Positions 1 through 64,000 of a stretch of DNA of 64,000 nucleotides are shown piece by piece (position 1 is the stretch's first letter; each line of letters starts with the position of its first letter). Below the pieces are notes generated by a model. It was given only the letters and a program-made list of their open reading frames with translations. It had not been told where the DNA came from and made no database searches. The stretch is from Prosthecobacter sp. SYSU 5D2 (lineage in GTDB: Bacteria > Verrucomicrobiota > Verrucomicrobiia > Verrucomicrobiales > Verrucomicrobiaceae): contig NZ_JBBYXL010000003.1 in NCBI RefSeq assembly GCF_039655865.1, positions 372,001 to 436,000 of the forward strand. The letters are read 5' to 3'. The translations under genes and the position numbers were made by a program.

Positions 1-223
1 TCTCTGGGCCGGTGAAGTCCGTGCGTGGATCGAACCCGATGCCTTTAAACACCTCCGCGTAATAGCGTGTGCCGAGGTAGGCAGTGACGAGAGTGTGCTG
101 GAGCTGGCGATGAATCCATGCCTGGCGGCGGTCTTCTGAATAAGCGGAGGTCCGCCGGAGGAAGGAATGGCAGGTCCACCAGCCATGAAGCTGAGCCAGG
201 CGGCGGATGGACTTTTTATGCAT
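1..223 (-). CDS. CapK/phenylacetate-CoA ligase-like protein, N-terminal part (runs off window)
   Basis: The minus strand opens with ATG at 223 and stays open to the window edge, giving 74 residues. The start overlaps the stop of the PHP gene by eight bases, which suggests translational coupling. The visible part is an arginine-rich amphipathic N-terminus followed by YYAEVFKGIGFDP and an acidic-Phe stretch. This resembles the start of CapK/PaaK-type adenylate-forming proteins, where a tyrosine pair and 'GxDP..DF' precede the ATP-binding domain. Such proteins occur in capsule and exopolysaccharide loci, but their substrates are mostly unknown. The catalytic part lies outside the window, so the family call rests on the N-terminus only. 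Confidence 0.5.
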   Translation of the reverse strand, partial: MHKKSIRRLAQLHGWWTCHSFLRRTSAYSEDRRQAWIHRQLQHTLVTAYLGTRYYAEVFKGIGFDPRTDFTGPE

Positions 224-1043
224 GGACGGCGGGATGCGTGACGAGCTCAGCCAGGGCATGGGGACTGCTGCCGTGACGGGCGTTCCAATACAGCCGGTAG
301 GCCTGTTTGGCCAGGGGAAGAAGCGGACGGGGAACGGCCAGGAAGCGTTTTACAGCATAGTATCCTGGAGCGTATCTGCGCTCCGCCGTGGTTGCAGACT
401 GGGGCCGGGAGAGGATGCGAAAGGGAGTCTGGCGGCGGAGCATGGCGCGGACGGTCTCCTCCGCCGTGGCTGTGGCGACGATCTCGTTCACACACTGGCC
501 GACATCCGCTTCATAATGGGCATCGCTGCCTCCAAAAAATGGCGGTGCCAGCTGTTCGTGAAGCTGGCGGGCCAGAAGATTGTCCGCGTGGCTGCCTTTG
601 GCATTGTGGATCTCGTAAGCGTCAGCGGCGGTCATTTGCGCCAAATCCAGGCCGCGTGGGCCTAACAAACCGTCTTTCAAACGATACGGATGGGGCACCA
701 GGACAAGACCGCCCTGGGCGTGGATCTCATCCATCACGTCCTGGGCATCCTGGGAGACGATGTCGCCATGAAGAAACAGGCCGATGAGATGGCAGCCGTT
801 AGATAGGGTGCGTTCCTCGCCAATGAGAATCTGGGTGGCGGAGTTCTTTTTGCGGAACCATTTTTGAAACTCAACGGCTCCCCCGGTGGTGTCGTGATCC
901 GTGATGGCAATGATATCCAGTTTTTGAAGAGCAGCCGCCTTTAGCAAGCCGTCGGGAGTGATCATACCATCACTGGAGGCGATGGTGTGACAGTGAAGCT
1001 CCGCACGGACCCGCTGGGAAGGTGATGGCTGAGAAAGCGACAT
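216..1043 (-). CDS. PHP-domain metal-dependent phosphoesterase
   Basis: 275 residues from the ATG at 1043; a GTG at 1079 would add twelve residues. The PHP metal-site motifs are present: HCH at residues 17-19, TDHD at 48-51, GEE near 76, VPHP near 117-119 and GSDAH at 172-176. PHP proteins hydrolyse phosphoesters with a trinuclear metal centre; this short form lacks a polymerase domain and resembles YciV/TrpH-like nucleotide or nucleoside-bisphosphate phosphatases. The substrate cannot be read from the sequence. It sits between the PEP-CTERM gene and the CapK-like gene on the same strand and overlaps the latter, so it may process a small phosphorylated molecule for envelope synthesis (inference). 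Confidence 0.85.
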   Translation of the reverse strand: MSLSQPSPSQRVRAELHCHTIASSDGMITPDGLLKAAALQKLDIIAITDHDTTGGAVEFQKWFRKKNSATQILIGEERTLSNGCHLIGLFLHGDIVSQDAQDVMDEIHAQGGLVLVPHPYRLKDGLLGPRGLDLAQMTAADAYEIHNAKGSHADNLLARQLHEQLAPPFFGGSDAHYEADVGQCVNEIVATATAEETVRAMLRRQTPFRILSRPQSATTAERRYAPGYYAVKRFLAVPRPLLPLAKQAYRLYWNARHGSSPHALAELVTHPAVHA

Positions 1044-1129
1044 GAACCCTGGAAACTTGGGAAGCGAAAGGGATGCCACCTTTGACTTGTCCGGGCTCGA
1101 ACTGCCAGCTGCCAGGTGAATGGCCGCAA

Positions 1130-1918
1130 TCAGCTCAGTTTGCGCCAGCGACGAAGCATGACGGCAAGGCCGAAGCAGCCAATCAGCAGGGCACCACCGG
1201 GCTCAGGCACCGGTGCGACGATGATGAGGGCGTCCTGATAATTGAAGGCATCACCTTCCGGGAAAAGGGTGTTGGCGATGTAGTAATCATTGACGACATC
1301 GTAGCTGGCGAAGAAACCGAGGCCGTCTTTGTCAGCCACATCCAGCAGGATGGACTGAAAGAGAGAGGAGCGGGCGAGGCCGGCTTCGCTGAGGTCCCCA
1401 GACCAGCGGTCTGCAAAGTCACCGAGGTCGGTGAAGTCCGTGTGGGTGGGCTTGCCATAAACCTCGGCGAGGAAATTCTGCACCGCGAACATGGAGTTGT
1501 AGAAGGTCTCATTATTGCCGTAGTGACCGGCATTTTCGCTGCCCTCCAGAAGTGCACCCGGGGTGGTGAGGGTGGCGATGGGCAGATACGTATCCAGCAC
1601 ATACTCCATGATGTTGATCTGCTTGCCCAGGGCAGCCTGTGCAGCCAGGGCATCTGGCGAGGTGGTGTAGTAGTCGTTGCGCTCGGTGTTCTGGCGGGTC
1701 CACGCATCCGTAAGGCTTAAGGCATCCCCGAGAAAACCATCTCCTGCAATGGGAGCAGGTGAGCCGTTTGGCTCCACGCAGAGCCACCAGTAATGCTGGT
1801 CATTGATGTCATAAACACCGATAAAGCCATCATTGTCCACGCCGTTGAAAGCCGTCTGGCTATGAGAGGCCGCCGTGAACGCCAAAAGAAAGCTGAAAAT
1901 CAGAATGCCAAACTTCAT
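1130..1918 (-). CDS. PEP-CTERM sorting-domain protein
   Basis: 262 residues. The N-terminus has a Sec signal peptide (Lys, then a hydrophobic core, Ala-x-Ser before Gln-Thr). The C-terminus carries the tripartite PEP-CTERM signal: VPEP at about 237-240, a hydrophobic segment at 241-255, and the basic tail RRWRK. This is the recognition sequence cleaved by exosortases, and an exosortase gene lies 1.3 kb upstream on the same strand. The central region is low in cysteine, rich in Asp/Asn/Ala/Leu, and not assigned to a domain. The product is expected to cross the inner membrane, be processed, and end up surface-associated or secreted. The gene has its own AT-rich upstream region of about 100 bp, so it may be transcribed separately from the genes before it. 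Confidence 0.9.
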   Translation of the reverse strand: MKFGILIFSFLLAFTAASHSQTAFNGVDNDGFIGVYDINDQHYWWLCVEPNGSPAPIAGDGFLGDALSLTDAWTRQNTERNDYYTTSPDALAAQAALGKQINIMEYVLDTYLPIATLTTPGALLEGSENAGHYGNNETFYNSMFAVQNFLAEVYGKPTHTDFTDLGDFADRWSGDLSEAGLARSSLFQSILLDVADKDGLGFFASYDVVNDYYIANTLFPEGDAFNYQDALIIVAPVPEPGGALLIGCFGLAVMLRRWRKLS

Positions 1919-2022
1919 ACAGCCAAGTTTCTCATAAATTTCATAATAAATCTAGGGGATATTGATTAAATTTTAAGAAAGTTAATTTCGCTGTGCGGAT
2001 AATCAGGAATACTTTAATAAAT

Positions 2023-3189
2023 TCAAGCACCAATCACAACAGGCTTGTGAACTTTTTGAAGAAGGGTCTGCCGCCACGACATGGTCCAGACTTCCAGCCG
2101 GGGGCCGATTAGGATCAGGATGGCCATGACGATGGAGAATTCGATGAGCGTGTGCCACAGGGGGTAGCGATTGACCAGGCTTCCCCAGTGCATGTCCACA
2201 AAGTGGTCCAGCAGGAGCAGGAGCTGCATGTGCAGGATGTAGCAAGGGTAGCTGAACTTGCCAAGCCAGCGGCAGACCGGCGTGGCCCAGGCACGGGCGG
2301 AGAGGCGGGTGTAGCGCCCACCCAGGAGAAAAAGCATGAGACCAGGAATGGCACTCCACCCGGCCAGATGAACGGCCCAGGTAGGGTATTCTTTAAACTT
2401 GAGGATAATGAGCAGGCTCTCCGACAGGATACACAGGACGATGGAGGCGATCCAGGTGCGGCGGGAGATTTGCAAACGGGGGCTGCCCCAATGAGCGGCC
2501 AGCCAGGCTCCGCAGACCCAGACAGGGAGCAGCACGGAGACGATCCAGACACCCTGGACAAAAGCGCTGGACTCGAGGAGATGAAGCCCTTTCCAGAGGA
2601 TCATGATCGTGGCGGCCACCAGAAGGACGGAGAAGATGGAGAGGGCCGCGGCAAGGCTGGCACGGCCCCGAGCAAAGAAGAGGGCCACGGGCCAGATGGC
2701 ATAATAGATCATTTCACAACTGAGGCTCCATGAGGTCTCATAGGCCGGGAACGGGGTGGTGAGGATCTGGAGGCTAAAGAGCGTGGCGGCGAATTCGCGC
2801 TTGGGAGCGGGATTGTAACTGCCGCCGAAGGCCTCATGCAGCAGCCAGGCCGCCACGGCAAGGGCCAGGCCCAGCAGAAAAAGCGGGTAGATGCGGGTGA
2901 TGCGCGCCAGGGCATACCGGCCGAATGAAAAGTCCCCGGCGGCGATGCTGCGGGAGATGGACTGGTGAATGCAAAAGCCTGAAATCATGAAAAAGCACCA
3001 GACCAAAAAGCTGCCATGCCCCAGGCTGGCACGCGCCCAGCGCCAGATTTCAGGGCTGCTGGCATAACTCCAGCCATAGGCATGGGCCACGGCCAGGTCA
3101 AAGGCGTGGGTGAAGACAATGAGCAGAGCTGCAATGCCACGCATGGCATCAATCATCAGCTCTGTGTCCCTGTCCAGTCTGCGGGTCAT
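2023..3189 (-). CDS. Acyltransferase 3 family (OafA/NodX-like) membrane O-acyltransferase
   Basis: 388 residues with about ten predicted membrane segments. The family signature is at the N-terminus: MRGIAALLIVFTHAF, with Arg17 and His28 at the positions conserved in acyltransferase 3 proteins. These enzymes transfer acetyl or other acyl groups across the inner membrane onto sugars of lipopolysaccharide, capsule or peptidoglycan. The gene follows the exosortase gene by seven bases on the same strand, so it is likely cotranscribed and probably decorates the local polysaccharide. There is no C-terminal SGNH domain, so this is the membrane-only type. The acyl group and the sugar position are unknown. 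Confidence 0.9.
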   Translation of the reverse strand: MTRRLDRDTELMIDAMRGIAALLIVFTHAFDLAVAHAYGWSYASSPEIWRWARASLGHGSFLVWCFFMISGFCIHQSISRSIAAGDFSFGRYALARITRIYPLFLLGLALAVAAWLLHEAFGGSYNPAPKREFAATLFSLQILTTPFPAYETSWSLSCEMIYYAIWPVALFFARGRASLAAALSIFSVLLVAATIMILWKGLHLLESSAFVQGVWIVSVLLPVWVCGAWLAAHWGSPRLQISRRTWIASIVLCILSESLLIILKFKEYPTWAVHLAGWSAIPGLMLFLLGGRYTRLSARAWATPVCRWLGKFSYPCYILHMQLLLLLDHFVDMHWGSLVNRYPLWHTLIEFSIVMAILILIGPRLEVWTMSWRQTLLQKVHKPVVIGA

Positions 3190-3196
3190 GAGGTAT

Positions 3197-4894
3197 TTAA
3201 TGAGCGGGCCGGCCTTCCGTCATGAAAGAAGTTTGAAAGCGGGGTGTCAGATTTTTGATCAGCGTGAGGATGACCTCCATGGTTTCTTCTGAACTCCGGC
3301 GGCGCTGGCCGGTTTCTGCCGGATCGAAATTTTCTGTGACCCAGGCGGTGACGCTGGGGTAGGCCCAGCGGTGATTGACGTTGCGGGTGATGTTGTCCCA
3401 ACTGCTGAGCCAGACCCGTGTGGCATTGTGGGGAGTGGTGACATCTGTGCCGACAAACCAGTAAACATAGTGCGCACGCAGGGGTTTGCGGCTGCCGTCA
3501 GGGGCCACCCAGATGCGCTCGATGTGGAGGTCCTTTACCTCCAGGATGCGGCCGGGGAAGATCTCCACAGGAATGACACGGGACTCCAGCAGCGTCCAGC
3601 CCTGTCCGTCCAGGCAGACTTCGGGACGGTGGATGCTTCGGCGCTCGGCACCGGACAGCACGAGGGTGACGTTGGCCACATCCCGCATGTCTGGGGAGGA
3701 TAGTGTGCGGTAGCGCTTTTTAACGATCTGAGTATCGGCAGGCAGAAGCTCTTTTTCGACTTTGTCAGGCTCTTCGGCATCGCCCACGAAGCGGCCAATG
3801 CCAGTGGGGAGTTCCATGACCACCCCGGCCTGGCTGCCCGCAGTGACTTCGGGCGAAAGGCGGCAGCCGGCGATGGCAGCCAGGACCAGGGCAGCCATGA
3901 CCCAGGGGCGTAAAACAAAAGCAGCGGAGAGAGGCTGAGCAGCCTTTCCCGCAAGCAATGACTCACGAGGCTGATCCGGACCGGCGAAGCGGTTCAGGAG
4001 GACTGCGACGGTCTGCAATCCCAAAAGGGCGACGAGATAAACGGCGATGCCGGAGACAAAGTGGAAGGTGGAAACTTCCTTGTCCTCATTACCGACCGCG
4101 AAGTCCTGGCCAAAAACCACGGAGCCGCCTAACAAAATAAAGATGCGCGCCATGTTGGCGATGATGGCCAAAGGCAGGCTGCACGCGAAAATAACCAGGC
4201 GACGCCACAAGGTTCTTTGGCTGAAGTAACCGAAAAGAGCCGAAACCATCAGCAAGGCAAAGAGGGACCGCATGCCACTGCATGGACCGTCCACTTTCAG
4301 GCTGAAAAGCTGCCCCAAGGCATGGCCGGAAGCGGCATCAGGTGCTGAGGTCAGAGCAGTGCCGTCGCGGATGGTATCCACCTGGATGAAGTTCAGAACC
4401 ATGGAGACACTTTCCACCATCAGGACCCGCAGGCGGTAGCCGACACTTTCTTCCAAAAAGACCAGAGGCCAGGTGAAGCCGAGCATGAGCCAGGCAAAGA
4501 ACAAACGCTTCGAGTGCCCCACGCCCCAAATCCACAAGACGACACCTGCCACAAACCACTGGATGCCAAAGGCCCCGAAGTAATAGTTATTGGCCTTGTA
4601 TCCCGCGTAGTAAAACAGCATGGCCACCACCATGATCAGCAGTCCCCAGGCACTGCCTCTGGCCGGCAGCGCGGCCAAGGCCGCGCGCTGACGCCACACC
4701 AGCCAGCCCGCGATGAACGGAGCCAGGAAACCGTGCTCCCAGGTAGGGTCCAGCCAGCGGATGACCAGTTCCCTCCCGATGGTGAGACGGAATTCGCCAT
4801 ACCCTGCGGCATACGGCTGCCAGCCGACGAGCAGCAGCAGGGCAATGCCACAGAGGGCGAGCGGCCACCCATGGCTTTTGAATAAGGCGGTCAT
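3197..4894 (-). CDS. Exosortase fused to an EpsI (DUF3485) domain
   Basis: 565 residues. Residues 1-300 are a polytopic exosortase with the three catalytic residues in context: Cys205 in DGPCSGMRS, Arg250 in [10 protein letters not shown], and His278 in STFHFVSG. After a linker and a membrane segment (about 330-343), residues 345-565 form the EpsI domain, with [12 protein letters not shown] at 422-433. Exosortases cleave PEP-CTERM proteins at the inner membrane in a transpeptidase-like reaction, and EpsI is often a separate neighbouring protein; here both are one chain. The gene overlaps the upstream glycosyltransferase by an ATGA and shares its block with a PEP-CTERM protein, its likely substrate. 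The link to exopolysaccharide export is inferred from context. Confidence 0.92.
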
Positions 4895-5958
4895 GATTGC
4901 AGCAACTCCATATAGATTTTTTGCAGCCCCTGCCAGTGGGCTTTCCAGGTGAATTCTGCGGCCCGCTCCAGCCCGGCGGAGATCTTTTGCTGGCGCAAAG
5001 ACGGGTCCGTGAGGATTTGCAGGCAGAGCGCGGCAGCCTGGGCGGCATCGGCCGGGTCGAAACCGAGACCTGCCTCTCCCGCCACTTCCGGCAGACTGGT
5101 GGCCAGGCTGTGGACAACAGGGCAGCCGGCGTGCATGGCCTCCAAAACGGGCAGGCCAAATCCTTCGTGAGTGGAAGGAACCAGGGTCAGGGCCGCCGTT
5201 GCATAGGCAGCCGCCAGGGCGGCATCGGAGACGCCCCCCAGCTCATGCAGGTCCGCATGCTGGCGGATTTCGGAAGCGAGGGATTCGTCCAGCCGGTCGC
5301 CTGCCCGCACCAAGGTGGCACGATGACCTTGCGCCGCCAGATGCCGGGCCAGAGGTGGCAGCAGAGCGAGATTTTTTCGCGGCCGTGAACTGCCGACGGT
5401 GAGGATGAAAGGCGGGAGTCCGCTGAGATGCTGGCGCATGCTTTCCTCCGGTGCGGGGAGGGTGGAGGTGCCGTTGGGAAGGACGTGGAGTTTTTCCTCC
5501 GGAATGTGCAGCAGCCGCCTGACCTCTGACCGGGTATGCTGCGAGACACAGACCACCCTGTCCGCCAGCGCCACGTTGGCCACGGTCCTTGCAAACCGTA
5601 CCTGCTGGGACGCGGTGAGACCTGAGTGTTCCGTCAAGGGAATGAGATCATGCACGGTGATGACGGTTTTGACGCCAGGAGGAACCTTTTTTAAAAGGTC
5701 CGCAAAACTGTGATCCAGCAAATGCATGACCCCCGCTTTCACCTTGGAACGGATCAACTTGGGATAGGCAAAGCGGCGCACCCACAGGCGCACCCAACGC
5801 GGGCTGGCGGGAGATTCCACCGGCACCTCAGGAAACAAGGACCGGACATCTGCATCCCCGGCAGACTCAAGAAGGAGAGCCTGCCAATACCGGTTCATGC
5901 TGATCCAGCCCATGCAGGGATGAGCCGGGGCCAGATGAATGCGCGGTGCGGAGGTCAT
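4891..5958 (-). CDS. Glycosyltransferase family 4 (GT-B)
   Basis: 355 residues with GT-B architecture. HDLIPL at 103-108 and [11 protein letters not shown] at 136-146 mark the end of the N-terminal Rossmann half. [10 protein letters not shown] (188-197) begins the nucleotide-sugar-binding half, and EGFGLPVLE at 265-273 is the EX7E-type GT4 signature. These retaining enzymes transfer a sugar from an NDP donor onto a lipid-linked or LPS acceptor in the cytoplasm. It overlaps its neighbours on both sides by four bases (ATGA), so it is translationally coupled to the next glycosyltransferase and the exosortase. Sugar and linkage cannot be told from the sequence. Confidence 0.92.
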
Positions 5959-7148
5959 GCGCGGGCTTGAAGAAGGCCGGTATAAATTTCATCCAGGCGG
6001 GCAGCATAAGCTGCGGCATTCAGGCTGCTGGCCGGACCCGGTTTCATGGAGTGCCTGCCGGAACGCAGAAAGTCTGCAAGGCAGGCATCCACCCCTTCCT
6101 GGTCCCAAGGCAGCAAACATCCGTTTATACCCTCTTTTAGATACATTTCATGTCCGTCATAAGGAGTGATGAGAAGCGGCAGTCCGCAGGCGGAAGCCTC
6201 CAGTGCGACGAGGGAAAAGGTCTCATACCGCGAAGGAAAGAGAAAGGCGTCTGAGGCCGCGTACCAGCTTTCCACATCCGTGACTGGAGGCACAAGTTGA
6301 ATCCAGTCACGCCAGCCAGGCACCAGTTCATTCAACTGGGGAATGAGGGACTGCTGTGCCCGGTCCCCTGCCCCGACGACGAGAAAGCGCAGATTCAGGC
6401 CGCATTCCTTACGGGCCATTTCCCGGCATGCACGGATGGCGCGAGCGGCTGGCCAAAGGCCTTTGCGGTGGTAATGGCCGGTGCTGACAAAGATGAAGAT
6501 GTAATCCCGGTCATCTGCCTGAAGCCGGGTGCGTAGCGCGGCCCGGTGAAGCGGCCGGACGGAAAGATTGAAGCGTTTTTCATCCAATAAGTTAGGCAAC
6601 ACCAGAACTGATTTGTCCGGAGAGAGCTGGGGGCGGACGCGTTTGGCCAGGCCCTCGGAGACAGGTAGAAGGATGCGCCAGCGTTTCGAGCTCAGGGCCA
6701 CCGTTTCCTGGATGAAGCCGATGACCGTGTGCAGAATCTTGAGGCGGTCTTTAAAAGAATGGGACAGCTCATGCACCTGAAGGCCGATCCAGGTCCGGTT
6801 GTGAAAATGCAGAGACATGACATCCGCGCCTGGAATGTCCGGCCCGCTGGTGTGGACGATGTCTTCATTATGACCACGCCATCGGCGGATGGTGAGCAGG
6901 CAGAAGGCCGCCAGCCAAAACCACAATGGCTCCAGCAGACGGAGCCAGCGTGCGCGCGGCAGCAGCCGCACTTTGACCCGCGGGTCCAGCGCCTCATCAT
7001 GGTGCAGGCACCAAAGCTCCATCTGCCAGCCTTTCTCCAGAAGAAAAGGAAGAGCCAGGCAAAGGCTCTGCGCGGTGGGCCGGCTGGCGCGAAAAGCGGG
7101 GTCCATCCAGAGGAGTTTTCGCCCGTGCGGCTGTGAGGGGGGTGCCAT
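5955..7148 (-). CDS. Glycosyltransferase family 4, LPS-core-like
   Basis: 397 residues. VSTGHYHRKGLWPA near 221-234 is similar to the WaaG-type 'GSxFxRKGxDR' donor-site segment, and YETFSLVALEA at 308-318 is the GT4 EX7E region. The product therefore resembles LPS core glucosyl- or heptosyl-type GT4 enzymes more than O-antigen ones. It is coupled to the preceding methyltransferase gene by TGATG and to the next glycosyltransferase by ATGA. With the GT9 protein and heptose genes in the same block, a role in assembling an LPS core is the simplest reading. The exact donor is not determinable here. Confidence 0.9.
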   Translation of the reverse strand: MAPPSQPHGRKLLWMDPAFRASRPTAQSLCLALPFLLEKGWQMELWCLHHDEALDPRVKVRLLPRARWLRLLEPLWFWLAAFCLLTIRRWRGHNEDIVHTSGPDIPGADVMSLHFHNRTWIGLQVHELSHSFKDRLKILHTVIGFIQETVALSSKRWRILLPVSEGLAKRVRPQLSPDKSVLVLPNLLDEKRFNLSVRPLHRAALRTRLQADDRDYIFIFVSTGHYHRKGLWPAARAIRACREMARKECGLNLRFLVVGAGDRAQQSLIPQLNELVPGWRDWIQLVPPVTDVESWYAASDAFLFPSRYETFSLVALEASACGLPLLITPYDGHEMYLKEGINGCLLPWDQEGVDACLADFLRSGRHSMKPGPASSLNAAAYAARLDEIYTGLLQARA

Positions 7149-7846
7149 CAGGCTGCTTTTTGAAACACAGTCAACAGCCCATAAGGACGCAGGGCGCGGC
7201 GTTCCTTGGGAGACAGGTGGGTCTCTCCGTCCACCAACACCACAGGCACAAACATACCACGCACAGGCAGCCGGGCGCAGCTCAGCATCCGGTCCACGGT
7301 ATCCCGGGTGAGGAACCAGTCATGGGTGATCGTCTTCATGCCATAGGGGGCAAACAGGGCGGTCAGCTCCTCTTCGGTATAACCTTCCCGCATGTGGTCC
7401 GCATTGGGAAAGGGCTCCGGCGGCCGTGGCACGGTGATCACAGCAAATCCGCCGGGTTTGAGAATGCGGCACAGCTCAGCCGCTGCGCGTTCGTGATTCG
7501 TGATGTGCTCCAGCACCTGGGTGGAAAGGACAACGTCCACCGAAGCATCCGGCAAGGGGATATCCAGCAGCGATTCACGCATCGTGCGCACCTGCGGGAG
7601 GCGGCCGGCATTGGCCTGCAGACGGGCATAGTTCTCCTCATCGTATTCCAGGGCAATGGCTTCATCAAAACCCAGTTCAATGCAGCGGCGGACAAACTCA
7701 CCCGATCCCGCACCGCCATCAAAGAGGACTCCGCGCAGGGGTACATGAGCCAGGAGCGCCTGCTCGATCCGGGGCCATTCCACACGGTAGCGGATGGTGT
7801 TAAAGGTAAACAGCCAGCGGCGGGCCATGGAGCGGAGCAGCGACAT
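7148..7846 (-). CDS. Class I SAM-dependent methyltransferase
   Basis: 232 residues from the ATG at 7846, which overlaps the stop of the FkbM gene as TGATG; a longer frame from 7945 would run 100 bases into that gene and is not preferred. The SAM-binding loop DGGAGSGEF is at 43-51, the acidic ribose-binding residue follows in ALEYDEE, STQVLEHI is at 108-115, and KPGGFAVITVPRP at 130-142. This is the Methyltransf_11 layout. Small-molecule or sugar methylation is likely given the neighbouring glycosyltransferases, but the substrate is unknown. Confidence 0.88.
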   Translation of the reverse strand: MSLLRSMARRWLFTFNTIRYRVEWPRIEQALLAHVPLRGVLFDGGAGSGEFVRRCIELGFDEAIALEYDEENYARLQANAGRLPQVRTMRESLLDIPLPDASVDVVLSTQVLEHITNHERAAAELCRILKPGGFAVITVPRPPEPFPNADHMREGYTEEELTALFAPYGMKTITHDWFLTRDTVDRMLSCARLPVRGMFVPVVLVDGETHLSPKERRALRPYGLLTVFQKAA

Positions 7847-8658
7847 CAGGCTAAAGGATGAGTGAAGTAAAAATTGCCATCGGCAGGCCGTGCCTCCTGG
7901 TAACCGAGGCCGAGTATGAACTGCTGCAACTTTTCCCGGCTGCAACCAAATTCGCGGAGCTGATGGTCATAGGCCTCAACGATGAGGGCGGGTTTCTGCC
8001 GTTGCAGGAAGCCGGTCATGCCGTGCAGAGCCAGGAGTTCAGCTCCTTCGATGTCCATTTTCACGCAGTGGATACGCGGCTCGGGCCGTTGCTGACTCCA
8101 CCATTCATCCCAGACAATGACCGGCACCTGGATATCCCCCGTGGCACCGTCCGCAGCCAGACGGGAATGCCCGGTGTTGGTCTCATGCAAACAGAAGGGC
8201 AGGACGCCAGGGACATTGCCCACGGCAAGGCGGTTGACGATGACCCGACCTCTCAGACCGTTCAACTGCACGCTTTCCTCCAGCAGCGTGGCAATGGGCG
8301 GATTGGGCTCAAAGGCATGGACCGTGGCCCCTGGACGTCCGGTGGCCACCCGCAGGGTGAAGTAACCGACATTGGCACCAATGTCTGCAAACCCGCCGCC
8401 CGGCGGTACATGAGCGAGAATGAACGCCTCAGTCACCGGTTCAATGTTGCCAAACAGCTTCAGCCCCATGGAAATGAAGTCATTGCCCGGATTGACGCAC
8501 ATGGAAAAACCAGCCCGCACCTGAACCCGCGAGGAACGGCCCGCGAGCGCATCCCGCCAGGCGGGCCTGCGGAGGATGTTCCTGAGCATGAAGTCACGCC
8601 CCCGCACGAACGGCCAGACACGGGCAAGCGCCCAGTAAACCTGGAAAAAACGTCTCAT
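7846..8658 (-). CDS. FkbM-family methyltransferase
   Basis: 270 residues from the ATG at 8658, which overlaps the preceding stop as ATGA; the frame extends upstream to 8820 but would overlap the ligase gene heavily. FkbM hallmarks are DIGANVGYFT at 92-101, HAFEPNP at 114-120, and KMDIEGAE at 200-207. FkbM enzymes O-methylate sugars or polyketide hydroxyls, and in surface-polysaccharide loci they usually methylate glycan residues. The two flanking genes (O-antigen ligase/polymerase and a second methyltransferase) are coupled to it by overlaps. It is one of four FkbM genes in this window. Confidence 0.9.
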   Translation of the reverse strand: MRRFFQVYWALARVWPFVRGRDFMLRNILRRPAWRDALAGRSSRVQVRAGFSMCVNPGNDFISMGLKLFGNIEPVTEAFILAHVPPGGGFADIGANVGYFTLRVATGRPGATVHAFEPNPPIATLLEESVQLNGLRGRVIVNRLAVGNVPGVLPFCLHETNTGHSRLAADGATGDIQVPVIVWDEWWSQQRPEPRIHCVKMDIEGAELLALHGMTGFLQRQKPALIVEAYDHQLREFGCSREKLQQFILGLGYQEARPADGNFYFTHPLA

Positions 8659-10229
8659 GAATGATGCATACCTCCCTGCCGGCTGCGTGGCCTCATCGGC
8701 ACGATTCGCTCCCCTTTTGGTGGCAGGGTCAAAGAAGGAAAATCTGGAGAAGAGGCGTATTTTTCGCGCTTTTCCTGAATGGACTGCGCACGGGCCAGAA
8801 CGGCCACGCCGGCCAGACACATCCAGAAGAATACATTGTTAGGAAAGACGGAAAGGATGCTGCCGCTGATGAGCGAAACGGCCAGGATGGCGAAACTGAG
8901 GGCGATCATGCGGGCGGCAAACTGGCGGTCCTGGCTCTCATGCAAACGCCAGGCCTGATGATGGCTGAGGCGCAAAAAGAGCAGGCCTGACACCACCAGC
9001 GTAAAGAGCACCACGGCACCGAAGCGCACCAAAATTTCGCTGAGCGGATCATGAAAATGAAAACGCCCTTCACCGTTTTCATCAATGCCCCAGCCAAACA
9101 GCCTGTAGGCATCCGGGTTCATCAGCACGGTGGCAAAGCCCTCCAGACGGTCCCAATAAGTCCCGACGACCACCATGCGGCCAATGAAAGTTTCACGGGG
9201 CGCGAGGCTAGAGATGAACTGGTTCAGATAATCCATCCTCTGCACCAGCCAGGGGGAGGCCACGATGAGAGTGATAAAAGCTCCGGCCGATACGGCATAA
9301 AAAAACTGGGTTCGTGATTTGGAATAAAAACACCAGCCACCGGCCAGCGCGATGGGAATGATGAGAATGGGGGTGCGGCTCGTGGCCGCGATCAGGCCGG
9401 CGCAGTGGATGCCAAAGCAGAGAATCGCGAGAGCAGGATGCAGCACTGGCGGCGTGTTCTTGTCACGCTGGGAGAAACCGAGAAAGAGGCTGGCCACGGC
9501 CAGGGTAGCGCAGACCACGGAAAGGGCGCTGGGAGAGTTCAGGGTGGAAAAGGCCCGCACCTCCTGGGTGACAAGCTGCTTGATCTCGATGCTGAGGCCG
9601 GTCTCCAGGTAATCCAGTTCAAACGCCGCAAAGCCCTGCATCTGCTGGATGACGCCATAGATGGCCACTGGCAAAAAGATAAGCACCAAAAAGCGCCACA
9701 GACGCTGCAGCTCATCCACTTTGCTGAACATCATGGGCAGGACAAAGAGCAGCAGAGCGTAGAGACCATTATTGGCCATGGCCTGAAGCACCCCGTTCAA
9801 TCCGCTGCCCTCCTTCAGATAGGCGATGGCGCCGGTGGCAACCATGAGCACACAGCCAGCGATGATGGCGATGAGGTCCCGGAACATGAGCCGCCGGCCA
9901 CCGATGAGGCCGCCCAGAATCAACGCCACGACCACACCGCCGAACATCGCCGGCGTGATGCCCAGGACAAACGGCAGGTCACCATGGGTGACACGGCCTC
10001 CCATGATCATGAGACGCTTGAGCAGGTCGTTATAACCGCAGAGCGTGAGCCAGATGTAAAACCCGGCACGGGGTGCAACGACACTGAGGAGAAAACCGCC
10101 GACCAGCAGGTAGCGGCAAAATTCTCCAATGGTGTTGCCTTCCGTCAGAAGGATGGAGGCAAGGGCAAACAGCCCGATGCCCCCCATGACAAACATGGGA
10201 AGCAATGCGCCTGAGCGTCCTTCATTCAT
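8655..10229 (-). CDS. O-antigen ligase / Wzy-like polymerase, polytopic membrane protein
   Basis: 524 residues with about eleven hydrophobic segments. RAFSTLNSPSALS at 225-237 and the following TSRTPIL at 283-289 resemble the Wzy_C/O-antigen ligase signature, and a long periplasmic loop ends in an HDPLSEILVRFGAV motif with the typical His and acidic residues. These proteins either polymerise undecaprenyl-linked repeats or transfer glycan onto lipid A-core or another acceptor at the periplasmic face. With only one polymerase-like gene in block 1 next to LPS-core genes, ligase (WaaL-like) activity is plausible, but the two activities cannot be separated by sequence. ATGA overlaps tie it to the FkbM and GT9 genes. 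Confidence 0.85.
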   Translation of the reverse strand: MNEGRSGALLPMFVMGGIGLFALASILLTEGNTIGEFCRYLLVGGFLLSVVAPRAGFYIWLTLCGYNDLLKRLMIMGGRVTHGDLPFVLGITPAMFGGVVVALILGGLIGGRRLMFRDLIAIIAGCVLMVATGAIAYLKEGSGLNGVLQAMANNGLYALLLFVLPMMFSKVDELQRLWRFLVLIFLPVAIYGVIQQMQGFAAFELDYLETGLSIEIKQLVTQEVRAFSTLNSPSALSVVCATLAVASLFLGFSQRDKNTPPVLHPALAILCFGIHCAGLIAATSRTPILIIPIALAGGWCFYSKSRTQFFYAVSAGAFITLIVASPWLVQRMDYLNQFISSLAPRETFIGRMVVVGTYWDRLEGFATVLMNPDAYRLFGWGIDENGEGRFHFHDPLSEILVRFGAVVLFTLVVSGLLFLRLSHHQAWRLHESQDRQFAARMIALSFAILAVSLISGSILSVFPNNVFFWMCLAGVAVLARAQSIQEKREKYASSPDFPSLTLPPKGERIVPMRPRSRQGGMHHS

Positions 10230-11299
10230 GCGTTGAACCTGTAAAAATGCTCCAGGGCACGATCACACACCGTTTCCGGTGCAAGCGAGGAAAGACAGAA
10301 GGGCCGGAGCTTTTCATCGCGTGCTTCAGCCGGGACTTTGCAGGTCGTCGCACAGCAGGGCACGCAGGCCAGCGGTGCGTTGAGAGCCAGGCCGTGAGGC
10401 GCGCGGAAAGGCCCGGTGCGCGCCACCGCCGTGGGGCCAAACAAACCAACGGCAGGTATGCCCATGGCCAGGGCAATGTGGTATAACCCAGAGTCATTGC
10501 CAATGAGTCCGGCACAGCGGGAGATGTAACGGGAGACTTCCGTGACGTTGTGTTTGCCCAGCATGTCAACCGTGCCAGCGGGCATGGTTTTCATGTCGAG
10601 ATCCCCTTCCCGACCGAGAACAACGGGGATCCATTTCTGCGCCAGGAGGCCTTCCGCCAGCCGCGGCCAGTGGCGCAGCGGCCATTGCTTCAGGTCTCCG
10701 GGCACCAGTTCATTTCCCGCACGGGGAACGAGGGCGATGTGACGCGCCAGGCGGCCCCCTTCTCTATCCTGGAGATGCCGCAAATCCGCCGCAAAACCAT
10801 GATCCTTCACATCCGCAGCCCCGGCCCACAAACGCAGAAACCAAAGGGAGGTATGATCGGCATTGCGCGGGTAATCCAGCGGCACCGTGACATCAAAGTT
10901 GAAAGGAAAATACGGTTTCCACGACTCGGTCCGGAACCCGATACGCCAAGCCGCACGGACAGAGCGGGAATAGAGGCTGCGGGACCAGGAGAGATCCAGG
11001 CAGAAAAGAGCATCAAAGATTCCCTGCCTGCGAACCTGCCGCCAGAGGCGTTTATACAATGGATCCCTGCCAGAAGAAGCAAAGTCGGATGCGGGTAAAG
11101 CATGGACTTTGTCCACCCAGACGGAGCCGTGCAGCAAAGGGGCCACATTATCATTCAAGAAGACTTCCACCTGGGCCTGAGGGGCATCCTGCCGGATCTG
11201 CTGTAAGAGCGGGGTCATCTGCGCCACGTCGCCCAAACCACAGCAGCGCACGATGGCGATGCGGCGGAGATTGACGAGGTCCAGAGGGTCTGATTTCAC
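10226..11299 (-). CDS. Glycosyltransferase family 9 (heptosyltransferase-like)
   Basis: 357 residues from a GTG at 11299 that overlaps the flippase stop as GTGA; the frame is open to 11527 but those residues overlap the flippase. IAIVRCCGLGDVAQMTPLL at the N-terminus is the family's 'R..GlGD...tP' motif. Near the C-terminus, LIGNDSGLYHIALAMGIP followed by GLFGPT is the ADP-heptose-binding signature of WaaC/WaaF/RfaF proteins. Such enzymes add heptose to lipid A-Kdo or inner core in the cytoplasm. A heptose donor pathway (gmhA, hldA) is encoded 2 kb away on the same strand, which supports this assignment. A Cys-rich segment (CVPCCATTC) follows the GPT motif. Confidence 0.92.
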   Translation of the reverse strand: MKSDPLDLVNLRRIAIVRCCGLGDVAQMTPLLQQIRQDAPQAQVEVFLNDNVAPLLHGSVWVDKVHALPASDFASSGRDPLYKRLWRQVRRQGIFDALFCLDLSWSRSLYSRSVRAAWRIGFRTESWKPYFPFNFDVTVPLDYPRNADHTSLWFLRLWAGAADVKDHGFAADLRHLQDREGGRLARHIALVPRAGNELVPGDLKQWPLRHWPRLAEGLLAQKWIPVVLGREGDLDMKTMPAGTVDMLGKHNVTEVSRYISRCAGLIGNDSGLYHIALAMGIPAVGLFGPTAVARTGPFRAPHGLALNAPLACVPCCATTCKVPAEARDEKLRPFCLSSLAPETVCDRALEHFYRFNA

Positions 11300-12588
11300 T
11301 GCATGAGCACCCTCCACTGCCGGAGGTCTTTTGCCAGCCAAAAAGGGCTGGTCAGACCGGCGAATTGCTGGTGGCCGACAGGCCTCAAGGCTGGCAGGAT
11401 GAGGGAGGCCACCAGCCAGACCAAGGTGTAGGCAATGGCAGTGGCCCAGGCGGCGCCAACTGCTCCATGGACGGGCACCAGCCAAAGGTTCAAGCCAATA
11501 TTGATGAGCAGCCCTGCAAGCGCGCAACGGATGCTCCAGACGGTCTTCTTTTCGATCACCAGCACGGCACTGCGCAGTTCTCCATGAAGATAGGGAACGG
11601 CGGCGATGCCATGGACAAGCAGGACCAGTGCGGCCTGCTCAAAAGCCTCACCATACAAAATCCGCACCACGACCCCGCCCGCCAGCCACCAGAAGAGGAT
11701 GGAGGCATACCCCACCAGACTCAGAGCACCGAACAACCACGCGCACTGCCGGTGATAACGGGCGGGATCCGTGTGAAAGGTACGCGTCAAGACAGGCATG
11801 AAGGTCATGATCATCAAAGGTCCGGCGGCATAGACGATTTCAGAAAGACGGGTAGCAGCGGCATAAACCCCCGCTTCCGCCGCGCCACGGAGCTGATAAA
11901 TCATCAACTGGTCCGCGCGCAGCAAAAGCAGGGTGCCTGAATGGGCCAGGAAAAGCGGCAGTGATTCACGAAGCAGTGAACGGGCCACCTGGGCATCCCA
12001 GGCGAGGAGATCGGATGCCCAGCCATTTTTGACCGACCATCTCCAGGCGGCCGCCGCAGAGACGACCACCTCCAGCACTATGGTCAAGGCAGCCCAGCGG
12101 AGATCCGCCCCTGCCAGGATACAGATGACCCGTGCAATGGCGGCCAGCACATTGGCTAAAATGCCAAGGCGGGCGGTGCGCTGCGCCTGCTGGGCGGCAT
12201 CCCAGCGTGAAAGGACGGCCAGGTAGGCATTCAGAGGGAGGGATGAATAAAGAATACTGCCGACGATGAGCATCTCCACCCCGCCCCACCACCAGGCCAC
12301 GGCCGAGGCGATGAAAAAACACACCATGCCCCAGAAGAACATGATGCGCGCCGCCGTCCCAAAGACCAGCCCGGCATCCTCGCTGCGGACGGACAGCTCT
12401 TTGATCAGCACCTGGCGCAGACCAAGCTCCGCCGTGAAGCCCATGAGGGAGCTGATGACCAACGCGGTGCCCAGCAGGCCGTTTTTCTCCGGCCCCAGGG
12501 CACGGGTGAGCCAGGCTCCCACAAACAGGCCTGTGACCAGGCGCACCATCTGCGAGACCGTGAGCCAGGAGAGATTCCGCAAAATCAT
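11296..12588 (-). CDS. Wzx-like polysaccharide flippase (MATE/MOP superfamily)
   Basis: 430 residues with about twelve membrane segments. The N-terminus (residues 1-60: LVTGLFVGAWLTRALGPEKNG) is the oligosaccharide flippase signature: hydrophobic helix, 'ArxLGpexxG', then a second helix. The family moves undecaprenyl-diphosphate-linked oligosaccharides across the inner membrane. The gene is the upstream partner of the GT9 gene by a GTGA overlap and is separated from the FkbM gene before it by a single base. A second Wzx-like gene lies at the far end of block 3, so two distinct glycans may be made, or the two have divided roles. Confidence 0.9.
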   Translation of the reverse strand: MILRNLSWLTVSQMVRLVTGLFVGAWLTRALGPEKNGLLGTALVISSLMGFTAELGLRQVLIKELSVRSEDAGLVFGTAARIMFFWGMVCFFIASAVAWWWGGVEMLIVGSILYSSLPLNAYLAVLSRWDAAQQAQRTARLGILANVLAAIARVICILAGADLRWAALTIVLEVVVSAAAAWRWSVKNGWASDLLAWDAQVARSLLRESLPLFLAHSGTLLLLRADQLMIYQLRGAAEAGVYAAATRLSEIVYAAGPLMIMTFMPVLTRTFHTDPARYHRQCAWLFGALSLVGYASILFWWLAGGVVVRILYGEAFEQAALVLLVHGIAAVPYLHGELRSAVLVIEKKTVWSIRCALAGLLINIGLNLWLVPVHGAVGAAWATAIAYTLVWLVASLILPALRPVGHQQFAGLTSPFWLAKDLRQWRVLMQ

Positions 12589-12589
12589 A

Positions 12590-13369
12590 TCAGTCCAGCC
12601 GCATCCACCACATGGTTCTGCCGTAAAAGTGACGCAGGCCGAAACCCTGCCGGGTCAGCAGTTCTGCGGACTGGGCCAGCTCCTCATCATGGTGGATTTC
12701 GACAACCACCCAACGGACGGTTTGCAAGAGACTGGATGCTCCGCGCAGGGCCGGGGAGGCATGGCCCTCGATGTCCAGTTTCAGCAGCAGCGGTTTCTTC
12801 ATCGGGGCACGCTGCAAATAGGCGTCCAGGGTATTGATCTCAACCGTGCGCTGAATACCGCCCATGGGGTTATCCAGGCTGTTGGTGCCTTCCATGGGAT
12901 CGTCGAAACGGACCGTCATCCGGCCTTCGGCGTCGCCAACTGCTCCGAGGACAGGATACCAGTGGCTGCCCAGGTTTAAGACGCTCATGCAGCGTCCCGT
13001 GTAGTCCAGGGCCTCCTGCATCATGTCTATGCCGATGACATGGAGATCGGGATTCAGCGTGAGCCACCAGCGTGAGGTGATGCCGACATTGACCCCGACC
13101 TCGATGACTTCGCCAGCATCCGCGGAACGGAGCATTTTTTCCACCTCCGGGTGGCGCAGTTCACCGAGGATGAAGTTATCCAGGTAATTGACGCCTTCCC
13201 GCCAGTTGGTAAGGCAGAGCATGGGATGGATATGCACGGGCCACCAGAGACGGCGGAGGACAAAAACGGAGAGGGATAGATATGCGCCCTTCCAACCATG
13301 CTGCTTCAGACTTCTAAGCAAAGCCTGCGGAAAACTGGCAAAAAGGTCTCTCCAATACATGCGGTTCAT
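12590..13369 (-). CDS. FkbM-family methyltransferase
   Basis: 259 residues. The SAM site is VIEVGVNVGITSRWW followed by HVIGIDMMQEAL, and the family motif LLLKLDIEGHASPALRGA lies in the second half. A basic, hydrophobic N-terminal 50 residues may associate with the membrane. Compared with the other FkbM copies the glycine loop is altered (EVGVNVG rather than D-GANxG), so the subfamily differs. It is the upstream neighbour of the flippase by one base, so it is probably cotranscribed with the envelope genes. The likely role is O-methylation of a sugar in the assembled glycan (inference). Confidence 0.85.
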   Translation of the reverse strand: MNRMYWRDLFASFPQALLRSLKQHGWKGAYLSLSVFVLRRLWWPVHIHPMLCLTNWREGVNYLDNFILGELRHPEVEKMLRSADAGEVIEVGVNVGITSRWWLTLNPDLHVIGIDMMQEALDYTGRCMSVLNLGSHWYPVLGAVGDAEGRMTVRFDDPMEGTNSLDNPMGGIQRTVEINTLDAYLQRAPMKKPLLLKLDIEGHASPALRGASSLLQTVRWVVVEIHHDEELAQSAELLTRQGFGLRHFYGRTMWWMRLD

Positions 13370-13433
13370 GAGGATCAGCAGATCGAAGATGACAGCCTTC
13401 TGGCAGGGGGTGAGTCAGGACCACGCCTGCCTC

Positions 13434-14009
13434 TCAATCCTGAAACGCGGCTTCCACGTATTCACACAGCACGTGACCGGCCAGCAAATGGCACTCCTGA
13501 GCAAAGGCGGTCACGGTCGTGGGGACGCAATAGGCGTGATGGGCAAGCGCGGCGCAATCAGCCCCGTTTTCCGCCGTGAAGGAGACGACCACGCAACCGG
13601 CCTCACGGGCGGCTTTCAGGCCGGCGACGACGTTCTTGCTGGTGCCGGAGGTGGAGATGCCGACGACGACATCGCCAGGCTGGGCAAGAGCCTCGACTTG
13701 GCGGGCAAAGACGGTTTCAAAACCGTAGTCATTGCTATGGGCGGTGAGCACGGAAGTGTCCGTGGTGAGAGCCAGGCCGGCGAGGGCACGGCGGTTCAGG
13801 CGGTAACGCACGCAGAGTTCGGCTGCCAGATGCTGGGCATCCGCAGCGCTGCCGCCGTTGCCAAAAAAGAGGACTTTTTTGCCATTTTTAAGCGCGTCCA
13901 CCCAGGCCTGAGCGATGGCGGCGAGCGTGTCGCGGCATTCATCAAGACGTTTCAGCGTGGCGAGGTGGCCATCCAGGTGGCCTTGAAGCATAGAGTTAAA
14001 GTCAGACAT
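13434..14009 (-). CDS. gmhA: D-sedoheptulose 7-phosphate isomerase
   Basis: 191 residues, the usual GmhA length, with a single SIS domain. GNGGSAADAQHLAAEL at 50-65 carries the phosphate-binding serines and the catalytic His60/Glu64 pair, STSGTS at 119-124 is the second phosphate loop, and QECHLLAGHVLCEYVE at 171-186 supplies the zinc-site Gln171 and His179. The enzyme converts sedoheptulose 7-phosphate to D-glycero-D-manno-heptose 7-phosphate, the first step of heptose-donor synthesis in the cytoplasm. hldA, encoding the next enzyme, lies 14 bases upstream on the same strand. The related DiaA SIS protein is the main alternative, but pairing with hldA argues for GmhA. Confidence 0.92.
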   Translation of the reverse strand: MSDFNSMLQGHLDGHLATLKRLDECRDTLAAIAQAWVDALKNGKKVLFFGNGGSAADAQHLAAELCVRYRLNRRALAGLALTTDTSVLTAHSNDYGFETVFARQVEALAQPGDVVVGISTSGTSKNVVAGLKAAREAGCVVVSFTAENGADCAALAHHAYCVPTTVTAFAQECHLLAGHVLCEYVEAAFQD

Positions 14010-14023
14010 AGAGACAGGTCGGT

Positions 14024-15037
14024 TCAGTCTTCGAAGGCTTGCAGAAGCTCGTCTTTCATCACGCGGGCGGTGCCCAGCTTGCCAACGACGATGCCGCTGG
14101 CGTGGTTGGCAATGTCCGCCGCAGCCTCGGCACTGAAACCTGCTGCCATGGCGAGGGTGAGGAAGGCAATGGCCGTATCCCCTGCCCCGGACACGTCATA
14201 CACTTCACGCGCACGGGTGGGGATGTGAAGCGGGGCCAGATCACGCTGAAACAGCATCATGCCCAGCTCACCGAGGGTGACGAGCACTTTGCCGACCGCC
14301 CATTGATCCAGCAATTGCTCTCCCACTTCCAGCAGACGGCGGTCCTCCAGCGGGGGGCCGGGCGTGCGATGATCCAGGATGCCAGCGGCGGCAAAGGCCT
14401 CCAGCCGGTTGGGCTTCACCAACGAAGCACCGCGCCAGCTCAGGGGATTGCGCGGTGAAGGATCCACGGTGACGAGCTTGCCAGCGGACTTAGCCAGGCC
14501 AAGGACCTGGTCCACAAAAGCCTGGGTGACGAATCCTTTGCCATAGTCCTCAATGATGAGGCCGTCCAGATCAGGCAGCATGGCGTCCACTTTCTGGCAG
14601 ACCTCTTTGAGCTCCTCGGCGGAGAGTTTTTCAATCGTCTCCCGGTCCACCCGCACGACGTGCTGCTGGCGGGCGATGATGCGCGTTTTGGCGATGGTGG
14701 GCAGCACGCTGCTCTCCAGCATGGGGTCCGTATTGACGCCTTCCTCATGCAAAAGGCGGCGCAGTTCTCCTGCGGAACTGTCCCGGCCAACTCGGCCCAT
14801 GAGGTAAGCATGGGGTGTGAAGGCGGACAGGTTGCGTGCGACGTTGGCTGCCCCCCCCGGGAAGGTGGTTTCCTTGGTCACTTCCACGATGGGCACAGGC
14901 GCCTCAGGAGAGATCCGCCTCACCGCCCCCCAGATGAAATGGTCCAGCATGACATCCCCGATCACAAGAATACGGGCTTTTGAAAAGGATTCGAGATGGG
15001 CGGCGGTCACGGATTTACAAGGCTTGGAATACCTCAA
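14024..15037 (-). CDS. hldA: D-glycero-beta-D-manno-heptose 7-phosphate kinase (HldE domain-1 type)
   Basis: 337 residues of PfkB/ribokinase fold. GDVMLDHFIWG at 27-37 and GGAANVARNL at 61-70 are the substrate-binding N-terminal motifs typical of RfaE domain I, and SGAGDT at 283-288 contains the catalytic Asp287. The protein stops after the kinase domain, with no C-terminal nucleotidyltransferase, so it corresponds to HldA rather than bifunctional HldE. It would phosphorylate heptose 7-phosphate to the 1,7-bisphosphate. The start at 15037 is TTG and overlaps the upstream stop as TTGA; a GTG at 15010 is an alternative. The matching HldC adenylyltransferase and GmhB phosphatase are not in the window. 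Confidence 0.92.
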   Translation of the reverse strand: MRYSKPCKSVTAAHLESFSKARILVIGDVMLDHFIWGAVRRISPEAPVPIVEVTKETTFPGGAANVARNLSAFTPHAYLMGRVGRDSSAGELRRLLHEEGVNTDPMLESSVLPTIAKTRIIARQQHVVRVDRETIEKLSAEELKEVCQKVDAMLPDLDGLIIEDYGKGFVTQAFVDQVLGLAKSAGKLVTVDPSPRNPLSWRGASLVKPNRLEAFAAAGILDHRTPGPPLEDRRLLEVGEQLLDQWAVGKVLVTLGELGMMLFQRDLAPLHIPTRAREVYDVSGAGDTAIAFLTLAMAAGFSAEAAADIANHASGIVVGKLGTARVMKDELLQAFED

Positions 15038-15576
15038 GTTGTCCAGGAGTGATAGTAGAAACGGCCAGTGTCTTCATCAACGATAAGATGCCATCCCCAT
15101 GAGCCTTCATTCTTTTGGAAGAACCGGCCTCGTTGGATCACATCCACATCATAGAGACTGGTCAGCCATTTTTTTCCAAGAGCGCCAGGTTCACGGTGGT
15201 AGTTGGGCAGGAAGACCTTTTCCCCATTCATCATGAACGATTCATCTTTAAGCTGGTCCCGCCATATCTCGAGGTCCGCTAAACGTTTACCAGTCAGGCT
15301 AAGCACCACACCATCAAGATGTGAAAGGCTGTCCGTATAAGCAAGGAAGACCCGGTGATCCAGAAATCCGTCAATGTAATAATAGGCATCCCGCGAACTT
15401 GCAGACGGCACGAATTTAGCATCCATTTTCTTGATGGCCTGCCCATCGAAATAAACCTGAACGTCTTCCCATGCGGTAAAGGCTTGCCCAATAATATTCG
15501 CAAACCAAAAAAAGCCGACTGCCCCTGCACCTACTGACAATCCTGTCAGGAAAATGAACCAGGGGCGTTTAAACAT
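15034..15576 (-). CDS. Unknown protein with one N-terminal membrane anchor
   Basis: 180 residues from the ATG at 15576 (a TTG nine bases upstream is possible). One hydrophobic segment (about residues 6-27: IFLTGLSVGAGAVGFFW) is followed by a soluble domain rich in aromatic and charged residues, including a YYYIDGFLDHRVFLAYTD stretch. No family is recognised. The topology suggests a cytoplasmic N-terminus with the rest in the periplasm. It is slightly more AT-rich than its neighbours. It lies between DAHP synthase and hldA and overlaps hldA as TTGA, so it is part of the same transcript as the heptose genes. Confidence 0.7.
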   Translation of the reverse strand: MFKRPWFIFLTGLSVGAGAVGFFWFANIIGQAFTAWEDVQVYFDGQAIKKMDAKFVPSASSRDAYYYIDGFLDHRVFLAYTDSLSHLDGVVLSLTGKRLADLEIWRDQLKDESFMMNGEKVFLPNYHREPGALGKKWLTSLYDVDVIQRGRFFQKNEGSWGWHLIVDEDTGRFYYHSWTT

Positions 15577-15609
15577 GCCAGTCAAAGGTGCTCCAGGAAA
15601 TCCGCCAGA

Positions 15610-16674
15610 CTAAACCGCCCGGCGCGCACGCACGGCGGCGGAGAGTTCATCCAGCATGGCCTCTGTGGCGGCCCAGTTGACGCAGGCATCGGTGATGCTC
15701 TGACCGTAGGCCAGGGCCTGACCAGGTTTGGCATCCTGCCGTCCTTCCACCAGGTGGCTTTCGATCATGACACCGGTGATGGCCTGGCTGCCGGCGCTCA
15801 TCTGTTCGGCCAAGGAAGCGGCAACGGCGGGTTGCTTGCGGTAATCTTTGAGGCTGTTGCCATGGCTGCAATCCACCATCACGCTGGCAGGCAGGCCACG
15901 GGTGCTGAGCTGGCTGACAACAGACTCGATGGACTGGGCATCGAAATTGGTGCCGGCTTTGCCACCCCGCAGGATGACATGGCAGGCGTCATTGCCACGG
16001 GTTTTGACGATGGCGGCGACGCCATCCTTGGTCACGGACAGGAAGCAATGCTGTCCGGCGGCGGCCTGGATGGCATCCAGGGCGGTCTGGATGCTGCCAT
16101 CGGTGCCATTTTTGAAACCGACTGGCATCGAAAGTCCGGACGCGAGCTGGCGGTGAACCTGGCTCTCCGTGGTGCGGGCGCCAATGGCCCCCCAGGCCAC
16201 CACATCGGCGATGTACTGCGGCGTGATGACATCCAGGAACTCGGTTGCGGCAGGCACCTTCATCTGGGCCAGGTCAATGAGCAGCCCACGGGCACCGCGC
16301 AATCCGGTGTTGATGTCGTAGCTTTCATTGAGGTGCGGATCATTGATGAAGCCCTTCCAGCCGACGGTGGTGCGCGGCTTTTCAAAATACACCCGCATCA
16401 GGATCTCCAGATCGTTGCCGTACTTTTCGCGGGCCTTGACCACCCGTTGGGCGTATTCAAGGGCGGAGAGGCGGTCATGGATGGAACAAGGGCCGACGAT
16501 CACCAGCAGGCGGTCATCCTGGAGTTTTAAAATGGCTTCCGAACGGCGGCGGGCCTGCTCCACAAAGGCTGCCTCCTCTTCCCCGAGCGGAATATCGTGC
16601 ATCAGCAGCGCAGGCTGGATCAATGGCAGGATCTCCGCCACGCGGAGGTCATCGGTAGGATGGGATTGGCTCAC
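15610..16674 (-). CDS. aroF: 3-deoxy-7-phosphoheptulonate (DAHP) synthase, AroF/G/H type
   Basis: 354 residues, the usual length for type I DAHP synthases. The start is GTG at 16674. Motifs are VIVGPCSIHD, RVYFEKPRTTVGWKGFI, GARTTESQVHRQLASGL, VGFKNGTDGS and MVDCSHGNS, which hold the phosphoenolpyruvate, erythrose-4-phosphate and metal ligands of the AroFGH group. The enzyme condenses PEP with erythrose 4-phosphate in the first committed step of aromatic amino-acid synthesis. The residues preceding the barrel are of the feedback-regulated type, but which aromatic amino acid inhibits it cannot be told. A perfect palindrome 44 bases upstream of the start may be an operator. A link to neighbouring heptose genes, which also draw on pentose-phosphate intermediates, may be coincidental. 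Confidence 0.96.
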   Translation of the reverse strand: MSQSHPTDDLRVAEILPLIQPALLMHDIPLGEEEAAFVEQARRRSEAILKLQDDRLLVIVGPCSIHDRLSALEYAQRVVKAREKYGNDLEILMRVYFEKPRTTVGWKGFINDPHLNESYDINTGLRGARGLLIDLAQMKVPAATEFLDVITPQYIADVVAWGAIGARTTESQVHRQLASGLSMPVGFKNGTDGSIQTALDAIQAAAGQHCFLSVTKDGVAAIVKTRGNDACHVILRGGKAGTNFDAQSIESVVSQLSTRGLPASVMVDCSHGNSLKDYRKQPAVAASLAEQMSAGSQAITGVMIESHLVEGRQDAKPGQALAYGQSITDACVNWAATEAMLDELSAAVRARRAV

Positions 16675-16717
16675 AGGTCAGTCAGGTTGGCAAAAAGGGC
16701 GCACAACGTGGGCTCTT

Positions 16718-16732
16718 TTGCGAAATTCGCAA
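16718..16732. promoter_or_regulatory. Perfect 7-1-7 palindrome upstream of DAHP synthase
   Basis: TTGCGAAATTCGCAA is a perfect inverted repeat with seven-base arms around one central base, ending 44 bases before the GTG start of the DAHP synthase gene on the minus strand. Its size and position fit a dimeric repressor operator close to a promoter. The half-site does not match the TyrR or TrpR boxes known from enterobacteria. A hairpin role is less likely because the spacer is a single base. Confidence 0.45.
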
Positions 16733-16775
16733 GCAGGTGAATTGGTGAACCAGCCAACGGATGCTAATTAACGTA

Positions 16776-16882
16776 GCTGCCGCCCCCGGTCAGGCAACTT
16801 GCGCTGCCACCGCTCGCGACTCCTAGAAGTTCCGGGTGCAAGTCCACGCGGGGCACGATCACCCTGCCCTTGGGGGCATGGC
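16776..16882. ncRNA. Noncoding stretch with strong RNA-structure potential (unassigned)
   Basis: The 345 bases between the DAHP synthase start and the RRM gene stop contain no convincing gene. Within it GCCCCC (16782-16787) can pair with GGGGGC (16872-16877), ACTTGCGC (16797-16804) with GTGCAAGT (16836-16843, one G-U pair), and GGGCA with TGCCC further in. Together these enclose about 105 bases of GC-rich sequence flanked by AT-richer DNA. This could be a small RNA, a leader of the DAHP synthase gene (minus sense), or a strong terminator region of the RRM gene. No known RNA family was matched with confidence, and the strand is not determined. Confidence 0.3.
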
Positions 16883-17019
16883 AAATATGTCTGTTACGAA
16901 AATTTAGACCCATGAACTCAATTTGCAAAGCCTTAAGTTTAGGGATGCTAAAGCAAATGCCGTCACAGAACCACAGGGAGGTCGTCCAATTCTCGCAACC
17001 GAGGTGCGACGAGCCAAGC

Positions 17020-17457
17020 TCAATCCCATTCATTTTCGGAAGCACGGCGTCCGCGCTCCCGTGGTTTGGGCTTCTTGCCGCCCCGGCTCCTGTCATCCCA
17101 GTCGTTATAGCTGGGTGCTGGTGGACTGCGAAAACCGCCGGCATGACCCCTGTCTGGCTTCTTTTTGTGGCCGTCCGCATAGCCGCCGCCTCCGACCATA
17201 GGCCGGGGTCGCTCCTCTTTAGGTCTGGCCTCGACGATTTTCATGGCGCGTCCGGCCAGATTGGCCCCCTCCAGGCTGGACATGGCGATCTTGGCCTCCG
17301 CATCATCCGGCATGTCCACAAAGCCGAAGCCACGGGAACGCCCGGTCTCGCGGTCCATCACCACACGGACGCTGGACACCTGGCCAAAGGCAGCAAATTC
17401 GCTGCGCAGTTCATCATCAGTCACGCTGTAAGCAAGATTGCTGACGTAGAGGTTCAT
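17020..17457 (-). CDS. RNA-binding protein with one RRM domain and basic Gly/Arg tail
   Basis: 145 residues from the ATG at 17457; the frame extends six codons further upstream but MNLYVSNL is the usual start. The RRM has RNP2 (LYVSNL, 3-8) and RNP1 (SRGFGFVDM, about 42-50). After residue 80 comes a low-complexity tail rich in Gly, Arg, Lys, Pro and Asp. Small single-RRM proteins of this kind are known from cyanobacteria and Verrucomicrobia/Planctomycetes and are often cold-induced RNA chaperones. It is monocistronic, divergent from the methyltransferase gene at 17662. Confidence 0.93.
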   Translation of the reverse strand: MNLYVSNLAYSVTDDELRSEFAAFGQVSSVRVVMDRETGRSRGFGFVDMPDDAEAKIAMSSLEGANLAGRAMKIVEARPKEERPRPMVGGGGYADGHKKKPDRGHAGGFRSPPAPSYNDWDDRSRGGKKPKPRERGRRASENEWD

Positions 17458-17593
17458 TGAAAAGTTCTGAGTCAAAAGCCGCCACTTGGATCTATAACGG
17501 AAGCCTGGCCCATGGCGTCGGAGTCAATCTTCAGTCCGCCATCACGAATGGAAGGCTGGCGAGGAAAATAGGCGGATGAATTTCTTCTGTCAA

Positions 17594-17611
17594 TTGTCCC
17601 GAGAGGGACAA
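17594..17611. promoter_or_regulatory. Short perfect hairpin upstream of mnmM
   Basis: TTGTCCC and GGGACAA form a seven-base stem with a GAGA tetraloop, 51 bases before the preferred ATG of the methyltransferase gene and just before an alternative TTG. It is followed by AAGAGG, a possible ribosome-binding site. It could be a 5' leader hairpin or an operator in the 204-base divergent region shared with the RRM gene. The sequence alone does not distinguish these. Confidence 0.3.
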
Positions 17612-17661
17612 AAGAGGTTTTGCCGGACTTGCCAGCCCTCCTCTGCGTTGCAAAATCCCGG

Positions 17662-18297
17662 ATGGAAACACCCGTGCGATCCCCTCGATTTGCCAGCCCG
17701 ACAGGCGGCCTGCCTTCCGCCGTGCGCTGGGCCCAACTGCTCCTGGCTGATCGCTTGCAGGCAGGGGACATTGCGCTGGATGCCACAGCCGGCAACGGAC
17801 ATGACACCCTGTTTCTCTGCCAGTGCACAGGCACCTCCGGGCATGTCTATGCCATGGATGTGCAGGCCGCAGCGGTGGCCGCCACCCGCAGCCGGCTGCT
17901 GGAAGCAGGCATTCAGGAAAACCGGTTTACCGTGGTGCAGGCAGGCCATGAAACCATGGCCGGGACCGTTGTCCCGGAGCACCAGGGAAAGCTGGCAGGC
18001 ATCATGTTCAACCTGGGCTACCTCCCCGGGTCCGATAAAACGGTCATTACCCGCACTGAGACGACGCTGGCTGCGGTGAATGCGGCAACCCGGCTGCTCA
18101 AACCAGGCGGCCTGCTGACCATCGCCGTCTATCCAGGGCACGAAGGCGGAGCCCAGGAGCAGCGGGCTTTAGGCGAATGGGCCGCAGGCTTGTCCCCGAG
18201 AGAGTTCGAGGTGCAGCATCTGCGCCCGGTCAACCGTAATGCGAATCCGCCGGAATGCTGGCTGGTGTGGAAGACGGCTCCTTCTCACGGGAAGTGA
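17662..18297 (+). CDS. mnmM: MnmM/YtqB-type SAM-dependent tRNA methyltransferase
   Basis: 211 residues from the ATG at 17662; a TTG at 17620 would add fourteen residues. The SAM loop is DATAGNGHD at 40-48, then the family-specific NLGYLPGSDK about 115-124 and a late AVYPGHEGG. These motifs mark the rRNA_methylase/YtqB family, whose characterised members (MnmM) methylate nm5s2U to mnm5s2U at the tRNA wobble position. That function is transferred from the family. The 3' end overlaps the convergent fatty acid hydroxylase gene by 68 bases, so both reading frames share that DNA. Confidence 0.85.
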   Translation: METPVRSPRFASPTGGLPSAVRWAQLLLADRLQAGDIALDATAGNGHDTLFLCQCTGTSGHVYAMDVQAAAVAATRSRLLEAGIQENRFTVVQAGHETMAGTVVPEHQGKLAGIMFNLGYLPGSDKTVITRTETTLAAVNAATRLLKPGGLLTIAVYPGHEGGAQEQRALGEWAAGLSPREFEVQHLRPVNRNANPPECWLVWKTAPSHGK

Positions 18298-19060
18298 CTT
18301 CAGCAAACCGCTTTTCATACTCCTCATGGTTGGTGCCCATAAGGCGGTCCCAGTAATTGAAGTAAAGCCCGTAATTCCCCCGCATCTTCTCATGATGCAT
18401 GATGTGGTTGGTGGGCGTGTTCAGGATGTAGCGCAGGGGCGAGCGCATGAGCCAGCGCGGGTGGATTTCATACCCGGAATGGCCGACGATGTTAAAGGCG
18501 ATCTGCCACATCATGAACAAGGCAAAGGCCAAACCGTGCATGGGCATGATGAAGACCAGGAGCGGAAAAATGAGCGCCTGCACGAGAGCCTCCAACGGTG
18601 AAAACGCATACGCCGCCCAGGGGGTGGGATTATGAGAAAGGTGATGCACACGATGAAACCAGCGAAACAGCCGGCGGTGATGCATGAGCCGGTGCGTCCA
18701 ATAAAACCAGGCATCGTGAATGAGAATGGCGCAGCCGATGCTGAGCCAGAACCACAGCAGACCAAATTTGGCAATCTTGCCTCCATACAGCTGCGTCCAT
18801 CCCTGACGGGTAGCATAGACAGTGGCCGCGCCGACCAGGCCAAAAATGAGCATGGAAAGCGCCGAGTAGCCAATGTCCCGCCAGACATCCGATGACCGGG
18901 GATACTTGGCAATGATTTTACGGTGGAACCACTGACGCTTGAAGATGAAATACCCAAGCAACCAAGCGACGCCGGCAAATAAAAAGTACCTCCCGCCCAA
19001 AGCCACGGTGCTCTCATAAGTATGCTCCAAAAAATTGAAGGGCTGGCGGGCAAACATCAT
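18230..19060 (-). CDS. Fatty acid hydroxylase / sterol desaturase family membrane protein
   Basis: 276 residues from the ATG at 19060; a TTG at 19096 would add twelve. Three or four membrane helices surround the diiron histidine motifs HDAWFYWTHRLMHH, HRVHHLSH and NHIMHHEK. These HX3H and HX2HH boxes define the family, whose members hydroxylate or desaturate sterols, fatty acids, carotenoids or alkylglycerols with O2. The substrate here is unknown; a membrane lipid or hopanoid is possible. The last 22 codons, rich in Ser, Pro and Glu, overlap the convergent mnmM gene. Confidence 0.92.
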   Translation of the reverse strand: MMFARQPFNFLEHTYESTVALGGRYFLFAGVAWLLGYFIFKRQWFHRKIIAKYPRSSDVWRDIGYSALSMLIFGLVGAATVYATRQGWTQLYGGKIAKFGLLWFWLSIGCAILIHDAWFYWTHRLMHHRRLFRWFHRVHHLSHNPTPWAAYAFSPLEALVQALIFPLLVFIMPMHGLAFALFMMWQIAFNIVGHSGYEIHPRWLMRSPLRYILNTPTNHIMHHEKMRGNYGLYFNYWDRLMGTNHEEYEKRFAEVTSREKEPSSTPASIPADSHYG

Positions 19061-19120
19061 GAAAAACAAAACGATGCGCTTTCGCGCCTCTGGCAAATCA
19101 TTTCATGGAACCACAAAAAG

Positions 19121-20278
19121 TTATTCCATCATCAACACCCCCTGCTCCAGCACTTCTGGAACGGGTTCCACCGACCTGGCCTTGACCATTTTGAGAGTTT
19201 CCAGATCATGCACCAGGGATTCATTTTCTTCCGTCAGGCTTTTCACGCGACCACGCAGCTCCTCTAACTCTCCGGCCTGCTCGGTCTCTTCTTTTTCTCG
19301 GGCGGACGCTTCCAGGGCCTCACTGAGACGATATTCCAGTTCGGCTATTTTATAACCGTCTTCGCGCCCTTTCTTGCGCGCCTCGGCTTCCGTCTGGAGA
19401 AGCCTGGCCTCCAGCTCGCTCACGCGCCGGTCTGTCACGGCAGGGGAATCCGCCGCAGGAGGTGGCGGCAGCACCCCCACTGCATTCATATATTCCTTCT
19501 GCACCATCGCCGACTTGGCCTCGGCGGCAGCCAGCTGCCGCTGAAGGCTGCTGATACGGGACTCTGCCGTGGATTGATATGAAGAATGAAGCTCTTTGAG
19601 CCGGGCAGTCTCCTCATCCACGGTCGCCAGCCGCGCCTGATCCGCCGCCAGCGACTGCTCCCGTTCACTCAGCTGGATCAAAAGCGCGGCTTCCCGTTGC
19701 TGAGCTTTTTCCCGATGGTCGGTGAACTGGGACTGGACCTCCTGCAACTGGGCGCGCAGTTCATTGCCGCGCAAGGTGGTCACGACCAAGGTCTGCTCCA
19801 GCGCACTGAAACGGCCCCGCTCTGCCGTCAGTGTGGCTTCCAGATCTCCGGTCCGGGCCTGTGCAGCAGGCAGCAATGCCGCTGTCTCACGGGCTGCCGC
19901 GAGATCGGTTTCAAGCCGGCCGATGCGTGCCAGGGAATCACTTTCACGCCGCTGGGCGGCCTCACGGTGCATGCTGAAACGGTGCTCGGCCGCCGCGAGC
20001 TCTGCCGCTGCCTTTTCCAGGGCTTTTTGAGCCAGGGCTTCCTGCTGATAGAAGGCGGATTTTTCCGCATCGAGCTCCGCCTTCCAGTCCGTGCGCTCCT
20101 CGTCCAGCCGGGTTTGCATCCAAATGATTTTTTTCTGCTGCAACCACCAAACAATGGCTGAAGCAACCATGGCCGTCACAAGCATCGCGGCGAGCGCCGG
20201 AAACTCAAAAAGTGAGGCCAAAAAGAAGGGGGCTGTCATCGCGGCACTGAAAAGGACATCCCTGCCGATGTCGAGCAC
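19121..20278 (-). CDS. Membrane-anchored long coiled-coil protein
   Basis: 385 residues from a GTG at 20278 (an ATG at 20239 is an alternative). Two close hydrophobic segments in the first 45 residues anchor the protein, followed by about 330 residues of almost continuous heptad-rich helix (EEERTDWKAELDAEK, RLKELHSS and similar) with one proline-rich break (GVLPPPPAADSP). No enzymatic motif is seen. Such proteins act as structural or tethering factors; RmuC-like proteins share the anchor-plus-coil start but have a nuclease-fold C-terminus that is absent here. It stands alone, divergent from the phosphoesterase gene. Confidence 0.75.
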   Translation of the reverse strand: MLDIGRDVLFSAAMTAPFFLASLFEFPALAAMLVTAMVASAIVWWLQQKKIIWMQTRLDEERTDWKAELDAEKSAFYQQEALAQKALEKAAAELAAAEHRFSMHREAAQRRESDSLARIGRLETDLAAARETAALLPAAQARTGDLEATLTAERGRFSALEQTLVVTTLRGNELRAQLQEVQSQFTDHREKAQQREAALLIQLSEREQSLAADQARLATVDEETARLKELHSSYQSTAESRISSLQRQLAAAEAKSAMVQKEYMNAVGVLPPPPAADSPAVTDRRVSELEARLLQTEAEARKKGREDGYKIAELEYRLSEALEASAREKEETEQAGELEELRGRVKSLTEENESLVHDLETLKMVKARSVEPVPEVLEQGVLMME

Positions 20279-20369
20279 AGATCATGCCTGCCTGGCATCA
20301 AGACTGCCTTTTTCACCCTTGGACAATCAAACCTGCTTGAGCCTGCACCGGCTGTCGTATGATACATAA

Positions 20370-21065
20370 GTGCCAGTCACCAAACCTGCCATCACCGCTG
20401 AAATCGCCCCTGGAATTTTGCTGGATTCCAGGCGCGCATTGATCAATCCCATGGAAGGCTGGATGGCGCTGGCAGACCTTCATTATGGCTATGAAATCCA
20501 CCGCAGCCGGGCTGGCGCCCTGCTGCCTGGATGGGGCATGCAAAAGTGCCGCGACACCCTTCTGGCGTTAATAGATGACCACGCTCCGCAAAGGCTCATC
20601 CTGGCGGGTGACATCATGGATGGCAGCGGTTCAGTGAGCGAGACTGGAATCCTCCTGGAAATCTTACGCAGCCGGGTGGAAGACCTGATCCTCATCGAGG
20701 GAAACCACGACCGCGCCGGGCTGAAAAAGGGATGGCGGCTGCAGCCTTTTTATCGTGAGAAAGACTTTGTCTTTCATCATGGCCATCAGGGCGCAGCTCC
20801 GCCATCAGTGGCAGGCTGCCTGCCAGCAGAAAGTCCACACATGACTTTCGTCACCGGTCATGAGCACCCGTGTGTCTCCTTGCGCGATGGTGCAGGCCTG
20901 CGTTTAAAACTGCCGGCGCTGGTGCAACAGCGTCTGCGGCAGGATTTGCATCATTGGATTCTTCCGGCTTTTTCGCCCTGGGCAGCTGGAGGAACCTTTA
21001 GGACCTCGCAGGAACATCTGGCCACCTGGGCCTGCACCCGGACAAAGGTCTGGAAACTCAGTTAA
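20370..21065 (+). CDS. Calcineurin-like metallophosphoesterase (PdeM-like)
   Basis: 231 residues from a GTG at 20370. The dinuclear-metal motifs are in order: ADLHYGYE (Asp and His), LAGDIMDG, EGNHDRAG, FHHGH and TGHEHP. Length and motif spacing match the small YprB/PdeM-type phosphoesterases sometimes linked to DNA ligase and an exonuclease in a DNA-repair cassette, but no such partners are adjacent here. The gene stands alone on the plus strand and ends two bases before the convergent polymerase gene. Substrate unknown. Confidence 0.85.
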   Translation: MPVTKPAITAEIAPGILLDSRRALINPMEGWMALADLHYGYEIHRSRAGALLPGWGMQKCRDTLLALIDDHAPQRLILAGDIMDGSGSVSETGILLEILRSRVEDLILIEGNHDRAGLKKGWRLQPFYREKDFVFHHGHQGAAPPSVAGCLPAESPHMTFVTGHEHPCVSLRDGAGLRLKLPALVQQRLRQDLHHWILPAFSPWAAGGTFRTSQEHLATWACTRTKVWKLS

Positions 21066-21067
21066 AA

Positions 21068-23560
21068 TCAGACGTCCGGCAGGCTGTGCATGGCATGCTC
21101 CATCATTTCCCAGGCCCGCCTGAAATCGCTGATTTCCGCATACAAGGCGGCCAGCTCCAGCTTCATGTACACAGGCACATCAGGCAGCGCCACAACTTTT
21201 TCAGCAGTGGATTTTGCAGAATCAACATCTCCTGATGCCCGGTAGGCCAGATACAGTTCAATCCCCGGACGTACATCCGTGGGATTAAAGACGAAGGCCC
21301 GCTCCAGCCGCGCGAGATTGGCGACATCCTGGCTGCGTGAAGGACGCAGCGGCTTTTTTATGAATTTATTGGCGACGAAATAAGCTTGCTCATATCGTCC
21401 TGCGCGAGCCAGTTCCACGGCCATCGTTCTCCAACCATAAGGCTGCAGGCTGTGGTTCTTTTGCAGGAGGCTCACCAAAGCCTCTCGGTCCCCACGGTCA
21501 TGCCAGGCACGCAGCAACGTCTGCAATTCTTTTGGTCCCAGGACTTCCAGCTTAGGATGCAGTTTCAGAAATTTGCCCAAATACTCCTCCCACTCACGGC
21601 CCTGGCTGGTATTCATGAGAAAAACAAGCTGCATTTCCGGCGTTTCCGCCAACGCCCATAGGGGGGGGCGCAGTTCTGGATAGAGCCCCGTCTTACTGAG
21701 CATGCTGGCATAAACGTCACGCAATTGAGACGAGCCAGGCTTATGTCGGCGCAAACATTCACGCCAGGGAATGATGGCCAGATCAGGGGCAAAGGGCAGC
21801 CAGTACACCCCTTCTTCAAAACAGGTCTTTGCATAATGGGGCTCCAACGTCCTGGAGCGCCCGAAATCCAGCAAGGCACGTTCCGGATTTTGCCGCAGTA
21901 GCAGGAGCATCTGGGCTCGCATGTAATACAGCCGGTAGTCCAGGGGTGCCAGATGGATGGCACGGTTAACCAGGGTGAGACAGTCACGATAACGCCCCTT
22001 CGCGGATTCTGTCCTTATCTGCTCCCGCAGCACCTGGACAGAAGTCGGTAAAGGCGGCATCCAATGATGCAGGCCAGTACCCAACCACATGATCCCCATG
22101 CCGAAAATCAACAGGCCCGCGAGACGAAACGCCCACGGCTGCAACCACCGAGCCGGTACTGACAGACACCGGGGACGGACAGCCAGGCCCAGCAGCAGGG
22201 CCGTCTGCATCCCATACCCCAGCCCGTGGTTTGGCACATCAAAGACGGAGTGCAGCAGAGCCATGCCCGCACCAATGGCAGCCGCCTGGCGCAACCGGCG
22301 GCCGGGACGGTCGCTCATTTCCTCGCGTCCCGGATGGCTGGTCCAGCTACCGCTTGAGCTTGCGGCCCAGAGGAGCAACACCAGGCAGGGCATAAGCAAG
22401 AACAAGCCGCCTTCAAAAAGAACCAGCAGCAGATCGCTCTCAGGATGCAAAAACCTGAAATGGGGAAACTTAAGATCCGAGATGAGCGGAAACACCTGAT
22501 AAAAGGTATCCAGCCCCTGGCCCCAAAAGGGACTTTTGGCCGAAAGTGACAGAGTCTCCCTCGCCAGATCCATCCGCATCGAGGAGCTTAGCAAAGATCC
22601 GCCGTCCTCTTGAACAAGATCACGCAACCGGGAGCCAAGCCGGCCGCTGGAAACCAGCGCGACTGAAGCCACCACCATCAGCACAGCAGCCCCCACTGCC
22701 ATCTTGCGGAACAGTCCTTTTTTCATGGCGGCAGTCGTCACCCAGGCGACCAGCCCCAAAAATAGCAAGCCCACGCCACCGCGGGAAGTGTTCAGGAAAA
22801 TGGTACACAGAGGGAGCCAGAACAGCAGCAGAAACAACCAAGCCAATGAAGACTTCCTCCGGTATGCATCGTAAGCCGAGGCAGCACACAAAATGGCACT
22901 GATGGCACTCAGGCTGGATGCATGATTCCGGTTAAAAAACGGACCAAACCCTTCCGCTCTGTAAATGCCTTCCCGCGGCCACCAAGGAATGGCCGCCCAG
23001 GAATAGTCAATGAGGGAGGCTCCCGCGATGAGAGCCCCTCCAATAGCCAGCCCATAAATGCACCAGCGGCGGCCTTCTTCTGATGCACGCTGCCCAAGGC
23101 AAGCCCACAGCCAGACTGCACCCGCAGCCATGACCAGCCAGGATTCAAAAGTGGCATGCGGATCAGGGGAGAGGGTGGCCGGCAGGTAGATGCCCCATGA
23201 TTCCGCCAGCATGCTGCGCCAGGGAGCCGGTCCGCCAAACCACGACACCGGCAGCAGGCCTGACAACGGAACCAGAAGGATCATCACCAAACTCACCGCA
23301 GCAACGTTTGGCAAGCGGTACAAGGGAGGTGCCAGCACTACAGCCATGCCCATCAGACACATTGAAGCCCCCAAGGACCACGTCACCTTGCCAGACCCCA
23401 GCATGAAACCCGCCGTCACAACGAATGCCAGCAACACCATCCGCCAGACCGGGGGTGCCAGCCCCTCCGCGTCTGCGCGCGGTCGCCTGCCCCGCCCCCT
23501 ACGCCGGCCCTTCAAAGGCTGGGGAGTATCACTTTCAGAAACTTTTGGAGATGGGGACAT
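21068..23560 (-). CDS. O-antigen ligase/polymerase with C-terminal TPR region
   Basis: 830 residues. A short basic, Pro/Arg-rich cytoplasmic N-terminus (RRRGRGRRPRAD) precedes about twelve membrane segments to residue 480. The PFFNRNHASSL segment and the following long loop fit the Wzy_C/O-antigen ligase family (the Asn-Arg-Asn-His stretch is typical). The last 320 residues are soluble helical repeats of TPR type, predicted to face the periplasm. Families with this architecture join or polymerise glycans, and the TPR region probably recruits partner proteins. It is the first product of a long locus and its stop is eight bases after the preceding WecA-like gene in transcription order. Confidence 0.87.
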   Translation of the reverse strand: MSPSPKVSESDTPQPLKGRRRGRGRRPRADAEGLAPPVWRMVLLAFVVTAGFMLGSGKVTWSLGASMCLMGMAVVLAPPLYRLPNVAAVSLVMILLVPLSGLLPVSWFGGPAPWRSMLAESWGIYLPATLSPDPHATFESWLVMAAGAVWLWACLGQRASEEGRRWCIYGLAIGGALIAGASLIDYSWAAIPWWPREGIYRAEGFGPFFNRNHASSLSAISAILCAASAYDAYRRKSSLAWLFLLLFWLPLCTIFLNTSRGGVGLLFLGLVAWVTTAAMKKGLFRKMAVGAAVLMVVASVALVSSGRLGSRLRDLVQEDGGSLLSSSMRMDLARETLSLSAKSPFWGQGLDTFYQVFPLISDLKFPHFRFLHPESDLLLVLFEGGLFLLMPCLVLLLWAASSSGSWTSHPGREEMSDRPGRRLRQAAAIGAGMALLHSVFDVPNHGLGYGMQTALLLGLAVRPRCLSVPARWLQPWAFRLAGLLIFGMGIMWLGTGLHHWMPPLPTSVQVLREQIRTESAKGRYRDCLTLVNRAIHLAPLDYRLYYMRAQMLLLLRQNPERALLDFGRSRTLEPHYAKTCFEEGVYWLPFAPDLAIIPWRECLRRHKPGSSQLRDVYASMLSKTGLYPELRPPLWALAETPEMQLVFLMNTSQGREWEEYLGKFLKLHPKLEVLGPKELQTLLRAWHDRGDREALVSLLQKNHSLQPYGWRTMAVELARAGRYEQAYFVANKFIKKPLRPSRSQDVANLARLERAFVFNPTDVRPGIELYLAYRASGDVDSAKSTAEKVVALPDVPVYMKLELAALYAEISDFRRAWEMMEHAMHSLPDV

Positions 23561-23568
23561 GAACTTAA

Positions 23569-25107
23569 TCAGTTTAATCGCGAGTCATGCACCTGCTTTT
23601 TGGCAGGGTCTTCCGGGGATGCTTCAAGGGTGCCATGTTCAGGGCGGCTAAATTCCAGAGCGGGAGGCAGGCTCCCCCAGCGCTCAATGCAACGCTCCAG
23701 AACGGTCTCCAGTTCATCAGCACGCCTCTGCCATTCCCCTTCTTCATGCAGATGCTCCGGACGGTAGAGGTGACAGATGCTGCCATCGGAAAACTGCATG
23801 CTGACCGGGCTCACCCCCTCTGCCCGGGACGTGTTGAAATCCATCCATTTCAGCCTCTGAACAAGCAGTGCGGAAAATTCCTCCAAATGACAGCAAAGTT
23901 CGATGTCAAAGTCCAAAACCCGCGCATGCGCTCTCGCGTGCTCAAGACGGTGGCGCCGTTCCATGGCCAGATTCATCTGTTCACGCAAATTCGACCAGCT
24001 GCGCACGTATCCAAGATACCGGGCAGCGCCTACCGCCAGGAGAAACAGGACGGCACCAGCCACCGGCAGCGCCACCCCCTTGGTCAGCAAAATGCTGATT
24101 CCAACCAGACTCAGCACCGCACAAACCGAATACATGGCCACCAGGGCCCGGCCTTTGCTGTAACCCAGTAAAATCAGCCGGTGGTGGATATGCTCCGCAT
24201 CCGCACGGAAGATGGGCACACCACGAATGGCACGACGAAGAATGGCAAAGGCGGTATCCAGGATGGGTACCCCGAGGGCAATGACAATCACGAGCAAAGC
24301 CGCAACGATGGATCCTTTATTCGAGGATTTTAAGGATACCGATGCCACGAAAAAACCAATGAGATAAGCCCCGCCATCTCCCAGAAAAATTTTCGCAGGC
24401 GGAAAATTAAAGTACAAAAAACCCGACAGGGCTCCCGCCATCACGATGGACATGATCATGATGTCGTTAAACCCGGATACAAAACCGACAAACGCCAGCG
24501 TAAGTGACAGAAAAAGTCCAAACCCGCCCGCCAGCCCGTCCATCCCATCAATAAGATTGATGATGTTTGGGATGGCCACCAGCCAAAGCAAGGTCAGAGG
24601 CAGGCTCCACCAGCCAATCTCCAGTCCGCCCTCCCCAAATGGATTGCTCAGCACATCTATCGAGAGGCCAGATGAATAAAGAATAAGGGCCGCCCCAATC
24701 TGACCGGTCAGTTTAACCCGGGCACCCAGAGACTTGAAATCATCCGCCAGCCCCACCGAAAACATGAGAAAATTGCACAAAATCAGCGGGAGCCAGCCTT
24801 CAAATCGGACATCTAGGAACCAAAAGGCCGCAACGAACCCTAACATAAGCGTCAGGTAAATGGGCAGGCCGCCCAGTCTGGATACAGGCCTTGCATGCAG
24901 CTTGCGGCGGCCATCCGGTGTATCCATCCCCAGCTTTCCCTGGTGGCGGATCACCGCCATCGTCCCAGCCCAGGCAACCGCAAAAGAGCCTGCGTAAAAC
25001 GCAACGACTGTTGGCCAGTCGAAAAGCAGCGGCTTCGGCGGTCCGACAAAATTCGACATATCCGCCGCTGGCAAAAAAACAGCCGTTATTAAATCCATCA
25101 AGCTCAT
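23569..25107 (-). CDS. WecA/TagO-type undecaprenyl-phosphate GlcNAc-1-phosphate transferase-like protein with C-terminal extension
   Basis: 512 residues. Residues 1-360 are the polytopic MraY/WecA fold: DTPDGRRKLHARPVSRLGG near 60-78, GLADDFKSLGARVK (the Asp-Asp pair), INLIDGMDGLAGG, KIFLGDGGAYLIG, and the HIHHRL motif typical of WecA. It would transfer a sugar-1-phosphate from a UDP-sugar to undecaprenyl phosphate, starting glycan assembly at the inner membrane. Residues 360-512 are an extra cytoplasmic tail with no recognised domain, containing a second hydrophobic stretch and then Glu/Arg-rich sequence. ATG and stop of the next gene overlap as TAATG. Confidence 0.9.
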   Translation of the reverse strand: MSLMDLITAVFLPAADMSNFVGPPKPLLFDWPTVVAFYAGSFAVAWAGTMAVIRHQGKLGMDTPDGRRKLHARPVSRLGGLPIYLTLMLGFVAAFWFLDVRFEGWLPLILCNFLMFSVGLADDFKSLGARVKLTGQIGAALILYSSGLSIDVLSNPFGEGGLEIGWWSLPLTLLWLVAIPNIINLIDGMDGLAGGFGLFLSLTLAFVGFVSGFNDIMIMSIVMAGALSGFLYFNFPPAKIFLGDGGAYLIGFFVASVSLKSSNKGSIVAALLVIVIALGVPILDTAFAILRRAIRGVPIFRADAEHIHHRLILLGYSKGRALVAMYSVCAVLSLVGISILLTKGVALPVAGAVLFLLAVGAARYLGYVRSWSNLREQMNLAMERRHRLEHARAHARVLDFDIELCCHLEEFSALLVQRLKWMDFNTSRAEGVSPVSMQFSDGSICHLYRPEHLHEEGEWQRRADELETVLERCIERWGSLPPALEFSRPEHGTLEASPEDPAKKQVHDSRLN

Positions 25108-26315
25108 TACTTTTGGGCCGCTTCCTCAATGACGCGGATCAGCCTGGAACGCAAGGCCTCCGTCGCAAACTCCCTGGCCAGCCTCTGCGCATCCAAGGAT
25201 CTTCTCCCTGGACTTTCTGCAGCCTTCACCAAGTGGTGAACCACCTCCTCAACGCTGCCTGGCCGCGCCACATAGCTGTCACCCGCTGGCAGTTTTGCCG
25301 CAATGTCCCCCAGGTGGCTTTCCTCCGGGCCGATGGCCATGAAGGGTATGCCCAGCGTGAGAATATTGTAGATTTTACAAGGATGCACAATGCCAACGAA
25401 GGGCTCCCCCAACACCACCACATGAAGATCTGCGGCAGACAGCGAGGCCGCGAGGCTGGACATGGGTTGATATGGCAAGGTAGTGATATTGCCCAGTAGC
25501 TGCCGCTCCCGGAACTGTTTCACCTTTTCAAATTCACTGCCTCCGCCCACAAACAAAAAATGAAGATGCGACCGGTCGCGAACGGCCAGCGCAGCTTCCA
25601 GCAAAGTGTCCAGAGGATGGCAGGGACTGTGATTGCCGGAATACATAATCACGAATTTATCCTTGAGCCCGTGCAGGGACCGGAACTCCTCCCTGCCCTG
25701 TTCATCATACCGGACGGCCTCATCGTGTGACCATGGCGGATCGGTATGGATCACTTCAGGCGGGACCCCTTTCTCCATCAGCCTGCGTGCCATGAAGCGG
25801 TCCAGCGCCACAATGCGCGCCGCCCGCCGGAAACTCCATCGTTGCAGAAACCCGAGCAGCCTTTCCGCCAGCCCGCCAGCCCGCAGCCAGCCAGCCGCCA
25901 CCGCCTCGTCCGGATTCAAATCCATCACCCATGGCACCACGCTGCCGCCTTTGAATGCAGCCATGACCGTGCCGAGAGTGGATATCAGCGGAGGTGAGGT
26001 CAGACAAACGGTGACATCGAAACGGGGCAGCCAAAGCAAAATCCACGTCGCGCTCAGCCAGAAGCTGCCAAAATCCACCAGCCGCCTCCATTTCGCCGAT
26101 TTCCCAAGTCCAGGTGTCCAGATGCGGTGGATATCCATTCCCTGCCAGAACTCATGCGCCGGATAGCGAATCTGCGGACTGTCGTAACCGCGGGAACACG
26201 CCACGACCGTGACCTGATGCCCCGCTTTGGAAAGGCCCAGAGCGAGGTCGGTCAGATGCTGCGCGGTGGCCACATGATCTGGATAAAAGCACTGGTTAAG
26301 CAGCAGGATGCGCAT
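25107..26315 (-). CDS. Glycosyltransferase family 4 (WbuB-like)
   Basis: 402 residues, GT-B fold. The N-terminus MRILLLNQCFYPDHVATAQHLTDLA is the standard WbuB/WcaI opening, and the C-terminal half has FIMYSGNHSPCHPLDT in the donor-binding region and GNITTLPYQP before the acceptor loop. Enzymes of this group add a sugar to the second position of an O-unit; it directly follows the WecA-like gene in the map, as in many O-antigen loci. The nucleotide donor is unknown. It overlaps the WecA-like start by one base. Confidence 0.88.
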   Translation of the reverse strand: MRILLLNQCFYPDHVATAQHLTDLALGLSKAGHQVTVVACSRGYDSPQIRYPAHEFWQGMDIHRIWTPGLGKSAKWRRLVDFGSFWLSATWILLWLPRFDVTVCLTSPPLISTLGTVMAAFKGGSVVPWVMDLNPDEAVAAGWLRAGGLAERLLGFLQRWSFRRAARIVALDRFMARRLMEKGVPPEVIHTDPPWSHDEAVRYDEQGREEFRSLHGLKDKFVIMYSGNHSPCHPLDTLLEAALAVRDRSHLHFLFVGGGSEFEKVKQFRERQLLGNITTLPYQPMSSLAASLSAADLHVVVLGEPFVGIVHPCKIYNILTLGIPFMAIGPEESHLGDIAAKLPAGDSYVARPGSVEEVVHHLVKAAESPGRRSLDAQRLAREFATEALRSRLIRVIEEAAQK

Positions 26316-26320
26316 CGTGT

Positions 26321-27061
26321 TCAGTGTCTCCTCTCCTCGCGAAGACGCCGGATCTTCAGGATGTCTTTCGCCATGAAAAGGGAATCCCGGACCAGGTGCA
26401 CCTTGCCCCCCGGAATCTCAGACCAGTCCACCGGCACCTCCACGACTTTACAACCGCCGTCCAGCAGGGCGGCCAGCAGTTCGGCATCAAAGGCAAACCC
26501 TTTGATCTGCAGCCCCGCCGATATCTTCTCATAAGCCGGTGCTGGCACCAGTTTCAGGCCGCACTGTGAATCATATACACCGATGTCGAGCAGCTCAGAC
26601 ACCAGCGTGGCGTAGATCCGACCTAACAAATGACGCTTCAACAAACGCTCCACCCGGCGCCCCAGCAGTTTCACCCGCGAGGCAAACAATGCCTGCCCGG
26701 CATGCTCCGCCGACCTGGCCAGCCGTATCAGCCTGGCCACCTCCCGCGCCGGAGTGGCCCCGTCAGCATCCACAAAGCCCAGAAGCCCTGCCTCCTCCGC
26801 CCTTGCCCATCCGGCATACACGGCCCCTCCTTTGCCCAGGTTTTTGTCCAGCATCAACGGCTGGCCGAGGCAGGGATATTCGCTGCGCCAGACCGAAATT
26901 AAATCCCGCATGATCCCCTGCTCTTCAGCGTCCGAACCGTCTTCCACCACCATCACGACCACATCTCCGAGACGTTGCATTTCCTCGCACAACTCCGGCA
27001 GGAAGCTGCCAATCCGTCCGCTTTCCCGATAGCAGGGGACCACCAGATGCAATTTCATCAT
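26321..27061 (-). CDS. Glycosyltransferase family 2, dolichyl-phosphate-type
   Basis: 246 residues, GT-A fold. MKLHLVVPCYRESGRIGSFL is the N-terminal nucleotide-binding strand, GKGGAVYAGWARA gives the 'GKG.A...G' element, and FVDADGATPARE carries the DXD metal motif. The layout matches dolichyl/undecaprenyl-phosphate beta-glucosyltransferase-like GT2 members, but lacks a C-terminal membrane anchor, so a soluble glycosyltransferase is equally possible. ATGA overlap with the next GT2 gene suggests coupling. Confidence 0.88.
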   Translation of the reverse strand: MMKLHLVVPCYRESGRIGSFLPELCEEMQRLGDVVVMVVEDGSDAEEQGIMRDLISVWRSEYPCLGQPLMLDKNLGKGGAVYAGWARAEEAGLLGFVDADGATPAREVARLIRLARSAEHAGQALFASRVKLLGRRVERLLKRHLLGRIYATLVSELLDIGVYDSQCGLKLVPAPAYEKISAGLQIKGFAFDAELLAALLDGGCKVVEVPVDWSEIPGGKVHLVRDSLFMAKDILKIRRLREERRH

Positions 27062-27903
27062 GCGGATTTCCCGGTCCTCCTGGCCTCTTGGATTTTCAGC
27101 CTGATCTCTCCAAAATAGCGCCGCTTGAGCATGCCAAAACGAAATCCGTTCATCCCATCCATAAACCCTTTCTTAATCCATACCGAGACCCCCCAGTACA
27201 GCCATGCCAGCCACCAGCGGTCAAGGTATCGGTACTTAAAACGCTGCCTGCCATTGAGCGGCAGCCAGGCGGAAGCATCCGCAGAATGCAACCACAGGAA
27301 ACGGTTGGCCTCCCAGGACGAGTATTCATTGTGCCGGGCCAGATAGTTTTTGAGCCCCCGGTAGTCCTGGTGCTCCAGCCTGGATTTCATCTCCCCCGCA
27401 GTCCCTTCCAGCACAGGGTGTTCATGCACCTCCATGTCCAGATGGCTCCAGGCATCCTCGGCGAAGCGCTCATACTCCCCTGCCCCCGCTTTAAAAAGAG
27501 CCAGCTTATGAAACACATCCCCATGATGCAAAGGCGCCCCCATGAACCAGTTCGTAAACGATATCCAAAAGCCGGCATGTGAAGTCCCCGGAAGCACGCT
27601 GCGCAGTTCATTGGCAAAAGCTTCATTCATGCGCTCATCCGCATCCAGAAACAGCACCCAGGGGTGTTTGAAAACATGGTTCTTCAGCACCCAGTTGCGC
27701 TTCTTGGGCAACCGGCCGTCCCATTGAAATTGCAGCACCGTCGCCCCCGCCGCCGTCGCGATTTGCACCGTCCCGTCCGTGCTCCCAGAATCCACCACCA
27801 CCACCTCATCAAAGTCCCCTAATCCCGCCAGGCAGGCAGGCAGGTTCAACGCCTCATCCTTGACTGGGATGCAAACGGATACTGGGAGAGCGGCGGCCAT
27901 CAT
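27058..27903 (-). CDS. Glycosyltransferase family 2 (WaaE/KdtX-like)
   Basis: 281 residues. VSVCIPVKDEALNLPACL opens the GT-A fold, followed by VVVVDSGSTDGT and LFLDADERM (DXD). The middle stretch (GRLPKKRNWVLKN, then aromatic-rich sequence with LEHQDYRGLKNYL) is typical of LPS core beta-1,4-glucosyltransferase WaaE-like enzymes. It is the last of two consecutive GT2 genes, coupled to its neighbour by an ATGA overlap and separated from the methyltransferase gene by four bases. Confidence 0.9.
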   Translation of the reverse strand: MMAAALPVSVCIPVKDEALNLPACLAGLGDFDEVVVVDSGSTDGTVQIATAAGATVLQFQWDGRLPKKRNWVLKNHVFKHPWVLFLDADERMNEAFANELRSVLPGTSHAGFWISFTNWFMGAPLHHGDVFHKLALFKAGAGEYERFAEDAWSHLDMEVHEHPVLEGTAGEMKSRLEHQDYRGLKNYLARHNEYSSWEANRFLWLHSADASAWLPLNGRQRFKYRYLDRWWLAWLYWGVSVWIKKGFMDGMNGFRFGMLKRRYFGEIRLKIQEARRTGKSA

Positions 27904-27907
27904 TTGA

Positions 27908-28564
27908 TCAGCCCATTGGTTTTTCCGCCACCACCATCATGGTCATGGCCAAGGCGGGAACGCGTCCCAAACGGCGAATTTTGAGGACTTTGAATCCAGC
28001 TTCGGTGAGCAACTGCGAAATAGTTTCCCTGGACCAGAATTTAATGTGACCATGATCCCACAAGACCGTGAAATGTGAGTCCATTTTTCCAGTCAAAGCC
28101 AGCATGAGATTTTTCCAATAGCCATGATAGGGGGTGCTCAAAATAAAACGCCCCCCAGGTTCGAGCATTTCATAAACCCGGGCAACCATCTTTCGTGGAT
28201 CATAAACATGCTCAATCACCTCAAGGGAATAGATCACCGGAAAGGTACCGAACCTGGCACCCAGATCTTCATAACCGGAACCAGTCTCCAGTTTTAAGTC
28301 TGGCCAGTGTCCCCGCGCCATCTCGATGCCCGTTACTGACGGGTCACATCCGGTCACCTGATACCCCGCCTTGGCCACCTCCGCAGCCACGCTGCCATTG
28401 CCACATCCGAGGTCAAACACGGGCATCCCTGTCCCGCGCATCTCCTGCCCGGCCCGAATTTCTTCAAGCAGGGCCGGAAGCAGCAGGCCATGCATGTGGC
28501 CGCACTCTACATCCCCATAACTATAACCATCAATCGATCCTGCCGTGCTCATAACTTCATTCAT
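27908..28564 (-). CDS. Class I SAM-dependent methyltransferase
   Basis: 218 residues from the ATG at 28564, which overlaps the acetyltransferase stop as ATGA; the frame continues upstream to 28705 but only through a low-complexity Gly/Arg stretch inside that gene. The SAM site is VFDLGCGNGSVAAEVA, followed by YSLEVIEHVYDPRK and GGRFILSTPYHGY. The C-terminal HIKFWSRETISQLLTEAGF is typical of Methyltransf_11/UbiG-like proteins in O-antigen loci. The substrate is likely a sugar or lipid-linked intermediate, not determined. Confidence 0.88.
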   Translation of the reverse strand: MNEVMSTAGSIDGYSYGDVECGHMHGLLLPALLEEIRAGQEMRGTGMPVFDLGCGNGSVAAEVAKAGYQVTGCDPSVTGIEMARGHWPDLKLETGSGYEDLGARFGTFPVIYSLEVIEHVYDPRKMVARVYEMLEPGGRFILSTPYHGYWKNLMLALTGKMDSHFTVLWDHGHIKFWSRETISQLLTEAGFKVLKIRRLGRVPALAMTMMVVAEKPMG

Positions 28565-29100
28565 CTGTCCTTGATCCAACGCGCCGGGTTTCCAGCCACG
28601 ACCGCCCCCCCTGCCACATCTTTCACCACCACGCTGCGCGCCCCCACGACCGCCCTGTCCGCCACCTTTACCCCAGGTCCGATGAAAGCATCTGCACAAA
28701 TCCACACCTCAGAGCCAATGACGACCGGCGGCTTCAGCAGCGGCATGGAGGAATCCTGATAATCATGTGTACCTGCGCAGAGATGAACCCGCTGTGAAAC
28801 CGTCACCCGCTCCCCGATGGTGACTTTTCCCAGATTATAAACAAGCGTCCATTCACCGATGCATGACCAGTCCCCAATCTCCAAGTTCCAAGGATAATAC
28901 ACATGGGAGGAGGGATAGACATGCACCTCCTTGCCAACAGAGGCACCAAACAAACGCAGCAGCCACCGTCGAAAACCAAAGCAGGGCCTCGGACTGAGGC
29001 GAAACAACCACAGGCCCGGCATCCAAAGAAGACGACGCCACATCTCACCGCGTCCATATTTCACAGCGGAGCGGTTTTCCTGGATATCGGGCTGGCTCAT
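28561..29100 (-). CDS. WcaF-like hexapeptide-repeat acetyltransferase
   Basis: 179 residues. The first 60 residues are a basic amphipathic region typical of the colanic-acid WcaF type (WRRLLWMPGLWLFRLSPRP), followed by the left-handed beta-helix built from hexapeptide repeats: VYYPWNLEIGDWSCIGEW, VTIGERVTVSQRVHLCAGTHDY, VVIGSEVWICADAFIGPGV. The AGTHDY motif is the WcaF signature. It would O-acetylate a sugar of the repeat unit using acetyl-CoA in the cytoplasm. It overlaps the methyltransferase gene by four bases. Confidence 0.9.
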   Translation of the reverse strand: MSQPDIQENRSAVKYGRGEMWRRLLWMPGLWLFRLSPRPCFGFRRWLLRLFGASVGKEVHVYPSSHVYYPWNLEIGDWSCIGEWTLVYNLGKVTIGERVTVSQRVHLCAGTHDYQDSSMPLLKPPVVIGSEVWICADAFIGPGVKVADRAVVGARSVVVKDVAGGAVVAGNPARWIKDR

Positions 29101-29119
29101 GGGGGGCGGAAAATCCGAA

Positions 29120-30307
29120 TTAAACCATCATCACGCAAGAAGGCGGGCAGCCTCCTTCGACCATCCAACGGTACACACCCGCCATCTGTGCTCCCACCCG
29201 GCACCATGTAAAACGGGATTCCACCAGTTTTCTTCCGCGCAGTCCCATCGCCAGTCGCTCCGCCTCCGTCATTTGCATGAGCTTGATGAGTCCTTCAGTC
29301 AAACTGGCCGCCTCCGGTTCCACGGGGATGGCAGCCTCTGCCGCGAAACCCTCCGGCAGATTGCACATGCGTGTCATCAGAACCGGCTTTCCGTAGGCCC
29401 ACGCCTCCAGGACCGACATAGGCAACCCTTCACTCAGCGATGGCAGGACAAAAGCATCACAATCACGCAAACAGGCTTCTTTCTCCGCGCCAAATTGCGG
29501 GCCGGAAAACACCAGCCTGGCTCCACCCTCGTTTCCCCTATTGACGGTTTCAAAGGGAATGTCCAGTTCATCAGCCAGCTTCATCAGCTCTTCCTCATGT
29601 CCCACTTCAGACCATCCTGCAATGGTCAGGTTCCAGCCCTTGCCTACCTCAGAACTCATGACGGCCTTCCAGGCGCGGAGCAAATTCATCAGACCTTTTT
29701 TCGGATGCAGGCGTCCTAAAAACAGCAGCCGGCGACGGCCGCCCGGAGCCTTGCGGAGTTGCACTTCATCCGGCAAATCCATCCCATTCGGAATCACGGC
29801 AAGCGGGTTGCCCAATCCAAACTCCCTGGCCGACCTTGCCTCCGCCTCCGACAGAACCTGGATGCAAGCAGCATCTTGCAGATTCCGGCGCTCATACAAA
29901 AACAGCGCCATTTGTTTCTTCCATGATGAATTTCTCAGAGCCCAGGCATCCAGCATGCCATGGAGCGTGATCATGTAAGGCCGCCCTGAAGTCCGGGCCG
30001 AGCGGTTGACGACAAGAGAAGGATACATCCACAGCATGTGCAAATGTACCACATCTGGATTCCAGGCTTCAAGCCCCTCTGACATGCCGGGCGAATAGCC
30101 AAACGCCTTTGGCCCAACACACTGGTAAAGCTTGGGCCGGAGCGGCAACCAGGAAGGCGCATCCGCAAGCGAATGAACATCTTCCCCGGAGAAAACCTCC
30201 ACCTCATGCCCTAGCGGCCCCGCCAGTTCGAGACTCAATCGCCGCTCCACCTCAAATATGCCTCCCGCAGAGCGCGAAGCGGAAGAGGAAACCATCGCAA
30301 TTTTCAT
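29120..30307 (-). CDS. Glycosyltransferase family 4
   Basis: 395 residues from the ATG at 30307, which overlaps the preceding stop as ATGA. MKIAMVSSSASRSAGGIFE opens the N-terminal half, and MITLHGMLDAWALRN sits at its end. In the second half, LLFLGRLHPKKGLMNLLRAW is the donor-site 'GR..p.KG' element and PSLSEGLPMSVLEAWAYGKP the EX7E segment. It belongs with ExoL/WcaL-like GT4 enzymes that add sugars to exopolysaccharide repeats. Sugar unknown. Confidence 0.9.
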   Translation of the reverse strand: MKIAMVSSSASRSAGGIFEVERRLSLELAGPLGHEVEVFSGEDVHSLADAPSWLPLRPKLYQCVGPKAFGYSPGMSEGLEAWNPDVVHLHMLWMYPSLVVNRSARTSGRPYMITLHGMLDAWALRNSSWKKQMALFLYERRNLQDAACIQVLSEAEARSAREFGLGNPLAVIPNGMDLPDEVQLRKAPGGRRRLLFLGRLHPKKGLMNLLRAWKAVMSSEVGKGWNLTIAGWSEVGHEEELMKLADELDIPFETVNRGNEGGARLVFSGPQFGAEKEACLRDCDAFVLPSLSEGLPMSVLEAWAYGKPVLMTRMCNLPEGFAAEAAIPVEPEAASLTEGLIKLMQMTEAERLAMGLRGRKLVESRFTWCRVGAQMAGVYRWMVEGGCPPSCVMMV

Positions 30308-31491
30308 CGGAGGCAAAGCAGTTTCAAAAGAACCCGGTCAAACAGTCCTGGCTGACGTGGACCTTTGGCTGTCGCCGCTTCTGCTGCGCCCAGCAGACCG
30401 TGGGCAAAGCGCTCAGGCCCCCATTGGCTGATGATTTCCTCCCCAGCCCGTCCCATGCGCCCCAACTCTTCATCAGACAGCCTGCTCATGCGCAGCATCA
30501 ACTGTGCAAGTACCTCAGAATCACGGGGATCAAAAGTATAACCGTTGACCCCATCACGGACGAGATCCGCCGCACAACCGCATCGGTTCGAAACCAGCAC
30601 CGGAAGCCCGCTTGCCATAGCCTCATTCACCACCAGTCCCCATTGCTCCGTCGTGCTGGCATGGATGAAGACCCTCGCATGCGCATAGTAGGCAGGCAGC
30701 TCCTCATACTGTTTGAAGCCTGGCAGAAGCACACAGTCCTCCAGTTTGAGCTCCACCACCAGCGCCTCAAGTTCCGCACGCATCGGACCATCCCCCAACA
30801 AGACCAACGACCAGGGCCGGCCCGCCGCTTCACGGTATCGGGCATAGGCACGCAGCAGCAACGGCAGATTTTTTTTGGTGATGAACCGCGCACTGGCCAG
30901 AAAGTACGGCGCAGTCAGATCTGCCATTGAAAGTGGCATCTTGCCTCCCGCCTTCGCCTTCTTGGCAGAGGTGCGGAAATACTCATTGTCCACCGCATCA
31001 TAGCCCAGAAAAATCTGCTCCTCCGCCATCCCCAGCCGCATCAGATAATCCCGATGCAGACGGCCTCCCGCCAGCCCTGCAGAAAACAACCCCAGCACCC
31101 TGCCCTTCACCCACTCCGTCAGCCAGCTTCTCCGCTCATCATGCGCACAGCTCTCCGACATGACCACCGCAGGCACATTATTAGCCAGGCACCACTTTAG
31201 GGCCCAAAGAGACTCAAAAGCGCTCCATCCGGGAACGACCACGACCTCCGGTCTGAGTTCATTCAAAGCACCTTCCAGCGCCGTTTTAAAAGCCCCCTTC
31301 CAGCCAGCCGGCCGGCCCGCAGACAGAACCAGGGTCTCCACATTGGCCGCCCGCCCTTCAGCGACGGCCCAGCCATAATCCGCACTCCGCCTATAAAACT
31401 CAATACCTCTCACATCCGCCGCCCCCCCAGCCGCGCGCAGCCTGGCCAAGTGATACGGACCAAAGTGGTCAAACAAAAGAGCCACCATCAC
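30304..31491 (-). CDS. Glycosyltransferase family 4
   Basis: 395 residues. The start may be either of two adjacent ATG codons. LLFDHFGPYHLARL at the N-terminus, then YFLASARFITKKNLPLLLRAYA and HASTTEQWGLVVNEAMASG (E-Q-W-G-L-V-x-N-E) form the GT4 donor site, the latter a variant found in exopolysaccharide-locus GT4 proteins. The gene is separated from the downstream-mapped polymerase by 58 bases and coupled to the other GT4 by ATGA. Confidence 0.9.
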   Translation of the reverse strand: MMVALLFDHFGPYHLARLRAAGGAADVRGIEFYRRSADYGWAVAEGRAANVETLVLSAGRPAGWKGAFKTALEGALNELRPEVVVVPGWSAFESLWALKWCLANNVPAVVMSESCAHDERRSWLTEWVKGRVLGLFSAGLAGGRLHRDYLMRLGMAEEQIFLGYDAVDNEYFRTSAKKAKAGGKMPLSMADLTAPYFLASARFITKKNLPLLLRAYARYREAAGRPWSLVLLGDGPMRAELEALVVELKLEDCVLLPGFKQYEELPAYYAHARVFIHASTTEQWGLVVNEAMASGLPVLVSNRCGCAADLVRDGVNGYTFDPRDSEVLAQLMLRMSRLSDEELGRMGRAGEEIISQWGPERFAHGLLGAAEAATAKGPRQPGLFDRVLLKLLCLR

Positions 31492-31549
31492 GGGTCAGTT
31501 TAAGATTTACTTGGATTCCAGACTTTGATAACGCCCGCAGCCAGCCGGG

Positions 31550-32890
31550 CTACTGAGATGATGGGAGCTGTAGTGGAGGGCCGTTGCCGGTTCCTGCCAT
31601 TTTGCCCGGACTCGCCCGTCCAGCAGACGTAAACCTCGGACCTCGGTCTTGTGCATACAAAAGTCCGAGCCAAAGAAAAATGAACTGATATGTAAATCCG
31701 GGCAGGAAATCCACTGTCTGGTGGGTTACCGCACGCATGGCAGAAGTACAGATAAGCAGGTAAACTAGCTGGGCAAACATGGCGTGCGGGTGAATGGCGG
31801 CGAGCCAGAACGAACGGAAAATCAGCGCCACCAGCGCAAAGAAAAGACATCCGAACCAACCAAACTGTTTAAATGAGTCCCCCATGCCGGTCTGAGTTGA
31901 ACCGGTCATAAATTCATGCGCAGTGCCTCTCTCGGCCTTGAACATATCCTCCACAGTATATCCAATCAGCAACGAATCTTTAAACTGCTTGCCCACCAAT
32001 TGAGCAGGGACGAATCGAAATACCATTTGGTTCCAATATCCTGCCCCAAAGTCGTAATTGCCAAACCTTTGGGTGGATTCAATAACAGCCGCAGCATTGC
32101 GAAGCTCCAAAATAGATTCTTTGCCGAAGTAATCTTTGAAATTCTTAATCAGATCGAGCTTTCTGATTTCAACCATTCGTCCCTGATACGCAAGTTCCCT
32201 GTAGATGCCAGTGGCAGGAATGGCGAGCATGGCCAGACTCAACGCACCATACACTAACAGAACCGGGGGTTTTATGCGCCGATTAAAATACAAACTAAGA
32301 AAACCGACCAACCCCAATGCCGCAGCTGCTTCCCTGCGCCCAGCTAAGAACACTTCAACTAAAGGAATCAGAATTCCCAGGAAAGTCCAAAGCAAACGTG
32401 GAAGAGTAAATTCCCGCAGAAGAAGGCTGAAAACGATTGCCAGGCCTGGCAGTTTCAAGCTTGCAAAGAACAGATAAAGAGTCCCGGTCCCCGTCATTCC
32501 TCCTCTCTGGTCATTATACTCCACCTCGACCTGAGTCAGTTGATAACCAAAGAAATATCCACATAGAATAAAGAATGCGCCAATATGCAGCATACGGGCA
32601 GGCAACACCGGCCGGACAACCAGCCTGACCAGCTTCATTGAGGGAGCGATGCTATAGCCAATCACTGAGGCGGCAAAACACAAGCAGGTCATCAGCAGCG
32701 CATCATCCACCGCCCCATCAGATACACGACCGGGAAAGCGGGCTAGCGAAAAGGCCTGCGGAAGTATGAAAACTGCGAATACCGCAGACATAAAGTATGG
32801 GTATTCAAAGATCCGGGCAGAATCTCCTGCGACACGCAACAGAGTAGCAGCGATGCCGATAACTAGTAATATCAAATAAAGGTCACTCAT
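31550..32890 (-). CDS. Wzy-like oligosaccharide repeat-unit polymerase
   Basis: 446 residues with about ten to twelve membrane segments and no other domain. A long loop near residues 270-345 carries TGSTQTGMGDSFKQFGWFG, a common position for catalytic residues in Wzy proteins, but Wzy sequences diverge so much that the assignment is mostly topological and contextual. Codons are noticeably more AT-rich than in the genes before it. The 225-base region upstream has a tandem pair of identical 11-base boxes, so it may have its own promoter. Confidence 0.7.
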   Translation of the reverse strand: MSDLYLILLVIGIAATLLRVAGDSARIFEYPYFMSAVFAVFILPQAFSLARFPGRVSDGAVDDALLMTCLCFAASVIGYSIAPSMKLVRLVVRPVLPARMLHIGAFFILCGYFFGYQLTQVEVEYNDQRGGMTGTGTLYLFFASLKLPGLAIVFSLLLREFTLPRLLWTFLGILIPLVEVFLAGRREAAAALGLVGFLSLYFNRRIKPPVLLVYGALSLAMLAIPATGIYRELAYQGRMVEIRKLDLIKNFKDYFGKESILELRNAAAVIESTQRFGNYDFGAGYWNQMVFRFVPAQLVGKQFKDSLLIGYTVEDMFKAERGTAHEFMTGSTQTGMGDSFKQFGWFGCLFFALVALIFRSFWLAAIHPHAMFAQLVYLLICTSAMRAVTHQTVDFLPGFTYQFIFLWLGLLYAQDRGPRFTSAGRASPGKMAGTGNGPPLQLPSSQ

Positions 32891-33052
32891 CTTTTAAAGG
32901 GCCGACGCAATTAATCTAAACTTTATGGACTTTGGTTTGTCCTTCAATTCATCCTGACCTTGGAGACAATAAAAGTGGCCGCCTGCGGACAGCCCTCCGA
33001 GCAGCCGGGCTCCAATTCCACAACCACTCAGGTCCAATTTGGCATAAACGGT

Positions 33053-33087
33053 TGTTTTAACAGATTTAGTTCTCCGTGTTTTAACAG
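33053..33087. repeat. Tandem 11-base boxes upstream of the Wzy-like gene
   Basis: TGTTTTAACAG occurs at 33053-33063 and again at 33077-33087, start-to-start 24 bases, in the gap between the Wzy-like gene (minus, starting 32890) and the GT4 gene ending at 33116. Each box contains TGTT-N2-AACA, an inverted half-site pair, so each may bind a dimer. Two and a quarter helical turns between them would put bound dimers on nearly the same face. The rest of the 225-base gap shows a GC-rich 60-base segment and AT-rich flanks, with no gene. Confidence 0.4.
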
Positions 33088-33115
33088 GATTTTCGACTTC
33101 ATAACCACAACGGCC

Positions 33116-34243
33116 TCAATGCTGCCCGAGTATGTCACCAGAAACCCGCGCAGAGGCGGAGGCCATGTTCACATCGGCATATACCTGGGCGCATGAAACA
33201 GCCGCAGACCGCCAGGAGCAGAGGTCACCCAGCCATTTTTGACTTTCTACGGGAAGCGTGGCAACTCCCTGTGAAACCGCAGCGGCCAGTTTGGTATAAT
33301 CCGCATCGTCACCAACATAAGCCTGAAATTTTTCCAACAGATCGCTACCCCCACCCACACAGGGAAATGCATAGATTGGCAGGCCGCTGCTTGCGGCTTC
33401 TAACAAAACAAGGCCAAAGGGCTCAACTTTTGAGGTGAACAGAAAAGCGTCAGCACATCCAAAAAGCTCGGCAGGATCTTCCACCATGCCGGTAAAAACA
33501 GGCAGGATGCCCAAGGATTGGTCCGCTAAGAGCTCTTTTAGCCAGGCCCCGTCCGGCCCGTCTCCCATCACCACCAGTTTAACCTGAGGAGAAAGGCACT
33601 TTGACACGCCTGCCAGCCGGTCCAGCCCCTTAGTCTCCCTGTCCAGGCGTCCAGCCCAGAGCAACAGGGTGTCACCCTCAGAGATTCCCAGACGTGACCG
33701 GACAGCACGACGGACATCAGCCTTCCTGCGAAAGAAACGCCGGCGGTCCACTCCGTTGGGAATCACGGTTAGTTTGCTCCCTGCCATGCCGCTGGAGGCC
33801 CAGCTTTCCGCCACCCAGCTGGAAATGGCAATGAGGTGATGGGTAGTCATCAGCGTCACCAGATGTGTCCACCACGCCGAAGAAAAAAAAAGTGCTGCGG
33901 GTGCGCCTACATGACCATGACTGACTTTAGCTATTCCCAGCCCCAAGCAGGCCAGTCGCGGCCATAGAATGCCATCGTGGTGATGGATGACATCCGGTTG
34001 CAGCCGCCTGACCAGACTTCGCAATGCCAGCAGCCCGCGGGTCCAGCGTGACTTGCGTGGGGCGGCACAGCAGATTTCAAAAGGCTCCAAAACCGCCTTT
34101 TCACTGGCGGCCGGATTTTCATAAAGACTGACCAGCCAGGCATCCATGCCCAGTTCCCTCTGAGCTTTGACCAGCGCTCTAGCCACGGTCAGGGAACCGC
34201 CAATGCTGGCATCTGAGCTTTGAACAAAATGCAAAATCTTCAT
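33116..34243 (-). CDS. Glycosyltransferase family 4
   Basis: 375 residues. MKILHFVQSSDASIGGSLT starts the fold; DVIHHHDGILWPRLACLG is the acceptor-side loop; LLLWAGRLDRETKGLDRL is the donor-site element and FTSKVEPFGLVLLEAASSGLP the EX7E segment. It is coupled to the following glycosyltransferase gene by an ATGA overlap, so they probably act in sequence on the same glycan. Donor and linkage unknown. Confidence 0.9.
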   Translation of the reverse strand: MKILHFVQSSDASIGGSLTVARALVKAQRELGMDAWLVSLYENPAASEKAVLEPFEICCAAPRKSRWTRGLLALRSLVRRLQPDVIHHHDGILWPRLACLGLGIAKVSHGHVGAPAALFFSSAWWTHLVTLMTTHHLIAISSWVAESWASSGMAGSKLTVIPNGVDRRRFFRRKADVRRAVRSRLGISEGDTLLLWAGRLDRETKGLDRLAGVSKCLSPQVKLVVMGDGPDGAWLKELLADQSLGILPVFTGMVEDPAELFGCADAFLFTSKVEPFGLVLLEAASSGLPIYAFPCVGGGSDLLEKFQAYVGDDADYTKLAAAVSQGVATLPVESQKWLGDLCSWRSAAVSCAQVYADVNMASASARVSGDILGQH

Positions 34244-35361
34244 GCCATGTTCTTGGAAAACGCAGCCGCGAGTCTCCTGGCGCGAACATCCCAGGTGTGT
34301 TCACCGGCCGCCTTTAGCATAGCAGGAAGACGCGCTCCGGGGCAGGCCTCCCTGCAGATCATCTCAGCCACCTGCTGCACAAAGCTGTCCTTCTGCCCTT
34401 TGATATGGATCATTTCATGAAATGAACTGACCTGGTCACAGCAGTCTGTCGCGACGACAGGTTTCCCTGCCGCCAAGTGATCATATAAACGCATGGGGGA
34501 GCAGGCACGGTTCAAGAGTGTATCCCGATAAGGGATCAAGGCCACGTCAAGGGCCTGCATCCAAACGGGAATCTTGTCATGTGGCTGCTGCCCTGCAAAC
34601 ACACACTTCGGGTGGGAAAGCAGCCGTGTCAGGCCTTCACTTTTAAAAGCCTTGTCCACACTTCCAACCAGCACCAGACTGCCCGTTTCAGCGAGATCAG
34701 CGCAGGATGCAATGAGATCAAAATCCAACCGGTCATTGATCCCCCCCACGACTCCGACCAGCGGCCGACGAAGTGTGGGAAAAGCATGAAAAAGATCGCC
34801 CATTTGCTGTTCATCCACCGCATCCAGACCTTTCGCATCAGTGGCGTTGGGTGAGACACTGACGCGGTCGGCAGATATTCCATATTCATGGACAGCGCGG
34901 TCTGCCAGCACCTGCGAGACAAAAAAGGCATGATTTACAGATCGGACCAGTTGCGCCTCCTTCTTTATTACTGTCTCACCACCCCAACCCTCATATTGTG
35001 TGTAATCATCGGAACAATAGTAGAATGTGGCCAGATGAGGTGATGCCAGTTTGACCAGTTCGACATAATGAAGTGAGGTCACCACCAAACCGTGAAGGCT
35101 TCCGATCTGATTTTGAGTGTGCTGCTGAACCAAGCTCCACAACCGTTTTCCAGTCCATTTTTGCCAGCGGGATGCCCAACCGGGGGGCATTAAAACCGGT
35201 TTCCCAAACTTTGCAGCAACCGAATTTGATGATCTTCCGGCGCGCAGGCGCCACGCAGCCAGGAGGTCCTGAGGTGCCAAACCGAGGACCGGCGTCATCG
35301 CAGACAAGGCCTCAAACGGCTTGGCACGCCATATCGTGTTAACGTCTGCGACGGCGATCAT
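34240..35361 (-). CDS. Glycosyltransferase (GT-B, exopolysaccharide type)
   Basis: 373 residues from the ATG at 35361, four bases after the FkbM stop; the frame extends to 35424 but would overlap that gene. The second half has the donor-site element PLVGVVGGINDRLDFDLIA and the motif PYRDTLLNRACSPMRLYDHLAAGKP, shared with GT-B proteins in succinoglycan and similar loci ('PlKlfEYLAaGkPVV'). The N-terminal half is more diverged and has a tryptophan-rich lead. The specific CAZy family is uncertain, since it matches GT1/GT4-like patterns only partly. Confidence 0.8.
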   Translation of the reverse strand: MIAVADVNTIWRAKPFEALSAMTPVLGLAPQDLLAAWRLRAGRSSNSVAAKFGKPVLMPPGWASRWQKWTGKRLWSLVQQHTQNQIGSLHGLVVTSLHYVELVKLASPHLATFYYCSDDYTQYEGWGGETVIKKEAQLVRSVNHAFFVSQVLADRAVHEYGISADRVSVSPNATDAKGLDAVDEQQMGDLFHAFPTLRRPLVGVVGGINDRLDFDLIASCADLAETGSLVLVGSVDKAFKSEGLTRLLSHPKCVFAGQQPHDKIPVWMQALDVALIPYRDTLLNRACSPMRLYDHLAAGKPVVATDCCDQVSSFHEMIHIKGQKDSFVQQVAEMICREACPGARLPAMLKAAGEHTWDVRARRLAAAFSKNMA

Positions 35362-35365
35362 AAAT

Positions 35366-36196
35366 TCAGCTCCTGGGCAGCAGAGCCACATTGGCCAGCA
35401 CCACACCAGAAGCGTTTTTGACATCTACGATCTGGCCAGGATTTCCTTCGTCATCAAGATGGCGGAGACACCAACCGGCAGATTCCGCAGCGCACAGAAG
35501 ATCACTCACGTCATATCCCGCATTATGGAGATTTTCAGGGCACAGTTCCACCAGCCCGGCCCGGCATCTGCCGCTTCGCAACAGCATATCCGCTCCGGCC
35601 AATACCGACGGCTCATGGCCCTCAACATCAATCTTCAAGAAAGCCACTTCGTCATCAAGGTATGGTTTGAGAAAACTGTCCAGACTGACCACGCTGACCT
35701 CCACGAAGGGTCCAGGTTCGCCATCCTCCGTCGTGACAAGGCGGTTGCTAGTAGGTGACCTGCTGTCATTAAGGAAACACTGCCGCCCATCTGCCTGACT
35801 GGCAGCGTACTGGCAGGGAATGACCCGGTCGGCATGGTTGCGCAGCAGGTTGGCCTTAAGGCAGGCAAAGCTTTCAGGCGAAGGTTCAAAGGCATGGACA
35901 ATGCAGTCCGGGCGCAGATGCGCCAAGATCATGGCCATGCTGCCAATATTCGCACCCACATCTAGTATGATGCCCCTGGAGCCGGCAAAGCTGCTAATAA
36001 AATTCACCTCAGCAACCGGCGGGACCATGCCCTGCGCGCTTCGGTACTCGCTGAAACTCCTGAACCCGCGCATCACATCCCCCGAAGGAAGTTTCACTCC
36101 GGGCTCCAGTCCTACATGATGAAGTTTCCATCGCAGCCAGTCCCGCATCATGCCTGGGACGGTGAACAATGTGCACACATTTTTAAAGAAGCCCAT
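35366..36196 (-). CDS. FkbM-family methyltransferase
   Basis: 276 residues. The SAM loop ILDVGANIGSMAMILA, then VHAFEPSPESFACLKANL, and LKIDVEGHEPSVLAGA fit FkbM. N-terminal 60 residues are basic and hydrophobic, as in the other copies. It is upstream of a glycosyltransferase by four bases and follows a methyltransferase gene, so three tailoring or transfer genes sit together. Role as sugar O-methyltransferase is inferred from family and location. Confidence 0.9.
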   Translation of the reverse strand: MGFFKNVCTLFTVPGMMRDWLRWKLHHVGLEPGVKLPSGDVMRGFRSFSEYRSAQGMVPPVAEVNFISSFAGSRGIILDVGANIGSMAMILAHLRPDCIVHAFEPSPESFACLKANLLRNHADRVIPCQYAASQADGRQCFLNDSRSPTSNRLVTTEDGEPGPFVEVSVVSLDSFLKPYLDDEVAFLKIDVEGHEPSVLAGADMLLRSGRCRAGLVELCPENLHNAGYDVSDLLCAAESAGWCLRHLDDEGNPGQIVDVKNASGVVLANVALLPRS

Positions 36197-36210
36197 GATT
36201 CGATCGGCTT

Positions 36211-37209
36211 TTATGGTTTTCTAACAACCACAGGCTTATGGCCTGAGAGAACTTGATCAAACATTCCAGGATGGCTGAGACATTCATATCCCCTGGACTT
36301 GAAAAACAAGATGGCGTCCATGACATCTATCGAAGCGCAGGCGTCACAGTCTGCTATAAAAACATCACTCCCCATATAAGGTTGCAATTCCTGATAATGC
36401 AGAGGCAGATGTGACCTTCCAAAATTCGCCAGCGCGCGCCATAGTCGGCGGGGCACACGCAGGCAGAACTTGACGCCCCTGTTGCGCAGGGCTGGCAATG
36501 AAATCTTCACAAGCTTGTCCATTCCTTTCAACTCTGAGTAGGAGCGAACGGGAATCAGCCGGTTTTGGATAAAGCTGCAGTTCCAGGCAGGATGCAAAAT
36601 GGCATAGCCGCCAGGCGCCAGCACCCTGTCAACCTCCAGAAAGGCAAGGTCCGGCCGGGGCACATGCTCCAAGGTATTGAAAGAAAAAACCATCTCCATG
36701 GAAGAGTCTGTGAGAGGGATGTACTGCGCATCTCCAACAAAACGCCGGAAGTTTTCAAAGCCCTCCGCAAAAACACTGGAGCAGCTATAATCCATGCCAA
36801 TGTACTTCGAGGAACAATCCGCAAAAATGCCCGTCCCGCAGCCGATCTCAAGTACCCAACCCCTAATCTTTTTTTCCTTTATGAAATGGCGCACCATTTC
36901 GCGTTCATGCGCCAGATAATCGGAGGCCAAATCTTCAAAACGGCTTCTCCCGCCGTAATGTTGAATATAAAATTTCTTCCTCTCCTCTTCCGTGATTTTT
37001 TCATCGCCCTCAATTCCCTCCAGAGGCAGCAAAACGGGCACTCCGGCAGTCAGTTGATAAACATTAGAGCTGAAAATTAAACTGCCAAACTCACGCTGCA
37101 ATAAATGCGGACAGATGGTTGCGGTGGAGTTCCTCTGCTTGCTGAGCTGGGTCGGGCATATAAACGGCACTTCATTTACCCAATCGCTATTTAGTAAAAT
37201 CGGAACCAT
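36211..37209 (-). CDS. SAM-dependent methyltransferase with degenerate Trm112-like N-terminus
   Basis: 332 residues. Residues 1-70 look like a Trm112/Zn-ribbon domain in spacing (FICPTQ, TICPHL, GVPVLL), but each CPxC pair has lost its second cysteine, so zinc binding is unlikely. Residues 115-200 are the methyltransferase core: VLEIGCGTG, then YIGMDYSCS, MVFSFNTLEHVPRPD and GGYAILHPAW. This two-part layout is common in polysaccharide loci. The DNA is AT-richer than the block average. A 395-base gap follows on the upstream side with gene remnants. Confidence 0.82.
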   Translation of the reverse strand: MVPILLNSDWVNEVPFICPTQLSKQRNSTATICPHLLQREFGSLIFSSNVYQLTAGVPVLLPLEGIEGDEKITEEERKKFYIQHYGGRSRFEDLASDYLAHEREMVRHFIKEKKIRGWVLEIGCGTGIFADCSSKYIGMDYSCSSVFAEGFENFRRFVGDAQYIPLTDSSMEMVFSFNTLEHVPRPDLAFLEVDRVLAPGGYAILHPAWNCSFIQNRLIPVRSYSELKGMDKLVKISLPALRNRGVKFCLRVPRRLWRALANFGRSHLPLHYQELQPYMGSDVFIADCDACASIDVMDAILFFKSRGYECLSHPGMFDQVLSGHKPVVVRKP

Positions 37210-37230
37210 ATATTTAATACCGGCAGTCGT

Positions 37231-37479
37231 TTAGCATTGGAGATCCTCATTCCTGAACATGGTGTTAGCCCATAACGGTCCTTCTGATCCTCTATAAGCT
37301 GCAGGAATGCCGAATCTGCGAAACCCGAGAACAGCTCCGCCTAGAGGTTGGTAAACCTTGGGCTTAAAACCAATACCCCTCACTTTCCAGGAAATCCAGG
37401 CAGACAGCATTCGAGATGTCAAAAAAGGGTTTTTATATTTTGGCCAAGGCCATGATGAACCGCCACTATATTGGCGTTC
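37231..37479 (-). pseudogene. Remnant of a coding sequence (3' end only)
   Basis: An 82-codon open stretch between in-frame stops, with no good start near its beginning, ends normally at 37231. It reads like real protein: PWPKYKNPFLTSRMLSAW near the start, then KPKVYQPLGGAVLGFRRFG and a Pro/Gly-rich end. Aromatic-, Lys- and Gly-containing composition and the lack of an initiation site suggest the C-terminal end of a gene whose 5' part is gone. No family was identified. The rest of the gap between 37480 and 37604 is AT-rich with no visible gene. Confidence 0.4.
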
Positions 37480-37604
37480 TTACTTCTGAAACAAGTCAGT
37501 TATTATTCAACTAAAAATACTGCTTCATATATTTGAGCAAGCAGCACCGATCATATGTCGCCCTCCATCAATTAAAGTAACCTTCAATTGAAACAGGATG
37601 TCCT

Positions 37605-38327
37605 TCATTCTTTTTTTGCTTCCCAGTATTGAGAACACTCAGGGACAGCCATTGGAAATCTGATGGGATGTGTATCAAACCCCCCAAAATTTGAATTTTT
37701 ATCCCTGTAACTGGATGGGATTACCTCACTAAATCCTGTTTTACGAATAAGTGACTCCAGCTCATTTTCTGAATATATATGCCGGTGATCATGCAGATAG
37801 AAAATATCATTGATCGGCTTGGTGTCATCTGGCTTTGAACGCACTTGTTCGATGAAATAATCAAGACTGGGGGTCGTAATTCGAATCCATCCCCCAGGCA
37901 TTAGAGCTTGAAAACATCTGCTGAGCAGAGCCTCACCCTGCTCTTTTGAGATATGCTCAATGACTTCTTCCAGATAAAAGACATCAATGGAATTGGGAGG
38001 GAAAGGCAGCTGACCCGTCAAATCGGCCCAGACATCACTTCTGGGGTCTATGTCAGCTGTCAGCCAACGTTCATGCAGCACTGAACCTCCACCTAAATTG
38101 ACAATATGGACATTCCCACTGACAAGCCATTGTTTAAGATATTTCCTGGTAACCCAAGGACCAACAAGACTCCAAAATAGAAAAGAATGCCGTCCAATGT
38201 AACTCAACACCGCATGCACATAACCATAACGCGAACCATAAAAATATAGGCGCTTCAAAAAAGAAGATGGCGGCAAAAGACGGCCCTCCATTGGATTATC
38301 TGTCACATGACAGGTTTTTTCCCTCAT
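37605..38327 (-). CDS. SAM-dependent methyltransferase, low-GC
   Basis: 240 residues. LGGGSVLHERWLTADIDPRSDVWADL is an atypical SAM site, where the usual acidic-Gly loop is reduced to LGGG and the acidic ribose-binding residue follows in ADIDP; FYLEEVIEHISKEQGE and GGWIRITTPSLDY are standard. This variant occurs in O-antigen-locus methyltransferases that act on lipid- or nucleotide-linked sugars. A possible later start is the ATG at 38291. Composition is visibly more AT-rich than flanking genes (about 43% GC in the sampled line against 57% near 2.1 kb), in keeping with recent acquisition. Confidence 0.75.
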   Translation of the reverse strand: MREKTCHVTDNPMEGRLLPPSSFLKRLYFYGSRYGYVHAVLSYIGRHSFLFWSLVGPWVTRKYLKQWLVSGNVHIVNLGGGSVLHERWLTADIDPRSDVWADLTGQLPFPPNSIDVFYLEEVIEHISKEQGEALLSRCFQALMPGGWIRITTPSLDYFIEQVRSKPDDTKPINDIFYLHDHRHIYSENELESLIRKTGFSEVIPSSYRDKNSNFGGFDTHPIRFPMAVPECSQYWEAKKE

Positions 38328-38408
38328 ACTACTTATATTATATTTTGGTTATTTCCTGACATTCGTGAAGGTTACGTCATCCACATTTCGGCTGGCTTGC
38401 CAGGGTTT

Positions 38409-38531
38409 TTAGCCAGGAAAAGATTTCAACTCAGCCACCAGCCGATCCCCGTAGCATTTCCAGGTGTAGTTAGCAGCCCGAGTTCTGGCAGCAATGAAAA
38501 GAGCTTTGTGGATTCCCGAATGAAATTCAAA
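38409..38531 (-). pseudogene. Remnant of a GT4 glycosyltransferase C-terminus
   Basis: A 40-codon stretch that starts directly behind a TAG and ends at a TAA contains AARTRAANYTWKCYGDRLVAEL. This strongly resembles the final helix of GT4 enzymes (alanine/arginine-rich, then YTW or FTW and a Leu-rich end), and the GT4 at 4891 in this window ends in the same way. There is no upstream GT4 body, so it is a decayed fragment. Identification rests on 22 residues, so it is tentative. Confidence 0.4.
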
Positions 38532-38708
38532 CTAATGTGGATCGTCTGGAATTGTCAGTCTGGCTCCTGACGGTATCGTCACACATTGGATTCCGCTGAA
38601 GAAACGCTGGTGCAACCTTACGAGAGTGAATAGGCCATGTCTCCGGCTCATTGCAAAAATAAACTTATTGATGCGTGGCAAATACCTCTGCGTTGGAAAA
38701 TTCGACAT
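38532..38708 (-). pseudogene. Small truncated ORF, possible methyltransferase N-terminus remnant
   Basis: 58 residues from ATG 38708 to TAG 38534-38532. The first half is basic and aromatic (LPRINKFIFAMSRRHGLFT, then LVRLHQRFFSG) and the end is VTIPSGARLTIPDDPH, a pattern like the lead into FkbM-type methyltransferases. The frame continues without a shift into the GT4-like remnant after the TAG, as if two broken genes were joined. It could instead be a genuine short gene; no ribosome-binding site stands out. The rest of 38328-38852 is AT-rich and shows nothing else. Confidence 0.35.
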
Positions 38709-38852
38709 GCCGCTTTATAAAAAATTGATTTTGTGATCCTCAACACAAGAAGCTTTGATTTTACTCATCATGAAAGAATAAGATGCCCGGTGCACCTGAT
38801 CTTGCCCCTCCATAGGGCCGTCTAATATTTCATTACCAACCTTCAGAATCCA

Positions 38853-41690
38853 TCAGTTTTGTTCTACCCTGAGTTTGACAAACACACGACCATTGATGGG
38901 ACAAATAATAACGCTTGAAACAGTTTCCGCCAAACTGGTTTCGCTTAATACAGATTCACTGCTGACATTTGCCCGAGACCACATCGTAAGATCATTGCTA
39001 ACCATGAGCTGTAACGTAAGATCAGACAGCCATTTAGAACGGCGGTATAGGACTTCAATCCTGTCCACGCCTTGGGAAATATTTCTCTGGAGTTTTACCT
39101 GAACCGGTGATGCGGTCGTACCTTCAGCGGCAAATCCCATTGCATACCTCATGAGATTCGTCTGACCATCTCCAGTATAACTGGCGCATGGACTGCTGAT
39201 CTCGGGATCACCCAGTTCCTCCTCTGTAAAATTTTCAATCTGCCAGTCGCTAAAGCTGCTGGCGGGCGATTCGAACGCCCCGATGTCATTGCGCCGTTTG
39301 AAAAATTGCCCGCTGTGATCTATGGCTGGTCCCAAGTCAAGGCCTGCGTTGATCAGCGGACTTCTGGGCTGAGGTCGCAGTCCGTCCAGCTCAGGATTTT
39401 CAATGTTGAAGCTGCCTGACTCCTGGCCCTTTGCCTGCCATTGGGAAAAGCTGAGGTTTTGACTGACATTATCTTCCTTGAACATGTGATGTATCTTCGA
39501 TTCTCCAAGCTGATAAGCATTGTGGCTAAACTGAAGACTGTCCTGGCTTTCAAAATTTCCAAACACGCTGGCTAAAGGCACTGACTCAGGCATCAGCACC
39601 AAATTGTTTCGGAAAACAAATCCCAATTCTCCTTCTCTCGTGAACAGAGAAGACTGGGGCACCCCCCCCAAAATATCCGTCACCTGCAGAGCGTCAAAAG
39701 AACAAGACTGGATGTCCACACGTCCATGAACAGGATTGCGGCCTAGAGTTCCGGAAATCACATGGATGCAGTGTCGCTCATTTAAGGAAGCCCCTGGGTA
39801 AACCTGGTTCATGCCTTGAAAAGTGCAACGTTCGGCCACAACATCTGACAATAAGGCGAGAGTACCACAGCGAGTCCCCTGGAGAAAGGTTTCCTTAACC
39901 CCTCCACCTTGAATATTGCCTTTGCCAAAATCGCAGTCAATGAACTCAAACCTGTCAAACTGTTGGGGTTCATCTGGAAAACCCATGTTGTGGCAATAAT
40001 AAACAGGATAATGCAGAGCCATCACTCCCTCAGCCGAGCCTATCAAACCCGAGTTTGCCAGGGAACGGCAGCGGTGAAAACGGTGAACGATTTGAAGATC
40101 CTCCTGCCAGTGGGTGAATGACACAAAAACAGACTGGCCACCAGGTCCTGGATAGGGGGAGCCTTGCTCACACTGGACATCATCAACCAATACATCGTCT
40201 CTAAGTCCTGCTTCTGCTATACCAATAAGGTGCTTGGACCCATAATACAGAAAGCAGTGCCTCACAACAGACTGTCCAGGAACCGCTGTGAATGCCAGAC
40301 AATAACTGCCGATCGGGTCATTGGTCAGCGCATGGGCCAGACAAGTCTTACCAGTGCGGATGTCTTGCACCCTGGCATTGGAGGCATTGATCAATACCGC
40401 CCCGCCATCTGAAAAATTATGGCTCCTTTCATACCGCTTCCCATCTGTCCTTGGGTCCGTGCTGCCGAAAGGATGCACATACAGGGTGATTCCGTCTGTC
40501 CAGAAAGACCCGGGCGTTGATGTCAGCGCTTCCTGGACAGAGGCAAACGAATCCCCCGTCGGATGATGCATGAATTTGTCATCCTCCCATAGCACGATGT
40601 GATCCTGCGTATCTGATGTTGCGAAGACATTGGTCGTGGCGGTCACCACCCAGGATGTGGCTGGCAGATCACGGTGACTTTTGATGCGGATCCATTCTTG
40701 CCCCTCCGCAGCCCTCACGTTAAGTCCGGGAGTGGAGAATTTCAGTGCAATTCCGTCGAGGTCCAGTTCCTGCCCCGCAGTATTGATAATGAGTGTATCC
40801 CCCTCTTCGTAACTGCTAGCGGGCAGCATACCTGTGTAGAGACTTTCCTCGTTCACTTTGGCAGCCGATTTCCAGGCAGTTTGCGGAGAGGTGCCATCAG
40901 CTTCATCGTCACCGCTTAGGGGATCACAATACCAGGTCAGTCTGGATTCCGGCTCGATCAGATCAGCCGGATAAGCAACGTCGGAGAAGTCATTCTCTTC
41001 AAAAGCATAGGCTGAAGGAGCGCCGACCCGGCCTTTGAGGAAAGTTCCATAGGACCAGCTTCCTGCGAACGTGTATCCAAGAGAGGCAATGCCTGCATGG
41101 CCGTTATCAATGGGTGCCCAGGACTGCATGGGCTGGCCGACGTGCTTGTAATAAAAACGCACATCTGCAGTCGTGCCTGACTTGAGATGGATGGCTATGC
41201 CGAGATATATCCACTGGTTATTCCATGACACGCCGGCAGGAGTAAATGAATTGAACATGATGCCGCCGCCAAGCTTGCCATCCTGAATGGAAATATAGGG
41301 GGAGGTGTTGCCATAAATGTCACATAGACCAAGCAGGTCCACATATCCTCCCTGCAAATCTTTCAGCATAAACCAGGCTCCAACGAATATCTTCCGGCGG
41401 TCAGAGGAAGCAAAATTATACCAGCCAACAGCAGGAGCCCCCTGCCCTCTCAGCTCTGCACTGGAACCTGGACTGCCAGCCAAGTGCGGACCGCCAGGCC
41501 GTGACAGCAAATTTCCAGCTACCGAGGTGAAATTTTCTCCCGGACTCTCCGGCGTGAGGGCCTCTGCTGAAGTGAACATTTCACGGTGCAGCAGCATCAT
41601 CTCCGCTCGCCCAGCCAGCTCTCCCAGCAGGAGCAAGACAGGAAGAAGCACCCAGAGTCTGAGGTGATTCGTGAGTGACTGCAGATGCAT
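38853..41690 (-). CDS. Large secreted LamG/parallel beta-helix protein with Verrucomicrobia-type C-terminus
   Basis: 945 residues from the ATG at 41690; the frame is open 25 codons further. A Sec signal peptide (basic start, then LWVLLPVLLLLGELAGRA) precedes a LamG/concanavalin-like region to about residue 240. The middle starts with TWYCDPLSGDDEADGTSPQTAWKSAAK, cut here as family-typical Asp/Gly-rich lead of a DUF1565-like right-handed beta-helix, and continues in repeated strand turns to about 830. The last 100 residues (TGDGQTNLMRYAMG, then LEVLYRRSKWLSDLT-like repeats and SNDLTMWSR) follow the common C-terminal cassette of secreted verrucomicrobial proteins. It may be a polysaccharide lyase or a surface adhesin; no catalytic motif was identified. 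It sits alone between AT-rich gap and GT2 gene. Confidence 0.8.
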   Translation of the reverse strand: MHLQSLTNHLRLWVLLPVLLLLGELAGRAEMMLLHREMFTSAEALTPESPGENFTSVAGNLLSRPGGPHLAGSPGSSAELRGQGAPAVGWYNFASSDRRKIFVGAWFMLKDLQGGYVDLLGLCDIYGNTSPYISIQDGKLGGGIMFNSFTPAGVSWNNQWIYLGIAIHLKSGTTADVRFYYKHVGQPMQSWAPIDNGHAGIASLGYTFAGSWSYGTFLKGRVGAPSAYAFEENDFSDVAYPADLIEPESRLTWYCDPLSGDDEADGTSPQTAWKSAAKVNEESLYTGMLPASSYEEGDTLIINTAGQELDLDGIALKFSTPGLNVRAAEGQEWIRIKSHRDLPATSWVVTATTNVFATSDTQDHIVLWEDDKFMHHPTGDSFASVQEALTSTPGSFWTDGITLYVHPFGSTDPRTDGKRYERSHNFSDGGAVLINASNARVQDIRTGKTCLAHALTNDPIGSYCLAFTAVPGQSVVRHCFLYYGSKHLIGIAEAGLRDDVLVDDVQCEQGSPYPGPGGQSVFVSFTHWQEDLQIVHRFHRCRSLANSGLIGSAEGVMALHYPVYYCHNMGFPDEPQQFDRFEFIDCDFGKGNIQGGGVKETFLQGTRCGTLALLSDVVAERCTFQGMNQVYPGASLNERHCIHVISGTLGRNPVHGRVDIQSCSFDALQVTDILGGVPQSSLFTREGELGFVFRNNLVLMPESVPLASVFGNFESQDSLQFSHNAYQLGESKIHHMFKEDNVSQNLSFSQWQAKGQESGSFNIENPELDGLRPQPRSPLINAGLDLGPAIDHSGQFFKRRNDIGAFESPASSFSDWQIENFTEEELGDPEISSPCASYTGDGQTNLMRYAMGFAAEGTTASPVQVKLQRNISQGVDRIEVLYRRSKWLSDLTLQLMVSNDLTMWSRANVSSESVLSETSLAETVSSVIICPINGRVFVKLRVEQN

Positions 41691-41776
41691 GATAAGCTTA
41701 CCAAGTGACCGATCGGCAAAGGAGTAGGTGGCGGCTGAAACAACCGTCTGACGCATTCCCATCAAAGACTACGAAT

Positions 41777-42703
41777 TTAGAAAGCATCACGGAACCCAAA
41801 CCTTCCGTTTAGGTCGCTCCGGCTGAAAATAGGCATGCGCGCCATGCGCATCCAGCCGAGGTATGTTTTCCAAGGCACAGGCGTGCGGCAGCGGGCACAA
41901 TTCCTCATCCCCTTCATTGCTGCCCACCACCAGCGGGGTTCCTTTATTACCCAGGCAGCGCCTACTGACCACGCATGACAAAACTGCCGGAGCACACGGA
42001 ACAGCGTGACCGGGACTATCCAGAGCCCGGGGCACCGCATCCAGACACTCCAGATTTCATTTCTCGCATTTAAATGATGGGTGCGCAGCTCATCACGGTT
42101 TGCCTGGGAATAATGGTGGCGAATGGTCAGTGCAGGCTCAAACCACACACTCCGGCCCAGATGATACACTTGCAGTGCATAGTCAGGCTCTTCGTAAGCG
42201 TGCAGAAAAAATGACGGGAACCCGGCGGTGCGAAGGTAGTCCTGCCTGCGCATGGCTGCGGCACCGTTCGCATAGGCGGCCACATAATGTCCGGGAATCT
42301 GGGGTGATCTGAAGGGCGGCACGTAGGAGCCGTCATCACGCAGTTCAGGAAATGTGACCACGGAAACTTCAGGATGCCGGGCAAAACATTCTTTGAGCCG
42401 GTCCAAAAAATCATCGTCCACCGGGTAGCTGTCATCATCCAGGCTCAGCACAATGTCCTCTGTGGCGGTGCGCAGCATCCGGTCACGGGAATAGATGGAG
42501 CCCAGATTCTTCTCGTTCACAAAAAGCTGACACATGCTGAAATCCGTCCTCACCATTTCCACCGTGCCGTCACTGCATCCATCAGCCGTGACCAATATTT
42601 CATCGGGTGCAGGATTGAGGCGCATCACTCTCTCCAGCGTCCTTCGCAAATCCGCACATCTGTTGCGGGTGGTGATCATGACAGCAATTTGCAAGTAACT
42701 CAT
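41777..42703 (-). CDS. Glycosyltransferase family 2
   Basis: 308 residues from the ATG at 42703; a start at 42781 would overlap the upstream stop as TGATG and add 26 non-family residues. IAVMITTRNRCADLRRTLE opens the GT-A fold, EILVTADGCSDGTVE follows, and IVLSLDDDSYP carries the DXD motif. A C-terminal extension of aromatic and basic residues (about 215-308) is typical of rhamnosyl- or galactofuranosyl-type GT2 members with amphipathic helices. Its start region and coupling to the next gene favour cotranscription. Confidence 0.88.
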   Translation of the reverse strand: MSYLQIAVMITTRNRCADLRRTLERVMRLNPAPDEILVTADGCSDGTVEMVRTDFSMCQLFVNEKNLGSIYSRDRMLRTATEDIVLSLDDDSYPVDDDFLDRLKECFARHPEVSVVTFPELRDDGSYVPPFRSPQIPGHYVAAYANGAAAMRRQDYLRTAGFPSFFLHAYEEPDYALQVYHLGRSVWFEPALTIRHHYSQANRDELRTHHLNARNEIWSVWMRCPGLWIVPVTLFRVLRQFCHAWSVGAAWVIKEPRWWWAAMKGMRNCARCRTPVPWKTYLGWMRMARMPIFSRSDLNGRFGFRDAF

Positions 42704-42780
42704 CTTGGCAGTTTTCCGGGATGCCGGGTAGGGGAATTGCGAATTAATTAGATTGGAGGATGGTGGACAGTCCGCGGCCA

Positions 42781-44016
42781 TCAGGCTTCAGAAAGCCTGC
42801 CATGGATGCTGCTGAGAGCAGAGGCAAGAATGCGCGCATGGCAGTCCCGGGTATATTGGAGGGCTCTGGATTTTGCGGCCATGGCCATGCGCGAGCGAAG
42901 TTCCCGGTCATGGGTAAGCGTCAGGATGGCCTGAGCCCATGCCTCGCTGTCTCTGGGTTCCACCACCAGGCCGCTGACGCCATGCTCGACAATATCTGCA
43001 CAGTAGGGAGAACAGATGACAGGGATGCCTGCCGCCATGGCCTCCAAAATGACGGCACCAAAGGAATCCGAAAGGGTGGGAAAAGCCAGGACGTCTGCAG
43101 TTTCATAAAGCTGGTTGATATCCACGCGGGGAACCCGTCCCAGAAAACGGATGGCTGAACAAAGCGGCTTGTGACGGACCACGTCGCTCACATCCCCGGC
43201 TGCGGTAAAAGATATCCGCCCCATGCCAGCACCCTGCGCGATGCGCTGGGCTGCCATGGCCAGATAATGGATGCCTTTCATGAGAGTACAACTTCCAACA
43301 AAGAGGACACTCCCAGGGTCGGGTCTGTTTTTGATGCTGAAAAAAGCCTCATCAATTCCGTAGGGAACCACATGGATGTGGGCTGCAGGGAAAAGTCCTT
43401 CCGCAACAATGTCCTCTTTGACCGCTTGAGTGGGGGCGATGACTTCGTCTGAAAGCTCACAAATGAACATGCGCAATCTTTCGGTGGGATTTGCACACGC
43501 CATGTAGGGAGGCTGAAGCTCCCAGTCCGGGAACCGGGCGTATTCATCCCGATGCACCTTCCAGTAGGAAGGCCGGACATAAAACTCAGTGACGACCCGC
43601 AACCCCTTCCGCCTTGCATGAGCAAGAAAAATTGGTGACCAGCCGAAGGAGGAGTATAACAAGTCCGCCTCACCCAGACCTTTTCGGATCATGGACATGC
43701 CAAGCATCCGCCCCTGGTTGCCAGCACCTGAGAGAGAGTCAGCCAGACTGTCCATGGCGGCCGAAATTGGAAACGTGCGGGTGAACGGCAGAACGCTTTC
43801 AGGAACTTTGCGGTTTTTCAGCAAGCTGAAACGCCTGCTCAAGGAAGAAATACCCGACAGCATGGATGCCACTTTTCCCAGCCCCTGGTTACCACACGCA
43901 TCGGTGTAAAAACCCGAAAGCATTTCATGTCTGGCGAGCGCCAGAGGAACAGCATAATTGTGCCTCGCGCCATTTTGCACGACAAGCACCCGGCACTCTC
44001 GCGACATGGTGGTCAT
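42781..44016 (-). CDS. Glycosyltransferase family 4
   Basis: 411 residues from the ATG at 44016, which overlaps the preceding stop as ATGA; longer frames to 44202 read through a Ser/Arg-rich stretch inside that gene. RVLVVQNGARHNYAVPLAL begins the fold, SVLFVGSCTLMKGIHYLAMA is the donor loop and FPTLSDSFGAVILEAMAAGIP the EX7E segment. It likely adds one sugar to the repeat unit in the cytoplasm. Donor unknown. Confidence 0.9.
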   Translation of the reverse strand: MTTMSRECRVLVVQNGARHNYAVPLALARHEMLSGFYTDACGNQGLGKVASMLSGISSLSRRFSLLKNRKVPESVLPFTRTFPISAAMDSLADSLSGAGNQGRMLGMSMIRKGLGEADLLYSSFGWSPIFLAHARRKGLRVVTEFYVRPSYWKVHRDEYARFPDWELQPPYMACANPTERLRMFICELSDEVIAPTQAVKEDIVAEGLFPAAHIHVVPYGIDEAFFSIKNRPDPGSVLFVGSCTLMKGIHYLAMAAQRIAQGAGMGRISFTAAGDVSDVVRHKPLCSAIRFLGRVPRVDINQLYETADVLAFPTLSDSFGAVILEAMAAGIPVICSPYCADIVEHGVSGLVVEPRDSEAWAQAILTLTHDRELRSRMAMAAKSRALQYTRDCHARILASALSSIHGRLSEA

Positions 44017-45065
44017 GCAGACAATCCCAGCATCCGATGAATAAGATTGAGATAGCTTCCCGCTACACGGGCAGGTTGAAATTGCTGCAGATGAGCTTCC
44101 CGGATTTCTTCCTGTTCTTCGACGCGCAAAGGCTGGGCTGCCAAATTTTCGATGGCTGCTGCCAGCGCTTCGACATTCCCATTGGGAACCGTCACTCCAC
44201 AAGGGCCTATGGCTTCCGGAAGACCACCATCGCTTGTACCGATCACTTCACATCCACAGGCAATCGCTTCCACCGCAACGACTCCAAAGGGCTCGGCCCA
44301 GAAAGAAGGGATTACAGCCACGTGGTGGCGGTTCATCAGTTCAGCGAGGGAATCACCGGTCACACGGCCTGCCAGACTGATGTGATCTGTCAATCCATGA
44401 GCCTTCACCGCAGCCATGATCTCGTCCCGACAAGGCCCCTCCCCCACAACCGTCAGCGGGTAAGCAAGACCTCTTTTTTTGAGGTGTGCCAGGGCCTCAA
44501 TCAGAACCAACGCTCCTTTTTCAGGCACCAGCCTCCCCACGAATATCAGAGACCCCGGCACGCGCTTAACCGGACGGATTCTGAAAATGGAAGATTCATA
44601 GGGATTGTAAATACAGGGAGCATCTCCGGTAACACTGGTCCCGACGGCTTTACTAATCACCACATTGGTGGCGCCGCGCAAGAGCAGGCGGCGCATAAAG
44701 TTAAGAGGTTGCTCAAGAATGCAGAAGCCGTGGTGTATGATCACCGTGGAGGAAGTCCGAAACAGTGCCGGCCATCCTAGATGGAGCGTGATGCCATGGA
44801 TCAACACGCAGTCGGCTTGCAGAAATTGCCATAGAAGCGTCAAAACGGAAGGTCTGCGTATGATTTTGTAGGGTCTGCGGTCTGCCGCCTCTGTGTCTGC
44901 CAGGGTGACCAGCGTGACATCCTGGCCAAGCGCGGACATTTCATCGGCCAAGACTGCCGCCACTGTTTCAAGACCTCCTGTCATTGGGTAAAATGGAACC
45001 GCCAGCATGAGAATGCGCAACGGCCGGATGCATGCATGACTGTTGTTGACCATGGGGCAGCTCAT
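44013..45065 (-). CDS. Glycosyltransferase family 4
   Basis: 350 residues from the ATG at 45065 (another ATG four codons later is possible); the longer frame to 45305 lies inside the next gene. RILMLAVPFYPMTGGLETV opens with the 'GG.E' element; SLIFVGRLVPEKGALVLIEAL is the donor loop and PSFWAEPFGVVAVEAIACGCE the EX7E segment. The upstream gene stop lies 11 bases before the ATG, so coupling is likely. Substrate unknown. Confidence 0.9.
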   Translation of the reverse strand: MSCPMVNNSHACIRPLRILMLAVPFYPMTGGLETVAAVLADEMSALGQDVTLVTLADTEAADRRPYKIIRRPSVLTLLWQFLQADCVLIHGITLHLGWPALFRTSSTVIIHHGFCILEQPLNFMRRLLLRGATNVVISKAVGTSVTGDAPCIYNPYESSIFRIRPVKRVPGSLIFVGRLVPEKGALVLIEALAHLKKRGLAYPLTVVGEGPCRDEIMAAVKAHGLTDHISLAGRVTGDSLAELMNRHHVAVIPSFWAEPFGVVAVEAIACGCEVIGTSDGGLPEAIGPCGVTVPNGNVEALAAAIENLAAQPLRVEEQEEIREAHLQQFQPARVAGSYLNLIHRMLGLSA

Positions 45066-45076
45066 CACAGGCACGG

Positions 45077-46450
45077 CTATTCTGTGCGGAAGGGTGCCCG
45101 GGCAGGCTCCGTCGCAAAACCGGTCTCCTGCAAACATGAGGCGTAAGTTTTGAGGATGCTGGCCGCTTCGTCTGAATATCCCCGCGTGTAACTTGCGTTG
45201 GCCAGCAGATTTTCCCGAAGGGACGCATCTGCAACAAACCGTTCCATTTGCGTGGCAAGAGCACCTTTTTCCAGCCAGTTGAAAAGCAGCCCGTTGTGGC
45301 CACATTGAATGGGCTCAGCAGCACTGGAATGGGTGGATGCAATCACAGGAGTTCCGTTAGCGAGGGATTCGACCACTGTCAGGGGAAGATTATCCAGCCA
45401 GACCGATGGAACAATCATGCAATGAATCTTTGAATGAGCCACGGCAATTGACTTTTCATCCGCCCCGTCAAACTCCCCCCATTCAATCCTCTCCTCGAAA
45501 GGCAGAAGGCAGCGCCGTGCGTCAGCAGCATACGGGCGGAACAGTTCACTTTTAGCGACGAACAATAGCAAACGGACATTGGGCCAAACGGCTGCAACCC
45601 TGGCAAAAGCCGCAGTCATCAGGTGAAATCCTTTTTCGTAAACAGGCCGTCCTGCATAACCAAAAACAATATCTCCCCCGTGCACTTTTTTTGACCGTGC
45701 CGGAGCAGCGTCAAATCCGTATGGGACATGGTCTATTGCCGATGGATTCACCCCATGAGCCCGCAATTTTTCAGACATTGCTATTGAGGGTGCTATCCAA
45801 CGGCGTGTGACCCGCAGAAATGCGGGCCAGTTTTCCAGAGCTTCGCCGAGCCTCTTCCGGTTGCCTGCTGCATCTCTCGCCACCGTTGCCACGAAAGGCC
45901 AATCCACGGCCCTTTCCGGCAGCAAGCTTGAAGCCCGCCGGACCCATCTGATCAGTGGTGTGCGGCCGCTCATCAGGCACGATGAGCATTTTTCCCGCCC
46001 TGGATTTCCCTCGCAAATATCCCCCTGCCCCGTCACCAAAGTGGATCTGGCGCAAAATGGACCAAAGTCCAGAGCAGTAAAAACAACGGGAACAGCCCCG
46101 GTTCTTTCCAAGGCTTCCCCTAGCTGACCATGCCAGCATTCATATTGGAAGACATGTATCAGGTCAGGCTCAAACTCCCTGCAGACAGCCAATAGAGCGG
46201 CGGCCACTTCAGTCTCGCCCCCCTTTGGGGTCAGCAAACTGTCTCCAACAGACAGCGACCAGGTGGGCATCCCATTCCAAACTTTTTTCCTGAGGCGGCC
46301 ATTGAAATTCTGCGCGGTCTCACCGTTAAAGACACCGCAACCAACCCCTGACCTGACCAGAGATCTGGCCACGCGCAAAGCCACTAAAGCCCCCCCGTTA
46401 AGCCCCCCGCTCAACGGAGGAAAATTCCCTGTTATAAACAGTACTTTCAC
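45077..46450 (-). CDS. Glycosyltransferase family 4
   Basis: 457 residues from a GTG at 46450, which begins VKVLFITGNFPPLSGGLNG; the frame opens earlier, within the FkbM gene, and the extra residues are not family-like. Between residues 160 and 240 there is a cysteine-rich loop (FCARSTLVTGQGDICEGNPGREKCSSCLMSG), split here to note four cysteines in two pairs, an insertion seen in some GT4 enzymes. IVFGYAGRPVYEKGFHLM and PSVWLDNLPLTVVESLANG form the donor half. Donor unknown. Confidence 0.86.
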   Translation of the reverse strand: MKVLFITGNFPPLSGGLNGGALVALRVARSLVRSGVGCGVFNGETAQNFNGRLRKKVWNGMPTWSLSVGDSLLTPKGGETEVAAALLAVCREFEPDLIHVFQYECWHGQLGEALERTGAVPVVFTALDFGPFCARSTLVTGQGDICEGNPGREKCSSCLMSGRTPLIRWVRRASSLLPERAVDWPFVATVARDAAGNRKRLGEALENWPAFLRVTRRWIAPSIAMSEKLRAHGVNPSAIDHVPYGFDAAPARSKKVHGGDIVFGYAGRPVYEKGFHLMTAAFARVAAVWPNVRLLLFVAKSELFRPYAADARRCLLPFEERIEWGEFDGADEKSIAVAHSKIHCMIVPSVWLDNLPLTVVESLANGTPVIASTHSSAAEPIQCGHNGLLFNWLEKGALATQMERFVADASLRENLLANASYTRGYSDEAASILKTYASCLQETGFATEPARAPFRTE

Positions 46451-46500
46451 AGGCGCCTTGGATTTTAAATGATCAGGCCAGCCTGACCACCCCGTACTCT

Positions 46501-47361
46501 TTAAACCGCATCGCCGGTTGCAGCCTGCTGTGGTCTGCATATGACGCGGCAATCGTAGTGCAGATCTGCCAATGCAGTCCTGTCCAGGCGTTTAAGTTCA
46601 CCATCCCAGATGGTGTAACCGCATTCCTCCAGCATTTCAGGAATGCGGGCAGGATTGATGCCACGCTTTACCAGCATGGAACCATGAATTTCAAGAAAAA
46701 GAACGGGACGCACCCTCCTTAAAAAGCCCAGGCTTGCTCCAATGGCCTCATATTCAAAACTCTCAATGTCGAGCTTGACGTGCGTCGGCTCAAAGCCTGT
46801 CCTGGCCACTAAAGACTCCAGTGTAAGTTGCGGCACTGACACAGTATCTGACCTGGCTTCTGAAACCGAAACAAAATAATCCCCTCCGAGGGGTCCGGTG
46901 GAAAGCATCTCAAGCTGGCCATCAGCATCTCCAATGGCACAGTTAATAATTGTAACCTGTCTGTCTGCACCGTTCATCTCAAGATTGGCCCGCAGGATGT
47001 CCGCCGCTTTGGGCGATGCTTCCACACACAGGATCTGGGCAGATTTCCCGGCGAAGTGCCTGCAGGCCAGTGCAAACAGACCATAGTGCGCACCCACGTC
47101 CAAAAGCTTCATTGCGGGTGTGCATTGGGATGCAAAAGCCTGAAGTTCTTCAGCCTGGGAGGCATCGCTCCTGAACACTTCAAAACAGCTCCTAGCAGCA
47201 GGATGGCACCACAGCTCCCACCCTTCTGCGGGACTAACTTTGCGCCTGGCTCCCGCCAGGAAGGCGATTCGGTGAAATATATACTCACCTGATCTGGCCG
47301 GACTGCGCAGCCAGTTTCTCAGAGTACGGGGTACAAACCTCCTGGCTAAATTGTAATTCAT
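46501..47361 (-). CDS. FkbM-family methyltransferase
   Basis: 286 residues. The SAM site LLDVGAHYGLFALAC carries His where FkbM proteins usually have Asn, followed by LCVEASPKAADILRANL and VKLDIESFEYEAIGASL, which lacks the usual Glu-Gly in the DxEG motif. These two changes put it in a divergent FkbM branch, perhaps with a different acceptor. It overlaps the flippase gene by ATGA, so it is coupled to glycan export. Confidence 0.85.
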   Translation of the reverse strand: MNYNLARRFVPRTLRNWLRSPARSGEYIFHRIAFLAGARRKVSPAEGWELWCHPAARSCFEVFRSDASQAEELQAFASQCTPAMKLLDVGAHYGLFALACRHFAGKSAQILCVEASPKAADILRANLEMNGADRQVTIINCAIGDADGQLEMLSTGPLGGDYFVSVSEARSDTVSVPQLTLESLVARTGFEPTHVKLDIESFEYEAIGASLGFLRRVRPVLFLEIHGSMLVKRGINPARIPEMLEECGYTIWDGELKRLDRTALADLHYDCRVICRPQQAATGDAV

Positions 47362-48902
47362 CTAAAAATAAGGGTAACACGGTGGATCAAGCGGTCACGC
47401 TGTGCCCTCTCCAGGACACCATACCATAATGCCACGGACAGCATGACCGAAGTCAGCGTCAGGGCGGCAACAACGTTCAGCCATACGCCATAAGATCCCG
47501 AAAAGCGGGAGATAAAAAGTGACATCCAGAAACTCACCCCAAGCAGGATCAGCATGGGCACCACCACACGCACCAAATATGAGCGCATTCCAATCTGCAG
47601 CCTTTGCAAAGCACGATGGACCATATACCAATGGTTGGTCAGCAATTGGGCAATCAAGGTTCCCAGCGCGATGCCCAATACCCCATAGCGGTTGCCGAGC
47701 AGCCAGGAGAGCAGCACTTTGAGACCTCCCGCAGTGAGCGCCCAGACCACAAATGCCTCATCCTCAGTCGCACGGGATGCAGTTGTGAGGATGTAGGCCT
47801 GCGCCTCCAGCAGAAGCAAAGCAAAGAACACGGTAGCAACGGGCAGCCCGATAAAGCTGTCCGGCCCCAGCCAAAGATCGAAAAACTGCGATCCCAGCCC
47901 AAGTATGGAGCCGCCCCCGGCAGCCATCACAAACATGCCAAGACGGGAGTTCCGAATGACGATGCGCTGAATTTCAGAAATCTCCCCGCTTTGCCAGAGC
48001 TGGGTGATGAATACTGCCGAGATCGCAGCGACCGTCACTGCCAGCACATTCAGATTTAAAAAGATCAAATAGGCGGCCCTATACATAGGCAGGCTTGAAG
48101 CCCCCCCCATCCTGGCGACGAACAGGTGATCTGTATTCAACACCAATGTGAAGCCAAGTGCAGTCAGCCAGGTCCGCAGGGCCAGAGGTCGCATTTTCTG
48201 CCAGATCCGCTTCTGCCACACGCCTTTCATCCTGGAGATCTCAGGGTATCCGCGCAAGGTAAAGGCAAGAAATACAAATCGCTGGGTGATTGCACCGGTA
48301 ACCGCCACCACGGCCAGGGTGACCAGGCCTCCGCCAAACAGCACCGCTACGATCTGGCCTGCCAGGGTGAGGGCATTGACAAAACTAAGCAAAAGAGAAT
48401 CCCACCCGACGTATCCCACGCCTTGAAGCAGACAGCTCCAAGGTGTGGCCCAAGTATTGACCGCATAACTTAAGCACAAGATTCCCCACGCAATCCAGAC
48501 TTCATAGGCCGGAATATCTTCAAGATTCAGCCCATTGAAATAAAGAGCCCCCAATCCGAAAGAGATAAGAAACGCAATGACTGCCAGAGCTTTGTAAATC
48601 CGCACACCTGTAGCCAGCACATCGCCTATTTCCGCCAGGCTTTCTTCATTGAGGCTTACCCCAGGATCAGATCCGCTCCTGCCTTTTGCAAACGCAATCT
48701 GCCGGGTTAACGTTGCTCCAAATCCCAGATCGAGAATGCCCATCGCAGCCCAGCTCTGGCCTAACAAAAGCCAGATCCCCAACTCCTCCTTCGGCAGATT
48801 TCTAAACAGAATGGGCAGCAACACCAGTCCCAGAACAATGGTGATCAGGCGGCTGAACCAGCTCGCTGCTGCTCCAAAGAAGATTCGTCTGGTAAAGGAC
48901 AT
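47358..48902 (-). CDS. Wzx-like polysaccharide flippase
   Basis: 514 residues and about twelve to fourteen membrane segments. The N-terminus (FFGAAASWFSRLITIVLGL, then LPILFRNLPKEELGIWLLL) matches the oligosaccharide flippase pattern, and the distribution of charged residues between helices is typical. It would flip undecaprenyl-linked repeats made by the surrounding glycosyltransferases. The neighbouring rfbB gene is 33 bases away. It differs clearly from the block 1 flippase, so the two probably serve different glycans. Confidence 0.9.
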   Translation of the reverse strand: MSFTRRIFFGAAASWFSRLITIVLGLVLLPILFRNLPKEELGIWLLLGQSWAAMGILDLGFGATLTRQIAFAKGRSGSDPGVSLNEESLAEIGDVLATGVRIYKALAVIAFLISFGLGALYFNGLNLEDIPAYEVWIAWGILCLSYAVNTWATPWSCLLQGVGYVGWDSLLLSFVNALTLAGQIVAVLFGGGLVTLAVVAVTGAITQRFVFLAFTLRGYPEISRMKGVWQKRIWQKMRPLALRTWLTALGFTLVLNTDHLFVARMGGASSLPMYRAAYLIFLNLNVLAVTVAAISAVFITQLWQSGEISEIQRIVIRNSRLGMFVMAAGGGSILGLGSQFFDLWLGPDSFIGLPVATVFFALLLLEAQAYILTTASRATEDEAFVVWALTAGGLKVLLSWLLGNRYGVLGIALGTLIAQLLTNHWYMVHRALQRLQIGMRSYLVRVVVPMLILLGVSFWMSLFISRFSGSYGVWLNVVAALTLTSVMLSVALWYGVLERAQRDRLIHRVTLIFR

Positions 48903-48935
48903 TGGTTTTGCTGACGGCGTGCCCCCTACCCCTGA

Positions 48936-49916
48936 TTACCCAAATTTTCCCTTCCCTGCCAGCCATGCATTTTTCACGCATCCGATTTCCGGCCTCCAGC
49001 CTATTGATTCAGTTATCTTCGAGACATTGAGGGCATATCTCCAATCATGACCAGGACGGTCAATGACAAAGTCTATCAGTACCCGAGAGGCTGTTCCGGC
49101 CGGATGCTCTTCATCCCATAGATCACAAAGCTGCTCCACCAGCTCCACATTTTGCCACTCCTGCCCGGAGCCGATGTTATACACTTCCCCTGCCCTGCCT
49201 TTCAGCAGGACTTGCCAGAGAGCCTCCGCGTGGTCGCTGACGTGCAGCCATTCGCGGATTTGCCGGCCATCTCCATAAACGGGAATGGGGCGGCGGTCGC
49301 GGAGGCAGGCGAGGACGGTGGGGATGAGCTTTTCGGGGTGCTGGTGAGGGCCGTAGTTGTTGCAACTGCGGGTGATGATGGCGGGGAAACCGTAGGTGCT
49401 GTGGTAGCTGCGCACCACGCAGTCGGCGGCAGCCTTGCTGGCGGAGTAGGGAGAGTTGGGCAGCAGCGGGCTTTCTTCTGTAAACGGGGGATCAGACGGC
49501 CCCAGGCTGCCATACACTTCATCGGTTGAGACGTGGATAAAACGGTGGCCGGAATTTTCATTTCCCCAGGCAGCACGGCAGGCGTCCAGGAGGTGGTGGG
49601 TGCCCAGCACGTTGGTCTCCATGAAAGGGGTGGCGTTTTGGATGGAGCGGTCCACATGGGATTCAGCCGCCAGGTGGATCACATGGGTGATCTGATGCTG
49701 CCTTACACACTGATGGACGGCCGCACGTTCCCGGAGATCCACCTGCTCAAAGGTGTATTTGAGATGTTGCCCATGAATGCCGACCAAGTGATCCAGATTC
49801 CCGGCGTAGGTGAGTGCATCCAGATTGACCAGCTTCTGCACTTCCGGCCGGTCAATGATGTGACGGATAAGATGGGAACCGATAAAACCGGCCCCGCCTG
49901 TGATGAGGAGATTCAT
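48936..49916 (-). CDS. rfbB: dTDP-glucose 4,6-dehydratase
   Basis: 326 residues, extended SDR fold. GGAGFIGSH at 7-15 binds NAD, DALTYAGNL at 33-41, HLAAESHVDRS at 81-91, STDEVYGS at 130-137 and the catalytic Tyr157-X3-Lys161 are as in RmlB. It turns dTDP-glucose into dTDP-4-keto-6-deoxyglucose in the cytoplasm. It overlaps rfbA by four bases, which is the standard partner. It is a little shorter than typical RmlB (about 340-360), with the difference at the C-terminus. RfbC and RfbD are not in the window. Confidence 0.96.
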   Translation of the reverse strand: MNLLITGGAGFIGSHLIRHIIDRPEVQKLVNLDALTYAGNLDHLVGIHGQHLKYTFEQVDLRERAAVHQCVRQHQITHVIHLAAESHVDRSIQNATPFMETNVLGTHHLLDACRAAWGNENSGHRFIHVSTDEVYGSLGPSDPPFTEESPLLPNSPYSASKAAADCVVRSYHSTYGFPAIITRSCNNYGPHQHPEKLIPTVLACLRDRRPIPVYGDGRQIREWLHVSDHAEALWQVLLKGRAGEVYNIGSGQEWQNVELVEQLCDLWDEEHPAGTASRVLIDFVIDRPGHDWRYALNVSKITESIGWRPEIGCVKNAWLAGKGKFG

Positions 49917-50803
49917 GACGGCAGCGGCAGATGCTGGCGGGCGGCCTCTTTTCCGATTCCCTCAAGGTAGTGACGGTATTCACAAGATGGCATGCTTGCG
50001 GCCAGTTTTTCAAAGGCTTCCAGGCTGAGAAATCCCCGCCTCAGTGCCGCTTCCTCCGGGCACCCCAGCTTGATCCCCTGCCGTTTTTCTATGGTCTGTA
50101 CAAAGGCCGCTGCTTCAAACAGGCTGCTGCTGCTGCCAGCATCCAGCCAGGCAAAACCCCGGCTGAGACGGTTGACCTGAAGCTGGCCCCGGCTCAGATA
50201 GGCCCGGTTCACATCGGTGATCTCCAGTTCATTCCTTTCGGATGGCTTTAAGCTCCTGGCGATTTCCACCACCTGCCCGTCGTAGAGGTACACCCCGGGG
50301 ACGGCGTATTGACTGCGGGGACGGGCAGGCTTTTCCTCCAGGGAAACGGCCTGGCCGCCGGCATCAAACTCCACCACTCCGTAGCACTCCGGGTTGGTGA
50401 CATGGTAGGCAAAAATGGTGGCTCCTCCTTTGAAGTCTGCCAGGGCTCTGGGCAGAGCGTCTCCGCCAAAAAAAAGATTATCCCCTAAAATCAAAGTCAC
50501 GGGGCCGTTCCCAATGAAATCCGCCGCGATGATAAAGGCCTGGGCGATGCCCTCCGGATGGGGCTGCACCCGGTATTCCAGTTTGATCCCCCATTGGCGG
50601 CCATCCCCTAACAACTGCTGAAACTTGGGCAGATCTCTTTCCATGGCGATGAGGCAAATTTCCCGGATGCCGCCTGCCATCAGAACCGTCAGCGGGTAGT
50701 ACACCATGGGTTTGTCATAAACCGCCTGGAGCTGTTTGTTGACCACCTGGGTCAGCGGATAAAGCCGGGAGCCGCTGCCGCCCGCCATCAAAATGCCCTT
50801 CAT
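49913..50803 (-). CDS. rfbA: Glucose-1-phosphate thymidylyltransferase
   Basis: 296 residues from the ATG at 50803, the usual RmlA length; the frame extends to 50866 without family residues. MKGILMAGGSGSRLYPLT is the nucleotide-binding N-terminus (GGSGSRLYP at 8-16), YDKPMVYYPL at about 29-38, LILGDNLFFG and VVEFDAGGQAVSLEEKP follow. It forms dTDP-glucose from dTTP and glucose 1-phosphate. It is the first gene of the locus in transcription order after the divergent promoter region at 50.8-51.1 kb. Confidence 0.96.
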   Translation of the reverse strand: MKGILMAGGSGSRLYPLTQVVNKQLQAVYDKPMVYYPLTVLMAGGIREICLIAMERDLPKFQQLLGDGRQWGIKLEYRVQPHPEGIAQAFIIAADFIGNGPVTLILGDNLFFGGDALPRALADFKGGATIFAYHVTNPECYGVVEFDAGGQAVSLEEKPARPRSQYAVPGVYLYDGQVVEIARSLKPSERNELEITDVNRAYLSRGQLQVNRLSRGFAWLDAGSSSSLFEAAAFVQTIEKRQGIKLGCPEEAALRRGFLSLEAFEKLAASMPSCEYRHYLEGIGKEAARQHLPLPS

Positions 50804-50953
50804 GACACGGTTAAGATCCCTGGCCTCCCCCAGCCAGCCAAGCTGCCGCCTCTGGTCGCCCGGCATGAGGCGCCACTGACAGGATGATAATGGGGGTTTT
50901 CTGCCTCTTCAGGCATGAATAAGGGGGAGACTGTATCACGCTCATTATCAGCG

Positions 50954-50975
50954 CAAAGCTCAAACTCCAGCTTTG
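50954..50975. promoter_or_regulatory. Inverted repeat overlapping a -35-like box in the divergent region
   Basis: CAAAGCT and AGCTTTG form a perfect seven-base inverted repeat separated by eight bases. The right arm overlaps TTGACA at 50973-50978, a consensus -35 box facing the FGE-like gene; no good -10 box was found at the standard spacing. The 280 bases between rfbA (minus) and the FGE-like gene (plus) otherwise show no gene, so the region probably holds promoters for both directions. The repeat may be an operator or a leader hairpin of the rfbA transcript. Confidence 0.35.
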
Positions 50976-51083
50976 ACAATTCAGCTTGACGCGACTGGCG
51001 ATTTACCCCGAAAAAATCCCTCCCGTTCAGCTGGCGGAACTTTTTTGAATGAAGGAGCCGCTGGACTGTTCTATCCTTGAACT

Positions 51084-52745
51084 GTGATTGTGCGCTGTAT
51101 CCTCTCCTGCCTGTTTCTTGCCTCGTTCTGGCTCGGACTCACCCTGAGCATTGCCTGGGGGCAGGTTCCTGCTGAAAAACTGGAGCATCGCAGCAATCTG
51201 GGGATGAAATTTGTCTCCGTTCCCGGCACCGCAGCCCTGCTGGCCGTCCATGAAACGCGTGTGGCAGACTGGCAGGCTTTTTTGTCCGCGACGGGTTATG
51301 ACTGGACCTACAAGCCGCATTTTGAACAGGGGCCGGACCATCCGGTGGTGGGAATCACCCTGGCGGATGCCCGCGCCTTTTGCAGCTGGCTGACGGAGCA
51401 AGACCGGGCGGCAGGGACGATTAACACCGCGCAATCCTACCGCCTGCCAACGAGGACCGAGTGGGATGCCGCCGTCGGCCTGAAGCGGACACGCAAGCCG
51501 GATCTCACGGTCGAAGAAAAAGTGGACGATGAGCGGACGTTTCCATGGGGCATGGCCTGGCCGCCACCCGCCAAGACGGCCAATCTGGCGGAAGGGGAAA
51601 TCCCTGGCTATTCGGACGGGTTTCCCTTCACGGCTCCTGTGGGCCAGTTCACTCCCAGCGCGGAGGGCCTGTATGACCTGACGGGCAATGTCTGGGAATG
51701 GTGCTGGGACCCTGAGGTCCGGGCGGAACAGGTGGGCGTGCTGCGGGGGGGCTCCTGGGCCTACTTCCGCCAGGAGTGCCTGCGCTCCTCCTATCTGTAT
51801 CTGGTGCCCGTGGACATGCGCATGCCCACCATCGGCTTCCGCTGCGTGTTTGAAGACAGGCAGCGCACTGCCATCATGCTGGCAGCGGCAGAAAAGATCA
51901 AAACTGAGATCCGCACCCAGCGGCGCGAGGAGATCATTGGGGGAGCCGTCAATAAAGAGGAGCTGGCGGCCATGAAGGAAAAGCTCACTGCGGCTCCTGC
52001 TTTAGCCGGCCTCACGGATGCTTCCACCCCCCTTGTTCCGGCCAAACCGGGCCAGCCGCATACCAACAGCCTGGGGATGGAATTTGTCCCGCTGCCTGAC
52101 AGTAATTTACTCTTCGGTGTCACCGAAGTGCGCGTGCAGGATTTTGAAACCTGGTTAAAAGACGCCGGCCGGAGCTGGGAAAACAAACCGCCCTTTCTTC
52201 TCAGCACCGAGCATCCTGCCGTGAGCGTCACCTGGGAAGAAGCCACCGCCTTTTGCGCATGGCTGACCGAAAAGGAGCGCAAGGAACAGCTCATTTCCGC
52301 CAATGCCAGCTACCGCCTCCCCGCGGACCTGGAATGGAGCCAGGCTGCGGGTCTGACCAACGAGACCGGGGCAGATCCCGCTGCCAGGGCGGAAGCAGTG
52401 ACCCTGCATTACCCCTGGTCAGCAGAAGGCGTGTTCCCGCCACCGATCGCCAGCACCAATCTGGATTCTCTCAGCATTGATGGCTACCGGGACAGCCACT
52501 CCTACACCGCCCCGGTGATGAGTGAGGATGCCAATGCCCTCGGCATTCGCGGCCTGGGAGGAAATGCTTCTGAATGGTGTCTCGATATCTGGCCTGGCGC
52601 CCCGGATGAAAGGCTGGTCCGCGGGGGCTCCTGGCTCAGCCGTGACAAAGACCAGCTTCGTACCGGCAGCAGACAGCACCTTGCCAGCACCAGCAGCAAC
52701 ACCGGGGTGGGCTTTCGGGCCGTTCTGGAGATGCCTGCGCCGTGA
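51084..52745 (+). CDS. Secreted protein with two FGE-sulfatase (SUMF1-like) domains, catalytic cysteines lost
   Basis: 553 residues from a GTG at 51084. A Sec signal peptide (residues 1-27, ending near AWG) is followed by two tandem FGE-fold domains (about 35-265 and 325-553), each with the opening NLGMKFVSVPG or NSLGMEFVPLPD and a late RGGSW motif. In true formylglycine-generating enzymes GGSW/Y-x-C is followed five residues later by a second cysteine. Domain 1 reads GGSWAYFRQEC, losing the first cysteine, and domain 2 GGSWLSRDKDQ, losing both. So it is more likely a binding or structural member than an active enzyme. A TPR protein gene follows. Confidence 0.88.
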   Translation: MIVRCILSCLFLASFWLGLTLSIAWGQVPAEKLEHRSNLGMKFVSVPGTAALLAVHETRVADWQAFLSATGYDWTYKPHFEQGPDHPVVGITLADARAFCSWLTEQDRAAGTINTAQSYRLPTRTEWDAAVGLKRTRKPDLTVEEKVDDERTFPWGMAWPPPAKTANLAEGEIPGYSDGFPFTAPVGQFTPSAEGLYDLTGNVWEWCWDPEVRAEQVGVLRGGSWAYFRQECLRSSYLYLVPVDMRMPTIGFRCVFEDRQRTAIMLAAAEKIKTEIRTQRREEIIGGAVNKEELAAMKEKLTAAPALAGLTDASTPLVPAKPGQPHTNSLGMEFVPLPDSNLLFGVTEVRVQDFETWLKDAGRSWENKPPFLLSTEHPAVSVTWEEATAFCAWLTEKERKEQLISANASYRLPADLEWSQAAGLTNETGADPAARAEAVTLHYPWSAEGVFPPPIASTNLDSLSIDGYRDSHSYTAPVMSEDANALGIRGLGGNASEWCLDIWPGAPDERLVRGGSWLSRDKDQLRTGSRQHLASTSSNTGVGFRAVLEMPAP

Positions 52746-52774
52746 ATGCCAGTAATCAATGATAATCCCATCTG

Positions 52775-54496
52775 ATGCCCCCTGACGGCCCGCCAGCCCC
52801 ACCCGCCCTGCCGCCACAACGCCCCTGGCTGACGTGGATTTTGGGAGCTCTCTTTTTACTCGGGGCAGCCTACTGGCTGGTTGGCGGGCGGACAGTTCAG
52901 TTCCTGCGCTCCCAGGCCGCCATTTATTATGCAGGAAAGGCTCAGGAGCAGATCCGGCAAAAAGACTGGACGTCCGCCGGAAAAGAGCTGGCCCGCGCCC
53001 GCTCCTGGCAGGTCCACCAGCCGCAGGTTTTGCGCGCCTATGCGGATCTGCTCATTGCCACCCGCAGTGACAGCCTCTCGCTCCTCCAGGTCCTGCGCCT
53101 GCTGGAGTCCACCCCGGAGGCCAGTCCAAAGGACCGGCTTCACATCAGCCAGATTCTGATCTCGCTGGGGCACATTGCAGATGCCCGCGCCCAATACGAC
53201 CAGATCCCCGAGGATTTGAAACAAACGCAGGAATCCATGGAACTGCTAGCCACCCTTTATCAAGCCGAAGGCCGCCACGAAGAGGCTGATAAGCTCATGC
53301 GCCACGCCCTGGCCATGACCCCGGGGGACCCAAAGTCCCGCCTGCGCCTTGCCATGCTGGATCACCGGGACAATTTCCCTGAAATCCAGCGGCGCGCCGA
53401 GGCGGAAATATGGGATCTTGCCGTGACGCAGGGTGATGATGTCGGGCTGAAAGCCATTGAATTTTTAACTTCCCAGGCCCGGCTGGACGGGGAGGAAGCA
53501 GAAAAGCTGCTGGCCCTTATCGAACAGCATCCTGATGCCACCCCTGCCACGCGCTATGCCGCCCTTTCCGCCCGCCTGCGTGCAAGGCCCCAGGACCGGC
53601 AAGCCGTGCTGAAAACGGAAGTGCAAAAACTTCAAGGCGCAGGAGTCACCATGCTGGTGCCCGCCGCAGCCTGGCTGCTTCAGGAAAAGCAGCCCCAGGA
53701 GGTACTCAACCTTTTGTCAGAAGATCTCTGCCTGAAATCGGCCCCGCTTTTTCATTCCCGACTCCTCGCCCTGGCGCAGCTGGACCAATGGCCAGAGATA
53801 GAGGCCGCATTGGAAAACCAGGGCAGACTTCCCGTCTCAACTCACTTTTTCCATCTTTGGAAGGCACGCACCGCAGAAAAGCTGGACAAGGGTATCCGCG
53901 CCGTGCGCCATCATCTGAACGCCGCCTTTGCTGAAACACTGGGCGGCCAGGATGAACCCGCTGCCATGATGGCAGCCGAGATGGCGGAGCAGATGCATCA
54001 GTGGGATCTCGCCTCCCGCTTTTACAATGACATTGCAGATCAGCACCCCATCAGCCGCAGCCGCATGCTGGAAAAAGTGTATGTGCTGGCCCTGCGCGGC
54101 AGGGACACTGATGCAGCCCTCCTGGCTGCGGCGGCGCTGGCGGCACTCCAGCCGGAAAACCGGATTTTCAGCCAGCGTCATCTTTACCTCAAACTTCTCG
54201 CCGGACAGGAGATCGAACGCTGGGTGCAAACTGCCCTGAACCTGCCCCCCTCCAACGACGCCACCTCCAGCCTCCTCCGTGCCTTGAGTTCCTACCGCAT
54301 GGGGGATCTGGCCTCTGTCAAAACGCAGCTCAGGACTTTCCCAGATCAGACAGACCTCCCCCCCGGTCAGCGCGCGGTCCACGCGGGTCTGCTGTCTGTT
54401 TGTGGCCAGACAGGCCCCGCCTTCCGGCTGGCAGAAGGCATTCCATCACCCCTGATGCTGCCAGAAGAGCTGATTTTCCTGAAAAGAGCGCTGTGA
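52775..54496 (+). CDS. TPR-repeat protein with N-terminal membrane anchor
   Basis: 573 residues. A Pro-rich start and one membrane helix (LTWILGALFLLGAAYWLVGG, about 17-37) precede roughly 530 residues of helical repeats. Typical TPR pairs are seen in AKAQEQIRQKDWTSAGKELA-type segments and LATLYQAEGRHEEADKLMR near 165-185. The body probably faces the periplasm and acts as a protein-interaction scaffold. The gene lies 29 bases after the double FGE-domain gene and on the same strand, so the two are likely cotranscribed. No function is assigned. Confidence 0.85.
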   Translation: MPPDGPPAPPALPPQRPWLTWILGALFLLGAAYWLVGGRTVQFLRSQAAIYYAGKAQEQIRQKDWTSAGKELARARSWQVHQPQVLRAYADLLIATRSDSLSLLQVLRLLESTPEASPKDRLHISQILISLGHIADARAQYDQIPEDLKQTQESMELLATLYQAEGRHEEADKLMRHALAMTPGDPKSRLRLAMLDHRDNFPEIQRRAEAEIWDLAVTQGDDVGLKAIEFLTSQARLDGEEAEKLLALIEQHPDATPATRYAALSARLRARPQDRQAVLKTEVQKLQGAGVTMLVPAAAWLLQEKQPQEVLNLLSEDLCLKSAPLFHSRLLALAQLDQWPEIEAALENQGRLPVSTHFFHLWKARTAEKLDKGIRAVRHHLNAAFAETLGGQDEPAAMMAAEMAEQMHQWDLASRFYNDIADQHPISRSRMLEKVYVLALRGRDTDAALLAAAALAALQPENRIFSQRHLYLKLLAGQEIERWVQTALNLPPSNDATSSLLRALSSYRMGDLASVKTQLRTFPDQTDLPPGQRAVHAGLLSVCGQTGPAFRLAEGIPSPLMLPEELIFLKRAL

Positions 54497-54521
54497 TCAG
54501 CCTCAGCCGGACAGGCGCTCT

Positions 54522-54980
54522 TTAACCGCCGTAGAAGCTGGCGATTTTTTCATTCACCGAGCGCAGACGGCGGGCGATTGTTTTGCCCACACCGATGAGC
54601 AACCAGGCGGCTGCACGGGGATACTCGTTGATGTAAGACTCCAGGCTCTTCGAATCAATGTACCAAACCTGGCTGAAGTCCACCGCTGTGACTGTGGCGC
54701 TGGCTGCAGAGGGGTCCAAAAGATTGATCTCCCCCACGGTCTCACCTGACTGCACACTGCCCAGCAGTACTTTGTGCCCGGTACGCATGGCGGTGGCATG
54801 AAGCTTGCCCGAAATGATGTAATAGAGCCCCGTTTGGACCATTCCCTCTTCGATCAAATGCTGACCAGGCTGCACGGGGCGGAATTCACCATATCCGCTC
54901 AGGATGTCCCGGTCTTCATCACCGAGGGGTTCAAGAATTCCGAGAGGGGGAAGCTGGGGAGTGGAGAAGTCTGCGCTCAT
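54522..54980 (-). CDS. Cyclic nucleotide-binding-fold protein (CNB only)
   Basis: 152 residues with a single CNB domain: GLYYIISGKLHATAM (beta strands) and GETVGEINLLDPSAASATVTA, the phosphate-binding cassette. Canonical cAMP-binding proteins have 'FGExALL..xPRAATV' with an arginine that contacts the phosphate; here the arginine position reads Ser or Ala. So cyclic nucleotide binding is doubtful and the domain may bind another ligand or none. There is no DNA-binding HTH. It lies convergent with the TPR gene, 25 bases apart. Confidence 0.85.
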   Translation of the reverse strand: MSADFSTPQLPPLGILEPLGDEDRDILSGYGEFRPVQPGQHLIEEGMVQTGLYYIISGKLHATAMRTGHKVLLGSVQSGETVGEINLLDPSAASATVTAVDFSQVWYIDSKSLESYINEYPRAAAWLLIGVGKTIARRLRSVNEKIASFYGG

Positions 54981-55216
54981 TTTTCAGGAGAATTTTAGTT
55001 TTTAGGGGGTCATTCAGGGAATGGCAAGCCTGCTGAATAAGAAAGCATCAAATCAGCCATGCAACGGGCGAAAGGGATGGAAAAGAGCGGGCGTTCTTTG
55101 CTTGCACCTCAGGGGATTGCCATTCTCTGGCCCTCAGCACCTAAATTTTGCTGGATTTCCCAGGTGACCCGTTCAGAATCGACCCTCCTATTCCTCTCCC
55201 AACCTAGAAAACTAAA

Positions 55217-55732
55217 ATGTCCGACATCCATTCCTCCTGCTGCCGCCGCCTTGACCTTGCTTTCGCCAATCTGATCACACGTCTTTGGGTGGCTCTGCGT
55301 CTCTTCATGGCAGGTGTGGACAAGTTTCGTGCGGGTGACGGTGCCGAGGCGACTTTCAACGCCGCCAATTACGAAACCAAGACCAAACTCATCGCGAACC
55401 TGATGACGGAGAACAGCATGCTGCCAGCTTTCCTGCCGCAGGCTGCCATTGAACAATATGCCCACAGCATCGGTTACGTCCTGCTGGCCGTCGGCGCCTG
55501 GGTCGCCATCGGTCTCCTGAGTGAGTTTGCCCTGCTGGCCGCCGGTCTGGCCTTCCTTTCCCTGGGTTTTGGTCTTTCCGCCCTGCCGGATGACATGGAA
55601 CTCACCGCCAACATCGGTGTCGGCATCCTTCTCACAGCCTTTGCCCTTTATACGAACAAGAGTGGTTACCTCTCCCTGGACGGCATCTTTGGCCGGCATC
55701 GCGCCAAGAAGACGGTGATTGTTGAAGGCTGA
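55217..55732 (+). CDS. DoxX-like small integral membrane protein
   Basis: 171 residues. Four membrane segments with the DoxX/TQO_small-type arrangement: LITRLWVALRLFMAGVDKF (residues about 19-37), a loop with NLMTENSMLPAFLPQ, a second helix pair from about 85, and a final helix before the Lys-rich tail. The family includes quinone-linked thiosulfate oxidoreductase subunits and oxidative-stress membrane proteins, but most members are uncharacterised. It precedes the Tat oxidoreductase gene by 32 bases on the same strand, so it may share a transcript and membrane role with it. Confidence 0.72.
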   Translation: MSDIHSSCCRRLDLAFANLITRLWVALRLFMAGVDKFRAGDGAEATFNAANYETKTKLIANLMTENSMLPAFLPQAAIEQYAHSIGYVLLAVGAWVAIGLLSEFALLAAGLAFLSLGFGLSALPDDMELTANIGVGILLTAFALYTNKSGYLSLDGIFGRHRAKKTVIVEG

Positions 55733-55764
55733 TTGCCGCCTCGCATCGTAACCAAAGAGAAGCT

Positions 55765-57252
<1,488 letters not shown>

Positions 57253-57390
57253 TCCGTATCACAGAGCCGAGAACCCAAAGCGGCTTGATTTGCACTTTTC
57301 AGTTCTCAGCCTGCAATATTCCGCCTCATCATCCGTCCTATATCCAGGCTCATTCAGCCTGAACAAAAATCCCCCTACAGTATAGCAAAC

Positions 57391-58053
57391 ATGAAACACA
57401 CGACCCTTGCCTTCGCTGCTATCGCAGCTCTCAGCACTTCCCTTTCCGCCCAGGAAATGGAAGAGATCAAAATCGAATTCCCCAAGCCAATGTTCATTGG
57501 TACTCCGGTCCCGGCCAAGCTGCCGAACCTGGAGCAGCCTGATCCTTCCAAGATCGTCAAATCCTTCCAGGCCCCCAAAGGCACGGTCAACCTGGCCAAG
57601 GACAAGGAAGTGACCTCCAGCGATCCAGCCCCGATCATCGGTGAGCTGACCCTCGTCACCGACGGTGATGCGGACGGTTCCGACGGTTGCTTTGTGGAAC
57701 TCGCCCCGGGCCCGCAGTGGGTCCAGATTGACCTGGGTGCATCCACCAGCATCAACAAGATCGCCATGTGGCATTATCACAAGCAGGCTCAGGCCTACGT
57801 GGACGTCATCGTGCAGGTCTCTGACGACAAGGAATTCAAGACCGGTGTCACCACCCTCTTCAACTCCGATCACGACGATACCCTGAAAATGGGCGCAGGT
57901 GCAGACCCTGCCTACATCGAGACCAATCATGGTCGCGTCATTGACGGCAAAAACACCAAAGCCCAATACGTCCGCCTTTACAGCAATGGCAACACCTCCA
58001 ACGAGATGAACCACTACTGCGAAGTCGCCGTCTATGGCGTTCCTGGGCAGTAA
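57391..58053 (+). CDS. Secreted discoidin (F5/8 type C)-like protein
   Basis: 220 residues. A 20-residue Sec signal peptide (MKHTTLAFAAIAALSTSLSA) is followed by a Pro/Lys-rich linker and then one discoidin-like beta domain from about residue 70: VTDGDADGSDGCFVEL, WVQIDLGASTSINKIAMWHY, and a final QYVRLYSNG and CEVAVYG. These mark galactose/carbohydrate-binding F5/8C modules. It probably binds a sugar or surface polymer outside the cell. It follows the Tat oxidoreductase gene by 138 bases and is followed by a strong terminator. Confidence 0.88.
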   Translation: MKHTTLAFAAIAALSTSLSAQEMEEIKIEFPKPMFIGTPVPAKLPNLEQPDPSKIVKSFQAPKGTVNLAKDKEVTSSDPAPIIGELTLVTDGDADGSDGCFVELAPGPQWVQIDLGASTSINKIAMWHYHKQAQAYVDVIVQVSDDKEFKTGVTTLFNSDHDDTLKMGAGADPAYIETNHGRVIDGKNTKAQYVRLYSNGNTSNEMNHYCEVAVYGVPGQ

Positions 58054-58084
58054 GCCTTCAGGGAGGTTAGTCCCCTTTTGTTTT

Positions 58085-58127
58085 AAAACCGCCGCCAGTT
58101 CGTTCTGGCGGCGGTTTTTTGTTTTTT
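58085..58127 (+). terminator. Intrinsic terminator after the discoidin-like gene
   Basis: AAAACCGCCGCCAG and CTGGCGGCGGTTTT form a perfect 14-base stem with a six-base loop (TTCGTT), followed by a thymine-rich run to 58127. It lies 32 bases after the stop codon. The strand is plus. The minus strand leads into the region downstream of the small membrane-protein gene ending at 58209, with only a four-base T-run, so it may also weakly stop that transcript. Confidence 0.92.
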
Positions 58128-58208
58128 GAAGAGCGCGGCGGCGGAAGGCAATCCAATCGCCAGATTTCGTGAAACTTCATCCCTGACCAAACCCTCAAAG
58201 GGCAGTCT

Positions 58209-58718
58209 TTAATCAGGATTAACCTGCAAGCTGTTCATCGCAGCGGCGGCACCGAACACCATGAGTCCGATCACCATCACGATCCCCAGACCAATTCCAA
58301 CCAGGGTCAGCACACCGATGATTTTCCAGAACGAGCGCTGGGTGTTCAAGGCCATCACCAGGTCAGCAGAGGCACGGCTGACAGCCAGCCTGGCAATCTG
58401 GGTCCCATAGGCCCACAGCTTGACCGCCGGAAAGATATAAAAGAGGGCCATCAAGACATACATGACGGAGACGCCGATCAGAGGACCTGCTTCCGCAGCT
58501 CCCGTCGTACCACTGAAGCCAGCAACAGCGCCCAAGCCCATGGCCAAGCCACTCAGCAGCATGAGAATGGCCGAAATCCAAAGCAGCACCGAAACCAGGC
58601 GCACCCAAAACTTGGTGCGCACAAGCGGAGTGATCACATCTTGGGGCACGGTTTCCATTTCAGTGCCGGAGGATCCAAAGAGATTGGCAGACGGAGACGT
58701 ATAGGGATTGCTTTCCAT
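58209..58718 (-). CDS. Small polytopic membrane protein (DUF5362-like)
   Basis: 169 residues. A polar N-terminal 35 residues (Asn/Ser/Pro-rich) is followed by hydrophobic segments at about 38-68, 78-100 and 135-160, with the middle loop NTQRSFWKI. It matches in layout the DUF5362-type small membrane proteins. Function unknown. It is alone on its strand between a terminator and the nuo operon, with its own upstream region of 168 bases in which a GCCCG/CGGGC hairpin but no promoter could be recognised with confidence. Confidence 0.72.
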   Translation of the reverse strand: MESNPYTSPSANLFGSSGTEMETVPQDVITPLVRTKFWVRLVSVLLWISAILMLLSGLAMGLGAVAGFSGTTGAAEAGPLIGVSVMYVLMALFYIFPAVKLWAYGTQIARLAVSRASADLVMALNTQRSFWKIIGVLTLVGIGLGIVMVIGLMVFGAAAAMNSLQVNPD

Positions 58719-58886
58719 AGTTTAAGTAGGCTGAGGTTGTGACCCAAGCCCGTTTCTGACGGGCGGCTGGGATGAATGCCAGTGTGAAGACATTCCCATT
58801 CAAGGCAATCATCACTTTTGACAGCCCCCTATGTTCCTTGAACACACAGCCCAGGAATCAGCAGACCAGTTTCGTCAGCCGCTGAA

Positions 58887-60356
58887 TCACTTCACTACCA
58901 CCGCTAAGGCTTTCGGAGACAGCAGTTGCTGCAGAGGCTTCGGATAGACGCCCACGGCAATGATGACCACCGCCAGGACCAGAGCACCGGCTTTTGTCCC
59001 CAAGGAGAGACGCAGAGGCTCAAGCGTCTGCGCGTCGCTGGTGTACATGACCAGGATGGTCCGGAAATAATAATAAAAACCGGCGGCCGCACCGATGACT
59101 GCGCAGACCAGCGCGCCCCATGCAGCCTGGTCCACCAAGCCGATGAAGACAAACAGCTTGCCCATGAAACCGGCCGTCAGCGGCAGGCCTGCGAGTGAAG
59201 CCAGGGCAATGGTCATGAGCAGGGCCAGCAGGGGACTGCGTTTGGCCAGGCCCCGGAAATCACGCAGGTCTTCCCCGCCGCCGCTGGCGCGGATGAGGGC
59301 CAAGACCAGGAAGCTGAGGACCGTCATGGGCAGATAGGTGGCCAGATAGAATGCCACCACACCGCCAGAACCAAGGTCAAACCGGGCGGAACCCGCGCTC
59401 AGGGCCAGGAGCAGATAACCCGCGTGGCTGATGCTGGAATACGCCAGCAGGCGCTTGATGCTCGTCTGGAAAATGGCAGGCAGGCTGCCCAGGAGGACTG
59501 TGGCCGCACCGATGATGATCAGCAAGGCGTGCACTTCATTGGCAATGATGGAACCCTGGGCGGTGAAGGCTTCCACTGTACGTGTCAGCACCACAAAACC
59601 GGCCGCTTTGGACCCGACCGAGAGGAAGACCGTCACCGGAATCGGCGCGCCCTGATAGACATCCGGGACCCACATTTGGAAAGGAGCCGCAGCCACCTTG
59701 AAACCCAGGCCTGCAATCAGAAACGCAGCCCCAAGAAGCGCGGCCTGCTTGGAGACTGACCCACCGGCCAGAGCCGCAGAAATGCCCTCAAAACTCAGAG
59801 CTCCCGTGGATCCATAGACCCAGGCAATGCCATAGATCAGCACGCCAGTACTCAGCGCTCCCAGAATCAAATACTTCACCCCGGCCTCCAGCGCCAGATT
59901 GCTCTTGCGGGCAAAAGCGACGAGCACATAAAAAGACACGGTGACCAGTTCCAGACAGACAAACACGGTGACCAGATCCTTGGCGGAAGCCATCCACATC
60001 ATGCCCACGCACACCAGCACCGGCAGACTGAACATCTCGCTGTAATTGCCGCCAGGGGCGAACTTGGTGAGGTAGGTGGCGCTTTCCACCGTCAGCCAAA
60101 GCACGATCAGGGTAATGACCAGGGCAAAGCCTTTGTAGAAGACAGCCAGGGTATCGAGCTGATGAAACGGCTGGATGTAAGCAGGCAGGTCAGCAGCGGA
60201 TTTGGAAGCAAACAGGAACAGCACCAAGGCCAGCGCCACACCGCTGATGCTGATGGTGGACAGAGTGCGGCGGGTGATGGACGGAACCAGAGCCTCCAGG
60301 CTCAGCAGCGCCAGAGCAAAGACGACCAGGAAAATTTCGACGGAGAAAACGGACAT
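58887..60356 (-). CDS. nuoN: NADH-quinone oxidoreductase subunit N
   Basis: 489 residues, about fourteen membrane helices. Core antiporter-like motifs are present: the glutamate-containing FVCLELVTVSFYVLVAF (helix 5), GFKVAAAPFQMWVPDVYQGAP with the conserved lysine, and KRLLAYSSISHAGYLLLAL with the second Lys. It forms part of the proton-pumping membrane arm of complex I. The start follows nuoM by 22 bases; the stop is the operon end in this map. The length is as expected. Confidence 0.97.
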   Translation of the reverse strand: MSVFSVEIFLVVFALALLSLEALVPSITRRTLSTISISGVALALVLFLFASKSAADLPAYIQPFHQLDTLAVFYKGFALVITLIVLWLTVESATYLTKFAPGGNYSEMFSLPVLVCVGMMWMASAKDLVTVFVCLELVTVSFYVLVAFARKSNLALEAGVKYLILGALSTGVLIYGIAWVYGSTGALSFEGISAALAGGSVSKQAALLGAAFLIAGLGFKVAAAPFQMWVPDVYQGAPIPVTVFLSVGSKAAGFVVLTRTVEAFTAQGSIIANEVHALLIIIGAATVLLGSLPAIFQTSIKRLLAYSSISHAGYLLLALSAGSARFDLGSGGVVAFYLATYLPMTVLSFLVLALIRASGGGEDLRDFRGLAKRSPLLALLMTIALASLAGLPLTAGFMGKLFVFIGLVDQAAWGALVCAVIGAAAGFYYYFRTILVMYTSDAQTLEPLRLSLGTKAGALVLAVVIIAVGVYPKPLQQLLSPKALAVVVK

Positions 60357-60378
60357 GGAATCTAAAGAGCTTCGGTTT

Positions 60379-61878
60379 CTACATCGTAGCCACCGTGGCA
60401 GCAGAAAGGGACTTCAGCAGGCCGAGCAGAAGCCAGGGACAGCAACCGACGATGAGCAGGGCTGCGGCGAGAAGGAACAAAGGAATGCGCTGGCTGACGG
60501 CCGGGTCGTTCATGAACAGACCGGCGCTGGCCGTGCCCTGGAAGATGCTCCGGTAAGCACGCAGCATGTAAACCGCAGACATCACCACCCCCCACAGGGC
60601 CAAGATGACCGTCCACTGAAGAGGTCCCAGTTCGCTGCTGCCATCGCTGCCGAAAGCACCCAGGAAGATCATCACCTCACCTGCGAAGTTTGCCAGACCA
60701 GGCAGGCCAATGGAGGCAAAGGTACCGAACATGAAAAGAATGGCAAAAACCGGTGCATGCGAGGCCAGGCCGCCCAGCTTGCCCAGCTCCAGTGTGCCGA
60801 GCTGGATCCGCATCCGGCCGGCCAGGGCGAACAGCAGCGCGATGGAAATGCCATGGGCAAACATGAGCAGCACAGCCCCCTGCAAAGCAAGCTCCGTCCC
60901 TGCGGCGATGCCCAGGAAAATGTAACCCATGTGCATCACTGAGGAATTGCCCAAAATCTGGTCCAGGGACCGCTGGGCAATGGTGACAAAACCCATGATG
61001 AGGATGTTCCCCAGCAGCATGAAGAGCAGCGCCTGCTGCACCCACTCCACCTCAACGCCCTGCGGCAGCAAAGGCATGGCGATGCGGATGAGACCATACA
61101 GGCCGAATTTTTTCAGCACGCCTGCATGCAGCATCGCCACAGGAGTCGGTGCAGTGGCATAGGCAGGGGCGGCCCAGCTATGCAGCGGGAAGAGACTGAC
61201 CAGCGTTCCAAAACCCAGCAGCAGGACAAAGAAGATCATCCCCTGTTTTTCCACCGGCAGCGGTGTGCTGGCGGCCTGGGCCTTCAATGCATTCAGGTCA
61301 AAGGTCAGCTTCTGGCCGCCGCTGTATTCCAGCACCAGCCAGGCAAGACCGGCCAGGAGAACCAGGCTGCCTGCACCGAGATAAATCGTGGTTTTCCAGG
61401 CGACCGCCTTGCGATGCGAATCCTCACCATGACCATAGAGGCCGATCATGAGGAAGGTGGGGATCAGCGCCAGCTCATGGAAGGCATAGATGAAAAAGAT
61501 ATCCGTCGAAAGGAAGGCTCCCAGTGCTCCGCCTGCGATGAGCAAGGAAGCGATATGATAGATCGCGGGTTTTTCCTTGGCGATCTGCCAGACGGCCGCA
61601 AAAGTCACCAGAACGGTCAGCAGCGCCATGATCAGGGAGAATCCGTCAGCCCCCACGCCGAAGGTGATGGCCGGATTCTCCAGCACCACCCGAGCATTTT
61701 TGAAGGCCATGCCTCCGCCTTCGAGCGCGGCTGCATCAAACTGCAGCAGCAGTCCCAGGACGATGACCAGGTTGATGATGGCCGCGCCCACCGAGGTGGC
61801 ACGGGCCGGTGCCCCGAGCCAGATGGCTAGGGCGGCGACGATTGGCAGCAGGATGACGATTTCGAGAACGATGCTCAT
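60379..61878 (-). CDS. nuoM: NADH-quinone oxidoreductase subunit M
   Basis: 499 residues with about fourteen membrane helices. The conserved FIYAFHELALIPTFLMIG segment carries the membrane glutamate, and GFGTLVSLFPLHSWAAPAYATAP near the middle is the antiporter-family helix with Ser where many homologues have Lys. QILGNSSVMHMGYIFLGI follows. Located between nuoL and nuoN with 12 and 22 base gaps, as in typical nuo operons. It would move one proton per cycle. Confidence 0.97.
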   Translation of the reverse strand: MSIVLEIVILLPIVAALAIWLGAPARATSVGAAIINLVIVLGLLLQFDAAALEGGGMAFKNARVVLENPAITFGVGADGFSLIMALLTVLVTFAAVWQIAKEKPAIYHIASLLIAGGALGAFLSTDIFFIYAFHELALIPTFLMIGLYGHGEDSHRKAVAWKTTIYLGAGSLVLLAGLAWLVLEYSGGQKLTFDLNALKAQAASTPLPVEKQGMIFFVLLLGFGTLVSLFPLHSWAAPAYATAPTPVAMLHAGVLKKFGLYGLIRIAMPLLPQGVEVEWVQQALLFMLLGNILIMGFVTIAQRSLDQILGNSSVMHMGYIFLGIAAGTELALQGAVLLMFAHGISIALLFALAGRMRIQLGTLELGKLGGLASHAPVFAILFMFGTFASIGLPGLANFAGEVMIFLGAFGSDGSSELGPLQWTVILALWGVVMSAVYMLRAYRSIFQGTASAGLFMNDPAVSQRIPLFLLAAALLIVGCCPWLLLGLLKSLSAATVATM

Positions 61879-61890
61879 TCCATTCCTCCA

Positions 61891-63786
61891 TCAGTGGCCC
61901 ACAGAGGGCAGGACAAATACAACCACATAAATGACAAGCAGGACGCCCAGCCCCAACAGGAAGGTATATCCCTGCAAGTGACCGCCCTGAAGAACCCGCG
62001 CGGCAGAACCGACACGCGCGGCGAGATAAGCTGGCAGACGTGCCATGATGCCGTCCACGATGAGGTGTTCCAGACCGGCCACAATCCAGGCCACGGCATC
62101 TTGGAAAACTTTCACGATCACCGCATAGATCTCATCAATGTAAAACTTGTTGGCGAACAGCTTGATGTTCAGCGGATCCTGGTTCTTGCCACGATAAAGC
62201 ACGAACCCGGCGCCGGCACCGATGATGAGCGCCACAATGGAGGCAATCATGACCGTCATGTGCGTTTCCGCATGGTTCGGTTTCATCGCTTCAAACAACC
62301 CGGCCAGAGGCACCGAGAAGACGGTCAGACCCGCCAGGATGATCAGCGGCAGGACCATGATGATGGGAGCTTCCACGGAGTGGTGCGCAGAATCGGTCCT
62401 TGGCTTGCCCATGAACACGACCACAAAAAGCCGGGTCATGTAAAAAGCAGTAAGCATGGCTGTAATGACGCCGATCCAAAAAAACGGACTGCCTCCCTTC
62501 ACTTCAAAAGCGAGACCCAAAATGGCCTCCTTGCTCCAGAAACCGCTGGTGATGAAAGGCACGCCCATGAGTGCGGCCGTGCCGATGGCGAAGGTCACAA
62601 AAGTCACCGGCATGTGCTTCATCAGACCGCCCATCTTCCACATGTCCTGCTCGTGGTGGCAGGCATAGATGATGGCCCCAGAGCCCAGGAAGAGCATGGC
62701 CTTGAAGAAGGCGTGGGTGTAAAGGTGGAACATCGCCGGATGTCCCGGACCTGCCTCATGCTGATGCGTGCCCACCTGCATGGCCAGAAGGCCCACCGCC
62801 ATCACCATATAACCGAGCTGGGAAAGAGTGGAATAGGCCAGCACCCGTTTGATGTCATTCTGCTGCGTGGCCATGAGCGCCGCCATCAGGGCTGTGATGC
62901 CGCCGATCCAGGCGATCACCTGCGCGGCATCCGGGGAGGCCTCAATCACAAACGAACAACGGACCAGCATGAAAACCCCGGCGGCCACCATCGTCGCTGC
63001 ATGGATCAGTGCTGAAACAGGTGTCGGACCTTCCATGGCGTCCGGCAGCCACACATGCAGGGGTGCCTGTGCAGACTTGCCCACCGCGCCCATGAACAGA
63101 CACAGGGCCGCCGCCATCATGAATCCAGGACTCGTCGCCGCCACATGATGAAGCGTGCCGTTGGTGAAGCTCGCCCGCAGGCCGTCAGCCCCGGCAAAGT
63201 CCACATTCCCGTGATTCACGGCAAACAGCATCAGGATGCCGATCATGAAACCAAAGTCACCAATGCGGTTGGTAAGGAATGCCTTTTTGGAGGCATCTGC
63301 TGCCGAAGCCTTTTCAAACCAATGTCCGATGAGCAGGTAGGAACTCAGGCCAACCAGCTCCCAAAAAATGAACATCATGATCAGGTTTCCCGCCAGGACG
63401 ATGCCGGTCATCGAAAACATGAACAGCGATAGCGCCCCAAAGAAGCGCACCTTGCCAGCATCCTCTTTCATGTAGCCCAGCGAGAACACATGGACCAGCA
63501 GCCCGATGGAGGTCACGATGAGCATCATCCCCCGGCTCTGCTGGTCAATGAGGGCATCAATGGCGATCTTGATATTCCCTACTGTCAGGAAGGGCAGCAG
63601 CACCGGCGAAGAATCCTGGGAGTGCAACAGCGCCACGCTGATGACAAAACAAACCGCCGCTGATGCGACGGAAAGGAACACACTGGCACCTTTCAGCAGC
63701 TTGTGGCCAAGCAGAACCGTCAGTGCCGTGAAAAGCGGCAGCAGCAGCAACAGTGAGGGGAGGAGGGCGGCTTCCTGGTCGGGCAT
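61891..63786 (-). CDS. nuoL: NADH-quinone oxidoreductase subunit L
   Basis: 631 residues. The conserved helix FWELVGLSSYLLIGHWFEK with the key Glu, GKSAQAPLHVWLPDAMEGPTPVSALIHAATMV with the Lys and His of the proton path, and KRVLAYSTLSQLGYMVMAV are all present. The C-terminus has the long amphipathic helix and final membrane anchor (about 540-631) that brace the membrane arm. Start codon at 63786, 21 bases after the nuoK stop. It is the distal proton-pumping subunit. Confidence 0.97.
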   Translation of the reverse strand: MPDQEAALLPSLLLLLPLFTALTVLLGHKLLKGASVFLSVASAAVCFVISVALLHSQDSSPVLLPFLTVGNIKIAIDALIDQQSRGMMLIVTSIGLLVHVFSLGYMKEDAGKVRFFGALSLFMFSMTGIVLAGNLIMMFIFWELVGLSSYLLIGHWFEKASAADASKKAFLTNRIGDFGFMIGILMLFAVNHGNVDFAGADGLRASFTNGTLHHVAATSPGFMMAAALCLFMGAVGKSAQAPLHVWLPDAMEGPTPVSALIHAATMVAAGVFMLVRCSFVIEASPDAAQVIAWIGGITALMAALMATQQNDIKRVLAYSTLSQLGYMVMAVGLLAMQVGTHQHEAGPGHPAMFHLYTHAFFKAMLFLGSGAIIYACHHEQDMWKMGGLMKHMPVTFVTFAIGTAALMGVPFITSGFWSKEAILGLAFEVKGGSPFFWIGVITAMLTAFYMTRLFVVVFMGKPRTDSAHHSVEAPIIMVLPLIILAGLTVFSVPLAGLFEAMKPNHAETHMTVMIASIVALIIGAGAGFVLYRGKNQDPLNIKLFANKFYIDEIYAVIVKVFQDAVAWIVAGLEHLIVDGIMARLPAYLAARVGSAARVLQGGHLQGYTFLLGLGVLLVIYVVVFVLPSVGH

Positions 63787-63807
63787 GAGCGGGAGATAGG
63801 TTTGCGC

Positions 63808-64000
63808 TTAGCCTTGCAGCTTGGTGACAGATTCAGTTTCGACGCTCTGCTTCACACGGTAGAGCGCCACAATGATGGCAAGGCCGACGGCCACCTCAGC
63901 GGCCGCCACGGTAATGGTGAAGAAGACCAGGGACTGCGCGGCATAATCCGGCAGACCTTCCGTGACCTGAAACCGGGAAAAAGCGACCAGCGTCAGGTTG
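63808..64000 (-). CDS. nuoK: NADH-quinone oxidoreductase subunit K, C-terminal part
   Basis: The minus strand is open from the window edge to a TAA at 63810-63808, giving 64 residues. The sequence FFTITVAAAEVAVGLAIIVA is the last membrane helix of NuoK, with the conserved AAAE glutamate, and the preceding NLTLVAFSRF is the usual loop. NuoK is a three-helix subunit of the membrane arm next to NuoL in the operon order J-K-L-M-N. The N-terminal part lies beyond the window. Confidence 0.95.
   Translation of the reverse strand, partial: NLTLVAFSRFQVTEGLPDYAAQSLVFFTITVAAAEVAVGLAIIVALYRVKQSVETESVTKLQG

Follow-up and report, generated by a model that had tools for sequence, protein, structure and literature searches.

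A candidate exopolysaccharide-acting beta-helix protein of Prosthecobacter that is paired with the type of a putative polymerase

According to a report on WceF of Pantoea stewartii, enzymes that cut matrix polysaccharides are described mainly from bacteriophages (PMC7949094). WceF itself is presented there as a beta-helix stewartan hydrolase that is encoded in the stewartan cluster and also clumps with its own polymer; its knock-outs reportedly lengthen the polymer, and its authors speculate that it was acquired in co-evolution with phages (PMC7949094). RbmB of Vibrio cholerae is, in its own report, an alpha-1,4-lyase on Vibrio polysaccharide (VPS) (PMC11637428). The 64,000-nucleotide stretch of Prosthecobacter sp. 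SYSU 5D2 analysed here (the window) encodes a protein, P0001, which resembles WceF in being a predicted right-handed beta-helix, probably exported, tailspike-like and encoded inside an exopolysaccharide locus; it differs in that WceF has a Tat signal, whereas P0001 has a different head, an added C-terminal cassette and no known activity. RbmB acts on the biofilm polysaccharide of its own organism and is the top-ranked (tied) solved fold of the P0001 body, but it shares 10% identity, has a smaller chain and is a lyase of known activity. To our knowledge, only a few host-encoded enzymes cut a matrix polymer of their own host to which they are matched, and the titles and abstract openings of literature on Verrucomicrobia or Prosthecobacter exopolysaccharide, with few subscription journals among them, describe no such protein.

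We read P0001 as a secreted, probably surface-retained protein that recognises and most likely cleaves the exopolysaccharide of its own locus, thereby trimming, releasing or remodelling it, and assign this reading a probability of about 0.6. P0001 would, we think, work like WceF and RbmB, to neither of which it is tied by sequence searches. The protein and its parts are as follows.

38853..41690, minus strand: beta-helix protein gene P0001, 945 codons, with full-length homologues known
41604..41690, minus strand: signal-peptide-like N terminus, residues 1-29, with a basic start and a LWVLLPVLLLLG core
40974..41603, minus strand: beta-rich N-terminal domain, about residues 30-239, LamG-like by appearance only
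39291..40973, minus strand: right-handed beta-helix body, residues 240-800, from AlphaFold2 and fold comparison
38856..39281, minus strand: generic C-terminal cassette, residues 804-945, from alignment and recurrence in its own genome

Running from an ATG at 41690 to a stop at 38853, the minus-strand frame of P0001 encodes 945 residues with no internal stop, and a TTG upstream of the ATG would give 970 residues. Full-length relatives are 57, 55 and 52% identical in three congeners and 30 and 31% identical in two further genomes; because the full-length frame is conserved in other genomes, P0001 is a real gene and not a chance frame, so that the intact 945-residue beta-helix reading frame of the earlier note holds. 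Its start sequence, MHLQSLTNHLRLWVLLPVLLLLGELAGRA, is signal-peptide-like, with a hydropathy maximum of 2.68 over 12 residues, and the protein is probably secreted. One weak terminator-like site lies 3' of the gene, and a promoter/terminator scan found two such sites in the stretch against 0.6 expected; we put no weight on it.

About 210 beta-rich residues make up the head of P0001, a domain that can be aligned in the nine members tried; of its description as LamG-like in the earlier note the beta-rich domain stands and the LamG name is unproven, the likeness being one of appearance: Pfam matches the head in none of the nine members and its best match to PDB sequences is just E 0.15. At the other end of the protein, the recurring cassette that had been noticed there is found, at E <= 1e-4, at 13 places in the window's genome, the P0001 gene included, in open frames whose length ranges from 364 to 6480 residues, and we take it to be a general export or anchoring part that is unspecific to P0001. 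On the proposed mechanism, the polymer would be bound in the groove of the beta-helix, which would also house the active site, the head may contribute extra glycan binding, and the cassette, which further large frames of this genome have as well, would direct export or retention, so that P0001 would trim, release or remodel the exopolysaccharide of its own locus; secretion, retention at the surface, cleavage and cleavage chemistry are all steps that we infer for P0001.

The surroundings of the gene comprise the following features.

21068..50866, minus strand: exopolysaccharide locus, from Pfam on 20 proteins and synteny
21068-23560, minus strand: O-antigen-ligase-domain protein, a member of the locus
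31550..32890, minus strand: polymerase A, putative repeat-unit polymerase with 7 hydrophobic spans, which accompanies helix clade I everywhere found
47358-48902, minus strand: presumably Wzx-like, with no Pfam match
48936-49916, minus strand: presumably RmlB-like
49913-50866, minus strand: presumably RmlA-like
51084..52745, plus strand: FGE-sulfatase-domain gene bordering the locus, matched in 42 of the 48 genomes of the genus

Pfam assigns to the locus glycosyltransferases, methyltransferases (two of FkbM type), a Wzy_C/TPR protein and a Glycos_transf_4 membrane transferase; the Wzx, RmlA and RmlB identities are ones that we take from the sequences. The helix gene is flanked by a glycosyltransferase (41777-42781) and a methyltransferase (37605-38327), all on the minus strand. 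It is present in six of 48 Prosthecobacter genomes, the window's included, and in all six it is housed in the same syntenic locus, which bears out its earlier placement within a glycan locus.

Across the order, a profile of 12 body sequences (A3) finds at least 12 copies in 11 of 386 genomes, a copy count that is a lower bound since at most three candidates per genome were scored. A phylum-wide draw of 387 genomes yields the full body in only three, all already in the set, and motif-sized matches alone in a further genome (G615). A contig scan with P0001 as single query finds no relatives; the same scan with alignment A1 finds nine loci, four of them real relatives (L031-L034), the remaining five matching just 29-60 residues around a GxDxxDGxxPxxAWK motif. 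The unrooted tree of the body falls into clade I (window/G000, G034, G013, G011, G069, G090 and G209; support against the rest 1.0), clade II (G018, G019 and G112; 0.999) and clade III (two copies of G237; 1.0).

Nine of the 12 copies found have an exopolysaccharide-gene setting, so that the helix gene is within an exopolysaccharide locus or co-inherited with one. In G069, which belongs to another genus, the gene order is similar; in G112 the helix gene adjoins homologues of the genes at 30304, 29120 and 27908 (43-48%); and in G237:C41 its neighbours resemble, by eye only, Wza, Wzc, EpsI, Wzx and a glycosyltransferase, with no matches to the window proteins. The contig of G209 (5.2 kb) is too short to show the gene setting. 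In G090 the gene lies between a GDSL lipase, a VIT/VWA protein and others, and no polysaccharide genes were seen on this 19.7 kb contig.

The strongest evidence that P0001 would act on, or bind, a particular polymer is the distribution of the protein encoded at 31550-32890, which has no Pfam family and which we call a putative polymerase from its hydrophobic spans and position. Polymerase A is found in five of the 48 genomes of the genus, namely G000, G034, G011 and G013, all with a clade I helix, and G056, which lacks the helix gene. The G013 match crosses a stop codon near its end. Polymerase B, the likewise putative protein that occupies the slot of polymerase A in G018, is found in three of the 48, namely G018 and G019, both with a clade II helix, and the fragmented G059, where no helix gene is found. 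Within the genus, the helix gene is thus present in six of the eight genomes with polymerase A or B and in none of the 40 others (one-sided Fisher p = 2.3e-6, uncorrected for phylogeny and counting G059 as helix-free).

Outside the genus, polymerase A is present in G069, G090 and G209 (47%, E 2e-118 to 5e-108; 2e-110 in G090 and 5e-108 in G209), where polymerase B was not found, and polymerase B is present in G112 (41%; a further copy has 35%) and, as a weak match, in G237 (34%), in both of which polymerase A was not found. Clade and polymerase hence agree in all ten genomes of clades I and II (7/7 clade I with A, 3/3 clade II with B), and if the types were dealt at random, one arrangement in 120 would give this match, as calculated by hand with relatedness ignored. 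Moreover, both pairings occur inside each of the genera g1 and g3. We consider it well supported that the protein is paired with the type of a putative polymerase: across genera, whether a putative depolymerase is present and to which clade it belongs track that type, once with the two genes apparently apart, and because clade follows polymerase type, the specificity of the enzyme might be read from the latter.

The copy in G090 bears on an argument of the earlier note, which had held that finding this protein in loci that lack polysaccharide genes would speak against a polymer-acting role. Such a copy is found once, in G090; since this genome carries the matching polymerase A on another contig (L130), together with other glycan genes, the counter-example loses much of its force, and in this draft genome the pairing survives an apparent unlinking.

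Because G056, and also the fragmented G059, has a polymerase and no helix gene, the helix is probably dispensable for making the polymer; a part in trimming or remodelling would agree with this more readily than an indispensable step. G056 retains polymerase A and most of the locus, with the helix gene absent both between these genes and elsewhere; the orthologue of the 41777 gene is followed, after 65 bases, by a glycosyltransferase like that of 42781, and no helix gene separates the two. This genome is without close counterparts of several inner locus genes, and its polymer may differ. In G059, which is 87% complete and in about 1230 contigs, polymerase B lies on a 3.9 kb locus, and the missing helix gene may be a false negative.

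The idea that each polymer type of the genus has its own secreted enzyme was unsupported by six helix-free loci of 20-40 kb (G023, G016, G068, G028, G014 and G058): no other large secreted enzyme was noticed there among frames of >450 residues without a window homologue, whose first 60 residues were inspected by eye. Stretches of G061, G003, G062 and G010 hold no frames matching the polysaccharide genes of the window; those sampled from G008 and G021 are under 10 kb each.

As for the body, the earlier note's beta-helix is supported by structure prediction and fold comparison. The AlphaFold2 models, built from five sequences, are of moderate confidence: that of the whole protein is poor (pLDDT 51), and that of the body (residues 240-810; pLDDT 67.3, pTM 0.74) has the strand pattern and the fold matches of a right-handed parallel beta-helix, a fold class that we regard as well supported for the predicted body. 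Its top solved match is RbmB (9ozl; Z 23.8, rmsd 2.9, 294 aligned, 10% identity), followed by NosD (Z 22.8), AlgE4 (22.8), the PL6 lyase 7o7a (22.3; rmsd 3.6, 338 aligned, indicating a PL6-like helix architecture) and the Sf6 tailspike (22.2), where matches within 1 Z, RbmB included, count as tied. Glycan-active proteins make up the majority of the 50 fold neighbours listed, among which are also the adhesins PfbA and pertactin, the autotransporter Vag8 and a NosD protein. Foldseek places first the glycoside hydrolase BT_1002 (E 4e-6) and the Klebsiella K1 capsule lyase (E 1.3e-5), with TM-scores of only 0.25-0.38; a viral structure library gives 27 matches at E <= 0.001, several of them named (capsule) depolymerase, tail fibre or tail protein. 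The predicted fold would thus not choose among lyase, hydrolase, epimerase and adhesin.

Sequence searches leave the protein outside named families. P0001 has no Pfam match at E <= 10 and none in a single-protein search of PDB sequences; with the 12 body sequences, Pfam gives four weak matches (DUF5123, Beta_helix at E 0.0034, ORF_2_N and MNHE), none of them PL6. No PL or GH profile of Pfam or NCBIfam reaches its cut-off for P0001 or the members tried. In PL6 enzymes the groove contains the catalytic residues, a Lys and an Arg, and acids that bind calcium. PL6 alginate/chondroitin lyases and AlgE4 are of the same fold class as the body (Z 22.3 and 22.8) but have no sequence profile match to P0001, and PL6 membership was not accepted for want of a match to the PL6 profile, which we take to be present in Pfam. 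The nearest NCBIfam model is that of the lacto-N-biosidase LnbX, matched by two of six members (best E 1.4e-4); P0001 itself scores 13.4 bits against a cut-off of 2500 and so falls short of GH136. LnbX matches profile A3 (E 2.7e-6) through the GxDxxDGxxPxxAWK entry motif and one late segment, but these two stretches alone score only 0.011 and 0.55 (best PDB match) and lie outside the central coils. Six chains of the PDB copy searched have E <= 1 with the body profile, WceF not being among them.

The earlier note had proposed a locus-specific lyase or a surface-retained adhesin bound to the polymer. An action on the polymer is upheld by the co-occurrence with polymerase type, and the lyase assignment is not, given that no PL profile matches and that the fold is common to hydrolases, epimerases and adhesins. 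The conserved residues of the body give a hint of the chemistry: 84 are identical across 11 full-length members, the window and phage-module copies included and the cut-off row L034 (G237:C41) left out, and the strongly conserved polar residues sit on helix strands. In the central coils the invariant residues are K448, T449, K486, H487, Q506, E508, Q509, Y513, Q519, H567, N568 and Q577. E508 is the sole invariant acid within residues 417-665, which hints at a mechanism of K/H/Y type rather than a two-carboxylate hydrolase.

Binding of the polymer without catalysis is the main rival to an enzyme: P0001 would be a polymer-specific surface lectin or adhesin whose helix binds the polymer and whose cassette keeps it on the cell. 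The fold is that of PfbA and pertactin, the cassette recurs in other large frames, the pairing with a polymerase fits binding as well as cutting, and WceF reportedly combines hydrolysis with clumping (PMC7949094). We nevertheless rate a mere lectin or adhesin as rather unlikely, because 84 identical body residues, with their clustered K, H, E, Y and N, exceed in our judgement what binding usually demands, and because the cassette-free copy in a phage module is hard to explain as an anchor.

Less probable again is an enzyme that modifies the polymer without cutting it, an epimerase or other tailoring enzyme like AlgE4, whose substrate is uronic acid residues. AlgE4 ranks high in the fold comparison (Z 22.8) and the several methyltransferases of the locus (at 35366, 36211, 37605 and 46501) would decorate the polymer, but the fold match is common to many other activities and none of the 20 scanned locus proteins matches a sugar dehydrogenase, which could lie elsewhere. 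A scavenging enzyme for a foreign glycan that hitch-hikes in the locus, as one copy among unrelated genes (G090) and the presence of the family in just 11 of 386 genomes might suggest, is very improbable in view of the pairing by polymerase type, which holds even in G090 with the genes on different contigs.

The preferred reading, a protein that would cleave the polymer of its own locus, is also favoured by a copy carried in a phage late-gene module. Phage tailspike depolymerases resemble P0001 in fold, and one family member lies in a phage late module; the window copy, however, is chromosomal, with glycosyltransferases and methyltransferases as neighbours and no phage structural module around it, and the relative in the phage module, too, begins with a signal-peptide-like segment. 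This second copy of G237, P0002 (L077:5441-7942, minus strand, 833 residues), is without the C-terminal cassette and is on the same strand as genes for a terminase (E 2.9e-11), a portal (6.6e-27), a head maturation protease (2.3e-18) and a head scaffold (2.6e-5); it lies 26 bases after a repeat-rich frame that resembles, by eye, a tail fibre. The phage-module evidence comes from this one contig of one genome.

The start of P0002, KKLLILLSLICLQSSVYA, is signal-peptide-like. A signal peptide is unexpected on virion spikes and weakens the virion-tailspike reading of this copy (G237:C15); secretion from the infected or lysogenic cell appears at least as likely as a place on the virion. The searches made of INPHARED and IMG/VR give no relative of the phage: P0001 finds no match in INPHARED (tblastn), profile A3 and P0002 find none among viral contigs, and A1 finds there two loci that are short or weak (64% over 25 residues; 27%). 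A phage capsid candidate, recognised by eye, has no relatives among viral contigs, and the phage protease and a tape-measure candidate, the latter named by eye, have no matches in INPHARED.

We tentatively propose, as a possibility with the odds against it, that Verrucomicrobiales hosts and their phages share one unnamed beta-helix enzyme family, matched by type to the exopolysaccharide polymerase in the host and encoded among late genes as a secreted protein in the phage. The host may have domesticated an enzyme of phage origin within its biosynthetic locus; alternatively, phages may have taken a matrix-trimming enzyme from the host, to be released without the cassette as a weapon or to help lysis. 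Such an exchange is made testable by the G237 pair, one copy lying in a polysaccharide region and the other in the phage module: their identity is 70% for the heads and, over 364 comparable positions since the polysaccharide-region copy is cut near a contig end, 55% for the bodies.

Comparison of the exopolysaccharide locus (window 21068-50866) with loci fetched from other genomes (L027, L029, L090-L104) shows that its ends are kept, namely the rml-like genes and in several genomes also the transferases at 23569-31491, and that the polymerase and glycosyltransferases of its interior vary between species. This combination of kept ends and variable interior points to serotype-like switching in Prosthecobacter. 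The locus is bounded by a divergent border:

51084-54496 (+), FGE-sulfatase-domain gene and weakly TPR-like gene

The FGE-sulfatase-domain gene of this border has a match in 42 of the 48 genus genomes (E <= 1e-100); it is also present in four compared genomes (G061, G003, G062 and G010), in which the fetched stretch beside it carries no frames matching the polysaccharide genes of the window.

The unnamed C-terminal cassette of the beta-helix protein, residues 809-945 of which match no Pfam or NCBIfam model, is characterized by the pattern W..F..., DG..N....G, S.DL..W, F.RL. About 140 residues long, it occurs at 13 places in the window's own genome, on large frames, and recurs on such frames in many genomes of the order.

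The G237 contig carrying the second beta-helix copy of that genome (C15; L077, L133) contains a phage head and late-gene module within a Verrucomicrobiales genome; a limited search of phage collections found no relatives of this module. Within the window itself, a second glycan gene group spans 2023-12588 and includes an exosortase-like frame:

3197-4894 (-), 565-residue frame with domain matches to Exosortase_EpsH and DUF3485 (EpsI-like)
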